Shown piece by piece: positions 1 to 64,000 of a stretch of 64,000 nucleotides of DNA. The stretch comes from an uncultured Erythrobacter sp. GTDB lineage: Bacteria; Pseudomonadota; Alphaproteobacteria; Sphingomonadales; Sphingomonadaceae. The first letter of the stretch is position 1. Each line of letters begins with the position of its first letter. The stretch covers positions 2,117,501-2,181,500 of the forward strand of contig CANLAD010000001.1 of NCBI GenBank assembly GCA_947488755.1, written 5' to 3'. Position numbers and translations under genes: made by a program. Under the pieces are notes generated by a model. The model was given only the letters and a program-made list of their open reading frames with translations, did no database searches and was not told where the DNA came from.

Positions 1-3000
1 CTGGACCGGCTGGACCAATCCGAGCGCGGAATGCCAAAGCGGGTGGCCGAGCACCAATGCCCGCGCGTCCTTGTGAATGACCGTCAAGCCAGCGTGCTGC
101 TCGACGCCGACTTCCAGCCGGGACTTGGCGCAGAACGCCGCGAAGGCACTGGCAATACGTACCTCTGCGCCGTCAATCCAACGTCCAGTGCCCAGTGGCA
201 GTCCAAGCGTTAGCTCGGCAAGGTCAAGGGCGAGCCTCCAGTCGAGTAGCCCGTGCGAAAAGCGGTTGGAGTAGCTGCGAAGGCAATCAGGGCAAGAACG
301 GTCGCAGTTCTCGGCATGGATGGGACGCGTCCATTGCTCGCTTGTATCAGCGTAGAAGCGCGAAAGTGCACGGCTGAAGTTTGCTGGATCGGAAGCCCAG
401 CGCGCGTAACCCGCGCCGTTTTCCAGTGCGTCGGCGAGGAAAACTTGCTCGGTCTTGCCCTTGTCCGTGATCGCGATCGGTTGCCTGCCTACCCGGAACT
501 CGTCCGGCGAGATATCGAGCTCCGTGGCGATCGCTAACTTCGCGAACTCCGCGAACGAGGCTAGCGCAGGCGTGGTCGACGGCATTCCCGACTCCAGCAG
601 CCCGTGGTTACCCACGCCCTGTGCATTGTCGAAGTAGAAACTCAGGACATCGGTGGTGAAGATCGCCCCGATTGCCCCGTATGGATCTTCCGAGATCGGG
701 TTGCCTGGAAGGTCTCCAGGGATCCGGTCGTCGCGGTACAGCGCAGTGTCGTTCACCACGACCATGTTCGGTTCCTTGGCATGAAACTCGAAAAGGTGGT
801 TGTCGTTGTCGTTCACGACGGTGACCGGGCCAGTCCCGATCGCCATATCGAGGGGACCGCAGCCACGGTCCCCGTAAACCTGGTCAAAGGCCATGACAGG
901 AGGGGGAAGTGCCGGACCGCGGCTGCGCTGGCCGTCGTAGTCCAACGCACGCCAGTGCGCCATGAAGCCCTTCGGCTGGTAAAGCTTGAAGTCCCTCGAC
1001 GGGTTTCCGCAAACCTTGCAGGTTTCTGCCGATCCGTGCGTGATCGCGCCACACTCGTCATCGACGCAGCGAGAGTATGGAAGCGGGGCCCCGAGCGGAT
1101 CTTCCTCGTTCCTGACGCCTTGCGGGGAATCGTACTTCGATACGAAACCACACGCGACGTGCAGTTGCTTGTCCTTGGGCACTTCCGAGCCCGGTGAAAA
1201 GGCCCAGACCGCGTGGTCGAGCGGACGGTCGCTTAGGGCTACCTTCTCGACCTTCGTTGCCTTCTTGTCCGAGTAAAGCGTTCGTACCTGTGTCGGGAAG
1301 CCGAACATGGGCAGCAACCCGGCAACCGCGAGGCGATGGCTAAGCTCGCGCTGGATGAACCGGGAATCTTGAACCACCTCGTCAATCTTCGTGACGAGGT
1401 GCTCCTTCAGATGCGCGGCAATTTCTGTCTTCGTGTCGGGACTAAGCGGAGCGAAGGCGCTGAGCCTCGAGACAACCGCGTCGACGTCCGGCGCACGCGC
1501 CAGCCAGTCTGCGATGGCTTCTCGGTAGGTGGGCCATTCCTCCACGCGACCGAAGGCGCCGTGGAGGCTCTCGGGATTACGCTCCGGGCCATCCTCGATA
1601 GAACGAAAGGCCCGGCGCAAGAGCTCGGCCGTTGCCACGCGAGACAAGATCTCGCCTCGTGACAAGTCGAGCTCAGGCTGCGGGGGTACGTCCCCGGTCA
1701 TGCGCTCGGGATGGTTGAAGTAGTAGTCGTCGTGGGCCGCGCCCCTTGAAATCGTCAACGCGTAGGAGAAGGGTTGGCCAGCACGGCCCGCACGACCAAC
1801 CCGCTGCTGGTAGTTGAAGCGTTGCGGCGGCATGTTGGCCATCATCACGAGCTTCAGTGACCCGATGTCGACACCGACTTCCATGGTCGTCGTAACCGAG
1901 AGCACGTCGATCCCGTGCGTAACCGGGTGTTCGTGACCGATGTATGCTTGGCCCTTGAATAGGCGCTGTCGCTCGCGCTGCTTTTCCAAGGGCTTGGTTT
2001 GACCGGTAAGTTCCCAGGCAACCAGCCGGTGCGCGGGCTCCCGCGACACCCAACCATAGTAGTCTTCACCGGGCTCGGTGATTTCCTGGAACGTGTTCGA
2101 AGAGCAGTAGTCGGTCGTACAGACGAGGCCGGGGTTGTTGAGGGTCGCGGTCGCGCAACCTTCGCAGCGCAAGAGCGGTCGAGCGCCGCGCGGGACGAGC
2201 TCGATCTTGAGTTCCAAGAAGTTGCGGGTCTTGAGCAACCAGTTCTCGTTCAGGACGCCGATGCCCGTAAGCCGCTCGCCGATTTTCTCCTCGAGCGCTG
2301 CGGGATCCTGCCCCAGTTTCCGACCGAGCTTCTCCAAGTAGCCTTGGACCGCCATGGGAGCGTTGGTCGTGTTGCGCGTCGACCCGCCTTCGTAGAGTTT
2401 TCGCTGCCCCAGTATCCGAACGACATTTGAAAGCACGCCCTCGGCAACGTCATCGCCTAGGCCCAGCGCGGCACCATGCTGACCCTTGATGGAGATGTAC
2501 GCGACCCCCATGGACTCGAGGTCACGACCAGCCCGGTCGAACAAGGCATCTGCCACGTGGCTTGAAAGGTGACCAAGGTAGTTCGCCTGGCCGCGTTGCA
2601 GCGTCTCCGGGTCAAGGTCGTCCCAGGTTGCTCCCTTCGGCCTGAGAAAAAAGCGCCACCAATCGACGCCGTCCTTTCCCGGGTACTTGGCAAGGCTGAC
2701 CTTTGGTCCCGCGGGGTTAACGCCCATGGCCACCATTTCGTCGACCAAGGTTGTTACGAGGGTGGGCCAGGCAACGCGGGACGTCGAAGCGCTGGCATCG
2801 AGCTCGGCAAGGACTGCCATCTCGGCCTCCTCGGCCATCCCACCGGAAACGAGCCTTGCTGCTTGCCAAGGATTGCCGGGTAACTTCTTCGCCTTCTCGA
2901 CGATGGCGGCCTCGCTTTCGGATAGGTCCGTGCCCGACCTTGCCTTGGCAACGAGCTCCCCGAGCAGTTCGGATGTAATCGATTCCCGGGGCTGCAACGC

Positions 3001-5367
3001 CTTGAAAAGAAGCTGGCGGACGAGGTCGCGGAAATGGTGCACCTCGAGGCCAGCAGCAAGGTCTGCCGCGTCGTCGCGGCTGTCGGTAAATGCGATCATT
3101 TGCTCCGCTTTCACCGTGTCGCTCGTCGCGATAGCGGACCTGTCCGCAACCAGCTGGGTGGTCGCGTTGAGACCCGTCCTGAGCCCGCGGATCGGAGTGT
3201 TAACGGACGCGCGGTAGAATTTCTCGATCTCCTTGGCGTTGCGCCATTTTTGCTCGCTTCCGCACCTTGGACAGCATTCGGGGAGGCCGGCCACGTTGAC
3301 TCCCTGCGCTGGGGAGAAGATCACTCCCGTTGCATCGTCACCGCCGGGAACGGCAGGACGCAGGAAGCCGGCCAACGGATCGAGATGGCCAAGCGCGAAC
3401 GAGAATTGCTTCTGGCCCTTCTTTCCGGGGCCTTGGTGAGTCCAGCTCCGGTTTTCGCGCGGAAGCTGTCCCCCTGGCCAATACCAACGGAATTCCTCGT
3501 GCGGGCGCTCGTAGACCATCCCCGGGGGGGCCATTGCCATGCCTGGCTTTGTCGACTCCAGGAACGCCGCGTCCGGTCCCGTTGCGAACCCTTCCGGTTC
3601 CTTGACCTTGAACCCGCCGAGGTAGGCTTCTCCGCAGTCGTAGCAGTAGAGGAGCTCGAGAACTTGGCCACCGCAAGCGCATTTCATGGCAGGCGCCTGG
3701 AAGAGCTTCCCGATTTTGCGACCCGGCGTGCGGTAGTCCTCGTGGACTTGGTCACAGCCTGGATTGCTGCAAGCCCAAATCCCTTGCACCTGCCGCAAGA
3801 ACATGTGCGAGCGAAAGGTTGGCAGCGGGCTTTCCCATTTCGTCGCCTCGTCGCCTTGCTCGGCCTTTGCCGCGGCGAGGAAGCCTTCAAAAGCCGCGTC
3901 CGAAGCCGCGTTCCCGAGCAAGACCTCTTTCAAGCGATTGAGCCTTGTTGGCCTGACATGTCCTGACACATCCTTGCCCGCGACGTTGCACGCGGCGGCC
4001 AAGGTTTCTCGCGGCGAGATACCTTCCAAGGCCGCCTGCAGGCCCTCGACAGTGGCTTCGCCTTGCCGGGTAGTTGTCTCGAGCTTGGTGAGCACTTCGC
4101 CAGACAACGGCAACTTGGCTTCGTAGGTTGAGGGAGTGCCTTTCAAGATAGTGAAAGTCTGGCGGGGAACGCCGAAGAACTCCTCGAGGTAAGCTTCGCC
4201 GGTATCGCCGTCGAGCGAGGCACTCGTCCCGATGCATCGTAGCTGTGGTGAGCCCGGCTCCAAGCCAAGACGGTCAAGCAAGTTCCTGACCACGAGCGCC
4301 ACCTCGGTCCCCTGCGTTCCGCGATAACCGTGGAGTTCGTCCACGACCAGGGAGAACACGTTAGACGAGTCTGCCTCCAACCATGCCTTGGTCTGGTCGA
4401 AGATGGGGTCCTCGACGTCCCTCATGAGCATGATGTTGAGCATGCTCGTGTTCGTGATCAGGATGTCGGGCGGTGTCGCGATCATGTCCCAGCGAGTCAG
4501 CAGCTCGCCGCATTCCGGGTCTTGGAACTGGGATACTGCCTCGACGAGATCGTTTCCGCTCTTCCCCCCGTCAGCCAGGACCTTGCGCAGGCTCCGTGCC
4601 TCGCGGGCGATCTTCTTGATCTCGGCGGCAACCTCGTTGACTTTGTTCTTACCGTTCGCGTTAAGTGACCCTTGCGGGAAGAAAGTGCCTCCCGGCGTCG
4701 CGCCCGTGTAACGGCCGAAGTAAAACAAGGGCAGTTCGTGAATCTCGCGCGCGCGGATTGCTGCTTGCCGCAACCGCGAGACCTGGTCCTCGACCAGCGC
4801 GTTGGTCGGGTAAAGCACGAGCGCACGGACCGCGGCATGCGGCCCGCCTGACAAGCCGTCGCGCATAGGTTTCCACGTTGGCTGCTTTCCCTCGAGGCCT
4901 TTCTCCCACCAGCGGTGCAAAGCGCCGTTGCCCGCTCCTTGCCGTCGTTCCTCTAGCAAACCCGCGAGCAGTGGTAGCAGGAAGCTCTCGGTTTTGCCCG
5001 AGCCCGTGCCCGAGGTCACGATGACGTTCCGGTGCCCCTCGGTGGTTCCCTTGTGGGCCATCACGAGCGATCTTGCCTGGTGGTCGCGGAGCTTGATCGA
5101 CTCGTTGCCGAAAACCACCGGCCCGAGATGCCTAGCAGTGAAATCCGAAAGCCCGGCTTCTCGGCAAGCGTCTTCGATGGCCTTGACCGAGGGATAGACG
5201 GGCACCGCTTCCAGCAGCGCTTCCTGCGCCATGACACCTGGTAGCGCGAGGATTTCGTCTCGTTCGCGCATAATGCCCGGATCGCGCATCCAGAACGCGC
5301 TATCGTAGTATCGCTTGTACGCATCGCGCACGTAGGCAAGGACATGCGGGGGATTAGCTACTCTCAT
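1..5367 (-). CDS. DruE-like giant helicase with DUF1998-type C-terminus (partial, runs off left edge)
   Basis: The minus-strand frame is open from an ATG at 5367 to the window edge, 1789 codons with no stop, so the 3' end lies outside. Walker [11 protein letters not shown] is at residues 118-127, a DEAH-like VVDELHG near 337, Cys clusters near 530 and 565-580 (CSNPGC, CACGG, CYDC), helicase motif VI ([11 protein letters not shown]) near 1185, and the DUF1998-type cluster [13 protein letters not shown] near 1683. This is a superfamily 2 helicase fused to a DUF1998 region in one very long chain, as in Druantia DruE; in DISARM these parts are split between DrmA and DrmB, and MrfA/YprA helicases are much shorter. 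The start overlaps the end of the upstream 994-aa gene by 14 nt, so the two are probably translated together. Assignment to Druantia is by architecture, not by a search. Confidence 0.8.
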
Positions 5368-8338
5368 CGGGAACCTCGGTGGAATACAGGACGTCCAGGA
5401 CGGCCGCGGCGACATCGATCGGCACCTGGGAATACTTGAGCACGCCCCCTTCTTGGGTCGGCAGCCGCCGGGAACATGCGCACAACGCCCTTGCCAAGAG
5501 CCCGGCCGGATCTGCACCAAGGCGCGAGACGAACTCCTCGTTTGCTTGCGAGTAGGCGTGCAAATTGATCCCGGCATCACGCGCGGCGAGCACTTTGACT
5601 ATCTCGTGGGGGCCTTGGAAGAGATTTCCCCTCCCGTCGCGATAGGCGTAGGCTTGGCCTCGCCATGCGAGGCGGTAAGCGCCCGGCTCCAACACGTCGT
5701 GGCAATGGCTCCAGCGGCCATGGTCCAAATCGTAGCGTTCGGATGCAACGTCATCGGCCACGGACAAAGGGACGAGCATGCTCCTTGTCGATCCAAGGAT
5801 TGCCATCCGGCGAGCAATTGCGCGCGGCGGATCGAGGACCAACGCGATCGATCTTCCGTGGGGATCCTTGATTGATTGCGCGAGCAGCGCAGCAAGATCC
5901 GGTTCGACCCCGTCGAAAGCGATGTTCAAGGGGTGACCGTTCAACGCTTCCGATACGTCTCGTGCACCGCGGCTGACGAGCAATTCGCGAACTGCGTTCG
6001 TCATGGTGACGTTGCGAAAACCGCGCAGGTGCGCCCGTCCGTCTCCGGACAGGTAAAGCGTTGGAGCGGCGATAGACCATCGCGTGATCCTGCCGGCCCC
6101 GGGTTTACGCACTAGGTCGATATGACCGAGAGCCTCGAAGGACCGGGCGATGGCATGGGCCTGCCAGGGTTCCGAGACGTTGGTCGATAGGAGCGCCTCG
6201 AACGCAGCCCAGCTACCCTCGCCCAAGAAGGACAAGGCATCGAGCAATAAATCGTGGTCGACCTGCTCGACCGGTTCGGGGGAGCGCGACGCAGAGGGTA
6301 CCGGCTGGCGCTTCTTCTCTTGAACTTGCTTGGGCGATTTGCCCCTGTTCTCTGTCAAGACGGAGAGGCGACAATCCCTACATTCCATGTTGAGCGGCAT
6401 GTCTTGCTTGCCACCTTGCGGGACTGTTTCGCAGATCCAGTAATGGCTTCCGCGTTCGCCGCACGACATCGCGAGGATGTCCTTCGTATCCACCGACTTC
6501 CCGTACTTCACGGGGTCAAGGCTAGTCGGGAGCGGAATTGCAAAGCCCCGTTCCGCTTCGCCGCCTGCGCCCAAGGTCTCGAAGCCTTGCGGCATCATCA
6601 AGGAAAGTGTGCCCGCCGCGTTCGCCCAATTTTCTGCGCGGTCTCCTTCAGCGATGTCGGTCCTCGGCTTTGCAGAGATTGGCGAGACATACTGTAAGCC
6701 CAGAAGACTATCGATCTCGAGAGGCCTAGGACGCCGCGCTGTGCGGCAGAGGAAGCCGAGGTAACCCGTTTCTTTCCCTGCCTCGTTCGCGAGAGCCACC
6801 ATGTCCCCGCTTTCGGGTACATGGCCCGAAACCCCGAGCTCGCAAGCCTCGCCGTCGGCCTCGGCCTTTGCCAAGACGGGCCCATCGGTATCGATACCCT
6901 CGAAAAGCTCGATGCGCGTTGGCCCCTTGCTTCCCTCGAAGTGCAAGACCGGGGGAGCTTGCCTGTGCCAAACACTGCGCGAAAGACGCATGCCTCCAAA
7001 CGATTGAAGTCCAGCCGCCCGCGAAACGGGAACAAGCGAACGCAAATCGTTGTCTGGCAAAACGGCTGGCATGCGCATCAAGCGCACGTTCTCGTACAGC
7101 ACCCAGCCCGCCGGAAGCCCCGGCAAGTCGGCCGACGTTGCCACCGTGAATCCCGGCGCGGCCAACTCAGTGAGCAAGTCCTCGACCGCAGACCGGGTCC
7201 GTTGTCTATTGCGAACGAGTATCACGTGGGGCGAACCGAGGGCAGTCTTGTTCGTCTCTATCCAGAAAGGCCCGGTCTCGGCCCGCACGAACGGGATGAC
7301 GGCCTTGTATCGCCAACGAAACGTGCGGTTCTGGCTTGGCGCGACGTACTCGGCTCCCTTGAGCAAGATCTCGGAAAGCGGAACCGAGGCTGGAGGCGAC
7401 AAGGTCGCGAAGGACCCGAAAACGTCGTTATCAAGGGTAAGCTGGTGCCCCTGTCGATCAAACAACAACTGCACGTCACCTTGTTCGCCGTGCAGACCAA
7501 GGGAAAGCGCCGCGACGCGATCGGGGAAACCGGGCACCAAGGAGAGGGCAAGGGCAAGCGCGGCAAGTTGCTCGCGATCACCAACGTTCGAAGCGCTCGA
7601 CGCCTCCGACCAATCCTCCAGTTCCGCGATGACAATCTCGCAGATCCTAGGGCGCAACTTGGGGTCCGCCCAGGCTTGGCGCAGTCGCCTATTGGCCGCG
7701 GATGACCGGATCCACGTATCGATGTACCGGCCAATCTCGGCTTCGGTCACGGTGTAGCCGCCGGCGAAACCGTAGCGCTCGAACATGTCGTGGAAACAGG
7801 CCCGGTCACCCGCGCGGATGATCGCCTGTGAAATCGCGATGCTGATGTACTTGAACTGGTTTACCGGGCGAGCCGTGGGACGACCATAGCGGTAATCCGT
7901 GCTCACCAACCAGCGTGCTAGCCAATGCCAGAACTTTTCGGTGTCGATTCCACGCAAGCTGAGCTGGTCCTTGGGCAAGCCGGTTAGCTCGCTCAGCCGA
8001 ACGTAGTAGTTGCCCTGCGTGTGCTTGCCGTCCGACGCCATGAGTTCCGCCGCATGCGACAAGCAGAAGAGCAAGGCCGTGAACGGCGGCTTGGTCGCCA
8101 TCCCTTCCTTGCACCAGAACTTGAGCTGGGTTTCGTGGCGTGCGTAAGGGTTACCCGTCCGTGAAAGGCTCTTGCCTACTTCCTTGCAGATGAAGGCCTC
8201 GACCTCCTCCTCGTTTTGGCCAAGCCGCTTCGCCGCGGAAGACAGCGCGACGGGATCGAGAACCATGAAGACGGGGCGAGATTCGAAGCGTCCCGAGAAG
8301 ATTACTTCGTTCAGGACCTCGTTTACTTCCCCGTACAC
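5354..8338 (-). CDS. 994-aa protein upstream of the giant helicase, DruH-like candidate
   Basis: Long minus-strand ORF that overlaps the start of the helicase gene by 14 nt, so the two form one operon. I recognise no catalytic domain. Visible features are a short Cys motif (MECRDC) in the second half and, after it, a stretch that could be a winged-helix domain ([16 protein letters not shown] onward). A large uncharacterised protein directly before a DruE-type helicase is the layout of type III Druantia (DruH-DruE), which is why I propose DruH-like. The start used is a GTG at 8338; an ATG at 8265 ([10 protein letters not shown]) is an alternative. The role in defence is inferred from the neighbour only. 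Confidence 0.7.
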
Positions 8339-8486
8339 TCAAATGCCCCTCTGGCTCGCCGCAAAATGCCGAGGGACAGGCTAAGTGTCCAGTTCGAACA
8401 ACATGTTAATGCGTGGACGAAATGAAAAGTCGAAAACGGGGAGAAACACCTGGACCGCCGCCAGGCCCCGTGCTAGCAAACGCGGC

Positions 8487-9917
8487 ATGACTCTTGACAC
8501 CAAGACCCTCGACAAGGACGGGACGACCGCGGTCCCACTGACTTCCGCCGAAGAGCCAACGGCGACTCGTTCGATCTATTCCGCGGTCGACTTGTTCGCC
8601 GGGTGCGGCGGGCTCGGCACCGGGCTCGAGAACGCCGGCTTCACGACGGTCTTCGTCAACGAGCTCGATAAGGACGCGATGGCAACCTACCTGCGCAATC
8701 GCGGGCACGAGCTCGGCAGCATGCGTTTCTCTGACAATGCCGAGCTTCGCTGCCACGACGCGCACGAGCTCAAGGGCAAGCGGCTCGAGAAGCTGGTCAG
8801 CGATCTTGGATCGATGAGCGAGGTCGACTTGCGCTTCGAGCAAGCTAGCCTCGGCAAGCTCAGCAACCTCGACCTCGTCGCCGGCGGCCCTCCTTGCCAA
8901 GGGTACTCGGGCATCGGGATAAGGCGTTCTTACGCGGTCGACAAGGAAGCCCTGCCTTCCAACCGACTTTACGCGAGGATGACCAAGATCATTGACCGGC
9001 TTCGTCCGCGCATGTTCCTGTTCGAGAATGTGCGCGGGCTCTTGACCTCCCGCTGGACGCGCGAGGGTTCAAGGAAAATCTTCCCGGATGTCTTGGAAGA
9101 ATTTCGCAAGATTCCGGGCTACGAGGTCCGGTGGTCGCTGGTATACGCCAAGGATTACGGCGTTCCGCAGAACCGGCCGCGCGTGCTTCTCGTCGGAATA
9201 CGCAAGGACGTTCTCGAGGCCTGTAGCTTCCTCGACAAGGGCGCCGACGCGGAAGACGCTGTCGCATGCGGGTTCTTGCCGCCGCCGAACCCGGGAGCGT
9301 TTCCCGATCTCGTAGACCTGCTTGGCGACCTCATCGATCCAAAGATCACGAAGATCCTGCGAAGCGGCGACTTCCCATCCGGCTCGTTCGAGACCACAGC
9401 CTACCCGCGCAAGCCGATGAACGAGTTGCAGGAGGGTTTTCGCACCACACCGGCCTGGGCCGCCTCTCGGGCAGGCAAGCTGACGGAGCAGGAGTACAGC
9501 AAGCACAAGCGCGAGATCGTCGAGAAGTTCGACTACATGCTGGCGAATGGCGGCGAGATTCCCGCCCACGCGCAAACCAAGAAGTTTTCGCAGCGCGTCT
9601 TGAAGCCGCGTTGGGGCAATGCCGAACCGAACATGACCGCGACCTCGCTTCCTGACGATTACGTCCATTTTAGCCAGCCGCGCATCCTCACCGTGAGGGA
9701 ATGGGCAAGGCTCCAGATGTTCCCCGATTGGTACGAGTTCTCGGGCAAGCGGACGACGGGTGGTATCCGCCGGGCCGGGAACCCGCTCGAAGGCAACTTC
9801 GACCGCGAGGTTCCCAAGTACACGCAGATCGGCAATGCCGTTCCCGTTGGCCTCGCCGAGGCCGTCGGCAAGCATTTCCGCAAGGTTCTGGACGAGGCCG
9901 TGGGAACCCGTGCTTGA
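8487..9917 (+). CDS. DNA (cytosine-5) methyltransferase of a type II RM system
   Basis: Transfers methyl from S-adenosylmethionine to C5 of cytosine in a specific DNA site and so protects it from the endonuclease encoded next door. Motif I DLFAGCGGLGTGLENAGF, the catalytic Pro-Cys motif GGPPCQGYSG, motif VI FENVRG, motif VIII PQNRPRV and motif X GNAVPVGLAEAV are all present in the usual order, so the enzyme looks complete (476 aa). I chose the ATG at 8487 because motif I follows soon after it; the frame is open back to a GTG at 8385, which would add 34 residues. Divergent from the DruH/DruE-like pair. The endonuclease gene overlaps its 3' end by 8 nt. Confidence 0.93.
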   Translation: MTLDTKTLDKDGTTAVPLTSAEEPTATRSIYSAVDLFAGCGGLGTGLENAGFTTVFVNELDKDAMATYLRNRGHELGSMRFSDNAELRCHDAHELKGKRLEKLVSDLGSMSEVDLRFEQASLGKLSNLDLVAGGPPCQGYSGIGIRRSYAVDKEALPSNRLYARMTKIIDRLRPRMFLFENVRGLLTSRWTREGSRKIFPDVLEEFRKIPGYEVRWSLVYAKDYGVPQNRPRVLLVGIRKDVLEACSFLDKGADAEDAVACGFLPPPNPGAFPDLVDLLGDLIDPKITKILRSGDFPSGSFETTAYPRKPMNELQEGFRTTPAWAASRAGKLTEQEYSKHKREIVEKFDYMLANGGEIPAHAQTKKFSQRVLKPRWGNAEPNMTATSLPDDYVHFSQPRILTVREWARLQMFPDWYEFSGKRTTGGIRRAGNPLEGNFDREVPKYTQIGNAVPVGLAEAVGKHFRKVLDEAVGTRA

Positions 9918-11103
9918 GAAGAGTGACACGGACGTCGGCGATGTCCTCGCCGCGTTCACGCGCCACGAGATCGACGTAGCACTCTTGGTCCCCACCGAAA
10001 CGGGGTTGAAGAAGTCGATCATGGACGCGACCGCCAACGTGCGGGATTACCTCCTGTCGACCGGCATCCACGATTTCGACGACCAGGCGCAAGGCCCGGA
10101 GAACAAGGTGGTCCGCAGGGCCTACTTCGTCGAGCCTGATCGCCTCGTGGAATCTTCGGTGTCTCTGTATCGTCCCCAGACGAAGTCCGGTGACCCTCGC
10201 ATCTGGTTCGCCCTGCTCGGGCGCTATGCCGATCCCTACAACTTGCTTGCCGTCTTCGAGCACGAAGGCGACCTCTACGTGGTCAACGCGAGCCGGACCG
10301 AGGTCTTGGCCTCGCTCGACAATGCCGGCAGCCCCCTTGGGCATATCGCGGCAAAGTACCGGCGAGGCGAGGACCCTGTCGTCGGCGAATTGCTCGATGC
10401 GCTAAGGGAGATTGCCGCGCAGGGGTTCGTTCGCACGCTGCGTCCGGGCGACACCGGCGTCGGCATGACGCTGGAAACCTTGCTCGGCATCGCGGCCAAT
10501 GCCGAGAAGACGCCTGACTTCAAGGGGATCGAGCTCAAGGCGAAGCGGATCAAGCGGGCTCCCACAAGGTCCACGCTATTTTCGCAGTCGCCCGATTGGT
10601 CGGTCAGCCCTGTCGGCTCGGCGTGGAACCTCCTCAGCACCTTTGGGTACCATCGCAACGGCAAGCTTCGCTTGAATTGCGAGATCAACGCCAAAGCTCC
10701 AAACTCCCTCGGGTTCATGCTGAGCGTCGACGCCGAAAAGGACTGGCTGAAGCAGGACCACGTCCGAGCCGAGGAGGAACGGCGCGCGCATGTAGTCACT
10801 TGGCCCCTCGAGGTCTTGAGAGGCAGGCTGCGCGAGAAGCATCCCCAAACATTCTGGGTCGGTGCGCGCTGCCGCGGCAAAGGCGCAGACGAGCATTTCC
10901 ACTACATGCAGGTCGAACACACCCGAGCGCCGAACGTGCGTAATTTCCAAGCGCTCTTGGAAAGCGGCGTGATCTCGGTCGATTACCTCATGAGCCAGAG
11001 AGGCGAGAGGCAACTGGTCAGGGACCACGGCTACCTCTTCAAGATCAAGCAGAAAGACTTCCCGGCACTGTTCCCGCCATCCAATGTCCATGTCCTCGCC
11101 TGA
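9910..11103 (+). CDS. MvaI/BcnI-family restriction endonuclease
   Basis: The C-terminal half carries the family signature TGVGMTLETLLGI, then N-x-x-x-x-x-PDFKGIELKAKR, which supplies the Glu, Asp and Glu-x-Lys of the metal-binding nuclease centre. Known relatives MvaI and BcnI cut CCWGG and CCSGG as monomers; the site here cannot be read from sequence. About 175 N-terminal residues precede the nuclease domain and may be a recognition or accessory domain. The start is probably the GTG at 9910, which overlaps the methyltransferase stop by 8 nt; the same frame is open further upstream inside the methyltransferase gene, but that part reads as out-of-frame shadow. The 3' end overlaps the glycosylase gene by 20 nt. 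Confidence 0.88.
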   Translation: MLEKSDTDVGDVLAAFTRHEIDVALLVPTETGLKKSIMDATANVRDYLLSTGIHDFDDQAQGPENKVVRRAYFVEPDRLVESSVSLYRPQTKSGDPRIWFALLGRYADPYNLLAVFEHEGDLYVVNASRTEVLASLDNAGSPLGHIAAKYRRGEDPVVGELLDALREIAAQGFVRTLRPGDTGVGMTLETLLGIAANAEKTPDFKGIELKAKRIKRAPTRSTLFSQSPDWSVSPVGSAWNLLSTFGYHRNGKLRLNCEINAKAPNSLGFMLSVDAEKDWLKQDHVRAEEERRAHVVTWPLEVLRGRLREKHPQTFWVGARCRGKGADEHFHYMQVEHTRAPNVRNFQALLESGVISVDYLMSQRGERQLVRDHGYLFKIKQKDFPALFPPSNVHVLA

Positions 11104-11770
11104 CACGGCCCTCGGGACCGGCGAAAAGCGTAAGCTGACGCTCCTCGCGGCCGATCTCGCGGACTGGTACCGGCAGGGTGGTGGCCGATCCTTCCCATGG
11201 CGCGAGCCGGGTACACCACTCTACCAGCTCGTTTGCGTGGAAGTCTTGCTCCAGCGGACCCGGGCCGAGACGGTCGCAAGCTTCTACAACCGGTTTTTCA
11301 CCCGATTCCCGGGTTGGCAGGACCTCGCGGAAGCCCCCGTCGAAGTGCTCGAGGAGTTTCTCAGGCCGCTCGGCCTATGGAAACGCAGGGCCGCCTCGTT
11401 GCGTGCACTCGCGGCGTATGCTGCCGAGCACGACGGCATGTTTCCTAACCGCTACGAGGAGCTCCTGCAGGTACCTGCCGTTGGCCAGTACGTTGCCCAC
11501 GCGATCTTGATGTTCCAGCATGGAGAGAGGTTTCCGCTCATCGACGTGAACATGGCACGCGTGGTGGAACGCTTCGTGCGTCCGCGCAAACTTGCCGACA
11601 TCCGGCACGATCCTTGGCTTCAGCAAGCTTGCAAGTGGCTCGTGAGGCGAGGTGATCCGAAAACGGTCAATTGGTCAGTACTCGACCATGCCGCGTTGAC
11701 CTGTCGCGCGCGGAACCCCGACTGCCAATCGTGTCTCGTTTCCAGCAGGTGTGCCTTCAAGGCTGTCTAG
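11084..11770 (+). CDS. HhH-GPD mismatch DNA glycosylase, MIG/thymine-DNA-glycosylase type
   Basis: 228-aa MutY/EndoIII-superfamily enzyme. Visible features are the helix-hairpin-helix VPAVGQY, the catalytic Asp in LIDVNMARVVERF, and a C-terminal 4Fe-4S motif Cys-x6-Cys-x2-Cys-x5-Cys (CRARNPDCQSCLVSSRC). The residue after the hairpin is Tyr, where EndoIII has the catalytic Lys and MutY has Ser; Tyr is typical of the archaeal T:G glycosylase Mig.MthI, which is also encoded beside an m5C methyltransferase. The likely job is therefore removing thymine produced by deamination of the 5-methylcytosine this RM system makes, the role Vsr plays elsewhere. Start ATG 11084, inside the endonuclease gene; ATG 11090 is an alternative. 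An adenine glycosylase (MutY) function is less likely but not excluded. Confidence 0.85.
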   Translation: MSMSSPDTALGTGEKRKLTLLAADLADWYRQGGGRSFPWREPGTPLYQLVCVEVLLQRTRAETVASFYNRFFTRFPGWQDLAEAPVEVLEEFLRPLGLWKRRAASLRALAAYAAEHDGMFPNRYEELLQVPAVGQYVAHAILMFQHGERFPLIDVNMARVVERFVRPRKLADIRHDPWLQQACKWLVRRGDPKTVNWSVLDHAALTCRARNPDCQSCLVSSRCAFKAV

Positions 11771-11966
11771 GATCTTCGCGAGGCACGGTCGGCTTCGCAT
11801 ATGACGCCAAGTAGGTTTCAACTTTCTCGATCGTGCGGCGCCTCGGTCGCCTTCCGAGCCGAAGGTCAAGAACGAACCGGGGGTCGCCGACTGCCCGCCT
11901 CCCGAAGCGCGTCGCGGACATCCGCGATTCCCGCAGGTGGCACTCGATCCTATCCAGCAGTTTCAT
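11757..11966 (-). CDS. small conserved hypothetical protein (69 aa)
   Basis: Short basic protein (MKLLDRIECHLRESRMSATR start) with the pattern LLDRIE-x-HL-x-x-S-x-MSATRFGR-x-AV-x-DPR, which I recall from small alphaproteobacterial proteins of unknown function that look like a reduced helix-turn-helix unit. It overlaps the 3' end of the convergent glycosylase gene by 14 nt and is divergent from the S24 regulator, so it shares the intergenic region holding the SOS box. Function unknown; a DNA-binding role is a guess. Confidence 0.6.
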   Translation of the reverse strand: MKLLDRIECHLRESRMSATRFGRRAVGDPRFVLDLRLGRRPRRRTIEKVETYLASYAKPTVPREDPRQP

Positions 11967-11993
11967 GTCGTCCTCGACTCGCTTTGCCCTTGT

Positions 11994-12008
11994 GTTCTTG
12001 TTTTGTTC
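11994..12008 (+). promoter_or_regulatory. LexA/SOS box (GTTC-N7-GTTC)
   Basis: The direct repeat GTTC-TTGTTTT-GTTC matches exactly the alphaproteobacterial LexA consensus GTTC-N7-GTTC. It lies 70 nt before the start of the S24 regulator gene and 28 nt before the divergent 69-aa gene, a position suited to repressing either. It could instead be the operator of the S24 protein itself. Confidence 0.6.
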
Positions 12009-12077
12009 TTAGTAGGAAGACTCCATTGAGTCTAGGAAATTTCCTTCACCCCGGCATCGACCGGAAGGATGCAAGCG

Positions 12078-12713
12078 ATGGAACAAGTACGGGAAGAACT
12101 CGACAGGCTGATCCAGCAAAGGCGGCTCGGTTACTCCTCGATTTCCCGCCTGATCGGGCGCAACTCGTCGTATATCCAGCAGTTTATAAAGCGCGGGTCT
12201 CCGCGTCGGCTCGACGATAACGACCGGCGAACGCTGGCGAGCTTCTTCGGTGTCGACGAGCAGGTCCTGGGTGGCCCACCGTTGCCGGTCCGCGACGGCT
12301 TGGTCGAGATCCCGGTGCTCGATGTCGATGCATCGGCCGGTTTCGGGGCGATTGCCGAGAGCGAAACGGCGCATACTCGCTTCGGCTTCGACGAGCGGTG
12401 GCTCAAGCGACTTACCCCGGCCAAGAGCCCCAGCCTCTCGATCATCCATGTCTTGGGCGACTCCATGGAGCCAACGCTCAGCGACGGCGACGAGGTCATG
12501 GTCGATGCGTCCGACCACGGTTCCCGCCTGCGTGACGGGATCTACGTCCTGCGGGCCGACGATGCTCTCGTTGTAAAGCGTGTCACCCTCAAGCCCGGTG
12601 GACGCAAGATCACGATCAGCAGCGATAACCCGGCCTACCCGAGCTGGGATGACGTCGACCGGTCGGGCATCCAGGTGGTCGGCCGCGTCATTTGGTTCGG
12701 CCGCGCGATCTAG
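12078..12713 (+). CDS. S24-family (LexA/CI-like) transcriptional regulator
   Basis: 211-aa protein with an N-terminal helix-turn-helix (LDRLIQQRRLGYSSISRLIG, residues about 8-27) and a C-terminal S24 self-cleaving peptidase-like domain: the nucleophile Ser in VLGDSMEPTLSDGDEVMV and the Lys in LVVKRVTL. Such repressors cleave themselves when RecA filaments form. The start was set at ATG 12078 because GGAAGG lies 9 nt before it; ATG 12069 overlaps that ribosome site. A perfect SOS box sits upstream, so it is probably itself SOS-controlled and may link DNA damage to this island. Its stop codon overlaps that of the convergent FRG gene. Which genes it controls is unknown. Confidence 0.85.
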   Translation: MEQVREELDRLIQQRRLGYSSISRLIGRNSSYIQQFIKRGSPRRLDDNDRRTLASFFGVDEQVLGGPPLPVRDGLVEIPVLDVDASAGFGAIAESETAHTRFGFDERWLKRLTPAKSPSLSIIHVLGDSMEPTLSDGDEVMVDASDHGSRLRDGIYVLRADDALVVKRVTLKPGGRKITISSDNPAYPSWDDVDRSGIQVVGRVIWFGRAI

Positions 12714-14071
12714 CTGTCTGGCAAGCTGTAGCGTGCCTTCACGTGCTGCGCGGTCTCCTGGATGCTGGGATAGACCGTCGTGGCGTTGATGTTGAGGGCG
12801 TCGAGTTGACCGAGGATCCGCTGCTTGTCCTTGACGTTGATGCGCGAAACCTCGAGCCCGTCCTGGCCAGATTCGGGCAAGATCGCCTCGTGGCCAAACA
12901 GCAAGAATGCACCCGACTGCGACTTGATACGGGTATTCGTTTGCTTTGCCTTCACGCAGACAATCGAACCAAGATCATCGGGCACGATCCTGGCTTCGAA
13001 GAAGCCTTTTTCCGATTTGATGTGATGCAGGAGCTTGCCCGTGACCGGCTCGCCGTTGAACGCTTCGAGCTCCAAGGATAGATCGATATCGTTCTTCTGC
13101 TCATAGCTCAGCTTGGATAGGTTGGATATGCAACTAACCGTGTCGGAATCGTAGTATTTGACCTGCTCTTCCGGCACGCGGAAGATGATGACCTCCCCTT
13201 CCTCTTCCATCAGTTCGGGCTTGCAATAGCAGGCGAAAAACAGCGCCACCAACGGGTTGCCCGAGATGTCGAGAAGCCGCGTCGGTAACCCGTAGTGCTG
13301 CATCCTGACCAGCTGGTCAAAGCAGTACTGGTCGCCATCGAACTCGTCGTAGTGGGCGATGAGCAGTTCCTTGCAGAGGCGATCCTCGTTCGGCATGAAC
13401 TTCCAACTGCCATTCGGCCACTTTCGAAGCAGCGAAGGCGTTAGTTCGAACGTGACATCCTCGTGGCCCCTGTAGAACGTCTGTTCTCCATCCTTGGGCG
13501 GATGCGCCTGCAGAACTTCAAGAAACGCTTCGACGCTATCGACCTCATCTATGATGTTCTTGTGCCTCTCGGGAGGCTCTGCACCGGGAGCATCGGCCAC
13601 TCCACCGAGCAATTCGGCGACCGCATCGGCAAATGCTGGCTTCCGTTCGGCCAGCCCTGCGAGAATCGGACCGTATGTGCCTTCGCGCACGGCCCAGTGC
13701 GTGCGGTAGAGCTGGAACCCGTCGGCACCAAACATCTCTGTTGCCTGGTCAACGCTCTCGAACGCGACCTCGCCGAACTCGATGATCGGTTCGAAGTTGG
13801 CCGTCATTTCCCTCTTGCCGGCCTCGAGGTTCGAAACGCGCCCGTACCGGACAACCATCGTGGGATTATCCGTCGACCGGTCAATCTCGCTACAGAGGAA
13901 GGTCGGCAGCTTGCCGAGGAATTCGAGGGAAGGCGGCCCGAGGTCCTCCAAGCCCTTGGCCAGCTCGGTAGGAGTATACTCGAACATGCGGCCACGGCTC
14001 ATGCCGATCTCATCAACACCTACGACGTAATCGGGGTTACCGAATGATATGTAGTTGAAGTTGTCTGCCAT
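12710..14071 (-). CDS. FRG-domain protein
   Basis: 453-aa protein with an FRG domain in the second half: TFYRGHEDVTFELTPSLLR, then DQLVRMQHYGLPTRLLDISG and NPLVALFFAC, which carry the Phe/Tyr-Arg-Gly and the GLPTRLLD motifs of the family. The N-terminal 170 residues match nothing I recognise and may sense or bind a partner. FRG proteins often sit in mobile and defence loci, and a relation to ADP-ribosyl-transferase folds has been suggested; activity here is unproven. The stop codons of this gene and of the S24 regulator overlap tail to tail (4 nt). Confidence 0.8.
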   Translation of the reverse strand: MADNFNYISFGNPDYVVGVDEIGMSRGRMFEYTPTELAKGLEDLGPPSLEFLGKLPTFLCSEIDRSTDNPTMVVRYGRVSNLEAGKREMTANFEPIIEFGEVAFESVDQATEMFGADGFQLYRTHWAVREGTYGPILAGLAERKPAFADAVAELLGGVADAPGAEPPERHKNIIDEVDSVEAFLEVLQAHPPKDGEQTFYRGHEDVTFELTPSLLRKWPNGSWKFMPNEDRLCKELLIAHYDEFDGDQYCFDQLVRMQHYGLPTRLLDISGNPLVALFFACYCKPELMEEEGEVIIFRVPEEQVKYYDSDTVSCISNLSKLSYEQKNDIDLSLELEAFNGEPVTGKLLHHIKSEKGFFEARIVPDDLGSIVCVKAKQTNTRIKSQSGAFLLFGHEAILPESGQDGLEVSRINVKDKQRILGQLDALNINATTVYPSIQETAQHVKARYSLPDS

Positions 14072-14298
14072 GGAGCTACGCGCAAAACCTCGCTTGAGAC
14101 GGCCCAGAATAGATGCCTCTCACGGGTATGCGTTTCACTTAAAGATTCCAACGCCCAATCAGCCAGCAGCTCCACGGGAGACCATTTCTCGACTCCCGGG
14201 ACCCGTATCGATAGACAGCAGAACCTTGAGAACACGAAGCTTTAAGCCGTTTCAGTGTAAGTGAGCGCCCTTTTTCACCACTTCTTGAAGGTATCATC

Positions 14299-14865
14299 AT
14301 GGCTGTAGGCTATCGGCGGATGAAGCTCACCGTTGAGCTGATCGATGAGGCCATGGAACGTGCCGACAGCCTCCCCATCTTCGAGAATTCGCATAGGCAA
14401 GAACAGGCAAATCTCGTCGGCTGCATCGGCGAGATTGTCTTCGAGAGATACCTCGCTCACCACCAGCTCACTTTCAGGAACGACACGATTTCTACCCGCC
14501 GTGATTACGTTATCGGGAATTCGCTCGCGCTGGACGTGAAGACGAAAGATCGGACGGTTCGCCCGCAACCCCACTTCGACAACTCGGTCCCGCTATACAA
14601 CCATCCACACCAGCGCCCCGACTATTATTACTTCATTTCGTTGCTCCGCGAAAAGTCGCTCGGCGCGACAGATCCTAGGCGCTTCAAAGTGGCATACTTG
14701 ATGGGCGGGATCTCGCTCCAAGACCTCGACCGTGTGGCGAAACGTTGGGACGCCGGGCAGACCGATCCTTCGAATGGCAAGACGTTTTGGACAGCCTGCC
14801 TCAATGTCCAGATGGATCAATTGACACCGAACGACCAGCTCCTCGAGACCTTCCGGAACGCGTAG
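14299..14865 (+). CDS. hypothetical protein, possible PD-(D/E)XK nuclease
   Basis: 188-aa protein starting at the ATG at 14299, 227 nt from the divergent FRG gene. The segment GCIGEIVFERYL, then RRDYVIGNSLALDVKTKDR, has the Glu - Asp - Asp-x-Lys spacing of a PD-(D/E)XK nuclease fold as found in restriction and repair enzymes. It has no methyltransferase partner of its own in the window. The fold assignment rests on this pattern alone; the gene itself looks coding because it fills the space between neighbours with a normal start. Confidence 0.6.
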   Translation: MAVGYRRMKLTVELIDEAMERADSLPIFENSHRQEQANLVGCIGEIVFERYLAHHQLTFRNDTISTRRDYVIGNSLALDVKTKDRTVRPQPHFDNSVPLYNHPHQRPDYYYFISLLREKSLGATDPRRFKVAYLMGGISLQDLDRVAKRWDAGQTDPSNGKTFWTACLNVQMDQLTPNDQLLETFRNA

Positions 14866-14891
14866 GAGCGGTCGGCTTCTATCCAATCCAC

Positions 14892-17816
14892 CTAGATCCC
14901 GATCTCGAAGGGCTTTACGCGTTCCTTCACGAGTTCGGGTTTCTCCTTCTCCGAAGGTACAATCTCCTTCTCGTTGTCCCTCGAAAGGCCCTTGGCAGCC
15001 GCCGCTTTAAGCCGCTGCGTAAATTCGAGGGCGGATGTTTTCTCGCCGCTGTTTGACTTGATGGCCCGGCCGAGTTTCTGGGCATTATCTGCAATCAGCG
15101 TAAGGCCGTCGCGAAGCCGGGTGACCGTGACCAGGAAGGTCTGCCGATTGGCGAGATTGCGCTCGCGGCTGTCCATGACCGCGATCCCGCGATCAGAGGT
15201 CAGTCCCTGCGCCATATGCGCATTGAGGGCATAGGCGAGGTCCATGCGTTTGAGCATGGAGTCGCCGCGGCTCAGGCGGAGCTCCTTGCCCGCTGATGTC
15301 TCCACCAAGACGCCCTTTGTGTCGATGGCCAAGATCCTCGCCTGGTCGGCGTTGAACAGCCCGCGCTTGTGGTCATTGTCGGTCCAACGAATCTTGTCAC
15401 CCTCAATGATGGACAGCGATTTGCGGTCAAAGAGCGACAGCCGGCTATCGGCTGCGCCTGGCCGCAATCGCGCGGGATTGAACTTGCGAACCCGCCCCTT
15501 CCTGTCCTCAAGCACGAGCTGCTTGCGCGCATGGTCGATGGTCTTGACGGTGTAGTCGCCCTTGGAGAGCTTCTGGGTGCTGTCGCGCGAGCGAAAGTTG
15601 AGGACCATGCCCGGCTGATATGTGCGATGATAGCGCAGCTCCTCGTGTGTCACATTCACTCGCGAATGAACGGTCAGGCTGCCCGATCGTGGGCCGAGCT
15701 CGCCATTGGCCTTGAGTCCGCGCTGGACAGCCTCGTTGACCGCAGACCGTAAGGCCCGTCCCGACGCGTAGATCGACGTCCGATCCCGATCCGCCGGGCT
15801 GAGCGAAAGCCACTTCTCGGCAGCAACAATCGCACTGTCCCCGCGAGTCTCGATGGTTGAAGGAGCAAGCGCCCGGAGCGCATCGTCGATGCGTCCCTCC
15901 TGCGCGGCGGCCTGGGCTCGCCGCAGGATGGGATCGCGGCCGCGCAAATTCACATCCATCTTGGCGCGCTCGATCCCGGCCTGCTGTACGAGGTCGAAGG
16001 GCTTTCCGGCATCGACGGCGCCTAGCTGTCGCTTGTCGCCGACGAGGACAAGGCGGTGGACCTCGGCCAGGTTTGCCAACCGTACCAGCTTGGCCTTGTC
16101 CTCGTTCGACACCATCGACGCCTCGTCGAGCACCAGGACATGGTCTCCGAGCGCGCTCCGAGCCTCACTCAGCAACGTGGCATTTCCCGGCTCGTGCAGA
16201 AGCCTGCCCCATTGCGCGAGAAAGCGGGCAATGGTCATCGAACGGATGCCGGTGTCGCGCTCGAGCATCTGGACAAGCGTGTTCTGCACGGCGAGCCCTA
16301 GCACTTGCTTGCCTTCCTCGCGGACTAGTTGGGCGACCGGCTTCATCACGCTGCTCTTGCCCGCCCCGGCAATGCCCTGGATCGCTACAATCCTGTCACG
16401 CGATGAGAGCACAAGGCCCGCCGCATCCTCCTGCCCTTCGTTGAGCGAAATTCCGTGGTTGATCGCGGCAACTGCCTGAACCCGTTCTGCGGCGTCCGGT
16501 CGATCCAGGATGGGCAACACCGCACCTCGTCCCTGGTCGACATTCGCAATAATGGTGCTTTCAAGGTCAAGCGCCTCAAGGCTCGCCAGCCAGCCTTTGT
16601 GCTCGCCTTTGCCGGATTCGAGTGCGCCGCTTCTGACCAATGCGTTCACACGGGTTTCGATGTGGTCCACCGTCGTCGGCAGCCCAAAATCGAGCGCCGC
16701 CTTCAGCAATCCCTCACGGGGAAAGGCTGCCTCGCGCTGCGAGAGATGGCGCACCGCGGAAGCAACGGCCTGCGCGGCCGCGATGGTCGGTGCATCTTGC
16801 TTGAGGACATGGGCAGGGATCAGTGGATCCGCCGGATCGCCCTTGATCCGCTGCGCGAACTCTCTCAGCTTCGCAATTCCACGCTGAAGGAGGTTCCCTT
16901 CTTTCGAGCTGGGGATGTCCTTTGTTGCAGCGCGCATCTGCGACGCATCGATCAAACCGGCAAGGTCAATTCCGACTTCCTGGGCTTTCTGCCGCCATGC
17001 ATCGAGAAGGCCTTCCCGGTCCCTGACGGGCGCCTTGTTTTTCCTTGTATTGAGCACAGCAATGTCGCGGGTTTTCGGAGTGTTCTCACCCAGCTGGCGT
17101 ACCGCGTCGAGGACTTCTTCGCGCCGCGTCGAAAAGGCCATGACCTGCTCGCGGGCAATGCCCGCTGCTTCGAAGTTGCCATGCTTTCCAACCGGCCCTG
17201 CTTCGTAACCCATCTTCTCGACGGCCAGACGAAAGCGCGCCATGGTCATCGAGTTGAGGAGGGTGTTGAAAGACCAAAGCTTGTCGTTGCGAAGCGCGCG
17301 CCACTTCCCGTCGCTGCCTTGCGTGACATTCGCCACGACCGCGTGAAAATGCAGGTTTGGTTCCTGGTTGCGATTGGTGTCGTGCTGGAAAAGACCAATC
17401 GTCAGATTATCTGTCGCGACCTTCCCGTAGCCAGCCTGACTGCCCATCCGGGTCTGCGCCGCGTTCTTTTCTGCCCAGCGCAAGGTCTCGATGACGGCCT
17501 CGCGGTAGGCATCGATAATCCGCTGGTCACCGCCCACCAGCGCGAGCAGCGACCAGCTTTTCGGGAGTGAGAATGTGAGGTCGGTTCCAGGCCTGTGAGC
17601 CTGGCCCGCGTTGCCGACCTGGATACCACCGGGCAGTTCTCCCCGCAGCAAGGCATCGAACTGCTCGGTGCCGACGCGCCCCTCAAGACCAAGTCGCTCC
17701 GCTCCCTTCCCAACCCAGGTTCCGGAACGATCGGCATCAGCGCCGGTGTAGTAATTGTCTGCCGCGAAATAGCTCGCTGCAGCCGAAGGGGAGCGCACAT
17801 TGGCGACGGAAAGCAT
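14892..17816 (-). CDS. traA: MobF-family conjugative relaxase-helicase TraA
   Basis: 974-aa relaxase that nicks oriT and unwinds plasmid DNA for transfer. The N-terminal TrwC/MobF relaxase domain starts MLSVANVRSPSAAASYFAAD, with the second Tyr pair DNYYTG, and carries the metal-binding His motif NLHFHAVVANV. The C-terminal half is a RecD-like helicase with Walker A GIAGAGKSS and Walker B VLVLDEASMVSN. Length is normal for sphingomonad and Agrobacterium TraA. It lies 59 nt downstream of the coupling-protein gene on the same strand, so it probably belongs to the same operon. Confidence 0.92.
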   Translation of the reverse strand: MLSVANVRSPSAAASYFAADNYYTGADADRSGTWVGKGAERLGLEGRVGTEQFDALLRGELPGGIQVGNAGQAHRPGTDLTFSLPKSWSLLALVGGDQRIIDAYREAVIETLRWAEKNAAQTRMGSQAGYGKVATDNLTIGLFQHDTNRNQEPNLHFHAVVANVTQGSDGKWRALRNDKLWSFNTLLNSMTMARFRLAVEKMGYEAGPVGKHGNFEAAGIAREQVMAFSTRREEVLDAVRQLGENTPKTRDIAVLNTRKNKAPVRDREGLLDAWRQKAQEVGIDLAGLIDASQMRAATKDIPSSKEGNLLQRGIAKLREFAQRIKGDPADPLIPAHVLKQDAPTIAAAQAVASAVRHLSQREAAFPREGLLKAALDFGLPTTVDHIETRVNALVRSGALESGKGEHKGWLASLEALDLESTIIANVDQGRGAVLPILDRPDAAERVQAVAAINHGISLNEGQEDAAGLVLSSRDRIVAIQGIAGAGKSSVMKPVAQLVREEGKQVLGLAVQNTLVQMLERDTGIRSMTIARFLAQWGRLLHEPGNATLLSEARSALGDHVLVLDEASMVSNEDKAKLVRLANLAEVHRLVLVGDKRQLGAVDAGKPFDLVQQAGIERAKMDVNLRGRDPILRRAQAAAQEGRIDDALRALAPSTIETRGDSAIVAAEKWLSLSPADRDRTSIYASGRALRSAVNEAVQRGLKANGELGPRSGSLTVHSRVNVTHEELRYHRTYQPGMVLNFRSRDSTQKLSKGDYTVKTIDHARKQLVLEDRKGRVRKFNPARLRPGAADSRLSLFDRKSLSIIEGDKIRWTDNDHKRGLFNADQARILAIDTKGVLVETSAGKELRLSRGDSMLKRMDLAYALNAHMAQGLTSDRGIAVMDSRERNLANRQTFLVTVTRLRDGLTLIADNAQKLGRAIKSNSGEKTSALEFTQRLKAAAAKGLSRDNEKEIVPSEKEKPELVKERVKPFEIGI

Positions 17817-17875
17817 CCTGTCTGATCCTCGTCACGGCTCCCCTCGCGGCCAGGTAATCCCTCCCCATTTGCCTT

Positions 17876-20188
17876 TCACATGTCGGGCTCGAACTCGCCG
17901 AAATCCTTCTCCGGAGGATCTGCGACCGCGCCTTCACGCAGGTCTTTCTCGACCGGCGTGAGAGGTTGGCGGCCGTTGGCAGCCGAACGGCCTCGTGGCG
18001 TCGAACCATCCTTGCCACCTGCGTCATCGCCGGCGGTTCCTGGTTCGGACAGATGCTGTTCCGCGCCCATTGCTGGTGTATCCTCACCGGTTTGCACGGC
18101 GGCGAGAGGTAGCGTTGGACCTGCATCCAGATGAGTATCGGACCGGGTTTCGGCACCGAGATCACCAGCATCGCGCCCTGCGTTCAGCTTTTCAAGCGGC
18201 ACAGCCTCCTGCCGATCCTGCGGTTGATCGACGACACGGCGCTGTCCCTCCAGATCGAGTTTGAGCTGCTTTGTATCGACAGGCTTACCGACACCGTCGT
18301 CATTCGAGGCGGGATGTTCGTCATTCGGTTTTGAACCCGGTTTTGCTTGGATCGTCACTGCCGCAGGACCCTGGCCAGGCTTTATGAGCGGTTTCTCGCG
18401 GGCGATGAATCCCTCGGCAATACGACCACGCGTGCGCGGAATGAGCGATACCGGCGCAGCGGGGAATCCGTCGGGAAACTTGATGTAGGCCGACAACCGC
18501 GGAAGGTTCATGAACTGGTCGGGCAGGAGCAACGGCTCGATCTGCCGCCGGGGGGTCAGGCTGACTGCGTCGCGCGCGTTGTTGTACCCGTAGCTGTAGC
18601 CTTCTTCCATGTCCCGCACCTGCCGGTGGCCGATGAAATCGGAGCACCAGGTCGCCGTTTCGCGATCGGCTGTCGCCAGGATAAGCTTGGTGCGCGCAAG
18701 CGAGGACAATGTCATGGCCATGTTCTCGCCGTAGACTTCCTTGAGCTTGGCAAACGCATGCACCCCGGTGACGATCGCACCGCCAAAATTGCGCGCCGTT
18801 TGCAGCCCCTTTTCAAGCGCCGGTAGTCGGTGAAGGGCGCCGAGCTCGTCGATCAGGAACCACATCCGCAGGTCCTGTGTGCGCTCGAGCGTCATCAGCG
18901 TATTCATCGCCGTGTCGAGCCACAGCGTGAGCAACTGCGAGGAGATGCTCATGTCGACATAGCGGGCAGAGAGGAACAGGATCGAGCCCGCCTGGCAGTC
19001 GCCTTTGACCCAGTCGCGGACCGAAAAGCGCGGTCCGGATGAGGGCAAGAGCTTCAGCACTTTCGCATTCGCATTGAACACAGCGCGGATCGATTCCGCC
19101 ATGCGGGCCGCTTCCGGAGCGGTCAGCGGATCGGCCATGGTACCGCGCATCAGCTTATGCACTTCGGACAGGTCAGCGGTCATCAGCCGCCGTGCCAAGG
19201 CCTCGTTGGTTGCAGTGCCGGTACGGGCAAGATGAAGACACATCTCGACGAACAGCATGCGCGCCGCGAGCACCCAGAACTGTTCTGAACCACCCCCGTC
19301 ATGGGGCACGAGCGCTTCGGCAGCGGCATGAAACTCAGCTTCCGTCGTGCAGTCGTTGAAGACGCTCCACAGCGGACACCGCACATCGACAGGATTGAGA
19401 ATGATGTCGCGCGCGGGATCATAGAAGGCTTCGATAAAGGCCCCTGTCAGGTCGAAAATGACCGCGCGCTGGCCGCGTTCACGCGCTTCGGCAACTAGTT
19501 CGGTGAGCGCCACGGTCTTGCCGGTTCCGGTCGTACCGATGAGCATGGCGTGGCTCTGCTCGAGCCGCCACGGCCAGCTTACGCCGGCGAGATGTGCGGG
19601 TTGGTAGTGGCCCGCTTCGGCGAGCGCCGACGAGCTCGCAAGCCGCCACTTCCAGCCGAACTTGCGTCCCAATTCCTCGGCCCGGAATGCCTTGTTGTGA
19701 CGCTCGATTTCTTCTTCGAGTTCGTCGAGCGAAACAAGCATAGCACCACGCTCGTGCTTGCGCTCCTTCGACCGCCCGCCAAAGCGCTCGGCGAACCACC
19801 AGAAAAACACGAAGGCCGGGATCAGCAGTACCGCCGAGACCAGCAATCCCTGCTTCACTGCCGTACGAAACGCTTCGACCGCCTCGCGCATCGGCGGGAA
19901 CTCGCGAACGATGCCGAACGGGAGGCCGACCCTTTCGCCGTCAAGCAGTTCAAGGTTGACCAGCTTGGCCGGATCGAACTCCATGAAGGCATAGAGACTG
20001 GCGTAGATATGCATCCAGACCAGGTAGATCTGGTGATCACTCAGAGCCGACCGCACTTCCCAATAGCAGGTGCCGACCGCTACCAGGCCGGTGACAATCA
20101 AGGGGCCCTTCAGGCCGGCTGCAAACATGAAACCAAAGTGGCCGAGCAACTGGCTCCCGCGGGTGAAATTCAGGAGATTATGCTTCAT
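17876..20188 (-). CDS. traD: type IV conjugative coupling protein TraD
   Basis: 770-aa VirD4/TraD-type ATPase that hands the relaxosome to the type IV secretion channel. Two or three N-terminal membrane segments are followed by an AAA+ domain with Walker A IGTTGTGKT and Walker B MWFLIDELGALHR. The C-terminus is acidic and Pro/Gly-rich. I placed the start at ATG 20188 (MKHNLLNFTRGSQ); the open frame upstream of that overlaps the next gene and has an unrelated composition. It overlaps the accessory gene at 20178-20510 by 11 nt, suggesting coupled translation. No mating-pore genes are present in this window. Confidence 0.9.
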   Translation of the reverse strand: MKHNLLNFTRGSQLLGHFGFMFAAGLKGPLIVTGLVAVGTCYWEVRSALSDHQIYLVWMHIYASLYAFMEFDPAKLVNLELLDGERVGLPFGIVREFPPMREAVEAFRTAVKQGLLVSAVLLIPAFVFFWWFAERFGGRSKERKHERGAMLVSLDELEEEIERHNKAFRAEELGRKFGWKWRLASSSALAEAGHYQPAHLAGVSWPWRLEQSHAMLIGTTGTGKTVALTELVAEARERGQRAVIFDLTGAFIEAFYDPARDIILNPVDVRCPLWSVFNDCTTEAEFHAAAEALVPHDGGGSEQFWVLAARMLFVEMCLHLARTGTATNEALARRLMTADLSEVHKLMRGTMADPLTAPEAARMAESIRAVFNANAKVLKLLPSSGPRFSVRDWVKGDCQAGSILFLSARYVDMSISSQLLTLWLDTAMNTLMTLERTQDLRMWFLIDELGALHRLPALEKGLQTARNFGGAIVTGVHAFAKLKEVYGENMAMTLSSLARTKLILATADRETATWCSDFIGHRQVRDMEEGYSYGYNNARDAVSLTPRRQIEPLLLPDQFMNLPRLSAYIKFPDGFPAAPVSLIPRTRGRIAEGFIAREKPLIKPGQGPAAVTIQAKPGSKPNDEHPASNDDGVGKPVDTKQLKLDLEGQRRVVDQPQDRQEAVPLEKLNAGRDAGDLGAETRSDTHLDAGPTLPLAAVQTGEDTPAMGAEQHLSEPGTAGDDAGGKDGSTPRGRSAANGRQPLTPVEKDLREGAVADPPEKDFGEFEPDM

Positions 20189-20510
20189 GGGATTGGCCTC
20201 CCATGTTTGCGTTGACGGGGAGGCCAAGACGCTCGAGGCGTCGCCGGTACGCCTCGTGAGTACGGTCGCGCAAACTCGCGTCAGAATGGCTGGCCAGAAG
20301 CGCATCGAGCGCCACCGAAATGAAGATTGCCTGGCGCGCGGGATCGAGCCCTGCGGGGCGGTCCTTCGCCTCGTTATCGCGCTGCCACGCTGCGACAATA
20401 AGGTCACGGATAAAGACGCTGACACTGACGCCATGGTCCGCGGCACACTGGCGAACCCAGTTACCAACGGAGAGAGATACGAATGTCTGAAGCCGATCTT
20501 GTCGGGTCAT
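20178..20510 (-). CDS. small conjugation accessory protein upstream of TraD
   Basis: 110-aa protein from ATG 20510 (MTRQDRLQTFVSLSV). Its N-terminal half (VRQCAADHGVSVSVFIRDLI) looks like a ribbon-helix-helix or mobilisation-accessory protein, as often found before traD in MobF systems, where they help mark oriT. It overlaps traD by 11 nt and is the first gene of the accessory-traD-traA operon. The exact family is not identified. A longer reading from upstream starts is possible but has no support. Confidence 0.6.
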   Translation of the reverse strand: MTRQDRLQTFVSLSVGNWVRQCAADHGVSVSVFIRDLIVAAWQRDNEAKDRPAGLDPARQAIFISVALDALLASHSDASLRDRTHEAYRRRLERLGLPVNANMGGQSHEA

Positions 20511-21193
20511 GAAACAGGTTCCTTGTCGGGCCGACGGAACCTGGCTCACCTTGCGGAAGGTGCCGATGAGAATAAATCGTGAACAACTCGCAGTCAATCG
20601 AAAGATTCAGACGATATTTCAGGGTTTTAGATGCATGAGAGTTGTCAGCGGATCAGCGCAAAGCCGCTCTACTCGCAGACGGGTTGATTTCGCCCAAAAC
20701 CACATTCTTTAGCAATAACAGAAAGATAAATCCCGAAATCGCGGGGTAGGGTGTGCTCCTTTGTTCCCAAGTGCGCGAGGAGGTCCAGGCAATAAGGGGG
20801 ATTGATCAAGGACGACCTTTCCCGATCTCCATGTTGGAGCGCGAGCAACCAGGCCTGGCACCTCTTCGGATGCAGATCGAGAGCATTCGACGCCTCCAGC
20901 CAAAGACAGCACCTGCGAAAGAGGCAGCGGCCAAGGGCGCGTGGGAAGCAAGGCAAGCGGGGCATGTCGCATGCCCTAGCTTCCCGCCGCCCGACCCGTT
21001 GCCGGTTCGCAAGTGCGTGCGGGGCCCAGGAGAAAATCAGGCCGCACCCTCAGGAGCGCATCGCAAGATGCGCGGGACAGAGTGCGTCCACAGCCCCGCT
21101 CCATTTATCGGGCGCCGCCACATTGCGGTGGGCGGCCGTCAGAGTAACCGACCGAACCGGTTTCTTGCGCTTCGATGGACTACCCGGCGAACA
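20511..21193. other. 683-nt non-coding stretch, probable transfer-origin region
   Basis: No convincing gene is seen on either strand. It sits upstream of the accessory-traD-traA operon, the usual place for oriT. It contains an AT-richer part at about 20560-20740 and a GGGTGTG-type motif described separately. The right half (20790-21190) is GC-rich with nothing I can name. Confidence 0.5.
20731..20765 (+). other. possible oriT/nic region
   Basis: A short inverted repeat (CCCG, 6 nt, CGGG) is followed by GGTAGGGTGTGCTCCTTT. This resembles the nic core of the F plasmid (GTGGGGTGT/GGTGCTTT), also used by a MobF relaxase. If homologous, the nick would fall between 20754 and 20755. The match is short and the plasmids are distant, so this is a weak call. 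Confidence 0.25.
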
Positions 21194-21230
21194 AGAAAAA
21201 AGGGCAGGAACCGTTCCCGGTTCCGGCCCT
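21194..21230 (-). terminator. intrinsic terminator of the 73-aa gene
   Basis: Read on the minus strand just after the stop codon of the 21241-21462 gene: a strong stem (GGGC-GGAACCG paired with CGGTTCC-GCCC, with one bulged base) is followed by a run of six T residues. This is a classic rho-independent terminator and supports that the small gene is expressed. Confidence 0.85.
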
Positions 21231-21240
21231 GTCGATAGTC

Positions 21241-21462
21241 TCAGAACTCGTCGAGCATGCCGCCGTGGACCGTGTGGACCACCCGCGCTGCGAGATGCGC
21301 TGGCAATATGTTGTAGTCACCCTCGTCGAGGGCAAAGTACCCGAGTTCGTCATCCTCGATAACGTGCTGATCGAAGAAGCTGTGCAGCGCTCTCTTCTCG
21401 GCTGTTTCCAGAGCCTCGAAATAGCTCCGGGACGGAAGGGCGCAATGCATTGAATAAGCCAT
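21241..21462 (-). CDS. hypothetical protein (73 aa)
   Basis: Starts at ATG 21462 (MAYSMHCALPSRSYFEALET) with an excellent ribosome site AGGAGG 6 nt upstream, and ends before a strong intrinsic terminator. The chain is acidic in its second half (VIEDDELGYFALDEGDYN). No family recognised. It lies in the backbone of the element between the transfer genes and the SSB, and is divergent from a possible 43-aa ORF. Confidence 0.65.
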   Translation of the reverse strand: MAYSMHCALPSRSYFEALETAEKRALHSFFDQHVIEDDELGYFALDEGDYNILPAHLAARVVHTVHGGMLDEF

Positions 21463-21508
21463 GATAATCCTCCTGATTTCTGTCGTGAGACGACAGGAGG
21501 CGTTCGCG

Positions 21509-21640
21509 ATGGTCTTGTGCATCCCGGGTCAGGGATCGCCCGAATGGGCGACCGCGATAGCGGCGGTGGGGGTAACGATTTTGTTCGCTGCCGGATGCAA
21601 TCCGGTGGCGGGCAAAATGGTGGGGCCCCGCCATCCTTGA
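21509..21640 (+). CDS. possible small single-span membrane protein (43 aa)
   Basis: ATG at 21509 has AGGAGG 9 nt upstream. The predicted protein has a short N-terminus, one hydrophobic stretch (ATAIAAVGVTILFAAGC) and a short basic tail. Divergent from the 73-aa gene. The ribosome site and the coherent membrane segment are the only support, and nothing is known of a function. The remaining sequence to 21807 holds a hairpin (TGTCGT-GAG-ACGACA at about 21480) and no other gene I can see. Confidence 0.35.
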   Translation: MVLCIPGQGSPEWATAIAAVGVTILFAAGCNPVAGKMVGPRHP

Positions 21641-21807
21641 GGCGGGAGGCGCAAGGCCATCATGCTGGGAGAACCGTGAGCAAGAACCCACAACCTCCGC
21701 CCAATATCAAACATCTCCTGCATGCGAATTGCCTTTCCTACACCCCGGTGACGCGGGCATGGAAACAACTGGGGAGCGGATCTGAGGGGGACAAAAGGAC
21801 AAGTAAC

Positions 21808-22074
21808 ATGCCCCGAAACAGGAGCGCGATTGCAGCCCTGCAAAAGCTCGAAGCGGACCGCGAGGCGCTCGACGCCAAACAACGCGAACTTGAAGTGCAA
21901 GCAGCCAGGGAACTCGGCGAAATCATCCTGGGAAGCGGCCTCGAAAGCTTCTCGAAGAAGGGCCTGAGGAAGGTTGCCGAAGAACTCGGGAAACTCGGCG
22001 AGGATGCCGCGATCGAGAAACTGACGGGGCGCGGTGCAACCCGTGCTTCGAATGCAGCGCCGGGAACCCAGTAA
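21808..22074 (+). CDS. small coiled-coil protein, DUF6437-like
   Basis: 88-aa protein from ATG 21808 (MPRNRSAIAALQKLEADREA), mostly helical with a heptad-like first half (LQKLEADREALDAKQRELEV) that suggests a coiled coil. It resembles small proteins common on sphingomonad plasmids (I recall DUF6437, not verified). A strong hairpin follows its stop codon. It may have a plasmid or DNA-associated role, but nothing in the sequence proves it. Confidence 0.6.
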   Translation: MPRNRSAIAALQKLEADREALDAKQRELEVQAARELGEIILGSGLESFSKKGLRKVAEELGKLGEDAAIEKLTGRGATRASNAAPGTQ

Positions 22075-22082
22075 CCACAGAA

Positions 22083-22116
22083 GAAGAGGCCCTGCCGCTT
22101 GCGGCAGAGCCTCTTC
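22083..22116. terminator. terminator hairpin between converging genes
   Basis: A 15-16 bp stem (GAAGAGGC-CTGCCGC against GCGGCAG-GCCTCTTC, with one mismatch) lies between the stops of the 88-aa gene and the convergent SSB gene. The minus-strand reading is followed by TTCTTCT. It probably acts in both directions. Confidence 0.7.
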
Positions 22117-22140
22117 GTAAGGGGACGATCGGGATCGATG

Positions 22141-22539
22141 TCAGTCGATCTCGGGAGCGTCGGTGTTGTCGCCTTCTTCACCCGAGCCGTTGCCGCGGGA
22201 GAGAAAGTCGACCTTGTCGGCGAGGATCTCGGTGCCGTAGCGCGTGACCCCATCCTTGTCCTCCCACTGGGTGTAGTGGATGCGGCCCTGGACACTGACC
22301 AGCTGGCCCTTTGAGCAGTACTGCCCGACGGTCTTGGCAAGGCCATTGAAGCAGGTCACCCGGTGGAACTCGCTTTCCTTGGCGGTGTAGCCGTTATCGT
22401 CCTTGTAGGTCTTGCCGTCCTTGTCGCGTGCGGGGCGATCGGTGACGACGGTGATCCCGGTGACGTTGGTGCCGCCCTGGGTCTCGCGGATGTCGGGATC
22501 GCGGGCGATGCGGCCGGTGAGGATTGCGATATTGGTCAT
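22141..22539 (-). CDS. ssb: single-stranded DNA-binding protein
   Basis: 132-aa OB-fold SSB: starts MTNIAILTGRIARDPDIRET, and includes FHRVTCFNGLAKTVGQYCSKGQLVSVQGRIH and YGTEILADKVDFL, the typical SSB core. The C-terminal tail is short and acidic but ends in EID rather than the usual Asp-Asp-Ile-Pro-Phe that recruits repair proteins. Such SSBs are common on conjugative elements, where they coat incoming single strands. The 268 nt upstream to the next gene holds no feature I can name. Confidence 0.92.
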   Translation of the reverse strand: MTNIAILTGRIARDPDIRETQGGTNVTGITVVTDRPARDKDGKTYKDDNGYTAKESEFHRVTCFNGLAKTVGQYCSKGQLVSVQGRIHYTQWEDKDGVTRYGTEILADKVDFLSRGNGSGEEGDNTDAPEID

Positions 22540-22807
22540 GATGAAATTCCTTCAGTTCCTCAAACCGGAGACCATCTCCGGCTTGCGAACATCCAGAAGA
22601 AGCAGGGCATGGGAGGACTGCACCGCAGGCCTGAAGGGCCGAAGGGAAACCTGTTCATGACGGGGGGTGCGGGCAGGCGGCGAAGCCGCCAACACGGCCG
22701 GAAAGGAACGGGTTGCGGCTCCTCAGCTGACCTGGTTCAGGACTGTTCGCGAAGAAAGCCGGATGGGTATCGGGTGCGGGTCTGAAGGTGCCAGGACCCT
22801 GCTGCAA

Positions 22808-23077
22808 TCAGCTTACCACATCGCCTTCCGATGCCGCCAGGAGATCCATGAAGTTGCGGGCTGCTTCCCGGTCTTCCTCATTCTCGAAGGCCACGTCGAG
22901 GTCAGGGGCAGACCCGAGCAGGTAGAGCATGGCCCACAAGGCAAAGCGCTTGCCCCGGTCCTGCTCGAGACCGAGATCGACCTGGCACCGCTCGATCCCC
23001 GATGCCAATGCCTCTGCGCCAACCATTCCGAGATCGGCAGTGCGGAAATAGCGGACGAGGAGCGTATCGAGGTCCAT
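22808..23077 (-). CDS. hypothetical protein (89 aa)
   Basis: Acidic helical protein (MDLDTLLVRYFRTADLGMVG start) with no recognised domain. Content and length suggest a real gene: it lies on the same strand as the SSB and the next small gene, in element-backbone territory. No function proposed. Confidence 0.5.
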   Translation of the reverse strand: MDLDTLLVRYFRTADLGMVGAEALASGIERCQVDLGLEQDRGKRFALWAMLYLLGSAPDLDVAFENEEDREAARNFMDLLAASEGDVVS

Positions 23078-23148
23078 CGCAGTCTCTTCAGGTCAACGAT
23101 CCAGCCGCAGGCAGGAGAGCTAGGGTTCGAGGGCCGGTCATGCGTCAG

Positions 23149-23502
23149 TCAATCCGTTGAAGGTTCCTCGCGAAACCGTCGAGCGCGCTCCACAAAGTTC
23201 TCCATTTGTGTGGCAGCGTGCAAGGTTAGCGGATGCTGCGTCGCGTCGGCGCGTGGGGAGATGAACTCGGCCAGTTGTTCGATCGCAGTGAGCTGATGAT
23301 CGCTTGCCGTGGACAATAATCCTAGCACCATGTTTTCGAGCGCGATCACCCTTATGCGTAGCTGGATTATTTCGGCATCCGTGAGCGGAGGGATGTCCCA
23401 TTTCTCGCAATCGGCCGCGAGGGCTTCTTGCGGCCCGCAAGGGAGCGCACCGCCTTCGTCTTCCCAGCGCGACAGCGCACCGGCCGTTCTTTTTTCGGTC
23501 AT
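23149..23502 (-). CDS. hypothetical protein (117 aa)
   Basis: Start placed at ATG 23502 (MTEKRTAGALSRWEDEGGAL), with AAGGAA about 7 nt before it; the frame extends further upstream without support. The N-terminal pattern ALSRWEDEGGA is one I recall from small proteins of sphingomonad elements. The centre is helical (DAEIIQLRIRVIALENMVLG). Function unknown. Confidence 0.55.
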   Translation of the reverse strand: MTEKRTAGALSRWEDEGGALPCGPQEALAADCEKWDIPPLTDAEIIQLRIRVIALENMVLGLLSTASDHQLTAIEQLAEFISPRADATQHPLTLHAATQMENFVERARRFREEPSTD

Positions 23503-23787
23503 TGGCAGTTCCTTTCCATGTCCCACCACGCGCTTGGCAGCGCAATGCTTGTATAGCACGAAGCCATGCCGGGAAGCGCCTGGCACGACGACAACGAGGA
23601 CGAAGAGACGGAACCCCGCGCGTTGGGTTGGTCTTCACGCGGGGTTCCAGAACGGCCCCTTGGGCACCTGCGACCCGCAGGGCTTCGGGGGGAGGCGGAG
23701 CCGTCCTTTTCTGATGTCCGGATTTTCGTCACGATTGCTTGCAGACGATTTCTCCTGACTATCCTGACTGATGGGCCATGCGCCGGA

Positions 23788-24195
23788 TTACATGCCTTCC
23801 ATGTCGTGATCGGCCATCGAGGACATGTCATGGCCGGCATGGGGATCGGCGGGCGGGGTCGCCTCGCTCTCGGGTTGCGCGCGCGGTGCCGGCGCGGCGG
23901 ATGTGGCAGTTGCACGTGGTACCGGAGAGGCGGCTCGCCGAGACGCGGGCGCGGCAGCATCGCCTGTCGAAAGAGCGTCCTGCCGCGCAGCCACTGACTC
24001 ACTTTCGGAGGTAGAGGTTGTCGGGTCTGCAAGACCACCCTCGGGTGCCATGCCGGGCATCACCGCTGCTTCGCCCATCGGCGACACCTCTGAGGTCGGT
24101 GTGCTCTCCTGCGCTTCGTCGCAAGCGGCGAGAGCGGACATCATCGGCGCAATCGCGAAAAATGCGATCGCTGTTTTTGACCTGGAAGTACGCAT
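23788..24195 (-). CDS. His/Met-rich lipoprotein, probably copper-binding
   Basis: 135-aa protein with a lipoprotein signal (SALAAC-DEAQ lipobox near residue 24), a long low-complexity Ala/Ser/Pro linker, and a C-terminal metal-binding tail HAGHDMSSMADHDMEGM. It is the second gene after the DUF2231 gene (14 nt gap), downstream of one of the RAGGG-N13-CGTA promoters. A periplasmic copper-buffering role is likely but inferred from the tail and the context. Confidence 0.7.
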   Translation of the reverse strand: MRTSRSKTAIAFFAIAPMMSALAACDEAQESTPTSEVSPMGEAAVMPGMAPEGGLADPTTSTSESESVAARQDALSTGDAAAPASRRAASPVPRATATSAAPAPRAQPESEATPPADPHAGHDMSSMADHDMEGM

Positions 24196-24209
24196 GCTGT
24201 TCAACTCCT

Positions 24210-24881
24210 TCAGAGCCAGGAAATTCCGAGATGGTTTGGCCCATGCGCGAGTTCGCCGCCAAGGAAGCCCTGCACCAGAATAAGTGCTGCCATCGAGAAG
24301 ATAGCCGTACGCAACCATGCGCGGCTCTGGCTCGGCCTGCTCGCGAGGTATGCCATTGCCACACCGAGGACCGCGATCAGCATCCCGTTCCATCGATGGA
24401 CCTGCATGACGGCATCGCCTCCGAACCAAAGGCCGGTGTGAATCCATCCGAACAGAACTGCGACGACTGCGCCGATTGCTCCGCCGTAGACGAGTACGCC
24501 CACCGCACTTTCCAGGCCCGCTCCTTTCCGGCGCATCACGAACAATTCGGTGGCCGCAGCCATGAAAAACAAGGCGATCGGGAAGTGGATCGTTGCCGGA
24601 TGCAGCTTTTTCAGTACGGCCATGACGCCGGTTTCGCTCTCATCCGCATGGCCACCGGCCTCGTCATGGGCTGCGCCCGCTTCATCGTGCGCGCCGGAGG
24701 ACTCGCCAGCATCCGCAGTCTCGCCCATCTGCGCCATGGCCGCCTGGTCGTGCACATCGCCATTGGTGGCAGCAGGCGCGGCGCTCGCCTCTTCGCCGTG
24801 CTTTTCGTCGCCATGAGCCTGAACGGGTCCGACGAAGAGCAGGCTTGCGGCGAGCAGCGCCAGAAATGAGGGGGCTTTCAT
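24210..24881 (-). CDS. DUF2231-type inner-membrane protein with His-rich N-terminus
   Basis: 223 aa from ATG 24881 (MKAPSFLALLAASLLFVGPV), with a cleavable signal ending at VQAHG. A periplasmic His/Asp/Met-rich segment (AHDEAGGHADESET region) is followed by a four-helix membrane domain that starts LKKLHPATIHFPIALF, the mark of DUF2231 proteins found in copper and heavy-metal loci. Function in the family is unknown; the His-rich part suggests metal contact. It heads a two-gene unit behind a putative ECF promoter 48 nt upstream of the start. Confidence 0.75.
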   Translation of the reverse strand: MKAPSFLALLAASLLFVGPVQAHGDEKHGEEASAAPAATNGDVHDQAAMAQMGETADAGESSGAHDEAGAAHDEAGGHADESETGVMAVLKKLHPATIHFPIALFFMAAATELFVMRRKGAGLESAVGVLVYGGAIGAVVAVLFGWIHTGLWFGGDAVMQVHRWNGMLIAVLGVAMAYLASRPSQSRAWLRTAIFSMAALILVQGFLGGELAHGPNHLGISWL

Positions 24882-24929
24882 GTCTCGTATGTCTCCCGAC
24901 CCTGCAGTTAAAGTGCGACCTATGTGCCT

Positions 24930-24956
24930 GATACGCACGGCAGCCGCGTGCCCCTC
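24930..24956 (-). promoter_or_regulatory. putative ECF-sigma promoter upstream of the DUF2231 unit
   Basis: Minus strand: GAGGGGCA, 13 nt, CGTATC, placed 48 nt before the ATG of the DUF2231 gene. It shares the -35-like AGGG core, exact spacing and CGTA -10-like core with three other sites at 30920-30946, 30961-30987 and 32400-32426. Confidence 0.5.
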
Positions 24957-25111
24957 GCATTAATTTGATAGTTCAGCGCGACTGAAGTGCGCCCGGGTGG
25001 TCACGCTTGCTGGCGGCATCATCGCGATCGTCGAACGCATTCGGCTCCTGGCCGCGTTCGGCCTGGCGAACGAGGGTAAGGCGTTCGCCCACGCGAATAA
25101 GCCCCATGGGC

Positions 25112-25843
25112 TCAGGCGAGCTTGCTCTTCTTTGCGCGGCGGCGCAGCCTCGGCATCCGGTTCGCCAGCAGGACGAAACCCGACAGGGCTATGATCGTGC
25201 CGCCAATGCCGAACAGCAGCAGCCACCAACTGTTGATGCGGTCGCGCTCGGTCCAGTCCATGATGTGGAGGCCCCAGATGAAATCGAACAGGCGCCATGT
25301 ATCGCTGCGCGCCGCCCCGAGCGTGCCGCTGGCGGCATCGATGTAGATGCGCGTCGAAGCCTCGTCAGCATAGGTGACCTGCCAGGCCGGAAAAGGGCCG
25401 CGAAACTCGGTTCCGATGGGGTCATCGACGATCCGTGCGGCCTCGATGGTCGTGCGCGGCCCGGTCCATGCGCGCAAGGCGATGGATTTTGCCGTTGCCG
25501 CCGAGATGGGGGAGAGTTTACGCCCAGTCACCGGATCGTGGAGGCTCACGCTACCGTCAACCTTGCGGACCTCGGTCACGGCATCGCCGTCGAGCGAACG
25601 TGTCGTTACCGCTGCAAGAGTACCGTCGTTTGCGACCCAGGCCGGGAGCGGGGCATCGGCGGGCAGCGCCTCTTGTTCACGCGAAACGACATGTTCGGAG
25701 CGAACTTCTTCCAGGTCGAGAAACGACATGAGGGCGCCGGTTCCCATCCACAAGAGAACCTGGACACCGACGAAAATCGCCAGCCATTTGTGGATCTTGC
25801 TGCCGAGCACATGCAGGCGCAGCTTCAGCGACGGCGTTGCCAA
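25112..25843 (-). CDS. PepSY-domain membrane protein
   Basis: 243 aa. A first membrane helix (IHKWLAIFVGVQVLLWMGTG), a periplasmic PepSY-like domain (FPAWQVTYADEASTRIYIDA), and a last helix near residue 210 followed by a basic end (RRRAKKSKLA) give the layout of PepSY-associated membrane proteins. These occur with reductase-like or metal-uptake functions; here the protein closes the copper operon, 27 nt after the preceding gene. Exact role unknown. Confidence 0.7.
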   Translation of the reverse strand: MATPSLKLRLHVLGSKIHKWLAIFVGVQVLLWMGTGALMSFLDLEEVRSEHVVSREQEALPADAPLPAWVANDGTLAAVTTRSLDGDAVTEVRKVDGSVSLHDPVTGRKLSPISAATAKSIALRAWTGPRTTIEAARIVDDPIGTEFRGPFPAWQVTYADEASTRIYIDAASGTLGAARSDTWRLFDFIWGLHIMDWTERDRINSWWLLLFGIGGTIIALSGFVLLANRMPRLRRRAKKSKLA

Positions 25844-25870
25844 CCGGTGCTACCTCTTCGAAAGCCGTAA

Positions 25871-26389
25871 TCAGTTGCGCGGCGCGCGCGACGAGGAATG
25901 GTACTGGACGATTCTCCACCCGTCCGCATCGTGAGCAAGCACCGATGTCGCCACGCCGTCGCGCTCGATCACCCGGCCATCGCTAAGTTCGATGCGATAG
26001 CCATACGTCTCATAGGCATGGGCCATGTGCCCCATCCGGGTGACGGTCAGCGTGGGGTCGGTAAAGGTGAAGCTCACAATCGCGTCGAGCTCGGGGCCCA
26101 AATGGTGCTCCATGTAATTGGCAAAGCTTCCTTCGGCCTTGCCATTCTCGAAGATCGCCGAGTCCTCGGCGAAGAGCGCGCGCATTGCCTGCGCGTCGCG
26201 CGCTTCAAGAGCGGTGCGATAGGCCTTGAGGGTTTCTTCAGCGCCCGCGACATCGTCCGCCGAAGCGTCCATCGCGTGCATCTGATGGTTCGCATGGGAA
26301 GAGTGGTCCATCTGCTGCGCGAAGGCTGGCAGCGGTATCAGCGTGGCAACAAGCGCAGTCGCCGCGATGCGTGTCAAGGTCTTGGTCAT
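25871..26389 (-). CDS. periplasmic SnoaL/NTF2-like protein (DUF4440 type)
   Basis: 172 aa with a signal peptide (ending PAFAQQ), a short His/Met-rich stretch (MDHSSHANHQMHAMD) and an NTF2/SnoaL-like fold (LKAYRTALEARDAQAMRALFAED, then DGVATSVLAHDADGWRIVQYH). The His/Met stretch and the place directly after copB suggest a copper-related periplasmic role; the NTF2-like fold itself does not define one. Confidence 0.7.
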   Translation of the reverse strand: MTKTLTRIAATALVATLIPLPAFAQQMDHSSHANHQMHAMDASADDVAGAEETLKAYRTALEARDAQAMRALFAEDSAIFENGKAEGSFANYMEHHLGPELDAIVSFTFTDPTLTVTRMGHMAHAYETYGYRIELSDGRVIERDGVATSVLAHDADGWRIVQYHSSSRAPRN

Positions 26390-26413
26390 GGAAGTTCTAT
26401 CCTTTTTGAGATT

Positions 26414-27727
26414 TCAGAACCAGAATCGCACACCGACGACATAATTGGTGACGCTCGGATCCTCTCCGGCGGCCCGCGCAAAATCCGCGCTGTCGCCGAT
26501 GCGCCATTCCTGGGAAACGCCGACATAGGGCGCGAATTCGCGTGCGAACTCGTAGCGAAGACGCAGACCTGCCTCGATCCGGTCGAGGCCAGCGCCAATG
26601 CCGAGTTCGGGAATATCCTGAGCGGAAAGTGCGATTTCGGCACGCGGTTGAAGGATCAGCCGCTGCGTGATGCGCTGATCAAGTTCGCCCTCAAAACGCG
26701 CCGTCACATCGCCCTTGGTGGAGACGAAGGCCGCGGCATCGACCTCGAACTGGTAAGGCGCGATCCCTTGGATACCGATAACCGCGTGCGTGCGTTCCGG
26801 ACCGGTCAGGTCCTGGCGAACACCCGCCTGGAAATCGAAGAAGGGCGCAATGGCGCGGCTCCAGAGCGCCTGGACCTCGGCGCCTTCTATGGGTTCGCCG
26901 AAGCTGCCCTCACCCTCGGACTTGAACCAGAATTTGTCGATGTCGCCGCCATAATATCCCTGGATGTCCCACAGATATCCATCCTTCCCCTCGCGGGCGC
27001 GGTACTCGAGCCGGTCGCCCTGAAACCAGAAGCGCATTCCTCCGTCGGTCTCGCGGACAAGCTCGCGGCGCGCTTCGTTCATGGCTTCCTCGCCCCAGAT
27101 GGCGACCGCCGCGCGCGCTGGGCCGCTCCCTGCTTCTGGAGGAGGCGGCAGCAGCGGGATATCATCGTCCGAGCCCATCTGCATCGCCGAATGGTCCATG
27201 CCCTGCCTGTCCTGCGAAGGCGTCTCCCCATGGTTCATCTGGCTGTGATCCATCTGCCCATGGTCCATCGACGAACTGGCCTCCGCCTGACCCATCTCGC
27301 CGTGATTCATCTGCGAATGATCCATCGCGCCTTCGGCGGGCTTGCCCTGCGGCATCGAGCCGTGATCCATTCCTTCATGACTTTCGGGCGATGCCTGTGG
27401 ACGGGCAGCGTCCACAGGCATTGTCATGCCAGAATGGCCATCCTGAGCGGTCATCGCACCATGATCCATGGTTGAGTGATCCATCTGCGAGCGGTCCATG
27501 GCGGCTTCAGGCTGGGCAGCCGGTTCGCATGCTCCATCTGCAACCGGATGCCCCATCGCGCGATGGCGCTCGGCTTCTTCCTCGCACTTCGTCTTCGCGT
27601 CAGCCTGCGCCTCGGCGCTTTGCTGCGGCTCCGCCGGCGAATGACCGGCATGCTGCGCCGCCGCGGGGGAGGCGAGAACTGAGCCGGCTGCGACCGATGC
27701 GAGCAGGCTGGCAATACGAATTTTCAT
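26414..27727 (-). CDS. copB: outer-membrane copper resistance protein CopB
   Basis: 437 aa with a signal peptide (SPAAAQHAGH), a Met/His-rich copper-binding region at residues 77-184 (repeats of MDHS-x-M and MNHGEM), and a C-terminal beta-barrel of about 230 residues ending VGVRFWF, the aromatic end typical of outer-membrane proteins. CopB proteins bind copper at the outer membrane and work with CopA. It overlaps copA by 4 nt, as in most copAB operons. Confidence 0.9.
   Translation of the reverse strand: MKIRIASLLASVAAGSVLASPAAAQHAGHSPAEPQQSAEAQADAKTKCEEEAERHRAMGHPVADGACEPAAQPEAAMDRSQMDHSTMDHGAMTAQDGHSGMTMPVDAARPQASPESHEGMDHGSMPQGKPAEGAMDHSQMNHGEMGQAEASSSMDHGQMDHSQMNHGETPSQDRQGMDHSAMQMGSDDDIPLLPPPPEAGSGPARAAVAIWGEEAMNEARRELVRETDGGMRFWFQGDRLEYRAREGKDGYLWDIQGYYGGDIDKFWFKSEGEGSFGEPIEGAEVQALWSRAIAPFFDFQAGVRQDLTGPERTHAVIGIQGIAPYQFEVDAAAFVSTKGDVTARFEGELDQRITQRLILQPRAEIALSAQDIPELGIGAGLDRIEAGLRLRYEFAREFAPYVGVSQEWRIGDSADFARAAGEDPSVTNYVVGVRFWF
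27176..27499 (-). repeat. Met/His codon repeats in copB
   Basis: Repeats coding for MDHSQM, MDHGQM and MNHGEM units. They explain the recurring cat/atg triplets here. Such tracts can change length by slippage. Confidence 0.7.
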
Positions 27728-29532
27728 GCTTCGCTCCCGTCGGGATTGGCGACCGTGACGATCTGAAACATCCCGGCATGCATGTGGTAGAGAAGGTGAC
27801 AGTGGAAGGCCCAGTCGCCCGGCTCGTCCGCCGTCAGGTCGAACTGCGCGCTGCCACCCGGCTGCAGGATTACCGTGTGCTTGAGCGGTTGACGATCGGC
27901 CGGCGCGCCATTGACCAGCTCGAAGAAATGACCGTGCAAGTGAATGGGGTGCGCCATCATCGTGTCGTTGACGAGCTTCACGCGCACGCGCTCGTTATAG
28001 GCGAAACGGATCGGCTCGTCTGAGACGGCGGAGAACTTCTTGCCGTCGAACGACCACATGTAGCGCTCCATATTGCCGGTCAGATGAATTTCCATTCGCC
28101 GGGACGGCGTGCGGCCCTCGCGGTGTGGAGTCAGAGCGCGCAGCTTGCGATAGTCGAGCGTACGATGCGGCACATCGGCGAGACCGATGCCGGGATCGCC
28201 CATGCGGTCGACCGGGTTCCTCGAGACCATGTCGAGACCGGGCCCGACCTTCACATCGGGCGGCAGAAGCGACGTGTCGCGCATCTGCATCCCCGACATG
28301 CCGGCCATGCCTGCCATCTCGGATTGGCCGGACGAACCATGATCCATCCCCGCCATGTCGCCGCCACTTCCGTGGTCCATGCCCGACATGCCGGCATCGC
28401 CAGACGAGCCGTGGTCCATGCCGCTCATGCCCATGTCGGCCATGGTCAGAAGCGGCGGATCGCGCAGCGGCGGAATGGCGGCGCGAGCGCCGGGTGCGCT
28501 CGCGAGTGTGGCAATACCCATGCCCGAGCGGTCCATCGACTCCGCGACCAGCGTGTAGGCTTGTTGCGCGCCCGGCGTCACGACGACGTCGTATGTCTCG
28601 GCCACACCGATCTGGAACTCGTCGACCTCCACCGGCTCGACGTTCTGCCCGTCCGCCTGAACGATGGTCATCGGCAGGCCGGGAATGCGAATATTGAAGA
28701 AGGTCATGGCGCCGGCATTGATGAAGCGCAGCCGCACGCGTTCGCCCGGGCGGAAGAGGTATTCCAGATTGTCGAGCGGGCCATGGCCGTTCAGAAGATA
28801 GGTATAAGCCGCGCTCGACACGTCGAGGATGTCCGTCGGCATCATGCGCATTTTCGCCCACATCCGGCGATCCTCGCCCGAAAGCGGGTAATCGTCGGTC
28901 CAGGTGTTCTGGTTGTAGTTGAAGTAGCCTTCGCCCTTCTTGAGCTTGTCGAAAATCGTGTGGGGCGACATTTCGCTGAATTCGCTCAGCACCACGATAT
29001 ATTCGCGGTCGGCCTGGACCGGATCGGGTCCGGCGGGGTCGACCACGATCGCGCCGTAATGCCCGGCCTGTTCCTGCAGGCCGCTATGCGAGTGCCACCA
29101 GTAGGTACCCGACTGGCGAACCGGGAATTCGGCGGTGAAGGTCTCTCCCGGTTTGACGCCGGGAAAGCTCACGCCAGGCACTCCATCGAGCTGAAACGGC
29201 ACGAGCAGACCGTGCCAGTGGATCGAGGTATCTTCCTCGAGCTGGTTATGGACATTGAGCCGGACGGTCGTGCCTTCCTGCAATCGCAACAGCGGACCGG
29301 GGATCGTGCCATTGACGGCGATCGCGCCGCCGCGCCTGTTGCCGGTCGCGAAGGCCGATCGGGCAACGGTGAGGTCGATATTGGGGCCGGATATCTCGTC
29401 CAGCCCCTTGCGGGCGTTACCTGCGAGGATGTCCGCGCCCCGTGCCCAGGCAGGCATCGCCCCGGCAAGGCCGAGCAGACCCATTCCTCCTGCTCCGGCT
29501 CCGAGAAACTTGCGTCGATTGACGGCGATCAT
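27724..29532 (-). CDS. copA: multicopper oxidase CopA (copper resistance)
   Basis: 602-aa periplasmic cuprous oxidase exported folded by the Tat route: the N-terminus has NRRKFLGAGAGGMGLLG. The four copper-binding His motifs are HWHGLLVP, YWWHSHSG, HPIHLHGHFF and FHCHLLYHMHAGM, with the type-1 copper Cys in the last. A Met/His-rich insertion lies at about residues 363-416. It oxidises Cu(I) and holds excess copper. Located 55 nt after the ECF sigma gene, with AGGAG before the ATG, and overlapping copB by 4 nt. Confidence 0.93.
   Translation of the reverse strand: MIAVNRRKFLGAGAGGMGLLGLAGAMPAWARGADILAGNARKGLDEISGPNIDLTVARSAFATGNRRGGAIAVNGTIPGPLLRLQEGTTVRLNVHNQLEEDTSIHWHGLLVPFQLDGVPGVSFPGVKPGETFTAEFPVRQSGTYWWHSHSGLQEQAGHYGAIVVDPAGPDPVQADREYIVVLSEFSEMSPHTIFDKLKKGEGYFNYNQNTWTDDYPLSGEDRRMWAKMRMMPTDILDVSSAAYTYLLNGHGPLDNLEYLFRPGERVRLRFINAGAMTFFNIRIPGLPMTIVQADGQNVEPVEVDEFQIGVAETYDVVVTPGAQQAYTLVAESMDRSGMGIATLASAPGARAAIPPLRDPPLLTMADMGMSGMDHGSSGDAGMSGMDHGSGGDMAGMDHGSSGQSEMAGMAGMSGMQMRDTSLLPPDVKVGPGLDMVSRNPVDRMGDPGIGLADVPHRTLDYRKLRALTPHREGRTPSRRMEIHLTGNMERYMWSFDGKKFSAVSDEPIRFAYNERVRVKLVNDTMMAHPIHLHGHFFELVNGAPADRQPLKHTVILQPGGSAQFDLTADEPGDWAFHCHLLYHMHAGMFQIVTVANPDGSEA
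28283..28446 (-). repeat. Met/His/Gly repeat region in copA
   Basis: Tandem units coding for MSGMDHGSSGDAG, MSGMDHGSGGDM and AGMDHGSSGQSEM. The DNA shows near-repeats of about 24-40 nt, explained by the copper-binding protein repeat. Confidence 0.75.
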
Positions 29533-29587
29533 AAAGGGCTCCTGACTTGGCGTTTACCGTTACTTACGCGCGCGCCCAGCCAACCCC

Positions 29588-30148
29588 TCAAAGTTTTTCG
29601 AAGCGCTCCTTCAGCCTGTTGCGCGCGCGATATACGCGGGTTTCGATCGCCTTTTCGGTCGTTCCGAGAAGATCGGCCGCCTCGGCCTGGCTACGCCCCT
29701 CGATGGTCACGAGCACAAGCGCTTCGCGCAGCCTTACAGGCATTCGCGCGATCTCGGCCTGAACGAGATTGAGCTCTTCCCTGGAAACGGCCAACGCTTC
29801 AGGACCCGGCAAATCGTCGGCGATGGAATGAAGTTCGTCATCACCCGACAGTCCGAAAAAGCCCGCGACCTTGCGCCTGCGCAAACGGTCCCGGCAGCGG
29901 TTGAGGACGACGGTTGTCAGATAGGGTCCGATCGGCTTGTCCGGATCAAGCCGATGGCGCGTCAGCCACACCGAAGCGAGGCTGTCCTGAACAACGTCCT
30001 CGGCCTGAGAAGGAGAGGAAAGCATGCGTGTCCCGAGCGCGAGAAGCCGACCAGTTTCATGCTCGACGAGTTGGCTGAAAGCCCGCTTGTTTCCAGCCCT
30101 CGCCTGCGAAACAAGGGCCTCATCCGGATTGTCGCCCGCCCCCGACAT
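29588..30148 (-). CDS. ECF RNA polymerase sigma factor, CnrH-like
   Basis: 186 aa. Region 2 includes AEDVVQDSLASVWLTRHRLD and PYLTTVVLNRCRDRLRRRK; region 4 is REALVLVTIEGRSQAEAADL followed by the recognition helix TEKAIETRVYRARNRL. It is the third gene of a Y-X-H set with 6 nt between it and the CnrX-like sensor. It should direct RNA polymerase to the RAGGG-N13-CGTA sites around it when released by the CnrY-like anti-sigma factor. The copper genes downstream indicate that copper (or silver), rather than nickel/cobalt, is the signal; this is inference. Confidence 0.9.
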   Translation of the reverse strand: MSGAGDNPDEALVSQARAGNKRAFSQLVEHETGRLLALGTRMLSSPSQAEDVVQDSLASVWLTRHRLDPDKPIGPYLTTVVLNRCRDRLRRRKVAGFFGLSGDDELHSIADDLPGPEALAVSREELNLVQAEIARMPVRLREALVLVTIEGRSQAEAADLLGTTEKAIETRVYRARNRLKERFEKL

Positions 30149-30154
30149 GGCGCT

Positions 30155-30589
30155 TCAGTCGCGAGGGTCGCGGGTCAAGGCGTCGGAGACCTTGCGGTCG
30201 AACTGGCGTTGCTGCTCGGGTTCGAGAATTTCGCGCATGTCGAAGACATGGCGCACCGTTGCTTTCTGCAGATCGCCCATGCGTGCATGCACCTCGTCGA
30301 TCGCGGCCGAGACCTCGGGACCGTACTCATGCTCGGTTTCCATCGCCTGGGCGAGCCGGGCATTGGCTGCACGCGCCGATCCTTCGAGCCGTGCCCTTTC
30401 GACAGCGAAACGAGCCTCGAGCGCATCGAGACGCTGCTCCTGGTCGGCCGTCAGGGTGAGTTCGTCGTGCACGAAATCGTGGAGGCCGGAGCCAGCCTCG
30501 TGATTGGCCCAGCGGTCCGCGGCAATCGCGCCGAGGCATCCTGCAAGTGCTGCGAGAAGCACCGCGAGAACGATATGCGTCGTCTTCAA
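30155..30589 (-). CDS. CnrX-like periplasmic metal sensor
   Basis: 144 aa, anchored by an N-terminal membrane helix, with an all-helical periplasmic sensor. It matches CnrX of Cupriavidus metallidurans in its key parts: GLHDFVHDE near residues 36-43 (His37 and His41, like CnrX His42 and His46) and the segment GDLQKATVRHVFDM (His114 and Met118, like CnrX His119 and Met123), which bind the metal there. It overlaps nothing but lies 3 nt from the upstream anti-sigma gene and 6 nt from the sigma gene. The signal metal is uncertain. Confidence 0.85.
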   Translation of the reverse strand: MKTTHIVLAVLLAALAGCLGAIAADRWANHEAGSGLHDFVHDELTLTADQEQRLDALEARFAVERARLEGSARAANARLAQAMETEHEYGPEVSAAIDEVHARMGDLQKATVRHVFDMREILEPEQQRQFDRKVSDALTRDPRD

Positions 30590-30592
30590 ACC

Positions 30593-30889
30593 CTATTGCT
30601 CCACATGGAGGAGCGCCGATGGGGACAGCTGTTCGCCGAGGATAAGACTCTCGCCAAATGACGCGGAAGACGTGCCATAGCCGCCGGGCCAACCGCTCGT
30701 TCCGGCGCCAGCTCCAAGCCCGACGACGAACAGACCGACGAACAGAGCCGTCCGGCGGCGTCGGTCGGCGATTTCGCCAAGCTGTCCGGCGCGCTGCCAA
30801 ACGCCATCCATGAAGTCGGCGGGGACCTCGCTGGTGCCGGTGGCGGAAAGGGTTCCGAGCACCGCATCAAGAGAGTGATTGTCACGCAT
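30593..30889 (-). CDS. CnrY-like membrane anti-sigma factor
   Basis: 98 aa from ATG 30889 (MRDNHSLDAVLGTLSATGTS). A cytoplasmic part of about 45 residues, one membrane helix (TALFVGLFVVGLGAGAG) and a short periplasmic tail give the CnrY layout, and the gene stands first in the Y-X-H order known from C. metallidurans. It would hold the sigma factor at the membrane until the sensor binds metal. Direct sequence similarity to CnrY is low, so the call rests on layout and order. Confidence 0.75.
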   Translation of the reverse strand: MRDNHSLDAVLGTLSATGTSEVPADFMDGVWQRAGQLGEIADRRRRTALFVGLFVVGLGAGAGTSGWPGGYGTSSASFGESLILGEQLSPSALLHVEQ

Positions 30890-30919
30890 CCGAAAAACTC
30901 CTGTGGGTTGCACGTGTCC

Positions 30920-30946
30920 TATACGCGCTCGCCTGCACAATCCCTT
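30920..30946 (-). promoter_or_regulatory. putative ECF-sigma promoter of the cnrYXH-cop operon
   Basis: Minus strand: AAGGGATT, 13 nt, CGTATA, ending 31 nt before the anti-sigma start codon. One of four matching sites in the copper region, and the one that would make the sigma factor autoregulated. Confidence 0.6.
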
Positions 30947-30960
30947 AAACTTCTTTTTTT

Positions 30961-30987
30961 GAGGGAATGTCCACCACCATACGTAAT
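30961..30987 (+). promoter_or_regulatory. putative ECF-sigma promoter of the methyltransferase-DUF411 unit
   Basis: Plus strand: GAGGGAAT, 13 nt, CGTAAT, ending 35 nt before the methyltransferase ATG. It is back to back with the cnr promoter, with only 14 nt between them, so both units may be switched on together. Confidence 0.55.
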
Positions 30988-31022
30988 CGAGACGGGTCTG
31001 TCAGAATCGGGTCGAACCCGGG

Positions 31023-31727
31023 ATGAATGGAAACCAACTCGTGAGCAATATCACCGCACCTGAAGATCACGGCGAATTTACGCCTCTTCTTGGCAAGAGC
31101 TTTCTGACGCCGCTTTACGACCGGGCGATCGGTCTGTTCACCCGCGAACATCTCTGGCGCCAAAGGATTGTCGAAGAGCTGCACCTTGTCCCCGGCGACC
31201 GGGTGATCGATGTTGGCAGCGGAACCGGCACTCTTCTCAAGGCCTTGATGACGGATTGTTTGGAAGCGGGTCTGATCGGTGTCGAACCCGACCCGGATGC
31301 GCTCGCGCTTGCGCGGCGCAAGTTTGGCGCGGGAGCCGATCTCGTGAAATGGCACAATGGCTTTCTCGAAAGCCTCAAGCTACCCGCAGGGTGGCAGCCG
31401 AACAAGATCGTCAGCAGCCTCGTCCTGCACCAGGTCCCCTTGCGCAAGAAGCAGACAATCCTGGAAACCATCGAAAGCTTGCTCGTGCCAGGCGGAACCG
31501 TGTTGATCTCCGATTATATGAAGCAGGATAGCCCACTCATGCGGAGCCTCTTCCGGGCGACCGTCCAGTCTCTTGACGGCATAAGCGACACGCAGCCCAG
31601 CGCCGACGGCGAAGTCGAAAAACTGTTCGCCGAAATCTTCACCGAGCCATGCCTGCTCCAACGGTTCCCGACGGCAACCGGGACGATCTCGCTATGGCGC
31701 GGATACAAGAAAGGAATTGCACAATGA
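31023..31727 (+). CDS. class I SAM-dependent methyltransferase
   Basis: 234 aa with the SAM-binding motif VIDVGSGTGTLLKAL and post-motifs IGVEPDPDALALARRKFG. The second half (SSLVLHQVPL, IETIESLLVPGGTVLISDYM) fits UbiE/COQ5-like small-molecule methyltransferases. The substrate cannot be read. Its 3' end overlaps the DUF411 gene by ATGA, so the two are coupled, and it sits behind a putative copper ECF promoter. Start ATG 31023; a GTG at 31041 is possible. Confidence 0.8.
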   Translation: MNGNQLVSNITAPEDHGEFTPLLGKSFLTPLYDRAIGLFTREHLWRQRIVEELHLVPGDRVIDVGSGTGTLLKALMTDCLEAGLIGVEPDPDALALARRKFGAGADLVKWHNGFLESLKLPAGWQPNKIVSSLVLHQVPLRKKQTILETIESLLVPGGTVLISDYMKQDSPLMRSLFRATVQSLDGISDTQPSADGEVEKLFAEIFTEPCLLQRFPTATGTISLWRGYKKGIAQ

Positions 31728-32188
31728 ATTTGAAAAAGCCTTCGCTGCTCCGGCGATCGATTAGCGGCGCGGCCTTGCTCGTGCTGGCAGCCTGTTCGAA
31801 CGTGGCTCAGGCAGCGACCTATACGATGTTCCGGGATCCAGGATGTGGGTGCTGTCTCAACTGGGCAGGCCATGTCGAAGACGGGATGAACACGAAGGTG
31901 GCATCGGTCGACAGCAACGACATGGCGGCGATCAAGACCGCGCGGGGCGTACCCCAAGAGTTATGGTCATGCCATACGATGGAGGTCGATGGATACATCA
32001 TCGAAGGTCACGTGCCTGCAGAAGCCGTCGCCAAGCTTTTGCGCGAACGGCCCGCCGGCGTTGCCGGCCTCGCGGTTCCGGGAATGCCTCTGGGATCGCC
32101 CGGCATGGAGGCCGGAAACCGGATCCAGCCTTACGACGTCATCGCCTTTGGCCCAACCGGACAGAGCGTCTTCGCGTCCTTTCCGTAA
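31724..32188 (+). CDS. DUF411 periplasmic metal-binding protein
   Basis: 154 aa with a lipoprotein-like or Sec signal (VLAACSNVAQA), then the DUF411 core: RDPGCGCCLNWAGHVE, followed by VPQELWSCHTMEVDGYIIEGHVPAEAV. The Cys-x-Cys-Cys and Cys-His are likely copper ligands; the family is found in copper-resistance loci (for example with CopA/CusF). Coupled to the upstream methyltransferase by a 4-nt overlap and followed by a terminator-like hairpin. Confidence 0.85.
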   Translation: MNLKKPSLLRRSISGAALLVLAACSNVAQAATYTMFRDPGCGCCLNWAGHVEDGMNTKVASVDSNDMAAIKTARGVPQELWSCHTMEVDGYIIEGHVPAEAVAKLLRERPAGVAGLAVPGMPLGSPGMEAGNRIQPYDVIAFGPTGQSVFASFP

Positions 32189-32282
32189 GGGGGTGAAGCC
32201 ACTCCATGCGTCGGCATGAAAGGTTGCAGGCGATGAGGACTAATTGCGGGAAGCGACACAGAAGCCTGTCGAACTTCTCGCC

Positions 32283-32317
32283 GGGTCCGGGCTGGCTGCC
32301 CCCACAGTCCCGGACCC
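32283..32317 (+). terminator. terminator hairpin after the DUF411 gene
   Basis: Perfect 9-bp stem GGGTCCGGG / CCCGGACCC with a 17-nt loop, followed by TTCCAATTT. It lies between the DUF411 stop and the next promoter, so it probably ends the methyltransferase-DUF411 transcript. Confidence 0.6.
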
Positions 32318-32399
32318 TTCCAATTTGTATGATTGCAGCACGCACGAAATAGGAGAAATGCGATAGTCAAAAGCTCGGTCAGAAATGCTGGATCTTTTT

Positions 32400-32426
32400 A
32401 AGGGGTGAACCTCTGCCCAACGTACT
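32400..32426 (+). promoter_or_regulatory. putative ECF-sigma promoter of the APC permease operon
   Basis: Plus strand: AAGGGGTG, 13 nt, CGTACT, 48 nt before the permease start. The sequence before it (TTTTT-AAGGG) resembles that of the cnr site (GTTT-AAGGG). Same exact spacing as the other three sites. Confidence 0.5.
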
Positions 32427-32474
32427 GCTTGTCGTGATGCTTCTCGGACGGGATGACATAGACAGGGGAAAGAC

Positions 32475-33827
32475 TTGCAGACAGATGGCGACGATCAACA
32501 TAGCGAGAATGCGGGCTCGATAACGTTGCTGGGCGGTGTCGCGATGGGGACCGGCGTCATGATTGGCGCAGGTATCTTCGCACTGACCGGCCAGATTGCC
32601 GAACTGGCTGGACCGTTATTTCCGCTTTCTTTCATAGTCGGCGCGCTGGTTACCTCGCTTGCCGCCTACAGCTACATCAAGATGTCGAACCGCTGGCCCT
32701 CCTCTGGCGGCATCGCGATGATCCTTCAGAAGGCTTACGGACCGGGCGTCGTTGCAGCATCGGCATCGCTCCTGATGGCGCTGTCGATGGTCATCAACGA
32801 AAGCCTGGTCGCTCGGACCTTCGCGACCTATGCCTTGCGGCCCTTTGGGCTCGAAAGCAGCGGCATTCTGGTCTCCGTCGCGGCACTGGCCCTCATCGTT
32901 TTCGCCTATTTCGTGAATGCTGCTGGCAACAAATCGGTCAGCGGGTTTTCGCTCATTATGTCGGCAATCAAGATCGGCGGCATCGCCCTGTTCGCAATTG
33001 CGGCGATCTGGGCCACCGGATTTTCAGGCGGTGCCTTCGCAGAGCCGGTCGCGCTTTCGGGCCTCGACGCGTTGCTCGCTTCGGTCGCTTTCTCGATCCT
33101 CGCTTTCAAGGGTTTCACCACCATCACCAACAGCGGCGGCGAAATCATCGATCCGCATCGGAATGTCGGCAGAACCATTATCATTTCGATCGCAGTATGC
33201 GTGGTCGTCTACCTTCTCGTCGCGGTGGCGGTCGGCGCCAGCCTCAGCACTTCAGAAATAGCCGAGGCGCGCGATTACTCTCTTGCGGCAGCTGCGCGCC
33301 CCGCGCTCGGAGAGCTTGGCTTCTATTTCACAGTCGCAATCGCGATCGCAGCCACGACCTCGGGTGTCATCGCCAGTGTTTTCGCCGTTTCGCGAATGCT
33401 GACGATGCTGACCGAGATGAAGATGATCCCGCATAGCCATTTCGGCATGAGCGGACCGATCCGCAGTCACATGCTGGTCTATACCGTAGTGATTGCCGGC
33501 ACGCTCGCGGTCCTGTTCGATCTGTCGCGGATCGCTTCGCTCGGAGCATTTTTCTATCTCGTAATGGACATGCTTGTGCATTGGGGCGTGCTGCGCGGTT
33601 TGCGGGAAGAGATCGGTGCGCGTGCCTGGGTGCTATGGTCGGCACTCGTGGCGGACAGCGTAGTCCTGACAGCTTTTGCCTTCGCCAAGCTCAAAACCGA
33701 CCCTGCGGTCGTCGCCTATGCGGTCGCAGGCATTGCCGCCGTTTTCATCGCCGAATGGTTCTATTTGTCCAGGCGTTCGCAAGCGATGGACTCCGCTTCA
33801 GAAAGACCGGCGGAAGAGAGGCGGTGA
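32475..33827 (+). CDS. APC-superfamily permease
   Basis: 450-aa transporter with about 12 membrane segments; the N-terminal motif GVAMGTGVMIGAGIFALTGQ is the classic APC substrate-binding region. Such proteins move amino acids or related solutes by proton coupling. The start is a TTG at 32475, since the next in-frame Met lies inside the first conserved helix. First gene of an operon with glutaredoxin/MauE, channel, DUF305 and lipoprotein genes, behind a putative copper ECF promoter. The substrate is unknown. Confidence 0.8.
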   Translation: MQTDGDDQHSENAGSITLLGGVAMGTGVMIGAGIFALTGQIAELAGPLFPLSFIVGALVTSLAAYSYIKMSNRWPSSGGIAMILQKAYGPGVVAASASLLMALSMVINESLVARTFATYALRPFGLESSGILVSVAALALIVFAYFVNAAGNKSVSGFSLIMSAIKIGGIALFAIAAIWATGFSGGAFAEPVALSGLDALLASVAFSILAFKGFTTITNSGGEIIDPHRNVGRTIIISIAVCVVVYLLVAVAVGASLSTSEIAEARDYSLAAAARPALGELGFYFTVAIAIAATTSGVIASVFAVSRMLTMLTEMKMIPHSHFGMSGPIRSHMLVYTVVIAGTLAVLFDLSRIASLGAFFYLVMDMLVHWGVLRGLREEIGARAWVLWSALVADSVVLTAFAFAKLKTDPAVVAYAVAGIAAVFIAEWFYLSRRSQAMDSASERPAEERR

Positions 33828-33927
33828 CCCCGTTAGTAGAACACGAGCGCAAAGGCAGCGACCAAAAGCCGACGAGGATCGAGGCGCCAAGTTCGCGGAT
33901 CAAAAGAAATTCAAGACGGAGCATATC

Positions 33928-34689
33928 GTGACGACTATTACTGCCACCGTTTACCGAATGGTCATGCCGGACCACGTTTGTCCGTATGGATTGAAAACGG
34001 TCGATTTGCTCAAACGCGAAGGTTTCGAGGTGGACGACCACCATTTGAAAACGCGCGAGGAGACCGATGCGTTCAAAGAGCAGCATGGGGTAGAAACCAC
34101 CCCCCAAACCTTCATCGGCGGGAAGCGCATCGGAGGTTACGACGATGTCCGTGAGCATGTCGGCAAGAAAAGAACGCAAGCCGGTGATGACGAGACCAGC
34201 TACCAGCCCGTCATTGCCATTTTCGGCGTCGCTTTCCTCCTGGGTCTGGCAATTAGCTGGTACGTTTTCGACACGATTTTCACGGTGGAAGCGGTCGAAT
34301 GGTTTGTCAGCCTATCGATGGCCTTGCTCGCGATCCAGAAGTTGCAGGACGTGCGCAGCTTCTCGACCATGTTCCTCAACTACGATCTGCTGGCGCGACG
34401 CTGGGTACGATATGGATTTCTATATCCGTTCGGTGAGGGTTTGGCTGGAATATTAATGGTCGCGCACGCGCTTCCGATCGTCTCGGTTCCGGTATCGCTG
34501 TTCATAGGGACGGTCGGCGCGGTCAGCGTGTTCAAGGCGGTCTACATCGACAAGCGCGAGTTGAAATGCGCTTGCGTCGGCGGAAGCAGCAACGTGCCGC
34601 TCGGCTTCGTATCGTTGACCGAGAACCTGTTCATGATCGGTATGGGTCTTTGGATGGGTGCCAAGGCCCTGGGTTGGGTCTCGCTATGA
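33928..34689 (+). CDS. glutaredoxin-MauE fusion membrane protein
   Basis: 253 aa from a GTG at 33928 (VTTITATVYRMVMPDHVCPY). The N-terminal glutaredoxin domain has a single-Cys active site CPYG and the TTPQTFIGGKRIGGYDDV glutathione-binding segment. The C-terminal half is a MauE/DoxX-like four-helix membrane domain (EAVEWFVSLSMALLAIQKLQ, then FLYPFGEGLAGILMVA) ending in a Cys-x-Cys loop (KCACVGG). It may carry thiol reduction across the membrane or help maturation of a metalloprotein. The gap upstream (101 nt) holds no other gene. The stop overlaps the next start by ATGA. Confidence 0.8.
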   Translation: MTTITATVYRMVMPDHVCPYGLKTVDLLKREGFEVDDHHLKTREETDAFKEQHGVETTPQTFIGGKRIGGYDDVREHVGKKRTQAGDDETSYQPVIAIFGVAFLLGLAISWYVFDTIFTVEAVEWFVSLSMALLAIQKLQDVRSFSTMFLNYDLLARRWVRYGFLYPFGEGLAGILMVAHALPIVSVPVSLFIGTVGAVSVFKAVYIDKRELKCACVGGSSNVPLGFVSLTENLFMIGMGLWMGAKALGWVSL

Positions 34690-35102
34690 TTTGGGCACTG
34701 CTTCTCGGTTTCGCGCTGTTCGCGATCTCTCTCTACTTCCACATGTTGATGCTGCGCGGGGCGAAAGCCGTTTCTCCGCCAGGCAAGGACCCACGCCATT
34801 TCCGGCTGCTTGCAGGCTCCAGCCTCGTTCTTCTCAGCCATCTGGTCATCGCCGGCATATTCGCGGGCGGAATGTATCTCGCTTCCGTCTGGGGCCTTGG
34901 CGGGCTCGAGAAGGACGTCATCAACAGCTGGATGGATTATTACTACTTCGCGCTGATCACGATCTCGACGGTCGGTCTCGGCGATATTCTGCCCGCCGGG
35001 CACATGCGCGCCATTTCCGGCATCGCCGCCCTTACCGGGTTCCTGATGATCAGTTGCACCGCCCAATATGTCTATCAAACCATGAGCGAAAAGGAGAATT
35101 GA
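34686..35102 (+). CDS. two-helix ion channel protein
   Basis: 138 aa with three or so hydrophobic segments and the pore sequence ALITISTVGLGDILPAGH. TVGLGD matches the K+ channel selectivity filter (TVGYGD) except Tyr to Leu, which may alter selectivity. This is the Ion_trans_2 layout: helix, pore loop, helix. It overlaps the Grx-MauE stop by 4 nt and is followed 1 nt later by the DUF305 gene. The role in metal stress is unknown. Confidence 0.75.
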   Translation: MIWALLLGFALFAISLYFHMLMLRGAKAVSPPGKDPRHFRLLAGSSLVLLSHLVIAGIFAGGMYLASVWGLGGLEKDVINSWMDYYYFALITISTVGLGDILPAGHMRAISGIAALTGFLMISCTAQYVYQTMSEKEN

Positions 35103-35103
35103 T

Positions 35104-35637
35104 ATGGCTGAAGCTAGGCACGATGCACACGAAAAAGGTGGAGGGGGCGGCAACTACTGGCGGTTCATGGCAATGGTATCGACCTCGACCGTGATCATGT
35201 TCTTCCTGATGTATGCCAACAGCTTCGACATGGACGACGTTTTCTGGAGCGAGACGCGCTTCTGGATGATGTTCGTCATGGGCGCGATGATGATGGTGGT
35301 CATGCTTCTCTTCATGTGGGGCATGTACAAGGACCGGACCAAGAACTTCATCATCTTGGGTGTCGGAGCCGTCGTCTTCGCGCTCGCGCTATGGCTCGTA
35401 CGCAGCCAGACCACGGTGGACGATACCGAATACATGGCCGCGATGATCCCGCACCACTCGATCGCGATCATGACTAGCGAGAGGGCGAGCCTGAAGGATC
35501 CGCGGGTTCGCGAACTCGCGCAGGCCATCATCGTCGCGCAGCGGCGCGAGATCGCCGAGATGAAATATCTCATCCAGGACATCGAGGAAAACGGTCCGCG
35601 CACCGAAGAACGCCTGCCCGAGGAGATGCAGCAATGA
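35104..35637 (+). CDS. DUF305 membrane protein
   Basis: 177 aa: three membrane helices in the N-terminal half (Met-rich: MFVMGAMMMVVMLLFMWGM), then a DUF305 domain (DDTEYMAAMIPHHSIAIMTSE, then RVRELAQAIIVAQRREIAEM). DUF305 proteins occur in copper and other metal-resistance clusters, and the His-His and Met residues may bind metal. It overlaps the next gene by 4 nt. Confidence 0.85.
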   Translation: MAEARHDAHEKGGGGGNYWRFMAMVSTSTVIMFFLMYANSFDMDDVFWSETRFWMMFVMGAMMMVVMLLFMWGMYKDRTKNFIILGVGAVVFALALWLVRSQTTVDDTEYMAAMIPHHSIAIMTSERASLKDPRVRELAQAIIVAQRREIAEMKYLIQDIEENGPRTEERLPEEMQQ

Positions 35638-36122
35638 ACAAGATCGCAATCCTGACGCTTGCAGCCCTCCCTCTGGCGGCCTGCAACACCAATACCGCGG
35701 TCGGCAATGATCGCGAAGCACAGCTCGATCCCCCGGCAACTGCGGCGCCGATAGAGAGTGCTGCGAGCGCTCTTGCCAACCTCAGCCCGGGCCTCATGCT
35801 GCCCGAGACCATGAGCGACGCGGACCTCGCCACGCTGGGAGCCGAGAACACGTGTCAGTTTCGCCTGACTGAGGTCGCGTTTCCGTCGTTCGTCTACGAC
35901 AACAGCGGTGGCGGCGCGATCAAGATCAACGGCAAGCTGATCCCTGTCACAGCAAGCGCCCCGGGTGAGTATGCGAATGGTGAGCTTCGTATCCGCACGC
36001 GCCTTCTCGATGACGAAGGAGACGCGGGCCTGCAGATGCAGGAACTCATCGTCGCCGGACCTCGGATGAAGGACGAGTTCGGGTTCTGGGGGTACACGAC
36101 CTGCGGCAACAGCGAGGCGTGA
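35634..36122 (+). CDS. periplasmic lipoprotein, unknown function
   Basis: 162 aa with a lipoprotein signal (LAALPLAAC-NTN). The mature part is an Ala/Pro-rich linker and a small domain with two Cys (ENTCQFRL and GYTTCGNSEA) that could form a disulfide. Last gene of the APC-Grx-channel-DUF305 operon; a hairpin follows. No family recognised. Confidence 0.75.
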   Translation: MNKIAILTLAALPLAACNTNTAVGNDREAQLDPPATAAPIESAASALANLSPGLMLPETMSDADLATLGAENTCQFRLTEVAFPSFVYDNSGGGAIKINGKLIPVTASAPGEYANGELRIRTRLLDDEGDAGLQMQELIVAGPRMKDEFGFWGYTTCGNSEA

Positions 36123-36130
36123 ACACGAGC

Positions 36131-36162
36131 GAGCGGGCGCCAGCGTGCGTCGGCGCCCGCTC
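36131..36162 (+). terminator. hairpin after the lipoprotein gene
   Basis: Perfect 11-bp stem GAGCGGGCGCC / GGCGCCCGCTC with a 10-nt loop, 9 nt after the stop codon. No T run follows, so it may be a weak terminator or an mRNA end protector. Confidence 0.5.
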
Positions 36163-36215
36163 CATGATCACGACGGGCCCGGCACGCGCGGCCAGATTCA
36201 TAATGAGGTACGACA

Positions 36216-36935
36216 GTGGCAGCTGAGGCTGTGACCGATGCAGCACCCATTGCGGTCTTCGGTGCCGGAGGAAAGACCGGTACGGAAATACTGCGCCATG
36301 CGGTTCGCAAGGGCATCGCGGTTCGAGCGTTCGAGCACACCTTGCCCGAACCATCGGACCGGGTCGATAACGTCGAGTACTTCCAATGCGATGTACTCAA
36401 TGACGACTTCAGCAGCGAGCTCGAAGGTTGCCGTGCTGTTATTTCCGCACTCGGTATAGGGTTTAGTCCATCGACGGCGATCGATCCGCCTCCGCTTTAC
36501 ACGGAGGGAACCCGCAGGCTGGTGGAAGCGATGTCGGCAACCGGCATTTCCCGGATCGTCGTGATATCGGCAGCGTTCGTAGAGGCGCAGCCCAGCGTTC
36601 CTGCATGGTTCGAGCTCACAGCAAGACCAGCCTTGCACAAAATTCTCGCACAGATGCGCGCAATGGAAGATCTTCTGGAGCGCGCGAAAGGCCTGGAATG
36701 GACGGCTGCGCGACCGGGCTGGCTCCTGGACGAACCCTATACCGGTGAAGCCGTCATTTCCGACGAGCGCCTTGCCGAAGGTTGCTTTCGCTGCCGGCAC
36801 GCGGATCTTGCGGCAGCGATGCTCGAATTCGTCTGCGAGAACACCTGGGTCAACGCCAAGCCCGCAATAGCCCGCCCAGAAGAAGACCGCTTCGAAAGCA
36901 TGACAGCGCTGAAAGCCGAACTGGGAATCGACTGA
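36216..36935 (+). CDS. NAD(P)-binding Rossmann-fold oxidoreductase
   Basis: 239 aa with the nucleotide-binding motif VFGAGGKTGTEILRHAV near the N-terminus, then a SDR-like extended fold (GISRIVVISAAFVE, ARPGWLLDEPYTGE). It resembles atypical NAD(P)H-binding proteins of the NmrA/SDR_a5 type that act as redox sensors or reductases. Start is a GTG at 36216. It is followed closely by a small ORF and the cus operon, but co-transcription is not certain. Confidence 0.75.
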   Translation: MAAEAVTDAAPIAVFGAGGKTGTEILRHAVRKGIAVRAFEHTLPEPSDRVDNVEYFQCDVLNDDFSSELEGCRAVISALGIGFSPSTAIDPPPLYTEGTRRLVEAMSATGISRIVVISAAFVEAQPSVPAWFELTARPALHKILAQMRAMEDLLERAKGLEWTAARPGWLLDEPYTGEAVISDERLAEGCFRCRHADLAAAMLEFVCENTWVNAKPAIARPEEDRFESMTALKAELGID

Positions 36936-36947
36936 GGAGGAGGCGGC

Positions 36948-37046
36948 ATGTTCGAGACACGTACGGCGACAATCGGGAGGGGTCACGATAATTTTGAGAC
37001 TCTCCGCAGGCTGCATGACCTTGTCTTAAAAGCGGCAAAGCTCTAG
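36948..37046 (+). CDS. possible 32-aa small ORF before the cus operon
   Basis: ATG 36948 with a strong ribosome site (GAGGAGGAGG, spacing 5-6 nt) just after the Rossmann gene; the ORF ends at 37046, and its stop codon touches the AGGTGA ribosome site of the next gene. The short basic peptide (MFETRTATIGRGHDNFETLR) has no known relative. It may be a real small protein or a leader that couples translation to the downstream gene. Confidence 0.4.
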   Translation: MFETRTATIGRGHDNFETLRRLHDLVLKAAKL

Positions 37047-37055
37047 GTGAGTGTG

Positions 37056-37412
37056 ATGCGAGCCTTGCGTACCCTAGGACTGTTATTGATCGCCTGCGGG
37101 CTATTCGTCCAGTCGGCCGCGCATGCTTCTGCTCTTCCTCAGGTCGTCGACGCAGGCGATCCGGCCTGCGCAGAGATGGAAACGATGGCGGGCGCGACTT
37201 CCACGGAAGATGACGGCAGCGCACCTTGCAAGAACCTTCGGCTGGATTGTCTGGTGGCGCTCGGGTGCATTGCGCCGCTCGCTCCCGGCGCTGATGCGAC
37301 CCATTCCGAAGACTTACCGGCGCAGGCTGCTCAATTCAGCGGTTTGATCTCCAATTCGCTCGCCGCCCCAAGGCTGGGGCCAGAACCGCCACCTCCGCAA
37401 TTTCCGGCATGA
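37056..37412 (+). CDS. small periplasmic hypothetical protein before cusCBA
   Basis: 118 aa from ATG 37056 with AGGTGA before it (a GTG at 37047 also exists). A signal peptide (LLLIACGLFVQSAAHA) precedes a short mature protein with four Cys residues (DPACAEM, SAPCKNL, LDCLVALGCI) and a Pro-rich end. Small exported proteins at the head of copper RND operons are common in sphingomonads, but I do not know this one's role. Between its stop and cusC (37413-37528) lies a 16-bp palindrome GCAGGCTTAAGCCTGC at 37420-37435. Confidence 0.6.
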   Translation: MRALRTLGLLLIACGLFVQSAAHASALPQVVDAGDPACAEMETMAGATSTEDDGSAPCKNLRLDCLVALGCIAPLAPGADATHSEDLPAQAAQFSGLISNSLAAPRLGPEPPPPQFPA

Positions 37413-37528
37413 CCCGCGTGCAGGCTTAAGCCTGCGCGCTCCTGCCTCTGGATGAACGGCCTGCGCTCGACGCGGGCCGGTGATCCGGAACGCGTGCCTG
37501 ACGCGCTCCTTTTGCGGAATGAACAATC

Positions 37529-38764
37529 ATGAAACGAGTATGCTGGACCGCGCTTCCGGTCCTGCTGGCCATTGCGCCGGCAAGTAATGCCCAGTCGGTG
37601 GGCTATGAAGAAGCTTTGCGAGCAGCGGCTAGCGACCAGCCGCAGGTTCGAACAAGCGGACTGCGACTGGACGCCCGGCGCGAGATCGCCGACGCTGCCG
37701 ATGAACTGCCTGACCCGCGCCTTCGCGCGGGCATCCAGAACCTGCCGGTAAGCGGGCCGGCCGCGTTTGATCTGGGTCGCCAGCTTCCCACGCAGATCCA
37801 AGTCGGAATCGAACAGGAGATTCCCAATCTCGCAAAGCGCAGGGCCCGGTCTGGAATGGCGGACGCCGACATCGACTTTGCCGCAGCACAGTTGATTCAA
37901 ACCCGTTACAGGGTGTGCGTCAGCGCAGGAAAGGCATGGATCTCGTTGGCTTACGCCCAACGGGCTCTGACCGTGGCCGACGATGCGCTTGCTGAAATCG
38001 GGGGGCTCGTGCCACTCGCGCGCAGTTCTGTAGCCGCCGGTTCGGCCAGACCCGCCGAAAGTCTCGAAATACGCCGTGCCGTGCTCGAGGTCGAAGATAT
38101 GCGGACCAAGATTGAAGCCGACCGAGAGGCCGCGCAAGCCATGCTGTCGCGCTATACCGCTCTGACGAACGCTATCGCGACCGGAACCACGCCTTCGCCC
38201 GATCTCGATCCCGAAGGTTTGCGGGCAAGTTTGCAAAGCAATCCGGAACTTGTCGTGGCGCTTGCGCAGGTTCGTCAAGCGGAAGCGCGAAGTGATCTTG
38301 CCCGATCGGAAAGGCGTCCGGATTTCGGCGTCAATGTGAGCTATGGAAGGCGCGATCCCGACTTTGGCGATGTCGTCTCGGTGATGGGTTCGATCACGCT
38401 CCCGATTTTCGCCGACCGGCGCCAAAACCCGCGTGTAGCCGCCGCCGACGCCGAGGCGGCGGCGGCGCAGTCGGCCAGAGCAGACCGGCTCCGTGAACTC
38501 GAAGCCCAGTTCGAGACCGATCTCGCCGCATGGCGCAGCGCTTATCGACAATGGCAGCGCGCGACGGACGAACTGCTCCCTCTTGCCGAAAGCCGCGTGG
38601 ACCTCGAACGCGCGAGCTTTGCCGCAGGCCGCGCGGATCTGCTCGACATCATCGACGCCATCAAAACGCTCGCCATGCTGCGGGTGGAAATTCTGCAACG
38701 CGAAGAGGCGTCCGTCGAGGCCGCCGCGAACCTGCGACTGACTTATGGGGAGTATGGCCGATGA
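37529..38764 (+). CDS. cusC: outer-membrane efflux channel, CusC/TolC family
   Basis: 411 aa with a signal peptide (APASNAQSV) and two repeats of the TolC-type outer-membrane efflux domain, mostly long helices. It forms the outer-membrane tunnel of the tripartite Cu/Ag pump with the next two genes, overlapping cusB by ATGA. It is somewhat short for CusC and lacks an obvious lipobox; a czcC-like name would also be acceptable. Confidence 0.85.
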   Translation: MKRVCWTALPVLLAIAPASNAQSVGYEEALRAAASDQPQVRTSGLRLDARREIADAADELPDPRLRAGIQNLPVSGPAAFDLGRQLPTQIQVGIEQEIPNLAKRRARSGMADADIDFAAAQLIQTRYRVCVSAGKAWISLAYAQRALTVADDALAEIGGLVPLARSSVAAGSARPAESLEIRRAVLEVEDMRTKIEADREAAQAMLSRYTALTNAIATGTTPSPDLDPEGLRASLQSNPELVVALAQVRQAEARSDLARSERRPDFGVNVSYGRRDPDFGDVVSVMGSITLPIFADRRQNPRVAAADAEAAAAQSARADRLRELEAQFETDLAAWRSAYRQWQRATDELLPLAESRVDLERASFAAGRADLLDIIDAIKTLAMLRVEILQREEASVEAAANLRLTYGEYGR

Positions 38765-40269
38765 GACCCGCAATGGGAGCCGCGTGGGACAGGCTGTCGC
38801 CGCGCCAGAAATCCTGGATGATGGCAGGCACGGTCGCGCTCATCAGTCTTGCCGCCGGCTATGGTCTCTCGCAGCTCGGCGAAGGCCAGGGTTGTGCAAG
38901 CGACGCGGGCGGCAGTGCGACCGAATGCGAGGAGGTCCTTTACTGGTACGACCCGATGGTGCCGGGGCAGCACTTCGACGAGCCGGGCAAGTCGCCCTTC
39001 ATGGATATGCAGCTGGTGCCCAAGTGCGCGGGCGAGGAGGCCACTGCAGGCGTCAGGATAGATCCCGGCCTGGTGCAGAATTTCGGCATCCGCACCACTG
39101 AAGCCGAGTACGGCGTCCTCGAGCCGGAAATAACCGTCACAGGCGTTCTGGCCTACAATGAACGCGACGTCGCGATCGTCCAGCCACGTGCCGGAGGCTA
39201 TGTACAAAGAACCTACGGCCGCGCGCCCGACGATGTCGTTGGACGGGGCGCGCCGCTCGCGGATATCCTGGTTCCCGAATGGGGCGGAGCGCAGCAGGAG
39301 TATCTGGCCGTCCTGAACAGCGGTGATGAAGAACTTGCGCAGGCCATGCGCGAACGCATGCGCCTTTTGGGCATGCCTCCAGGCCTGATCTCATCGGTAG
39401 GGCGCAATGGACGTCCGAAGTCCACGATCACCGTTACCGCGCCGATTGGAGGTGCCATCACATCGCTCGGCGTGCGTCCGGGAATGACAGTCATGGCCGG
39501 ACAGACGCTCGCCGAGATAACCGGTTTCTCACCGATCTGGCTCGAAGCCGCGGTGCCTGAAAGGCAGGCGGCGACTGTCCGCGTCGGGCAACCTGTCAGC
39601 GCGACGCTGACCGCATTCCCCGAGGAACGCTTCTCCGGGCCCATCATCGCTATCCTGCCGAGCGCGCAGGATGCAAGCCGTACGATCACCGTTCGTGCGC
39701 AACTGCCCAATGCATCCGGGCGCCTCAAGCCGGGCATGTTCGCACAGGTCTCGCTGACCCCGGACACACGCCGCGCGCTGCTGGTACCGTCCGAAGCGGT
39801 TATCAGGACCGGACGTCGAACCATCGTGATGGTGAAGCAGGACGAGGGCGGTTTCATGCCCGCCGAGGTCCGGATCGGCCGCGAAGCGGGTGGAAGGACC
39901 GAAGTGCTGGCCGGTCTGTCGGCAGGCGACCAGGTCGTGACATCGGGTCAGTTCCTGCTCGATTCCGAAGCAAGCCTCACCGGACTGGACGTCCGTCCGA
40001 TAGATCAGGCAGATGACGCTTCCACCGGCGGCGAGGACGCACCAGCGACCTTCGGTGCCACCGGCACGATCCAGTCGATCGCCAATGGTTCGGTGACGCT
40101 GCGGCATGGTCCTGTGCCCCGGCTCGATTGGCCCGCGATGACCATGACCTTCCGCACGAAGAGCGCGGCGCAAATGCGCGGGCTCGAGACGGGAGACAGG
40201 GTGCGCTTCACCTTCACCCAGCAGGATGCCGGCCCCCGGATCGAGTCTATCACGAGGGCCGGACAATGA
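38761..40269 (+). CDS. cusB: RND periplasmic adaptor CusB with C-terminal CusF-like domain
   Basis: 502 aa. A membrane anchor near residues 20-40, a heavy-metal-binding domain at about 60-90 ([20 protein letters not shown]), the adaptor core with lipoyl/beta-barrel parts, and a C-terminal CusF-like copper domain (residues about 425-500) with [15 protein letters not shown], whose Trp and Met residues bind Cu(I). The adaptor links inner pump and outer channel and feeds metal in. It overlaps both cusC and cusA by 4 nt, so the pump is made in balance. Confidence 0.92.
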
Positions 40270-43200
40270 TTGCTCGGATAATCGATGCCTCGATCGCCAA
40301 CCGCCTGTTTATCGTTCTCGCCGCCGTCGCGGTAACGCTGGCCGGTTTCTGGGCGGTGCGCACGACGCCGGTCGACGCGTTGCCCGATCTGTCCGATGTG
40401 CAGGTTGTGGTCCGGTCAAACTATCCGGGTCAGGCCCCCCGGATCGTCGAGGAACAGGTCACCTATCCCCTGGCAACGACCATGCTCTCGGTGCCGGGGG
40501 CGAAAACCGTCCGTGGCTATTCGATGTTCGGTGACAGCTATGTCTATATCATCTTCGAGGACGGTACCGACCTCTACTGGGCACGCTCGCGCGTGCTCGA
40601 ATATCTCAACCAGGTGCAGAACCGCCTGCCCGATGGCGTCACGAGCACGCTTGGGCCCGATGCAACCGGTGTGGGGTGGATCTACGAATATGCGCTCGTC
40701 GACCGGACCGGCGGGCACGACCTTGCCGGACTGCGCAGCCTGCAGGACTGGTTCCTGCGCTACGAGCTCAAGACGATTCCCGGCATTGCCGAGGTCGCCA
40801 GCGTCGGCGGAATGGTCAAGCAATACCAGGTCGTGCTGGAACCTTACCGGATGGCATCGCTCGGCGTGACTCACGCCGAGATCGTGAGCGCAATCCAGGC
40901 CGCCAACCAGGAAGCGGGCGGCTCGATCGTCGAGATGGGCGAAGCCGAATATATGGTGCGTGCCTCGGGCTATCTCGGCGACCTCGACGATTTCAGGGCG
41001 ATCCCGCTGCGCGCGGTGAGCGGCGGCGTTCCGGTCACGCTGGGCGACGTAGCGACGATCCAGGTCGGCCCCGAACTGCGCCGAGGCATCGCCGAGCTCA
41101 ATGGCGAAGGCGAGGTTGCCGGCGGCATCATCGTCCTGCGCCAGGGGGCGGATGCGCGAAGCGCAATACAGGCCGTGGAACTCAAACTCGATGAGTTGCA
41201 GGCAAGCCTTCCCGAAGGCGTCGAGATCGTCACGACCTACGACCGATCCCAGCTCATCGATGCGTCGATCGAGAACCTCACCACGAAGCTTATCGAAGAG
41301 TTTATTGTCGTGGCGCTCGTATGCGCACTGTTCCTCTGGCACGCGCGTTCGGCACTCGTCGCCATTATCACCCTGCCTTTGGGCGTGCTCGCAGCCTTCA
41401 TCGTGATGCGCTTCCAGGGCGTCAATGCCAACATCATGTCGCTGGGTGGAATAGCCATCGCGATCGGTGCGATGGTAGATGCCGCCGTTGTGATGATCGA
41501 GAACGCGCACAAGCATCTCGAGCGATGGGAACACGAGAATCCCGATACCGTGCTCGCGGTGAAGGAACGCTGGCGGATCATCGCCGATGCATCGAAGGAA
41601 GTGGGACCGGCGCTGTTCTTCAGCCTGCTGATCATTACGCTGTCGTTCCTACCGGTCTTTACCCTGCAGGCGCAGGAAGGGCGGTTATTTGCACCGCTTG
41701 CTTTCACCAAGACCTATGCGATGGCTGCCGCGGCCATTCTTTCGGTAACGCTGGTGCCGGTGATGATGGGTTGGCTGATCCGTGGGAAGATCCCTTCGGA
41801 AGATTCCAATTTTCTAAACCGCTGGCTGACGAAAATCTATCGTCCGGGGCTCGACTGGGTCATGCGGCGCCCCAAGGCAACGCTGGCGATCGCGGCGCTG
41901 ATCTTTCTGACCACCGCGATCCCCTTCACCCGGCTTGGCGGCGAGTTCCTCCCGCCGCTCGATGAAGGCGATTTGCTTTATATGCCGAGTGCATTGCCCG
42001 GCCTTTCCCCCGGCGAGGCGTCGGCGCTGCTGCAGCGCACCGATCGCCTGATCAAGTCGGTCCCGGAAGTGGAAACGGTGTTCGGTAAAGCGGGGCGCGC
42101 CGATACGGCGACGGATCCGGCTCCCCTGACGATGTTCGAAACGACGATCCGCTTCAAGCCCCGCGAAGAATGGCGCGAGGGAATGACGCCCGATCTGCTG
42201 GTCGAGGAACTCGACCGGGTCGTCCAGGTGCCGGGCCTCGCCAATGTCTGGGTGCCGCCGATCCGCAACCGGATCGACATGCTCGCGACCGGAATCAAGA
42301 GCCCGATCGGGGTCAAGGTGTCAGGCGACGATCTCGATCAACTGGAACGCGTTGCACTCGATGTGGAGCGTATCGCCAAGACCGTGCCTGGCGTGAGTTC
42401 CGCGCTGGCCGAGCGGCTGTCGGGCGGTCGCTATGTCGATGTCGATATCGACCGGATGGCGGCCGCGCGATACGGACTCAACATTGCCGACATCCAGCAG
42501 ATCGTCTCTGGTGCAATAGGCGGCGCCAATGTCGCACGGACCGTCGAGGGGCTGGCGCGCTATCCGATCAATGTGCGCTATCCCCGCGAAATCAGGGACA
42601 GCGTCGATGAACTCAGGGCCCTGCCGGTTCTGACGCCGTCCGGCCAACAGATTACGCTCGGCACTGTCGCCCGTATCGCCGTCAGCGACGGTCCGCCGAT
42701 GCTCAAGAGCGAGCAGGGTCGTCTGACCAGCTACATCTATGTCGATGTCCGGGGCCGCGATCTTACTTCGGTGGTCGCCGATCTTCAGGAGGCCGTCGCC
42801 GCGGGCGTCGATCTGCCTGCCGGCGTCAGTCTGTCCTATGCGGGCCAATTCGAATATCTGACGCGCGCCTATGAGCGACTAAAGATCGTGGTTCCCGCGA
42901 CGCTCGCGATCATCTTCCTGTTGCTTTATCTCATTTTCCGACGCTGGGACGAAGCTTTGCTGATCATGGGCACGCTGCCCTTTGCGCTGACGGGCGGATA
43001 CTGGTTGCTCTATCTGATGGGCTACAACCAGTCGGTGGCGACTGCGGTCGGTTTCATCGCGCTCGCCGGCGTCTCCGCCGAATTCGGCGTCGTGATGCTG
43101 ATCTACCTGAAAGCCGCACTGGAACGGCGACAAGCTGACCTGAGCGCCGAAGAAGTGGACGAGGCCATCCGGGAGGGCGCGCTCCTGCGCGTGCGGCCCA

Positions 43201-43433
43201 AGGCGATGACCGTCGCAGTCATCCTTGCCGGTCTCTTTCCGATCCTGATCGGCACCGGCGCGGGCTCGGAAGTCATGAGCCGCATCGCCGCGCCGATGGT
43301 CGGCGGCATGATTACCGCGCCGCTCCTGTCCATGTTCCTGCTTCCCGCCGCTTATCTGTTGTTGCGGCGCCCCCGTCCGGAAAAATCGGCCAATTCTCAA
43401 GGAGAAGAAGAATGCGTACCCCAACCTACATGA
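40266..43433 (+). CDS. cusA: heavy-metal RND pump CusA
   Basis: 1055-aa inner-membrane proton/metal antiporter for Cu(I)/Ag(I). Starts at ATG 40266 ([20 protein letters not shown]), with 12 membrane helices and two large periplasmic loops. The proton-relay segment [13 protein letters not shown] near residue 405 fits the monovalent (HME4, CusA) type rather than CzcA. It overlaps cusB by 4 nt and cusF by 22 nt. The open frame before 40266 is shadow of cusB. Confidence 0.95.
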
Positions 43434-43798
43434 TCCTGCTCGCGGCACCGCTGGCGCTTGCAGCCTGCGACGCTGCAGACGACAGCTCAGAGACCATGAT
43501 GTCTGACGACATGGCGAACTCGGACAGCATGCCCATGTCAGGCGAAATGCCGATGGCGGAAGAGACCGGCGGCGAGCAGAGCGCCAGCGCGGAGGGAACG
43601 GTAACAGCCATCGATTCCGAGGCGGGCACGGTGACCATCGAGCATGGTCCGGTCGAAAGTATCGGATGGCCCGCGATGACCATGGCCTTCGAAGCCGACG
43701 CGCAAATCCTCGAACAGGTCAGTGTCGGTGAGGGAATAGCCTTTGAATTTCGTACTGGAACCGAAGGCAGCGTCGTTACCTCGGTAACGCCGCGATAG
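43412..43798 (+). CDS. cusF: CusF-like copper chaperone (lipoprotein)
   Basis: 128 aa with a lipobox (LALAAC-DAA), a Met/Asp-rich linker ([13 protein letters not shown]) and a CusF domain with [16 protein letters not shown]; the His, Trp and two Met residues match the Cu(I)/Ag(I) site of E. coli CusF. It hands metal to CusB/CusA from the periplasm. Its domain nearly repeats the C-terminal part of CusB here. Confidence 0.9.
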
Positions 43799-43806
43799 GA
43801 CGGTGG

Positions 43807-43840
43807 GTGGGAGGCGCTCGGTTGCGCCGGTGCCTCCCAC
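43807..43840 (+). other. hairpin between cusF and the multicopper oxidase gene
   Basis: Perfect 9-bp stem GTGGGAGGC / GCCTCCCAC with a 16-nt loop just before the start region of the next gene. No T run follows, so it is more likely a transcript-processing or stabilising element than a full terminator. Confidence 0.5.
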
Positions 43841-43856
43841 GCAAAAACAGGTGAAT

Positions 43857-45398
43857 ATGCCAGGTATCGACAGGCCCGACTTTAAGGATCGCCGCGACTT
43901 CATCAAGAGCGCCGGCCTCGCGGCGACGGGTTTCGCCGCGCTGCCGCTGCTGGGTTGCGGTACGCAAAGCAGGATGTCGCTCGATCAGGGAGGCGAAAGC
44001 AATCCTCTTGCCATACCTCGGCTACAGGCAGGAACGATCGAACGGGGCGAGCGTGTCTTTCGCCTGTCCCTGACACCGGGCGAGAAAGAATTCGTGCCCG
44101 GCACGGCGTCACCGACGATCGGTATCGACGCATCCTATCTCGGCCCGACCCTCGAAATGCGCCGCGGCGAACAGGTTCGCTTTCACATCGACAACAAGCT
44201 TGCCGAAGATGCGACCGTCCACTGGCATGGTTTCGAACTTCCCGCCACAGCGGATGGCGGGCCGCACCAGCTCATACGGTCCGGTGAGCGCTGGAGCCCG
44301 TCCTTCGAAATACGCCAGCGCGCTTCGTTATACTGGTATCATTCGCATCTGCATCGCCGGGCCGGACCACAGGTCTATGCCGGACTTGCTGCCCCGATCT
44401 ACGTGCGCGACGAGGAAGAGGATCGCCTCGATCTGCCGAGCCGGTACGGTGTAGATGACATACCGCTCGTCGTGCAGGATCGCGTGATCGACGGCGCGGG
44501 CCGCCTTGTTTACCCGCTCGATATGCACTCGCGGATGATGGGGGTGATGGGTGAGCGCATCTATGTGAACGGAACGGCCAATGCCGTTTTCGAGGCCGCC
44601 GCCGGTCCGCTGCGCCTGCGGCTTCTCAATGGATCGAATGCGCGGTTCTACACCTTCTCGCTCGAAGGTGATCGTCCGATGCAACTCATCGCAAGCGATG
44701 GCGGCCTGCTTGCCGCGCCAAGCGAGGTTCGCAGTCTTACCCTTGCCCCAGGCGAACGCGCACAAGTGATCGTCGATCTTTCCGAAGGGCGCCCGCTCCG
44801 GCTGATTGCCAGCAGCCCTGCTAACGCCATGGGCATGATGGGCGGGCAAGGCGGGGGTATGATGGGCGGCGGAATGATGGGAAACCGGGCCGATCGCGAG
44901 AGGCAGGGGCGCACGTTTTCGATCCTCGATATGCGCCCCTCAGGCGCGTCAACTCCAGTAATGCTCCCGCCCACTCTGGCCGCGCTTGCTGCGCCAGACC
45001 CCTCACTCGCCGTTCGCAGCCGCCGTTTCGTACTCGATATGGGCATGATGGGTCGGGGCATGGCGATCAACGGCGAGACCATGGACATGGATGTCATCAA
45101 TCAGCGCGTACCGGTGGGTCAGTGGGAAATATGGGAAATCGCCAACGCATCGATGATGGCCCATCCCTTTCATATTCATAACGTGCAGTTCCGCTTGCTC
45201 GACCGGGACGGTCGGCCTCCGCAGGCGGAAGAGGCGGGCTTCAAGGACACCGTTATCGTCAAGCCACGTGAACAGGTCAGGCTGCTGTTGCGGTTCGAAG
45301 AGAATACCGATCCCGACAATCCCTACATGTATCACTGTCATATCCTCGAGCACGAGGACGCAGGCATGATGGGGCAGTTCGTGGTGATGGCCAATTAG
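43857..45398 (+). CDS. multicopper oxidase, CueO/CopA family
   Basis: 513 aa from ATG 43857 ([20 protein letters not shown]), carrying a Tat signal ([15 protein letters not shown]). Copper motifs: [26 protein letters not shown] and [16 protein letters not shown] Met-rich loop ([19 protein letters not shown] near residue 330) resembles the Cu(I)-binding insert of CueO. It would oxidise Cu(I) in the periplasm. A second, divergent oxidase (copA at 27.7-29.5 kb) is present, so the two may differ in localisation or strength. Confidence 0.9.
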
Positions 45399-45411
45399 GG
45401 GAGAACGACAG

Positions 45412-47751
45412 ATGAGCGATGGGCACAATGCAATCGAGGGTATGGCGACCGACCCCGTTTGCGGAATGAGCGTGAAGATGGACGGCGCCCGCTTCGTCGA
45501 TCGACACGAGGGTGGCGACCATTACTTCTGCTCCTCGCGCTGCCTCGACAAGTTCCGCGCGGATCCGGAGATGTATCTTTCGAAGGCGCACCTCGATGCT
45601 GTCGAGGATGTCCCGGAAGGTACCATATACACCTGTCCGATGCATCCGGAGATCCGGCAGCCGGGGCCGGGCTCTTGCCCGATATGCGGGATGGCCCTCG
45701 AACCCGAAACGGTCACTCTGAACGAGGGCCCCGATCCCGAACTCGTCGACATGCGGCGAAGGTTCTGGTGGAGCGCGCTCTTCACGCTGCCGCTCTTCGC
45801 CTATGCGATGGGCGACATGATCCCGTCGCGACCGTTCGATCAGGTCATCGAACCCGCTATCGCGCAGTGGCTGCAGCTCCTGCTGGCAACTCCGGTGGTG
45901 CTTTGGGGCGGCTGGCCCTTCTTCACCCGCGCGCTGCAATCGGTCCGGACCATGAACCTCAACATGTTCACCCTGATCGGCTTCGGCGTCGCCATCGCCT
46001 ATCTGTTCAGCCTTGTGGCAACCCTCGCCCCGGACATCTTTCCCGAGGCATTCCGCGATCATGCGGGCCGGGTCGGCGTCTATTACGAGGCCGCAGCGGT
46101 TATCACGACCCTCGTGCTGCTCGGGCAGGTGCTCGAGCTCAAGGCGCGCGGATCGACATCGAGCGCCTTGCGAGCGCTTCTCGAACTCGCACCCCCGACC
46201 GCGATGAAGATCTTCGGTCGCGGGGACGAGCGCGAAGTACCGCTCGATGAATTGACGTCGGGGGACCTGCTGCGCGTGCGTCCGGGCGACAAGGTCCCCG
46301 TCGATGGCACGCTCGAGGATGGAAGCAGTGCCATCGACGAATCCATGATCAGTGGCGAACCCATTCCCGTCAAGAAAAGCGCGGGCGATCCCGTGATCGG
46401 GGGCACCGTAAACCAGACCGGCAGCTTCACCATGCGCGCGACGCAGGTCGGCGCGGACACCATGCTCTCGAAGATCGTGCAGATGGTCGCGGAGGCCCAG
46501 CGCAGCCGGGCACCGATCCAGCGGCTCGCCGACCAGGTCACCGGATGGTTCGTACCCATCGTCGTCCTTGTCGCTATCGTGAGTTTTGTCGTCTGGGCCA
46601 TCTGGGGACCGGCACCGGCCCTTGCCTACGCGCTCGTCAACGCGGTCGCCGTTCTGATCATCGCGTGTCCCTGCGCGCTCGGACTGGCGACGCCGATGTC
46701 GATCATGACCGGTACCGGCAAGAGTGCGCAGCACGGGATCCTGATCAAGAACGCCGAAGCGCTCGAAACGCTGGAAAAGATCGATACGCTGGTCGTCGAC
46801 AAGACCGGAACGCTGACCCGGGGCAAGCCTGATCTTGTCGACGTAAAACCGCAGCCAAATTTCGACGAGCAGGAATTGCTGAGCCTTGTCGCTGCCGTTG
46901 AGAGAGGAAGCGAGCATCCGCTCGCCCACGCGATCGTGGAAGGGGCTCAAAACAGGGGCGCTGCCATTCTCGACGCTTCCGATATCGAATCCGTGACCGG
47001 CGAAGGTATCCAGGCAAATGTCGACAAGCGCCTGGTCGCGATCGGGAATGAAAAGATGATGGAGCGTATAGGGGCGCTCGAAGAAGGCTGGCGGTCAACG
47101 GCGGACGAGGGCCGAAGCCTCGGACAGACGGTGATGTTCGTGGCCGTGGACGGGGCACCGGCAGGCCTTATCGCGGTCGCCGATCCGATCAAGGCAACCA
47201 GCCGCACCGCTATTGCCGCGTTGCATGAGCGCGGCATCAAGATCGTGATGCTTACCGGCGACAGCGAAGCCACCGCGCGTGCGGTAGCAAGCCAGGTCGG
47301 TATCGACGAAGTCGAAGCGAACGTCTCGCCCGAGGACAAACATCGCAAGATCGAGCAGTTGAAGAGCGAGGGTCGCCGGGTCGCTATGGCCGGCGACGGC
47401 ATAAACGACGCACCCGCGCTTGCCGCTTCGCATGTCGGCATCGCGATGGGAACGGGTACCGATGTCGCGATCGAAAGCGCGGGCGTGACATTGGTGCGCG
47501 GCGACCTCGTCGGCGTTGTTCAGGCGCTCGTCCTGTCTCGGGCCACTATGCGCAACATCAGGCAGAACCTGTTCTTTGCCTTTGCGTATAATGCGCTCGG
47601 CATACCGGTCGCAGCAGGTGTCCTCTATCCATGGACCGGGTTGCTTTTGAACCCGATGATCGCGGCCGCAGCGATGAGCCTGTCTTCGGTATCGGTGATC
47701 GGCAACGCCCTGCGCCTGCGCGGCCTCGCTCTTCCCAAATTCGATACCTGA
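45412..47751 (+). CDS. copper-translocating P1B-type ATPase with YHS and heavy-metal-binding N-terminus
   Basis: 779 aa. N-terminal YHS domain (residues about 14-53: [15 protein letters not shown], then HYFCSSRC), then a heavy-metal-binding domain ([20 protein letters not shown], near 66-95), in place of the usual HMA domain. The membrane metal site CPC is at 419-421, the phosphorylated Asp in DKTGTLT at 463, and the hinge [10 protein letters not shown] near 660. CPC identifies a Cu(I)/Ag(I)-type (P1B-1) pump that exports copper to the periplasm, where the oxidase and Cus system take over. Confidence 0.93.
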
Positions 47752-47795
47752 GCGATGGGGACGGGACGGAGATCGCAGGAGTGACGAATCAGACG

Positions 47796-48272
47796 ATGCA
47801 GGATCAGGACCAAATCTCTGAGGAATCGCGCGAATGGCGCGGTGCTCATCCAGCCCTCTGGATCGCGATATTCGGAATTCTCATCGCTTTCGCCTGGGAG
47901 ATGCTCCAGCTTCCTTTCTACCAGTCGGGAGGTCTGTCGCCTGCCGAGGCAGCACGTCGCTGCGGCCTGGCCTCGTTCGGCGATGCCGGGATCATGGTGG
48001 CCGCTTATCTCGGCGCCTCTGTCGGCAGTGGTAAAACGCCGTGGCTCGTAGACTGGCCGATCTCGCGTTTTGTCGTGTTCCTGGGAATCGGCCTGGCCAT
48101 TACTGCCATGGTCGAAGTGCTGGCTGTCGGTGCCGACTGGGGGTGGTCCTATAGTGCAATCATGCCGCTTGTGCCCGGGACCAAAATCGGCCTGGTACCG
48201 ATCGTGATGTGGGTCGCGGTTCCCACGGCCACCTTGTGGCTCGCGCGCCGTCTCGGCACCGGACCCCGCTGA
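47796..48272 (+). CDS. small integral membrane protein, unknown
   Basis: 158 aa with about four membrane helices (WIAIFGILIAFAWEMLQLPF, GIMVAAYLGASVG, FVVFLGIGLAITAMVEVLAV, LVPIVMWVAVPTATLWLARR). Start taken at ATG 47796; a GTG at 47781 lies directly against the AGGAG site. Follows the P-type ATPase closely and probably shares its transcript. No known family; the role may be metal-related by context only. Confidence 0.6.
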   Translation: MQDQDQISEESREWRGAHPALWIAIFGILIAFAWEMLQLPFYQSGGLSPAEAARRCGLASFGDAGIMVAAYLGASVGSGKTPWLVDWPISRFVVFLGIGLAITAMVEVLAVGADWGWSYSAIMPLVPGTKIGLVPIVMWVAVPTATLWLARRLGTGPR

Positions 48273-48289
48273 TCGCAAACCGGGATCTC

Positions 48290-50242
48290 CTATCCCTCGA
48301 CAGCTGCCGGCTGCGGTCCCGATGGTGATCGACTTACCCGAAATCCGGCAATCAGGGCCAGCAGCGTGAGCAATTGCGCGCCGATCGTCTCGACAGTCGG
48401 GAAGAAGCCGAGTTCGGCGAGGCGCGGCAAGCCGGCAATGAAAGTGGCGGAAAGAACTCCGGCCTCCTGGAAAGCGCCCACGCCCTTGCCCGCGAGAATG
48501 ACCGCAAGGATCGCAATCAGGATAGCACTGTAGCGGAAGAACTGGGTGATCGGCAGTTTGCGGCTGTAGCGCAGCATGGCCCATGCAATGAGCGCCAGCA
48601 GCGCTACTGCGGACAAGGCACCTGCCAGTATGATGCCGCTGCTCTGCGGGTTCCACAGGGCAGCGTAGAACAGGATAGTCTCGAACGCTTCCCGGTAGAC
48701 GACCACGAATGCAAGACCAAAGAGAAACCATGCCGATCCGCGCGAAAGCGCCTTGCCCATTTTTTCCTGGATATAGCGCCGCCATTCCTCGGCCTGGGAT
48801 TTGCCATGCATCCAGATCCCGACCGATACGAGAATGACAGCCGCAAGCAGCGCGCCGATCCCTTCGGTCATCTCGCGGCTCGCACCGCTGATGCTCACAA
48901 AGTAGGTTGCCAGGACCCAGGTGGCGACACCTGCAAGAAGAGCAGCGATCCACCCGCCATGGACATAGGGCAGTACCTCGAAGCGGTTCGACTTTTTCAC
49001 AAAGGCAATCATGGCGATCACAACCAGAAGTGCTTCGATCCCCTCGCGCAGCAGGATGGTGAACGCCCCGAGAAAGGTCGAGATTTCGCTGGCCGCCTCA
49101 GGAGCCAACGCTCCCTCGGCTCTGGCCAGCAGACTATCGATGCGAGCCCTTAGTTGCTGTAGTTCGGATGGATTCGCACCGGACTCTATTCCGGCCCGGA
49201 ATTGCCCGAGCGCCTGTTCTACCTCCCGCATCAAACCGCCATCGCGCGTTGCCAGGAGAGCCTCCAGGGGTTCAAACCCGTCGAGATAGGCAGACAGGGC
49301 AAGCTGCCGCGCTTCCTCTCGGTTGCCAGCCCGATAAGCTGACAGGCTGCGATCGAGCGTATCGCGAACGAAGGCGAGCGAACCTGCGTCATTTGCCTGT
49401 CCCACCGCATCGGGATTGGCGCGAAGATAGGCCATGACGGCGAGCGCACGGTCCTCGCCGATCTGCTCGGCCAGACTTTCCGGTGTGAGCGCGGCGAGCG
49501 TCTCGAGATCGGGGACAAGCTGGCGTATGCCATCATCTTCCCGCCAAATACGCTCGCCCTTGGCCACATCTTCAAAAGCAATGCTGCCGGCATGGAATGC
49601 AAGCGCCCAGCGATCCTCGTCGGACAGCGATGCGAAGCTGGCCATGGACGTTCCTTCCAGCCCTTGCGTGATGACCTGGTAAAGCCCGAACGCACTGCGC
49701 TGCCGCGCCCGGTCACTATCGGTGAAGTCGATCGGCGGGGGATCAAGTGCCTGCATTGCGGCAGGTGGCGCACTTCCGGCGGCGCCGTGACACGAGGCGC
49801 AGTTCTGCGCGAAGAGAGTGCGGGCGCGGTCAAGGTCGGGCGCTTGCGAAGGGGCAAGCGGAACCGGGTAGGCTGTCAGCAACGAGGCTGCCAGCGCGCG
49901 CGCTAAGCGCCCAACTCGCTCGGCGGGTTCCTTATTGGCGATCAGAGCTCGCAGCTGGTCCGATCGGCGGATGAGTGCTTGATTGTCTTTAGTATCCGGC
50001 AATGCAGCGATCTGCCGCGCCACGACATCGGAAAACTCCACCATTTCGCGATATTCGAATTCGTCGGCAACACTTCCCTCGGAAACGGCGGAGGCGTAGT
50101 CGACCGCGATATAATCGAGCAGACGCCAGGTGGTTCGCACGTCGGGTTCTTCCGCGTTCGCGGTGACGGACAGACACAGCGCAAGCGCCAGCAGAATGAG
50201 CCGCAGTGCCGGATGGACGGTGGCGGAGACGATGCGATGCAT
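48290..50242 (-). CDS. cytochrome c-FTR1 family iron/lead permease
   Basis: 650 aa. Signal peptide (LCLSVTANA), a cytochrome c domain (NCASCHGAAG with a matching distal Met) at about residues 140-260, a helical linker, and an FTR1 membrane domain with two REG/E-x-x-E motifs (REGIEALLV and YREAFETILF). FTR1 transporters take up ferric iron after oxidation; the fused cytochrome c may pass electrons from that oxidation. PbrT-type lead uptake proteins also belong here. A possible Fur box lies just upstream. Convergent with the small membrane gene before it. Confidence 0.88.
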   Translation of the reverse strand: MHRIVSATVHPALRLILLALALCLSVTANAEEPDVRTTWRLLDYIAVDYASAVSEGSVADEFEYREMVEFSDVVARQIAALPDTKDNQALIRRSDQLRALIANKEPAERVGRLARALAASLLTAYPVPLAPSQAPDLDRARTLFAQNCASCHGAAGSAPPAAMQALDPPPIDFTDSDRARQRSAFGLYQVITQGLEGTSMASFASLSDEDRWALAFHAGSIAFEDVAKGERIWREDDGIRQLVPDLETLAALTPESLAEQIGEDRALAVMAYLRANPDAVGQANDAGSLAFVRDTLDRSLSAYRAGNREEARQLALSAYLDGFEPLEALLATRDGGLMREVEQALGQFRAGIESGANPSELQQLRARIDSLLARAEGALAPEAASEISTFLGAFTILLREGIEALLVVIAMIAFVKKSNRFEVLPYVHGGWIAALLAGVATWVLATYFVSISGASREMTEGIGALLAAVILVSVGIWMHGKSQAEEWRRYIQEKMGKALSRGSAWFLFGLAFVVVYREAFETILFYAALWNPQSSGIILAGALSAVALLALIAWAMLRYSRKLPITQFFRYSAILIAILAVILAGKGVGAFQEAGVLSATFIAGLPRLAELGFFPTVETIGAQLLTLLALIAGFRVSRSPSGPQPAAVEG

Positions 50243-50260
50243 GAGGGGTCTCTATATCTG

Positions 50261-50277
50261 TTGCAATTAATTCGCAA
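50261..50277 (-). promoter_or_regulatory. possible Fur box before the FTR1 gene
   Basis: Imperfect 17-bp palindrome TTGCAATTAATTCGCAA, 18 nt before the FTR1 start codon. Its AT-rich centre flanked by TTGC / GCAA resembles Fur-type sites. A Fur assignment fits an iron permease but is only a pattern match. Confidence 0.4.
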
Positions 50278-50338
50278 TAGCAGGGTGTAGACGGAAATGT
50301 ATTTCCTCCAACCCCCGATCGCGGGGATATTCTGGAGT

Positions 50339-50956
50339 TTAGGTAGAGCGCAGTTCGCCACGGGCCTGTTTGGAGACTTCGGCACTTCCCCACACCGCCA
50401 GTCCTGCCATGATGCTCGCCACAACCAGATCGGGCCACGCACGGCCGGTGCCGAAAACGCCAATCGCTGCCGCCAGCACGGCGATATTACCGATCGCGTC
50501 GTTGCGCGAACAGATCCACACCGAGCGCATGTTCGCGTCGCCCGAGCGATACCGGAACAGCATCGCGGCGACGGCGAGATTTACCGCCAGAGCAAGAGAA
50601 CCGATGGCGCCCATCGTTCCCGGGTCGGGCGACGCCCCGACAAAGAAACCCCAGATGGCCGAGCCGAGCACCCACAGGCCGAAAGCCAGCATGGTCGCTG
50701 CCTTTACGAGAGCCGCACGCGCGCGCCAGACGAGCGCCATCCCCGCTACACCGAGACTGATAGCATAGTTTGCCGCATCACCGAGAAAGTCGAGCGCGTC
50801 GGCCTGCAAGGCGCGCGAATCCGCAGCAATGCCTGCCACGATCTCCACGCCGAACATGATTGCATTAAGGCCCAGTGCGATCCACAGAATGCGCCGCCAT
50901 GTCGGATCGTTGTTGTTTGCACCGGCCTCATCGGGGCCGCAGCAGGTCTTTCCCAT
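50339..50956 (-). CDS. small CDF-family cation transporter
   Basis: 205-aa inner-membrane exporter of the cation diffusion facilitator type: six short helices, the first with MFGVEIVAGIAADSRALQAD and the Asp pair ALDFLGDAANY, the last with SRNDAIGNIAVLAAA. It lacks the long cytoplasmic C-terminal domain of CzcD, as in a short CDF subgroup often paired with MerR regulators. The N-terminal Cys pair (MGKTCCGPD) may bind metal. Divergent from the MerR gene; exports a divalent metal, possibly Zn, Cd or Pb. Confidence 0.82.
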   Translation of the reverse strand: MGKTCCGPDEAGANNNDPTWRRILWIALGLNAIMFGVEIVAGIAADSRALQADALDFLGDAANYAISLGVAGMALVWRARAALVKAATMLAFGLWVLGSAIWGFFVGASPDPGTMGAIGSLALAVNLAVAAMLFRYRSGDANMRSVWICSRNDAIGNIAVLAAAIGVFGTGRAWPDLVVASIMAGLAVWGSAEVSKQARGELRST

Positions 50957-50989
50957 TTACTCGACTCCTTGCGTCGATCCGCCCTATGC

Positions 50990-51010
50990 ACCTTGTAGTA
51001 ACTACAAGGT
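50990..51010. promoter_or_regulatory. MerR-type operator, perfect palindrome
   Basis: The arms ACCTTGTAGT and ACTACAAGGT flank a single central A in the CDF/merR intergenic region, like operators of CadR/PbrR-type regulators. On the minus strand it sits in the spacer between a -35 TTGACC and a -10-like CATAGG with 19-nt spacing, the stretched spacing MerR proteins act on, so the CDF gene is the likely target. Confidence 0.8.
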
Positions 51011-51031
51011 CAAGCGGCAGGAGCCTTTGTC

Positions 51032-51430
51032 ATGAGAATTGGTCAACTTGCCCGGATAACCGGCGTCAAATCCGAAACAATCCGCTTCTACGAGCGTGAG
51101 GGTATCCTCGCTGCCCCTCCACGCACGCGGGCCAATTATCGCGATTATGGACCAGCAGAGGAAGCGCGCCTTAACTTCATACGGCGCGCGCGTGATCTCG
51201 GCTTCTCCATGGCACGCATCAGGGAATTGCTCGATCTCTCCGATGATGCCGACCGGTCCTGCGCGGGCATCGACGCTCTGGCCAGAAGCCATCTCGGCGA
51301 GGTCGAGCGCAAGATCGCGAGCCTGGAGGCGTTGCGGACGGAACTTGGGCGTATGATCGCTGCCTGCGAGCAAGACACTGTAGGCGATTGCCGCATCATC
51401 GATGCACTTGCGGGTACCGCCGAGCCTTGA
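51032..51430 (+). CDS. MerR-family metal-responsive regulator
   Basis: 132 aa: N-terminal helix-turn-helix (MRIGQLARITGVKSETIRFY, then LNFIRRARDLGFSMARIREL), a coiled-coil dimer helix, and C-terminal metal ligands: Cys in RSCAGIDALA, Cys in ACEQDTVGDC. The Cys positions fit the CadR/PbrR/ZntR branch (divalent metal) rather than CueR. It represses and, with metal, activates the divergent CDF gene through the palindrome between them; AGGAG lies before the ATG. Confidence 0.88.
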   Translation: MRIGQLARITGVKSETIRFYEREGILAAPPRTRANYRDYGPAEEARLNFIRRARDLGFSMARIRELLDLSDDADRSCAGIDALARSHLGEVERKIASLEALRTELGRMIAACEQDTVGDCRIIDALAGTAEP

Positions 51431-51567
51431 TGTCCGCGCCTCGTGCGCCAGTTCGGTCAGGCTCGCCAATGCACGGCTTTTGTCGGCCGCCCATAAGAGA
51501 CTTAACTTCGGGAAAGGCCGACGAGTGCGAAGCTGCCCGTGTCGCCATCCCGGGTCTGTCGAACGGG

Positions 51568-52962
51568 CTATGATGCCGCCGCAGGCCAGTTCCAGACGGC
51601 CATTTTTTCAATGCTCATATCCGCCATAGTGTAGGGGATCCCGCCGACGCCAAGCCCGGAGCGGCGCAGCCCTGCAAAAGGCATCCAGTCGACGCGGAAT
51701 GCCGTATGGTCGTTCACCATCACAGCCGATCCCGCCAGAGACTGTATGCAATGATTGGCGATTGACAGCCGATCGCTGAATACAGCGGCCTGAAAGGCGT
51801 AAGGCAGGGCATTGGCCTGCTCGATAGCCAGGTCGATATCGTCATAGCCATACACGCAGATCACGGGGCCGAAGATTTCTTCCTGGGATACCTTGGCACT
51901 ATCCGGAGGATCGACAATGACGGTCGGGGAGAAAAGAGTGTCACTCAGACGGCTTCCCCCGCACACCAGGGTGCCTCCTGCTGCGATGGCTTCATCGACC
52001 CAGCGTTCGACGCGGTCAACTTCCTCCGTTCGGATCAGGGGTCCGCATTGGGTCTCAGCATCGGCGGGATCGCCCACTACCAGCTTTTCGGCAGCTCGCC
52101 TTAGGTCATGAGCGAAGTCTTTCAATTCTGCAGCAGGGACGTACACGCGCTGCACGGAAACGCAGACCTGACCCGAATGATAGAACCCGCCTTTGAGCAA
52201 CGAGGCGATCACTGCTGCGCGCTCCACGCCGCTGTCCACGATTACCGGCGCCGCGCCGCCGTGCTCGAGAGCAATGCGGGTTCCCGGCGCCAGCTTCGAG
52301 CGAAGCATCCAGCCGATCTTCGCAGAACCGATGAATGAGAAGAACTCCGTGCGCGGATCGGTTACCATTCTTTCGGCAATATCGTTGCCGCAAGGTGCGA
52401 ACCGGCACCAGGCCTCGGGCAGGCCGGCTTCATGGAGAATGCTCACGAAGCTCTGGCATGACAGAGGCGTTTCCAGCGCAGGCTTGATGAGAACGGGGCA
52501 CCCGGCTGCTACCGCCGGTCCAACCTGATGGACGATCAGGTTGAGCGGGTGATTGAATGCCGAGATCGCCACGACAGGACCGATCGGCTCGCGGAAGGTA
52601 TATGCCGTCCTTCCCGCACCCGCTTCTGTCAGGTCCATGGGGATCTCGTGACCGCCGCCATCGCTGAGCGCCTGAACGCATAAGTCGACGCTGTTGATCG
52701 CGCGACCGGCTTCCACGCGCGCATCGACCAGCGGTTTGCCGCCCTCCCTGACGATCTGGAGAGCCAGATCCTCGGCTCGTTCGCGCATGATATCCGCAGC
52801 CCGCCGGAGGATGGCGACACGCTCGTGCACGGCAAGCCAGCCATGGCGGTCGCGGTGGAGCAACTGCGCTTCATTCAGCCATTCATCGATTTGAGGCCAG
52901 TCGATTAGCGGCACTTCTGCAACCGGCTCGCGGTCGAACGGATTGTGAACGATCGTCTTCAT
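51568..52962 (-). CDS. aldehyde dehydrogenase
   Basis: 464-aa NAD(P)-dependent ALDH: catalytic Cys in FYHSGQVCVSVQRVYV, general base Glu in LEHGGAAPV, cofactor loop FIGSAKIG. It overlaps the acetolactate synthase gene by 4 nt, so the two are translated together. The natural aldehyde is unknown; the pairing suggests a product of the upstream enzyme or of related pyruvate chemistry. Confidence 0.88.
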   Translation of the reverse strand: MKTIVHNPFDREPVAEVPLIDWPQIDEWLNEAQLLHRDRHGWLAVHERVAILRRAADIMRERAEDLALQIVREGGKPLVDARVEAGRAINSVDLCVQALSDGGGHEIPMDLTEAGAGRTAYTFREPIGPVVAISAFNHPLNLIVHQVGPAVAAGCPVLIKPALETPLSCQSFVSILHEAGLPEAWCRFAPCGNDIAERMVTDPRTEFFSFIGSAKIGWMLRSKLAPGTRIALEHGGAAPVIVDSGVERAAVIASLLKGGFYHSGQVCVSVQRVYVPAAELKDFAHDLRRAAEKLVVGDPADAETQCGPLIRTEEVDRVERWVDEAIAAGGTLVCGGSRLSDTLFSPTVIVDPPDSAKVSQEEIFGPVICVYGYDDIDLAIEQANALPYAFQAAVFSDRLSIANHCIQSLAGSAVMVNDHTAFRVDWMPFAGLRRSGLGVGGIPYTMADMSIEKMAVWNWPAAAS

Positions 52963-54599
52963 AGCTCACACACCTTTGCGCCGAGTTCATCAATCAGCAC
53001 CTTCTTGTTTTCGGAATAGTCGACGGGCAGATCGACGAGATGCACGCCGCCAGCCTCGAATGCGTCGTTCAGGACCGCCACAAGATCTGCGCTCCGTTCG
53101 ACCCGGTGACCGGTCGCTCCATAGCTTTGTGCGTAGGTGACGAAGTCGGGATTGGAAAAGGTCAGGCCGTAGTCCGGAAAGCCGAGCTGGTCCTGCTTCC
53201 AGCGGATCATGCCGTATGCCGCATCGTTCAGGACGAGTACGACGAGGTTCAGGCCCAGCCTGACGGCCGTTTCCAGTTCCTGCGAGTTCATCATGAACCC
53301 GCCATCGCCGCATACCGCGAGCACTCTGCGCCCCGGCGACAGCATCGCCGCCATCATGGCCGATGGAAGGCCTGCGCCCATCGTCGCCAATGCATTGTCG
53401 AGCAGGATGGTGCCAGGCTCGTGGGCGATGTAGTTTCTGGCGAACCAGATCTTGTAGATGCCGTTGTCGAGCGCAACGATATCATCGCGCGCCATTACGC
53501 TGCGTACGTCGGCAACCACGCGCTGGGGGACCATTGGAAAACGTTCGTCGTCGCTGGTCTCGGAGATGTGCGATGCAATCTCGTGATGCAGGGCGGTATA
53601 ATAGCTGCGGTCGCACTGCAGCTTGCCATCCAGGCGGTTTCCCAGCCGCTCGACCGATCCGGCGATGTCGCCGATGACCTCGAGCTGCGGGAAGTAGACC
53701 TGATCGACTTCGGCTGCCTTGTAATTGATATGGATGACGGTCTGCCCGCCCGGCTCCATGAAGAAGGGCGGCTTCTCCACCACGTCGTGACCGATATTGA
53801 CGATCAGATCGGCCTTTTCGATTGCGCAGTGAACATAATCGCCCGACGATAGCGCCGCGGTGCCCAGATAGAGCTCGCTATCTTCATCGACCACGCCCTT
53901 GCCCATCTGGGTGTCGAAGAATGGAAAGCCGGTATCAGACACGAATTTGCGCAACGCTTTCGAAGCGCGGCGGCGGTTCGCTCCGGCACCGATCAGGAGC
54001 AATGGCCGCTCAGCCGCGATGATGCGCTCGGCCGCTTCGTCGAGCGCAGCATCTCCGGCGACCGCATAACGCCTGTAATGCGGAGGTATGACCGGTTCGA
54101 TCGTTTCCTCTTCAGCGATATCTTCCGGCAGCTCGAGCAGTACAGCGCCCGGCCTTTCTTCCTGCGCCAGACGGAAACCTTCGCGAACGAGCGAGGGAAT
54201 GCGATTGCCGTTCACGATCTGGGTCGAAGCCTTGCAGAGCGGCGTAAACAGGGAAACGACGTCGACAATCTGGAACTGAGCCTGTTTCGATGTCTTGATC
54301 GGTTTCTGCCCAGTAATAATGACGAGCGGAAAGGCCCCGAGCGCGGCATAGGCCGCCGGTGTGGTCAGGTTCGTGGCACCAGGCCCGAGCGTTGCCAGGC
54401 ACACACCTGCCTTGCCGGTCAGGCGGCCATAGGTCGCCGCCATGAAGCCAGCGCCCTGTTCGTGACGGGCCAGAACCAGCGTGATGGCGGAAGTTCGCAG
54501 CGATTCCAGGAGATCCAGGTTCTCTTCGCCTGGAACGGCGAAAACATATTCGACGCCCTCGGCCTCGAGCGCGGCGACCATAAGATCGGAAGCTTTCAT
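52959..54599 (-). CDS. acetolactate synthase-like thiamine-diphosphate enzyme
   Basis: 546 aa of the acetolactate synthase large-subunit family. N-terminal pyrimidine-binding part with the catalytic Glu (YVFAVPGEENLDLLESL), central TLGPGATNL, and C-terminal diphosphate motif GDGGFMMNSQELETAV ... NDAAYGM. It condenses two pyruvates, or pyruvate with another acceptor. No small (regulatory) subunit gene is adjacent, so a catabolic (AlsS-like) or specialised carboligase role is more likely than branched-chain amino-acid synthesis. Confidence 0.85.
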   Translation of the reverse strand: MKASDLMVAALEAEGVEYVFAVPGEENLDLLESLRTSAITLVLARHEQGAGFMAATYGRLTGKAGVCLATLGPGATNLTTPAAYAALGAFPLVIITGQKPIKTSKQAQFQIVDVVSLFTPLCKASTQIVNGNRIPSLVREGFRLAQEERPGAVLLELPEDIAEEETIEPVIPPHYRRYAVAGDAALDEAAERIIAAERPLLLIGAGANRRRASKALRKFVSDTGFPFFDTQMGKGVVDEDSELYLGTAALSSGDYVHCAIEKADLIVNIGHDVVEKPPFFMEPGGQTVIHINYKAAEVDQVYFPQLEVIGDIAGSVERLGNRLDGKLQCDRSYYTALHHEIASHISETSDDERFPMVPQRVVADVRSVMARDDIVALDNGIYKIWFARNYIAHEPGTILLDNALATMGAGLPSAMMAAMLSPGRRVLAVCGDGGFMMNSQELETAVRLGLNLVVLVLNDAAYGMIRWKQDQLGFPDYGLTFSNPDFVTYAQSYGATGHRVERSADLVAVLNDAFEAGGVHLVDLPVDYSENKKVLIDELGAKVCEL

Positions 54600-54690
54600 T
54601 CGTCGGTCCTCTTTTACGAGTTGCAGGGCGGTTCATGCCGTGCGCTACCAAACTGCTTGCTTGCAGCGGCCGACCTGATCGCCGCGCTTG

Positions 54691-55190
54691 TCAATGGTCG
54701 TGATCATGGTCTTGGCATTGGTTCTTTTCGACCTGATGGCCCGGGACCATAACCGGATCACAGTTGGCAGCGAGGCAGGCTTCGAACGTTGCATGGGTGA
54801 TGGCGTGCCGCGTCTCGAGCATACCGCGAGCCCACGCCTTCACATCCTCGAAAGCCTGCAACGAAGATTCGGCAGGAACGACATGCGCCTCAAGCGCGCG
54901 ATAATGCTCGCTGATGCTCCAGACTTGGACGTGATGGACGTCGGCCACGCCTTCTGCGTCACGCAGGTCGCTCACAATGCGATCGAACTCGCTTTCGTCC
55001 GGCACCGCGCCCATCAAGAGACGCACCGTGCGAGGCAACAAAGTAACGCCCTGCCAGATCACAAAGTCACCAATGACCACCGTGATGGTCAGATCGGCGA
55101 TATAAAGTTCGTATCGCAGAATGAGCACGCCAGCCACGATCACACCGGCCGAAGCCAGCGCATCGGACACATTGTGCAGGAAGATCGAAT
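54691..55190 (-). pseudogene. 5'-truncated CzcD-like CDF transporter remnant
   Basis: The frame begins abruptly after the stop of the upstream CDF gene and reads YSIFLHNVSDALASAGVIVA, which is the middle of a CDF transporter (helix 5). The rest, including the cytoplasmic domain (LRDAEGVADVHHVQVWSISE) and a His-rich end (CQDHDHDH), is intact, but the first four or so helices are missing. A GTG at 55170 could start a 159-aa product, which could not work as a full transporter. Probably a deletion product. Confidence 0.75.
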
Positions 55191-55194
55191 AGGG

Positions 55195-55824
55195 TCAATT
55201 CCTCTTCTCGCCGTGTTTGGTTCCCGCATCGTCGTGGCTATCCATGTGAGCGTCGCGCAGAATCTCGATGCCGCCATAGAGAGCGATGCAAGCTACCGCG
55301 ATGCCCACAACGAGGTCGGGCCAGTTGGTTCCGGTCAGCATCACAATGATGCCGGCGATAATGATCCCGCCATTAGAGATAAAGTCGTTGAAGCTGAAGG
55401 TGGTCGCCGCCCGCATATTGACGTCCTTGTTCTCCATCTTCTGCAGCAGGCGCAGGCAATAGAGATTGACCATCCCCGCGATGATCGCCATCGCCATCAT
55501 CAATATCCCGCCCGGATCGGACCCTTCCACAAACCGTCGGTAAGCATCGAAGATAACCCCAGCAGAGAAGATCAGCAGCATGATGCCGGAGAAACGTGCG
55601 GCCCCGCGTTTCCAGGTCCGTGAGCGGGTCAGCGCGAGCAGGCTGAGCGCATAAACGATGGCATCGGATGAATTATCGAGGCCGTTCGCCAACAGCGCAT
55701 TAGAATCGGCAAAATACCCGACCGCGAAAAAGCCGATCGCGATGGCCACGTTAAGCCACAGGACAACCCACAGGGTCTTGCGCTTTTCAGGCGACCCGAC
55801 ATCGACCTCATCTCCGCCACTCAT
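55195..55824 (-). CDS. CDF-family cation transporter
   Basis: 209 aa with six membrane helices and the CDF metal-site helices (ADSNALLANGLDNSSDAIVY and TTFSFNDFISNGGIIIAG). It ends in a His/Asp-rich tail (HMDSHDDAGTKHGEKRN) and, like the 50.3-kb homologue, lacks the long C-terminal domain. The gene overlaps the STAS-like gene by 4 nt and so belongs to the czc operon. The target is probably Zn, Co or Cd. Confidence 0.82.
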   Translation of the reverse strand: MSGGDEVDVGSPEKRKTLWVVLWLNVAIAIGFFAVGYFADSNALLANGLDNSSDAIVYALSLLALTRSRTWKRGAARFSGIMLLIFSAGVIFDAYRRFVEGSDPGGILMMAMAIIAGMVNLYCLRLLQKMENKDVNMRAATTFSFNDFISNGGIIIAGIIVMLTGTNWPDLVVGIAVACIALYGGIEILRDAHMDSHDDAGTKHGEKRN

Positions 55825-56192
55825 GCTGCGTCCTCCTCGGTTTGTACCCAGCTTTCCGCATGACTACGCTGTGATGGCCGGAAAAACTTCATTTCGGCGC
55901 GGAAGAGTGAGGATGACAATTTCGTGCCCCACTCTTCCCATTCGCTGTCGCCGATTATGGCGATCCGGCCGAAACAATCCTTATGCCGGATGTCGAACTT
56001 GAGATCGCGCCAGAGACCTCCGAAGTTCCAACCCGAAAAGTCAGGCGCGAGCTCGATCACCATCGGGACGGTACCGGCCTCGCGCTCTGCGATATGTTCG
56101 AATTGGGGAACAAAGCGGTCATAAGCTTCATCCCCCTGCCTGCCTCCGGCACGTATCCAGAGCAGTCCGTTCTTTTCCTTCAGTGCCAGCAC
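55821..56192 (-). CDS. SpoIIAA/STAS-like protein (DUF3478 type)
   Basis: 123 aa. The pattern LLWIRAGGRQGDEAYDRFVP followed by PMVIELAPDFSGWNFGGLWRD and RIAIIGDSEWEEW fits the SpoIIAA-like family, which is found beside metal and stress genes. It lies 22 nt after czcA and overlaps the CDF gene by 4 nt. The biochemical role is unknown. Confidence 0.78.
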   Translation of the reverse strand: MLALKEKNGLLWIRAGGRQGDEAYDRFVPQFEHIAEREAGTVPMVIELAPDFSGWNFGGLWRDLKFDIRHKDCFGRIAIIGDSEWEEWGTKLSSSLFRAEMKFFRPSQRSHAESWVQTEEDAA

Positions 56193-56214
56193 CGTATTCT
56201 CCTTTCCCGATCGG

Positions 56215-59200
56215 TCATGTGATGTCCTTCAGCTCGCGCTGCTCATCGCTTGTCACATTGCGCCGCAGCCTGTCCCACCAACGCTGTCGCCAGGTCCGGT
56301 CATCTTCTCTGGTCCCGAAAACCAGCTTCAAGATTGCGGGCAAGACGAAAAGGGTCAGCGCGGTGGCGGTGATCAACCCTCCAATGACGACTGTCGCCAA
56401 GGGACGTTGCACTTCCGCGCCGGTCCCGGTCGCAATGGCCATCGGCACGAAGCCGAGCGATGCAACGAGCGCGGTCATGAGAACCGGCCTTAGGCGCGCC
56501 AATCCACCATCGACGATGGCGTCATCGAGCGCCATGCCCCTGTCGAGCCGCTGACGGATCGCAGTCACCATCACGAGGCCATTCAAGGTCGCCACACCCG
56601 ACAGGGCGATAAAGCCTACCGCCGCAGATACCGAGAATGGCATCCCGCGTAGAGCCAAGGAGAAAATCCCGCCTGCCAGGGCCAACGGGATCGCGCTGAA
56701 TACGGCGAGCGCCGGCACCCAGCCCCCAACCGCCATGTAAAGCAGCAAGAGAATGACCGCGAAAGCGATAGGAATGACTATCTGAAGTCTTTCCTGAGCA
56801 GCCTGGAGGTTCTGGTATTGACCGCCCCACTCGATAAACGCGGCAGCGGGCAGTTCGACCTGCGCCGCAACCCTTTCCTGGGCCTCTTCTACAAAAGACC
56901 CGAGGTCGCGTTCTCGCACGTTGGACGAGACGATCACCAGTCTGCGTCCCTGTTCCCGGCGAACCTCCGCGAGACCATCCACCACACGGAACTCGGCAAC
57001 CGAGCGTAGCGGTATTGTTGCCCCGTTCGGGAGCAGCACCGGCAAAGCACCCAACTGGTCGAAATCGTCGCGGGTCGCGTCCGACAACCGCACAACCACA
57101 TCGAAGCGGCGATCGCCTTCGAAAACGAGGCCCGCAGGCCGACCGCCCAGTGCGATCGCCACCGATTGCGCAACGTCTTCGACCTTCAGCCCGTAACGGG
57201 CAATCGCTGGCCGATCGAAGGCAATATCGAGGGTGGGGAACCCGGTCACTTGCTGGACCTTGACGTCCGCGGCGCCGTCGACATTGCGCAGCACGCCCGC
57301 AACCTCGTTCGCCGCTGAGGTCATGGCGCTGAGATCGTCTCCGTAGATCTTGACGGCAACATCTCCGCGAACGCCTGCGATCAATTCGTTGAACCGCAAT
57401 TCGATCGGTTGGCTGAACTCGTAAAGGTTGCCGACGAGACTGCTGAGGGCGCTCTCCATTTGCGCGACCAACTCGTCCTTGGCGAGGTCGGGATCGGGCC
57501 ATTCCTCACGGGGTTTGAGGATCACGTACGCATCGGAAGCGTTCGGCGGCATCGGGTCACTGGCCACTTCCGCCGTGCCCGTCCGCGAAAAGACAAGCTC
57601 GACTTGCGGAAATTGCTCGAGCCGGTCCTCTACCCGCCTTTGCATCGCGAGCGAACGTTCGAGCGATGTCGAAGGAATACGCAGCGATTGCACGGCGATG
57701 TCGCGCTCGTCCAATTGCGGTGTGAACTCGCTCCCGAGGAAGCTGAACACGAAGGCCGCAAAGGCGAAGATGCCGACGCCGACGCCGATGACCGGCCAGG
57801 GGCGGGTGATCGCCCTGCGGACCAGCGGTCCGTATCGCTCCTTGGCGATCCGGATCGGCTTGACCTCCTTTTCGGTCAGCTTTTTGTTGAGCAGGATGGC
57901 GATCATTGCCGGGACGAAGGTCAGCGACAACACGAACGCCGAGGCGAGCGCGAGCATGACCGTGATCGCCATGGGTGAAAAGGTTTTGCCTTCGACGCCG
58001 GTAAAGGTGAGAAGCGGTGCGAAGACGAGAAGAATGATCGCCTGGCCGTACACGGTTGGCTTGATCATTTCCTGCGCGGCAAGCCGCGTTTCCGTCAACC
58101 TCTCACCAAGTGTAAGAAGTCGGCTCTCGTGTTCCTGTCGAGCCGCGAGCCTCGCGACGCTGTTCTCGACGATGATGACGGCACCATCGACGATCAGGCC
58201 GAAGTCCAGCGCACCCAGGCTCATGAGATTGCCCGAAACGCCGAGCCGGTTCATTCCGATCGATGCCATCAGCATGGAAAAGGGGATGACCAGCGCCGCG
58301 ATGATCGCTGCCCGGATGTTGCCCAGCAGCAAGAACAGGATCGCAATGACCAGAAGCGCGCCCTCGACAAGGTTCTTCTCGACGGTCGCGATCGTCGCAT
58401 CGACCAGGGAAGACCGGTTGTAGACGATCTCCGCGACAATTCCTTCCGGCAGGGAGCTGCGGACTTCCTCAAGCCGTTCGGCCGCCTGGGCCGAAACGGT
58501 GCGGCTATTCTCGCCCGCGCGCATGAGCACGGTGCCCACGACCGCTTCATCGCCATTCAGCGACGCCGCGCCAGTTCGAAGGTCACCGCCGATGCTGACC
58601 GTGGCGATGTCCCCTACGCGAATAGGCACTCCCTCGCGGGTGGAAACGACCGCCTGCTCGATATCCTCGACGCTGCCGAGGCGCGCATCGACCCGGGCGA
58701 GGAGGGCTTCACCGGCCCGTTCGACGAAATTGGCCCCTTCGGCGAGATTGGCCGCTTCCAGCGCGTCGATCACCTCGTCGAACGACAAACCGTAACCGGT
58801 CAATCGTGCGGGATCGGGTTGGACGAGATATTGCTTTTCGAAGCCGCCGATGGAGTCGACACCTGCCACACCGTCGACCGACCGCATGAGCGGTGCAACC
58901 ACCCAGTCCTGAATGGTTCGCAGATAGGCAGCCTTGGCAACATCGCTGTCGAGCCGGTCGCCACGTTCGGTCACGAAGCTCCCGTCGGACTGCCATCCGA
59001 CCGCTCCGCCCCGCGGCGCTTCCTTGCCGTCAGGATATTCGTACTCGATGGTATACATGAGCACTTCGCCCAAGCCGGTCGAGATGGGTCCCATCACCGG
59101 TTCGGCACCCTCGGGCAGCGAAGCGCTTATGGGCGTCAGCCGTTCGTTGACCTGCTGACGCGCGAAATAGATGTCGGTCCCTTCCTCGAAAATCGCGGTC

Positions 59201-59526
59201 ACCTGGCTGAACCCGTTGCGCGATATCGAGCGTGTCATTTCCAGACCCTCGATGCCAGCAAGCCCGGTTTCGACAGGATAGGTGACCTGCGTCTCGACTT
59301 GCGAGGGCGAAAGGGCTGGTGCCTCGGTGTTGATCTGCACCTGTACGTTGGTGATATCGGGCACAGCATCGATGGGCAGGCGGAGCAAATTCACCACGCC
59401 AAAGATTGCCACACCGAGGGTCAGCACGACCATCGCCCAGCGAAAGCGCACGGCGACGTCGAGGATCATGCCGATCAGGCCATGGCGGTGGGGGCGATCC
59501 GCGTCCTGCATGTGATCAGTGTCCAT
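56215..59526 (-). CDS. czcA: heavy-metal RND pump CzcA
   Basis: 1103-aa inner-membrane RND antiporter for divalent metals (Zn, Co, Cd). Twelve helices; the proton-relay motif DFGLIVDGAVIIVEN near residue 440 has the Asp-x5-Asp-x6-Glu pattern of CzcA (HME1 class) and differs from the CusA-type pump at 40-43 kb. It overlaps czcB by 11 nt. The His-rich N-terminus (MDTDHMQDADRPHRHG) may bind metal. Confidence 0.94.
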   Translation of the reverse strand: MDTDHMQDADRPHRHGLIGMILDVAVRFRWAMVVLTLGVAIFGVVNLLRLPIDAVPDITNVQVQINTEAPALSPSQVETQVTYPVETGLAGIEGLEMTRSISRNGFSQVTAIFEEGTDIYFARQQVNERLTPISASLPEGAEPVMGPISTGLGEVLMYTIEYEYPDGKEAPRGGAVGWQSDGSFVTERGDRLDSDVAKAAYLRTIQDWVVAPLMRSVDGVAGVDSIGGFEKQYLVQPDPARLTGYGLSFDEVIDALEAANLAEGANFVERAGEALLARVDARLGSVEDIEQAVVSTREGVPIRVGDIATVSIGGDLRTGAASLNGDEAVVGTVLMRAGENSRTVSAQAAERLEEVRSSLPEGIVAEIVYNRSSLVDATIATVEKNLVEGALLVIAILFLLLGNIRAAIIAALVIPFSMLMASIGMNRLGVSGNLMSLGALDFGLIVDGAVIIVENSVARLAARQEHESRLLTLGERLTETRLAAQEMIKPTVYGQAIILLVFAPLLTFTGVEGKTFSPMAITVMLALASAFVLSLTFVPAMIAILLNKKLTEKEVKPIRIAKERYGPLVRRAITRPWPVIGVGVGIFAFAAFVFSFLGSEFTPQLDERDIAVQSLRIPSTSLERSLAMQRRVEDRLEQFPQVELVFSRTGTAEVASDPMPPNASDAYVILKPREEWPDPDLAKDELVAQMESALSSLVGNLYEFSQPIELRFNELIAGVRGDVAVKIYGDDLSAMTSAANEVAGVLRNVDGAADVKVQQVTGFPTLDIAFDRPAIARYGLKVEDVAQSVAIALGGRPAGLVFEGDRRFDVVVRLSDATRDDFDQLGALPVLLPNGATIPLRSVAEFRVVDGLAEVRREQGRRLVIVSSNVRERDLGSFVEEAQERVAAQVELPAAAFIEWGGQYQNLQAAQERLQIVIPIAFAVILLLLYMAVGGWVPALAVFSAIPLALAGGIFSLALRGMPFSVSAAVGFIALSGVATLNGLVMVTAIRQRLDRGMALDDAIVDGGLARLRPVLMTALVASLGFVPMAIATGTGAEVQRPLATVVIGGLITATALTLFVLPAILKLVFGTREDDRTWRQRWWDRLRRNVTSDEQRELKDIT

Positions 59527-60679
59527 GCTCGGCCTCCTCCTTCTCGAGTTCAGCCTTCAGCAAGAAGGCGTTGGCGGTGGCTATCCGCCAATTTGCTTCG
59601 AGACCGGACTCGATGACCACCCGTCCTCCCGAACGCGCACCGGTGACCACTCGACGGGTTTGAAACCCGCGGCGCGTGCGAACGAAGACCACCTCTGCGC
59701 CATCGATTGTCTGGACGGCACTTTCCGGCACCGACATGCGGCCGGTATCGACCTCACCCGAGGGGCGGATACGTGCCTGCAAGAACGCACCGGGTTGCAG
59801 GCCGGGGATCGGCCTTGCCAGCGACAGGACCGCCGTAGCGCTGCGGCTTTCGGGATCGAGCGAGGGAGTGACGGATCGCACGCGCGCACCCACTTCCCGG
59901 TTGTCCGCGATTTCCAGCGTGGCCTCGTCGCCAGGCTGGATGCGGCTTGCTTCAGCCGACGGGAGGGCAACCTCGACCTGCATGCCGCTCGGGTTCACGA
60001 CCTGGTAGAGTTCTTCTCCGGCCTCGACGAAGGACCCGAGAACGATAGGCGCCGAGGTCACTCGGCCCGCGAGCGGGCTCGTAACCGCGAGGGAGCGCCC
60101 GTCGCCGCTAACACCCGCCGCCGAGACTGCCGCTTGGGCACGCGCAAGTTCCGATTGAGCAACCTGCAGATTGGCTCGGGCGGCCTCGAGATCCTGCCGC
60201 GCGGTGACATTGGCTTCGAAAAGGCGGCGCTCTCGATCGTAGGCAGCAGACAATTCGTTGACCCGCGCGCCCGCTGCGCTGAGTTGCGCCGCAAGAGCAG
60301 CGGCGTCGGCGCTCTCGATGCGGGCAATCGTCTCTCCCTGCCTCACGTAATCACCCAGCGTTTTGCCGACACTGCGGACTACGCCCGCTGCGCGGGCATC
60401 GATGCGGGCACTTGCCGTCGGGCTTGCCGCGACGGTGGCCGGAAAGACCAGCTCGACCGCCGATCCCTGACCGACGGTTTCGACCTCTATCTGGGACGCT
60501 TCGATTTGTTCGGCGCCAAGCAGGACAAGCCCTTCGGGAAGCTCGGCCTCCTCGCTCGTTTCCTCAATGTGCTGGTCGGCACTGCCACTTGGCCACAGCA
60601 TAAACACTGCAGCGGCGATTGAAACGATCACGCCGATAAAAACGGCCAGACGTCTACGGTTCATTTGGAAATACCTCAT
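59516..60679 (-). CDS. czcB: RND periplasmic adaptor CzcB
   Basis: 387 aa with an N-terminal membrane anchor (LAVFIGVIVSIAAAVFMLWP), a coiled-coil hairpin (AAQLSAAGARVNELSAAYDR region), lipoyl-like and beta-barrel domains. It joins CzcA to the outer-membrane channel. Unlike the Cus adaptor it has no N-terminal YWYDPM-type metal domain and no CusF tail. It overlaps czcA by 11 nt and czcC by 4 nt. Confidence 0.92.
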   Translation of the reverse strand: MRYFQMNRRRLAVFIGVIVSIAAAVFMLWPSGSADQHIEETSEEAELPEGLVLLGAEQIEASQIEVETVGQGSAVELVFPATVAASPTASARIDARAAGVVRSVGKTLGDYVRQGETIARIESADAAALAAQLSAAGARVNELSAAYDRERRLFEANVTARQDLEAARANLQVAQSELARAQAAVSAAGVSGDGRSLAVTSPLAGRVTSAPIVLGSFVEAGEELYQVVNPSGMQVEVALPSAEASRIQPGDEATLEIADNREVGARVRSVTPSLDPESRSATAVLSLARPIPGLQPGAFLQARIRPSGEVDTGRMSVPESAVQTIDGAEVVFVRTRRGFQTRRVVTGARSGGRVVIESGLEANWRIATANAFLLKAELEKEEAEHGH

Positions 60680-61929
60680 TGTGCGCCGAGCCAGATCAGC
60701 GTCGCCGCCAGGCGGCCACGATCTTCCTGGGCTTGAATCAATGCTTCACGGATGGTGTCGCGCGCTTCGGCCGCAGCCAGAACTTCGATCAGCGGAAATC
60801 TGCCGTTGCGGTAGCCAATCCGAACGAGGCGCAAGGCTTCCTCGGCTTGGGGCAAGGAGGTCTCCGCGAGGGTCTCGACCCGCGCTTCGGCTGCCAGAAA
60901 TTGTCCGCGAGCCTGCGTGACTTCGAGTTCGAAATCGGTGCGGGCAATCGCCTCCCGTGCCGTCGCGGCGCGAAGCCGCGCCTCGGCAGCAGCGATGTTT
61001 CCTTGGTTGCGATTACTGAACGGAAACGGGATCGAAACGCCTACGAGGAACGCCTGGTCTCTGCTTTCCTCGAACCGTCGGACACCGGCGGATATCGCCG
61101 GATCCGGAATGCCTAAAGAGCGTTCCCGGGCGATCGCGGCATCTGCAGCCTCGCGTTCGGCACGGGCGATCTGGAGACGTAAGGCCGAAGGCGAGGCGAG
61201 CAGCGTTGCCGGAGGTTCGATCTCGGGGAACACCGAAGGCACGTCCGCAGCAGGTGCTGCCTCGCCCCAAAGCGCGGCCAGCGCATTCCTCGCCGCACTG
61301 TCGGCAGCCAGGGCCGCTTCAAGCTCCGCGAGCGCCTCCGCAAGTGCCGCTTCGGCACGAAGCGAACGCAAGGGAGGCTCCCGCCCGACATCGACCAGTA
61401 CCCCTGCGATCCTGGCAAGCTCGCGGTTGCGCTCGACTATGTCCCGCGCGAGTTCCAATCGGGCTGCCGCAGCGACGGCTTCCACATAGCGCTCGCGCAC
61501 CGATCGCCCGAGCTGAGCAACCGAGAGCGCTCCTGAAAGGGTCGCGACGCGCGCCTCCGCCTGGGCGGCGCGGACGCGCGCTCCTCGTTTGCCGCCCAAT
61601 TCGAGCCGCTGGCTCAGGGACAAAGTGTACTCGGTGGCCTGCAATCCCGAAAATGCGCCGCTTCCGGCAATGTTTTCGGCTTCGAAAGCAATTTCGGGGT
61701 TGGGCCGCAGCCGCGCCTGGTCGACCAGGGCCCGCGCCGCGTCGGCTTCGGCCCGCGGTCCGATCAGGCGCGGATTTTCTGGGGGCTCATCTGCGCTGTC
61801 GACGATGCCCGCACGAGCGAGCGCAGCTTCGAGCGTCAGAAGCTCACGCTCCTGCGCCGCCACGGTCGTGGCTTGAGCGGCGAGGAACAGCCCTCCAAGG
61901 AGGACCCCTCGCCAATGAATGGCTGACAT
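60676..61929 (-). CDS. czcC: outer-membrane channel CzcC
   Basis: 417 aa from ATG 61929 (MSAIHWRGVLLGGLFLAAQA), a signal peptide ending TTVAAQE, and two TolC-type helical domains with coiled-coil parts. Forms the outer-membrane duct of the Czc pump. The start at 61929 is preferred to upstream in-frame codons because the signal peptide begins there and GAGG precedes it. It overlaps czcB by 4 nt. Confidence 0.9.
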   Translation of the reverse strand: MSAIHWRGVLLGGLFLAAQATTVAAQERELLTLEAALARAGIVDSADEPPENPRLIGPRAEADAARALVDQARLRPNPEIAFEAENIAGSGAFSGLQATEYTLSLSQRLELGGKRGARVRAAQAEARVATLSGALSVAQLGRSVRERYVEAVAAAARLELARDIVERNRELARIAGVLVDVGREPPLRSLRAEAALAEALAELEAALAADSAARNALAALWGEAAPAADVPSVFPEIEPPATLLASPSALRLQIARAEREAADAAIARERSLGIPDPAISAGVRRFEESRDQAFLVGVSIPFPFSNRNQGNIAAAEARLRAATAREAIARTDFELEVTQARGQFLAAEARVETLAETSLPQAEEALRLVRIGYRNGRFPLIEVLAAAEARDTIREALIQAQEDRGRLAATLIWLGAQ

Positions 61930-61992
61930 TTTTCGAAAATTCCTCTGCTGACGATCCGAACTGCGCTGCGGCATGCAGCGCGGTGACGGTCG

Positions 61993-62367
61993 TCAGGCGC
62001 GAGGGGGGCGCTTCAGTCGGTCGGCAATTTCGGAAGCGAGCGCTTCGGCGGGAGGCGCATCGGGAACCACGACCAAGTGAGGGACCGAATTCTTCTGCAC
62101 GGTGCCGGCAAAGCTCGCCCCGTGATGGCAATGGCCGTGTCCACACACGCCGTGTTGCTCGGCCGGCGCATCCGGATCGCCCGGCACTTCATCGGCGGCT
62201 GCGGATGACGCAGACGCGCTATCGAGCGAAGCCAGAACGGGCGTGCTTCCGGGCGCCACTTCGGCACCGCAAGCAGCAGCATCCGCCGCCGTCACGAACA
62301 CCATCGCGACCAGCATGAGCAGGACGACGAAAGGGTGCAGGACAAGGCGACGATAGCTTGTAGTCAT
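61993..62367 (-). CDS. small periplasmic His/Cys-rich protein, CzcI-like
   Basis: 124 aa from ATG 62367 (MTTSYRRLVLHPFVVLLMLV), with a signal peptide and a central metal-binding cluster CGHGHCHHG. It is the first gene of the czc operon, where CzcI-type regulators stand in known czcICBA clusters. Sequence likeness to CzcI is weak, so the name rests on size, secretion and place. It probably senses or buffers zinc-type metals in the periplasm. Confidence 0.65.
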   Translation of the reverse strand: MTTSYRRLVLHPFVVLLMLVAMVFVTAADAAACGAEVAPGSTPVLASLDSASASSAAADEVPGDPDAPAEQHGVCGHGHCHHGASFAGTVQKNSVPHLVVVPDAPPAEALASEIADRLKRPPRA

Positions 62368-62437
62368 GGATTCCAACGGCTCCTAGCAAACCGCATCAAG
62401 ATTGCAAGTTCCGTAACACGATGAAGTATAAGTCTTT

Positions 62438-62452
62438 TGTTACAGTATAACA
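62438..62452 (-). promoter_or_regulatory. possible metal-regulator operator before the czc operon (Zur-like)
   Basis: TGTTA, 5 nt, TAACA (minus strand TGTTATACTGTAACA) resembles Zur sites (TGTTATA-N-TATAACA) and lies 71 nt before the first czc gene. An overlapping inverted repeat ACAGTAT / ATACTGT (62442-62448 and 62461-62467) is an alternative operator. Confidence 0.4.
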
Positions 62453-62490
62453 GTCCTCGAATACTGTTTCGGTCTTTTAGAACGGCGCGA

Positions 62491-63444
62491 TCAGGCCGCG
62501 CGAAGCTCGGGATGCGGATGTTCGCAGCGATGAACTTCGATCGTGACGTGCACATATTCTGCATGCTCTGAAAGTCGGCTGGCATAATTGTCGGGCGCGA
62601 GCGGATCATCGGCGATGAGCGAGGCGATGACTGCATACTTGCCGGGACCGATCCGCCAGATGTGCAGATCGCCGATCGCGGCGTCCCGGTCTTCGAGCGC
62701 CTCGCGCACCTCTGTGTACCGTTCAGAGGCCGCTTCGGCGTCGACAAGCACGGCAGCGGTATCGCGCAGCAGTGACCATGACCAGCGCCCGATCACGAAT
62801 GCACCCACCAGCCCCATTGCCGCGTCCATCCATGCCCAGCCGAGGTACATGCCGGCGAGAAGGGCCACGATAGCCAGGACGGAGGTCAGGGCATCGGCAA
62901 GCACGTGGAAATAGGCGGAGCGCAGATTGTTATCGGCATGCGCATGGTCGTGGTGATGATGATGGTCGTGATCATGCCCATGGTGATGATCGGCACCAAG
63001 CAGCCAGGCACTCGCGAGGTTCACCACGAGGCCGAGCACGGCGATCCAGATAGCCTCGGTATAGGCAATCGTGAGCGGACTGACGAACCTTTGAGCCGAT
63101 TCAACCGCGATCCCGATTGCGAAGATGGCGAGGACAAGCGCGCTCGCGAAGCCGGCGAGGTCGCCCACCTTGCCGGTACCGAATGTGAAACGCGGGTTGT
63201 TCGCATGGCGCTTGGCAAACCAGTAGGCGAAGGCCGCGACGCCCAAGGCACCTGCATGGGTCGCCATGTGGATACCATCGGCGAGAAGCGCCATCGATCC
63301 GGTCCACAGGCCAGCGACGATTTCGACCACCATCATCGCGGCGGTCAAGGCAACGACATAACGCGTGCGCCGCTCATGGGCGTCGTGCGAGGCGCTCAGG
63401 AAGTTGTGATCATGGGCGAGCGGATTGGAGTCGGCGTGATGCAT
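62491..63444 (-). CDS. dmeF: CDF-family Co/Ni exporter, DmeF type
   Basis: 317 aa from ATG 63444 (MHHADSNPLAHDHNFLSASH). Typical DmeF points: the HDHNFLSASHDAHERRT start, the first metal-site helix GSMALLADGIHMATHAGALG, the long GTGKVGDLAGFASALVLAIF stretch, and a His-rich cytoplasmic loop (HHHGHDHDHHHHHDHAHADN). DmeF pumps export cobalt and nickel. It lies upstream of the czc operon on the same strand but separated by 123 nt with its own possible operator, so it may be a separate unit. Confidence 0.88.
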   Translation of the reverse strand: MHHADSNPLAHDHNFLSASHDAHERRTRYVVALTAAMMVVEIVAGLWTGSMALLADGIHMATHAGALGVAAFAYWFAKRHANNPRFTFGTGKVGDLAGFASALVLAIFAIGIAVESAQRFVSPLTIAYTEAIWIAVLGLVVNLASAWLLGADHHHGHDHDHHHHHDHAHADNNLRSAYFHVLADALTSVLAIVALLAGMYLGWAWMDAAMGLVGAFVIGRWSWSLLRDTAAVLVDAEAASERYTEVREALEDRDAAIGDLHIWRIGPGKYAVIASLIADDPLAPDNYASRLSEHAEYVHVTIEVHRCEHPHPELRAA

Positions 63445-63527
63445 GCGAGGCTGATACCCCGAGATGCCCTTTCCAAGAAATCCCCTCTCCAACCGAAAAG
63501 GCAATCGACGACGATTGTCTGTGATGA

Positions 63528-63564
63528 TCGCCGCAGCCAACCGATCATAGAAATGCTGCGGCGA
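63528..63564 (-). terminator. hairpin between the DUF2493 gene and dmeF
   Basis: Perfect 10-bp inverted repeat TCGCCGCAGC / GCTGCGGCGA with a 17-nt loop, 12 nt after the DUF2493 stop on the minus strand. No T run is seen; it may end the DUF2493 transcript. Confidence 0.5.
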
Positions 63565-63575
63565 CCAACAGACTA

Positions 63576-64000
63576 TTATCCCTTAATCTTGGATCGGAAC
63601 GTGACGGTCCTGCGATCGACCACGGTGATCCGGCGCGTCTTGGCATCGATCACCAGCCGTTCGGTTACGCCATTGCCCGGAAAGGCGACGACGTAACGCG
63701 GATTGAGCGAGAGCATCTGCTCGTTGCGCTTGAACCCGGCGCGGGCACCGAGACGACGATCGAGCGAATAAGTCAGCTGCTGGACTTCGCGGCGCTCGGC
63801 CCAACTCGCTGCCAGACGATCGGCACCCTTGCCGTCGCCGCCATGGACCAGGAAGAGATCGGGAACCGCATCGCGAACCTTGTCCAGCGTCGCCCAGATG
63901 TTCTCGGCGTAGGCGCGCGCGTCCTCGGCGCTTTCAAAGCTCTGGCGACCACCCGCAAAGACGACTGGAGTTCCTTCAGGGATCAAGGCGTGACGACGGT
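63576..64000 (-). CDS. DUF2493-domain protein (partial, runs off right edge)
   Basis: At least 141 codons; the frame stays open upstream of a possible TTG at 63986, so the start is outside the window. The pattern VVFAGGRQSFESAEDAR, then DLFLVHGGDGKGADRLAASWAE, fits DUF2493, a Rossmann-like domain related to DprA/LOG folds and common on plasmids of sphingomonads. It marks a return to element backbone at the right edge. Function unknown. Confidence 0.75.
   Translation of the reverse strand, partial: RRHALIPEGTPVVFAGGRQSFESAEDARAYAENIWATLDKVRDAVPDLFLVHGGDGKGADRLAASWAERREVQQLTYSLDRRLGARAGFKRNEQMLSLNPRYVVAFPGNGVTERLVIDAKTRRITVVDRRTVTFRSKIKG

Follow-up and report, generated by a model that had tools for sequence, protein, structure and literature searches.

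A CnrYXH-type ECF sigma factor system that appears wired to copper genes on a mobile island of an uncultured Erythrobacter sp.

The 64,000-nucleotide stretch of DNA analysed here (the window) carries a mobile copper island which, as read from its sequence, very probably contains a metal-sensing ECF sigma factor module of the CnrY-X-H type that drives (TTT)RAGGG-N16-CGTA promoters of five transcription units (Table 1). In the mechanism that we infer, the small membrane anti-sigma factor Y would hold the sigma factor H at rest; excess metal, most likely copper, would bind the periplasmic sensor X, upon which the Y-X complex would release H, and the released H would bring RNA polymerase to these promoters. 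The units so driven would be the regulator operon itself, copA-copB-SnoaL-PepSY, DUF2231, methyltransferase-DUF411 and APC-GrxMauE-channel-DUF305-DUF6692. Pfam matches agreed with the initial annotation in its calls of the APC permease, Grx-MauE fusion, ion-channel (pore) protein, DUF305, DUF2231, methyltransferase and DUF411 genes.

Table 1. Regulator genes, target genes and motif sites of the copper island (positions in the window).
Feature	Position	Strand	Remarks
Anti-sigma factor (Y), CnrY-like, 98 aa	30593..30889	-	C-terminal SPxxLL common to CnrY (alignment)
Periplasmic metal sensor (X), CnrX-like	30155..30589	-	All five CnrX ligands present
ECF sigma factor (H), CnrH-like, 186 aa	29588..30148	-	One Cys
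CopA-type multicopper oxidase	27724..29532	-	
CopB outer-membrane copper protein	26414..27727	-	
SnoaL-like protein	25871..26389	-	
PepSY membrane protein	25112..25843	-	
DUF2231 membrane protein	24210..24881	-	ATG at 24881
SAM-dependent methyltransferase	31023..31727	+	
DUF411 protein	31724..32188	+	Start approximate; listed ORF 31649-32188
APC-family permease	32475..33827	+	
Glutaredoxin-MauE fusion	33826..34689	+	Start approximate; listed ORF 33676-34689
Ion-channel pore protein	34566..35102	+	PF07885
DUF305 protein	35104..35637	+	NCBIfam CopM-like, score under cut-off
DUF6692 protein	35634..36122	+	
Predicted promoter 1 (autoregulatory)	30922..30946	-	AAGGG-N16-CGTA before anti-sigma gene; predicted start ~30913
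Predicted promoter 2	29565..29589	-	GAGGG-N16-CGTA; -35 box overlaps sigma stop codon; 32 nt before copA; cnrCp counterpart
Predicted promoter 3	30961..30985	+	Divergent from promoter 1; before methyltransferase-DUF411
Predicted promoter 4	32400..32424	+	Before APC permease-GrxMauE-channel-DUF305-DUF6692
Predicted promoter 5	24932..24956	-	Before DUF2231 gene
Doubtful sixth match	43730..43754	+	Inside 3' end of cusF, before second multicopper oxidase; without TTT

The motif and its placement were established directly. Four promoters of the form RAGGGRNN-N13-CGTA had been proposed in the initial annotation; all four sites are present, and a fifth, before copA, had been overlooked. The boxes and their spacing stand as described, but the purine after AGGG proved dispensable, as any base occurs there in relatives, and the pattern is better written RAGGG-N16-CGTA, commonly preceded by TTT. 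The distance from CGTA to the start codon is 32-50 nt. Exact matches in the window numbered six, against 0.46 +/- 0.64 expected from shuffled sequences (none of 100 shuffles reached six), and a scan of spacings 8-25 gave six matches at N16 and at most one at each other spacing. The same scan over 39 loci gave 190 matches at N16 versus no more than 32 at any other spacing, counts that are not independent, these loci being related and many of them near-identical mobile copies. In some relatives the -35 box of promoter 2 contains the stop codon of the sigma gene, whereas in others it is read as sense codons, supporting that it is the DNA and not the protein that is conserved.

The sixth match, at 43730, which the initial annotation likewise lacks, might have served the second multicopper oxidase but was rejected as a promoter, since it lies within cusF coding sequence, lacks TTT and has a spacer as conserved as its boxes. 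It is kept in 14 of 16 loci examined (drawn from 29 matches and including the window itself), and is probably a coincidence explained by the coding sequence of cusF. A further match at 42127 on the minus strand, antisense in cusA, lacks the R before AGGG and fits the pattern only in its earlier form; it was attributed to chance. None of the confirmed sites directly precedes CusB and CusA, the RND genes present in the window.

Genome-wide (3.27 Mb), exact-pattern searches, as opposed to a position matrix, returned 20 matches, and 48 for a reversed-pattern control, so that the base rates of pattern and control differ. Nine of the 20 stand at the head of transcription units in two homologous sigma modules, five of them within the window and four at a paralog; together with the cusF match, ten lie in the two modules. 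The remaining eleven, the cusF one included, fall inside predicted ORFs. Occurrence of the motif at chance frequency across the genome, the objection foreseen in the initial annotation, was not borne out: only ten matches lie outside the two modules, all overlapped by ORFs, although such overlap is by itself a weak sign of chance, promoters 2 and 3 being likewise overlapped by opposite-strand ORFs. One of these ten (C1:1479671) is located about 30 nt upstream of a 403-aa ORF, which may be a further target.

The regulator genes follow the order anti-sigma factor, periplasmic sensor, sigma factor, that is, a CnrY-X-H set. CnrH (4cxf) was the best match of the sigma factor in the PDB, with an E value of 3.4e-29, followed by SigW at 2e-14; the earlier description of the gene as CnrH-like thus holds, with CnrH as the nearest solved protein, a Y-X-H operon, and the motif leading five island units. 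The anti-sigma factor gave no match in Pfam and NCBIfam profile searches, and one transmembrane helix is likely by eye. The sensor is nearest to CnrX/NccX both by sequence and by fold, the top 15 Foldseek matches all being CnrX or NccX chains. Residues H42, H46, E63, H119 and M123 of CnrX, which we take to be its metal ligands, are all conserved in 29 of the 30 distinct sensors, the exception being L014, where most of the gene is missing. Moreover, H87, H101 and M104 (29/29) and M83 (28/29) are found in the copper-island sensors and none of them in CnrX. As residues 83-87 and 101-104 are placed on different parts of the hairpin in the AlphaFold helix listing, a single site shared by them within the monomer is doubtful.

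The closest characterized relative is the nickel/cobalt system CnrYXH of Cupriavidus metallidurans plasmid pMOL28, which has the same Y-X-H gene order and likewise a promoter before Y and a second one between H and the first target. The match to its mapped promoters is direct: cnrYp and cnrCp both read RAGGG-N17-CGTA, with the same boxes and a spacer of 17 nt versus 16 in the island, and both starts lie 12 nt past the C of CGTA. The motif is therefore not new. Also common to both systems are the five sensor ligands, the SPxxLL end of the anti-sigma factor and the fold of the sensor. Unlike cnr, whose target is the cnrCBAT pump, the island has copAB, DUF411, DUF305, APC and other targets, a divergent promoter pair, three further units, and extra His/Met residues in the sensor. 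No CnrCBA-type RND pump was found after the sigma gene, where copA-copB stand instead, and for this reason we name the system CnrYXH-type and not a Cnr system; on sequence grounds, it appears to be such an ECF system wired to copper genes. Relatives of CnrH go under the group name ECF20. In the portions of PMC3817407 and PMC10880074 covered here, no ECF20 promoter sequences were found.

Conservation of the motif and its co-occurrence with the regulator genes were observed directly. In 44 related loci it was present before the unit-leading genes Y (41/42), CopA (42/43), DUF2231 (35/38), methyltransferase (35/37) and APC (37/39), versus 1/357 for the ten other genes together. An exact site was absent at copA in L015, at DUF2231 in L038, L039 and L123, at APC in L047 and L088, and at the methyltransferase in L122 and L124, where DUF2231 heads the unit; L047 has an N17 spacer before Y, and in L164 only two slots have an exact site, with none before Y or APC. 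Seven loci with a close sigma lacked the TTN form of the motif within 10 kb, and all seven had AGGG-N16-CGTA in at least one slot when TTN was not required. In a survey of 199 family genomes, a close sigma was detected in 34 and sensor homologs in 80. Genomes were grouped by sensor because some sigma-negative ones had sensor homologs, and the number of motifs tracked the sigma and sensor genes: 3.21 per genome with a close sigma (n=34), 1.20 where a sensor occurred without a close sigma (n=46) and 0.31 without sensor (n=119), compared to 1.29, 1.43 and 1.48 for the reversed control.

Copper genes often are under CueR-, CsoR- or CopR-type regulators, and one relative's island does encode cueR and response regulators, so the boxes might be read as the operator of such a DNA-binding protein. 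We consider this very improbable, as the boxes have no inverted symmetry (by inspection), keep a fixed -35/-10 geometry oriented towards the gene, match the mapped Cupriavidus CnrH promoters and co-occur with sigma and sensor. We regard as negligible the possibility that the sites reflect chance or the common descent of near-identical DNA, even though several of the 14 compared loci share 92-99% identity with the window across the island: the shuffles argue against it, and so do the recurrence of the same code at the paralog and the persistence of the boxes in loci where the sigma is only 35-72% identical and the spacers, at sites chosen by motif, only 52-66% alike.

If the boxes are promoters of H, the signal might still be nickel/cobalt, or several metals, with the copper genes induced as part of a broad periplasmic metal response. 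The sensor retains the whole Ni/Co ligand set, for which reason copper specificity is offered only as our reading, but this alternative is unlikely, given that no nickel/cobalt pump was found under a site, that in the mapped loci the sigma gene is followed by copA-copB, and that the sensors carry the additional His and Met residues absent from CnrX. Besides, the title of structure 3epv describes CnrX with copper bound, suggesting that the old site can bind copper too. More weight is due to the possibility that the sigma factor of the resident paralogous module acts at some or all of the sites, or that both sigma factors cross-activate in a shared regulon. About 1 Mb away in the same genome lies the paralogous Y-X-H module, with a sigma 65% identical and four sites of the same motif, and the initial description of the regulon as self-contained was therefore too strong. 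A shared regulon is conceivable, if not what we would expect, since a single such sigma is present in 38 of the 44 family genomes matching at E<=1e-30, which implies that one suffices elsewhere. In any case, this possibility bears on self-containment and not on the mechanism, and a CnrY-X-H-type module acting on the five units is the reading we keep.

In the portions of PMC10141476 and PMC8999054 covered here, CorE of Myxococcus xanthus is described as a copper ECF sigma factor in which a Cys-rich C-terminal extension replaces the anti-sigma factor. CorE is likewise an ECF sigma of the copper response with a multicopper oxidase among its targets, but the island sigma, with 186 aa, one Cys and Y and X encoded beside it, does not correspond to a CorE-type factor. 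Another comparison is offered by the Acinetobacter SigAb-AabA-AabB system, an ECF sigma with a small anti-sigma factor (AabA) whose modelled contact resembles CnrY-CnrH and which its authors link to copper stress; its direct regulon, unlike the island's, consists of sigAb, relA and a small RNA, with copper genes only indirectly affected, and the part of that report considered names no CnrX-type sensor (PMC12153292). As far as the portions of open PMC papers covered by our search go, no CnrH-type or sphingomonad copper ECF factor was found, and none of the copper-linked ones described there (CorE-like, CarQ-like, Acinetobacter SigAb and copper-acquisition SigC) is presented as a CnrYXH set whose own promoters precede copAB. 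Plasmid-borne YXH-copAB loci of Novosphingobium (NZ_CP054857, NZ_CP017078) and Aurantiacibacter (NZ_CP015441) show the same module order and motif sites with partly other target genes; their annotation names a sigma factor and a periplasmic heavy metal sensor but gives neither promoter nor signal.

We tentatively suggest that these loci may represent a widespread class of copper ECF systems, governed by an anti-sigma factor and not described before, in which a CnrX-type sensor would have kept its nickel site and gained M83, H87, H101 and M104 for copper, and in which a promoter code common to the mobile and the resident copy would let an arriving island join the host copper regulon and bring the genes for permease, channel, Grx-MauE and methyltransferase into the defence against copper. 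A nickel-type switch appears to be tied to copper in many sphingomonads, and the exact promoter code makes its predicted regulon readable from sequence, placing several genes of unknown function (APC permease, Grx-MauE, ion channel, DUF2231, DUF6692 and methyltransferase-DUF411) in a putative metal response.

All four sites that the initial annotation had described as promoters around the CnrH-like sigma gene (RAGGGRNN-N13-CGTA) were present as stated. The motif is best written RAGGG-N16-CGTA, often with TTT directly before it, and the window scan revealed six matches against 0.46 ± 0.64 expected, a number reached in 0 of 100 shuffles. Besides the original four, these include a site before copA and a match within cusF (table). 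Five sites thus precede the genes for the anti-sigma (putative promoter 1), CopA (2), methyltransferase (3), APC permease (4) and DUF2231 protein (5), with predicted 5' leaders of 24 to 42 nt, assuming a start 12 nt downstream of the C in CGTA.

Features of the copper island, its flanks, the rest of the genome (contig G000:C1) and related loci (L-numbers)
Feature	Position	Strand	Remarks
Conjugation-type genes	14892-22539		TrwC-type relaxase, TrwB-type coupling protein, SSB; left of copper island
Sigma operon and following genes		-	Order: 98-aa anti-sigma-like protein (Y), 144-aa sensor (X), 186-aa ECF sigma (H), CopA, CopB, SnoaL, PepSY
DUF2231 gene		-	After PepSY; own motif site
Additional site	29565-29589	-	Overlaps sigma stop codon; 32 nt upstream of copA
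Methyltransferase-DUF411 unit		+	
Next unit		+	APC permease, glutaredoxin-MauE fusion, ion-channel protein, DUF305 protein, DUF6692
Genes further right			Outer-membrane efflux protein, CusB, CusA, CusF, second multicopper oxidase, P-type ATPase
Additional match	43730-43754	+	Within cusF
FTR1-type iron permease fused to cytochrome c domain	48290-50242	-	Adjoins cation-efflux protein gene, at right edge of copper block
Second module (L122)	G000:C1:1140000-1158500		Y-X-H-copA-copB; four sites, same motif
Outlying match (L099)	G000:C1:1479671-1479695		About 30 nt upstream of a 403-aa ORF; overlapped by other-strand ORF
Sites before extra stretch	L038:15091, L040:14998		Upstream of DUF2231; stretch without Pfam match
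Reduced locus, Pelagerythrobacter aerophilus Ery1	L014:8884-9560		Retains the sigma gene (99%) together with its promoter for copA

Conservation was assessed in 44 loci: the best 39 of 78 related loci (sigma 47-100% identical to that of the window), supplemented by two loci on plasmids and three stretches of genome. RAGGG-N16-CGTA occurred 190 times in the best 39 loci, compared with at most 32 occurrences at each other spacing from 8 to 25. AGGG-N16-CGTA was found upstream of the anti-sigma gene in 41 of 42 loci (N17 in the remaining one), of copA in 42/43, of the DUF2231 gene in 35/38, of the methyltransferase gene in 35/37 and of the APC gene in 37/39, but upstream of ten non-leading genes in only 1 of 357 tests; these counts are not independent because several loci (14 compared) are 92-99% identical to the window. 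Boxes were also present where the sigma is 72, 70, 59, 54, 47 and 35% identical, with homologous spacers 52-66% alike, although the diverged-locus sites were picked by motif and box constancy there is no independent measure. The -35 box of promoter 2 takes in the TGA stop of the window sigma, and in four relatives (L038, L040, L046, L123) the same letters are Phe-Glu-Gly codons, which points to selection on this box as DNA. The extra stretches before DUF2231 in L038 and L040 are possible further regulon members. A plasmid locus retrieved by DNA similarity (L164) carries exact sites before copA and a divergent DUF2231 unit, and none before its anti-sigma or APC genes. In the reduced locus L014 no anti-sigma gene was found and the sensor retains no more than residues 109-144, so that its sigma may be unrestrained.

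The motif also follows the regulator across 199 family genomes. The stricter TTNRAGGG-N16-CGTA averaged 3.21 copies per genome where a close sigma is encoded (E<1e-45; 34 genomes), 1.20 where there is a sensor homolog and no such sigma (46 genomes), and 0.31 where a sensor is missing (119 genomes). The reversed control stayed flat across these groups (1.29, 1.43, 1.48). The difference between close-sigma and sensor-less genomes (Mann-Whitney p 1e-18) is indicative, the genomes being related. Close-sigma genomes contain 109 sites; of the 107 that were listed and could be placed, 87 are no more than 10 kb from a sigma gene. Seven sigma loci without the TTN form all have AGGG-N16-CGTA at one or more expected slots (at least one each), with another base before it.

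The closest solved relative of the sigma is CnrH (4cxf, E 3e-29; next 2e-14). For the sensor, CnrX (E 6e-22) and NccX (E 8e-22) rank first among solved proteins, and their chains make up the top 15 structure matches of the sensor model (pLDDT 83, pTM 0.66). In the cnr locus of pMOL28, RAGGG-N17-CGTA lies upstream of cnrY and cnrC, one nucleotide longer than the N16 of the window; one more match, with N16, falls within cnrB. PMC9045368 gives the cnr transcript starts as 53286 and 54660; on pMOL28 each of them is located 12 nt downstream of the C in CGTA. By analogy, the window boxes would be -35 and -10 elements for a CnrH-kind sigma, with the cnr match as the strongest evidence; since the mapped cnr promoters carry them, the boxes themselves are already known. 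The copper-linked ECF factors described in PMC10141476, PMC12153292 and PMC8999054 comprise CorE-like or CarQ-like factors, SigC of Mycobacterium and SigAb of Acinetobacter, the last with a small anti-sigma modelled like CnrY (PMC12153292). A search of the open-access PMC literature found no CnrH-type copper system.

Of 30 distinct sensors, 29 keep, by computed position, all five metal ligands of CnrX (H42, H46, E63, H119, M123); the exception is L014, where most of the gene is lost. Copper-island sensors further share H87, H101 and M104 (29/29) and M83 (28/29; window numbering), where CnrX has, from M83 to M104, Ile, Pro, Glu and Ala. These four residues may be copper ligands and could make up an additional metal site. 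As to the signal, copper is favoured by the nature of the target genes; the preserved nickel ligands leave some doubt.

In the whole genome (3.27 Mb) the exact motif matches 20 times, compared with 48 for the reversed pattern: six in the island, four around another Y-X-H-copA module at a distance of about 1 Mb, and ten elsewhere. The second module, with a sigma 65% identical to that of the window, also holds DUF2231, methyltransferase, DUF411, P-ATPase, APC, GrxMauE, DUF305 and DUF6692 genes. All ten outside matches are overlapped by ORFs of at least 120 aa, an unclean test in that opposite-strand ORFs overlap promoters 2 and 3 too. The outlying match in L099 is either chance or one further target. 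Nine matches have a clear promoter position, every one at the two modules.

The TrwC relaxase, TrwB-type coupling protein and SSB genes on its left place the copper block in or beside a conjugative element. Several genera carry loci 92-99% identical over the copper island.

Probably, then, periplasmic metal would be bound by X, Y-X would free H, and H would transcribe its own operon and four more units from a single promoter code. The regulon, initially read as self-contained, is better described as self-sufficient, since the resident paralog has the same promoter code; to judge from the shared boxes, crosstalk between island and paralog is likely.
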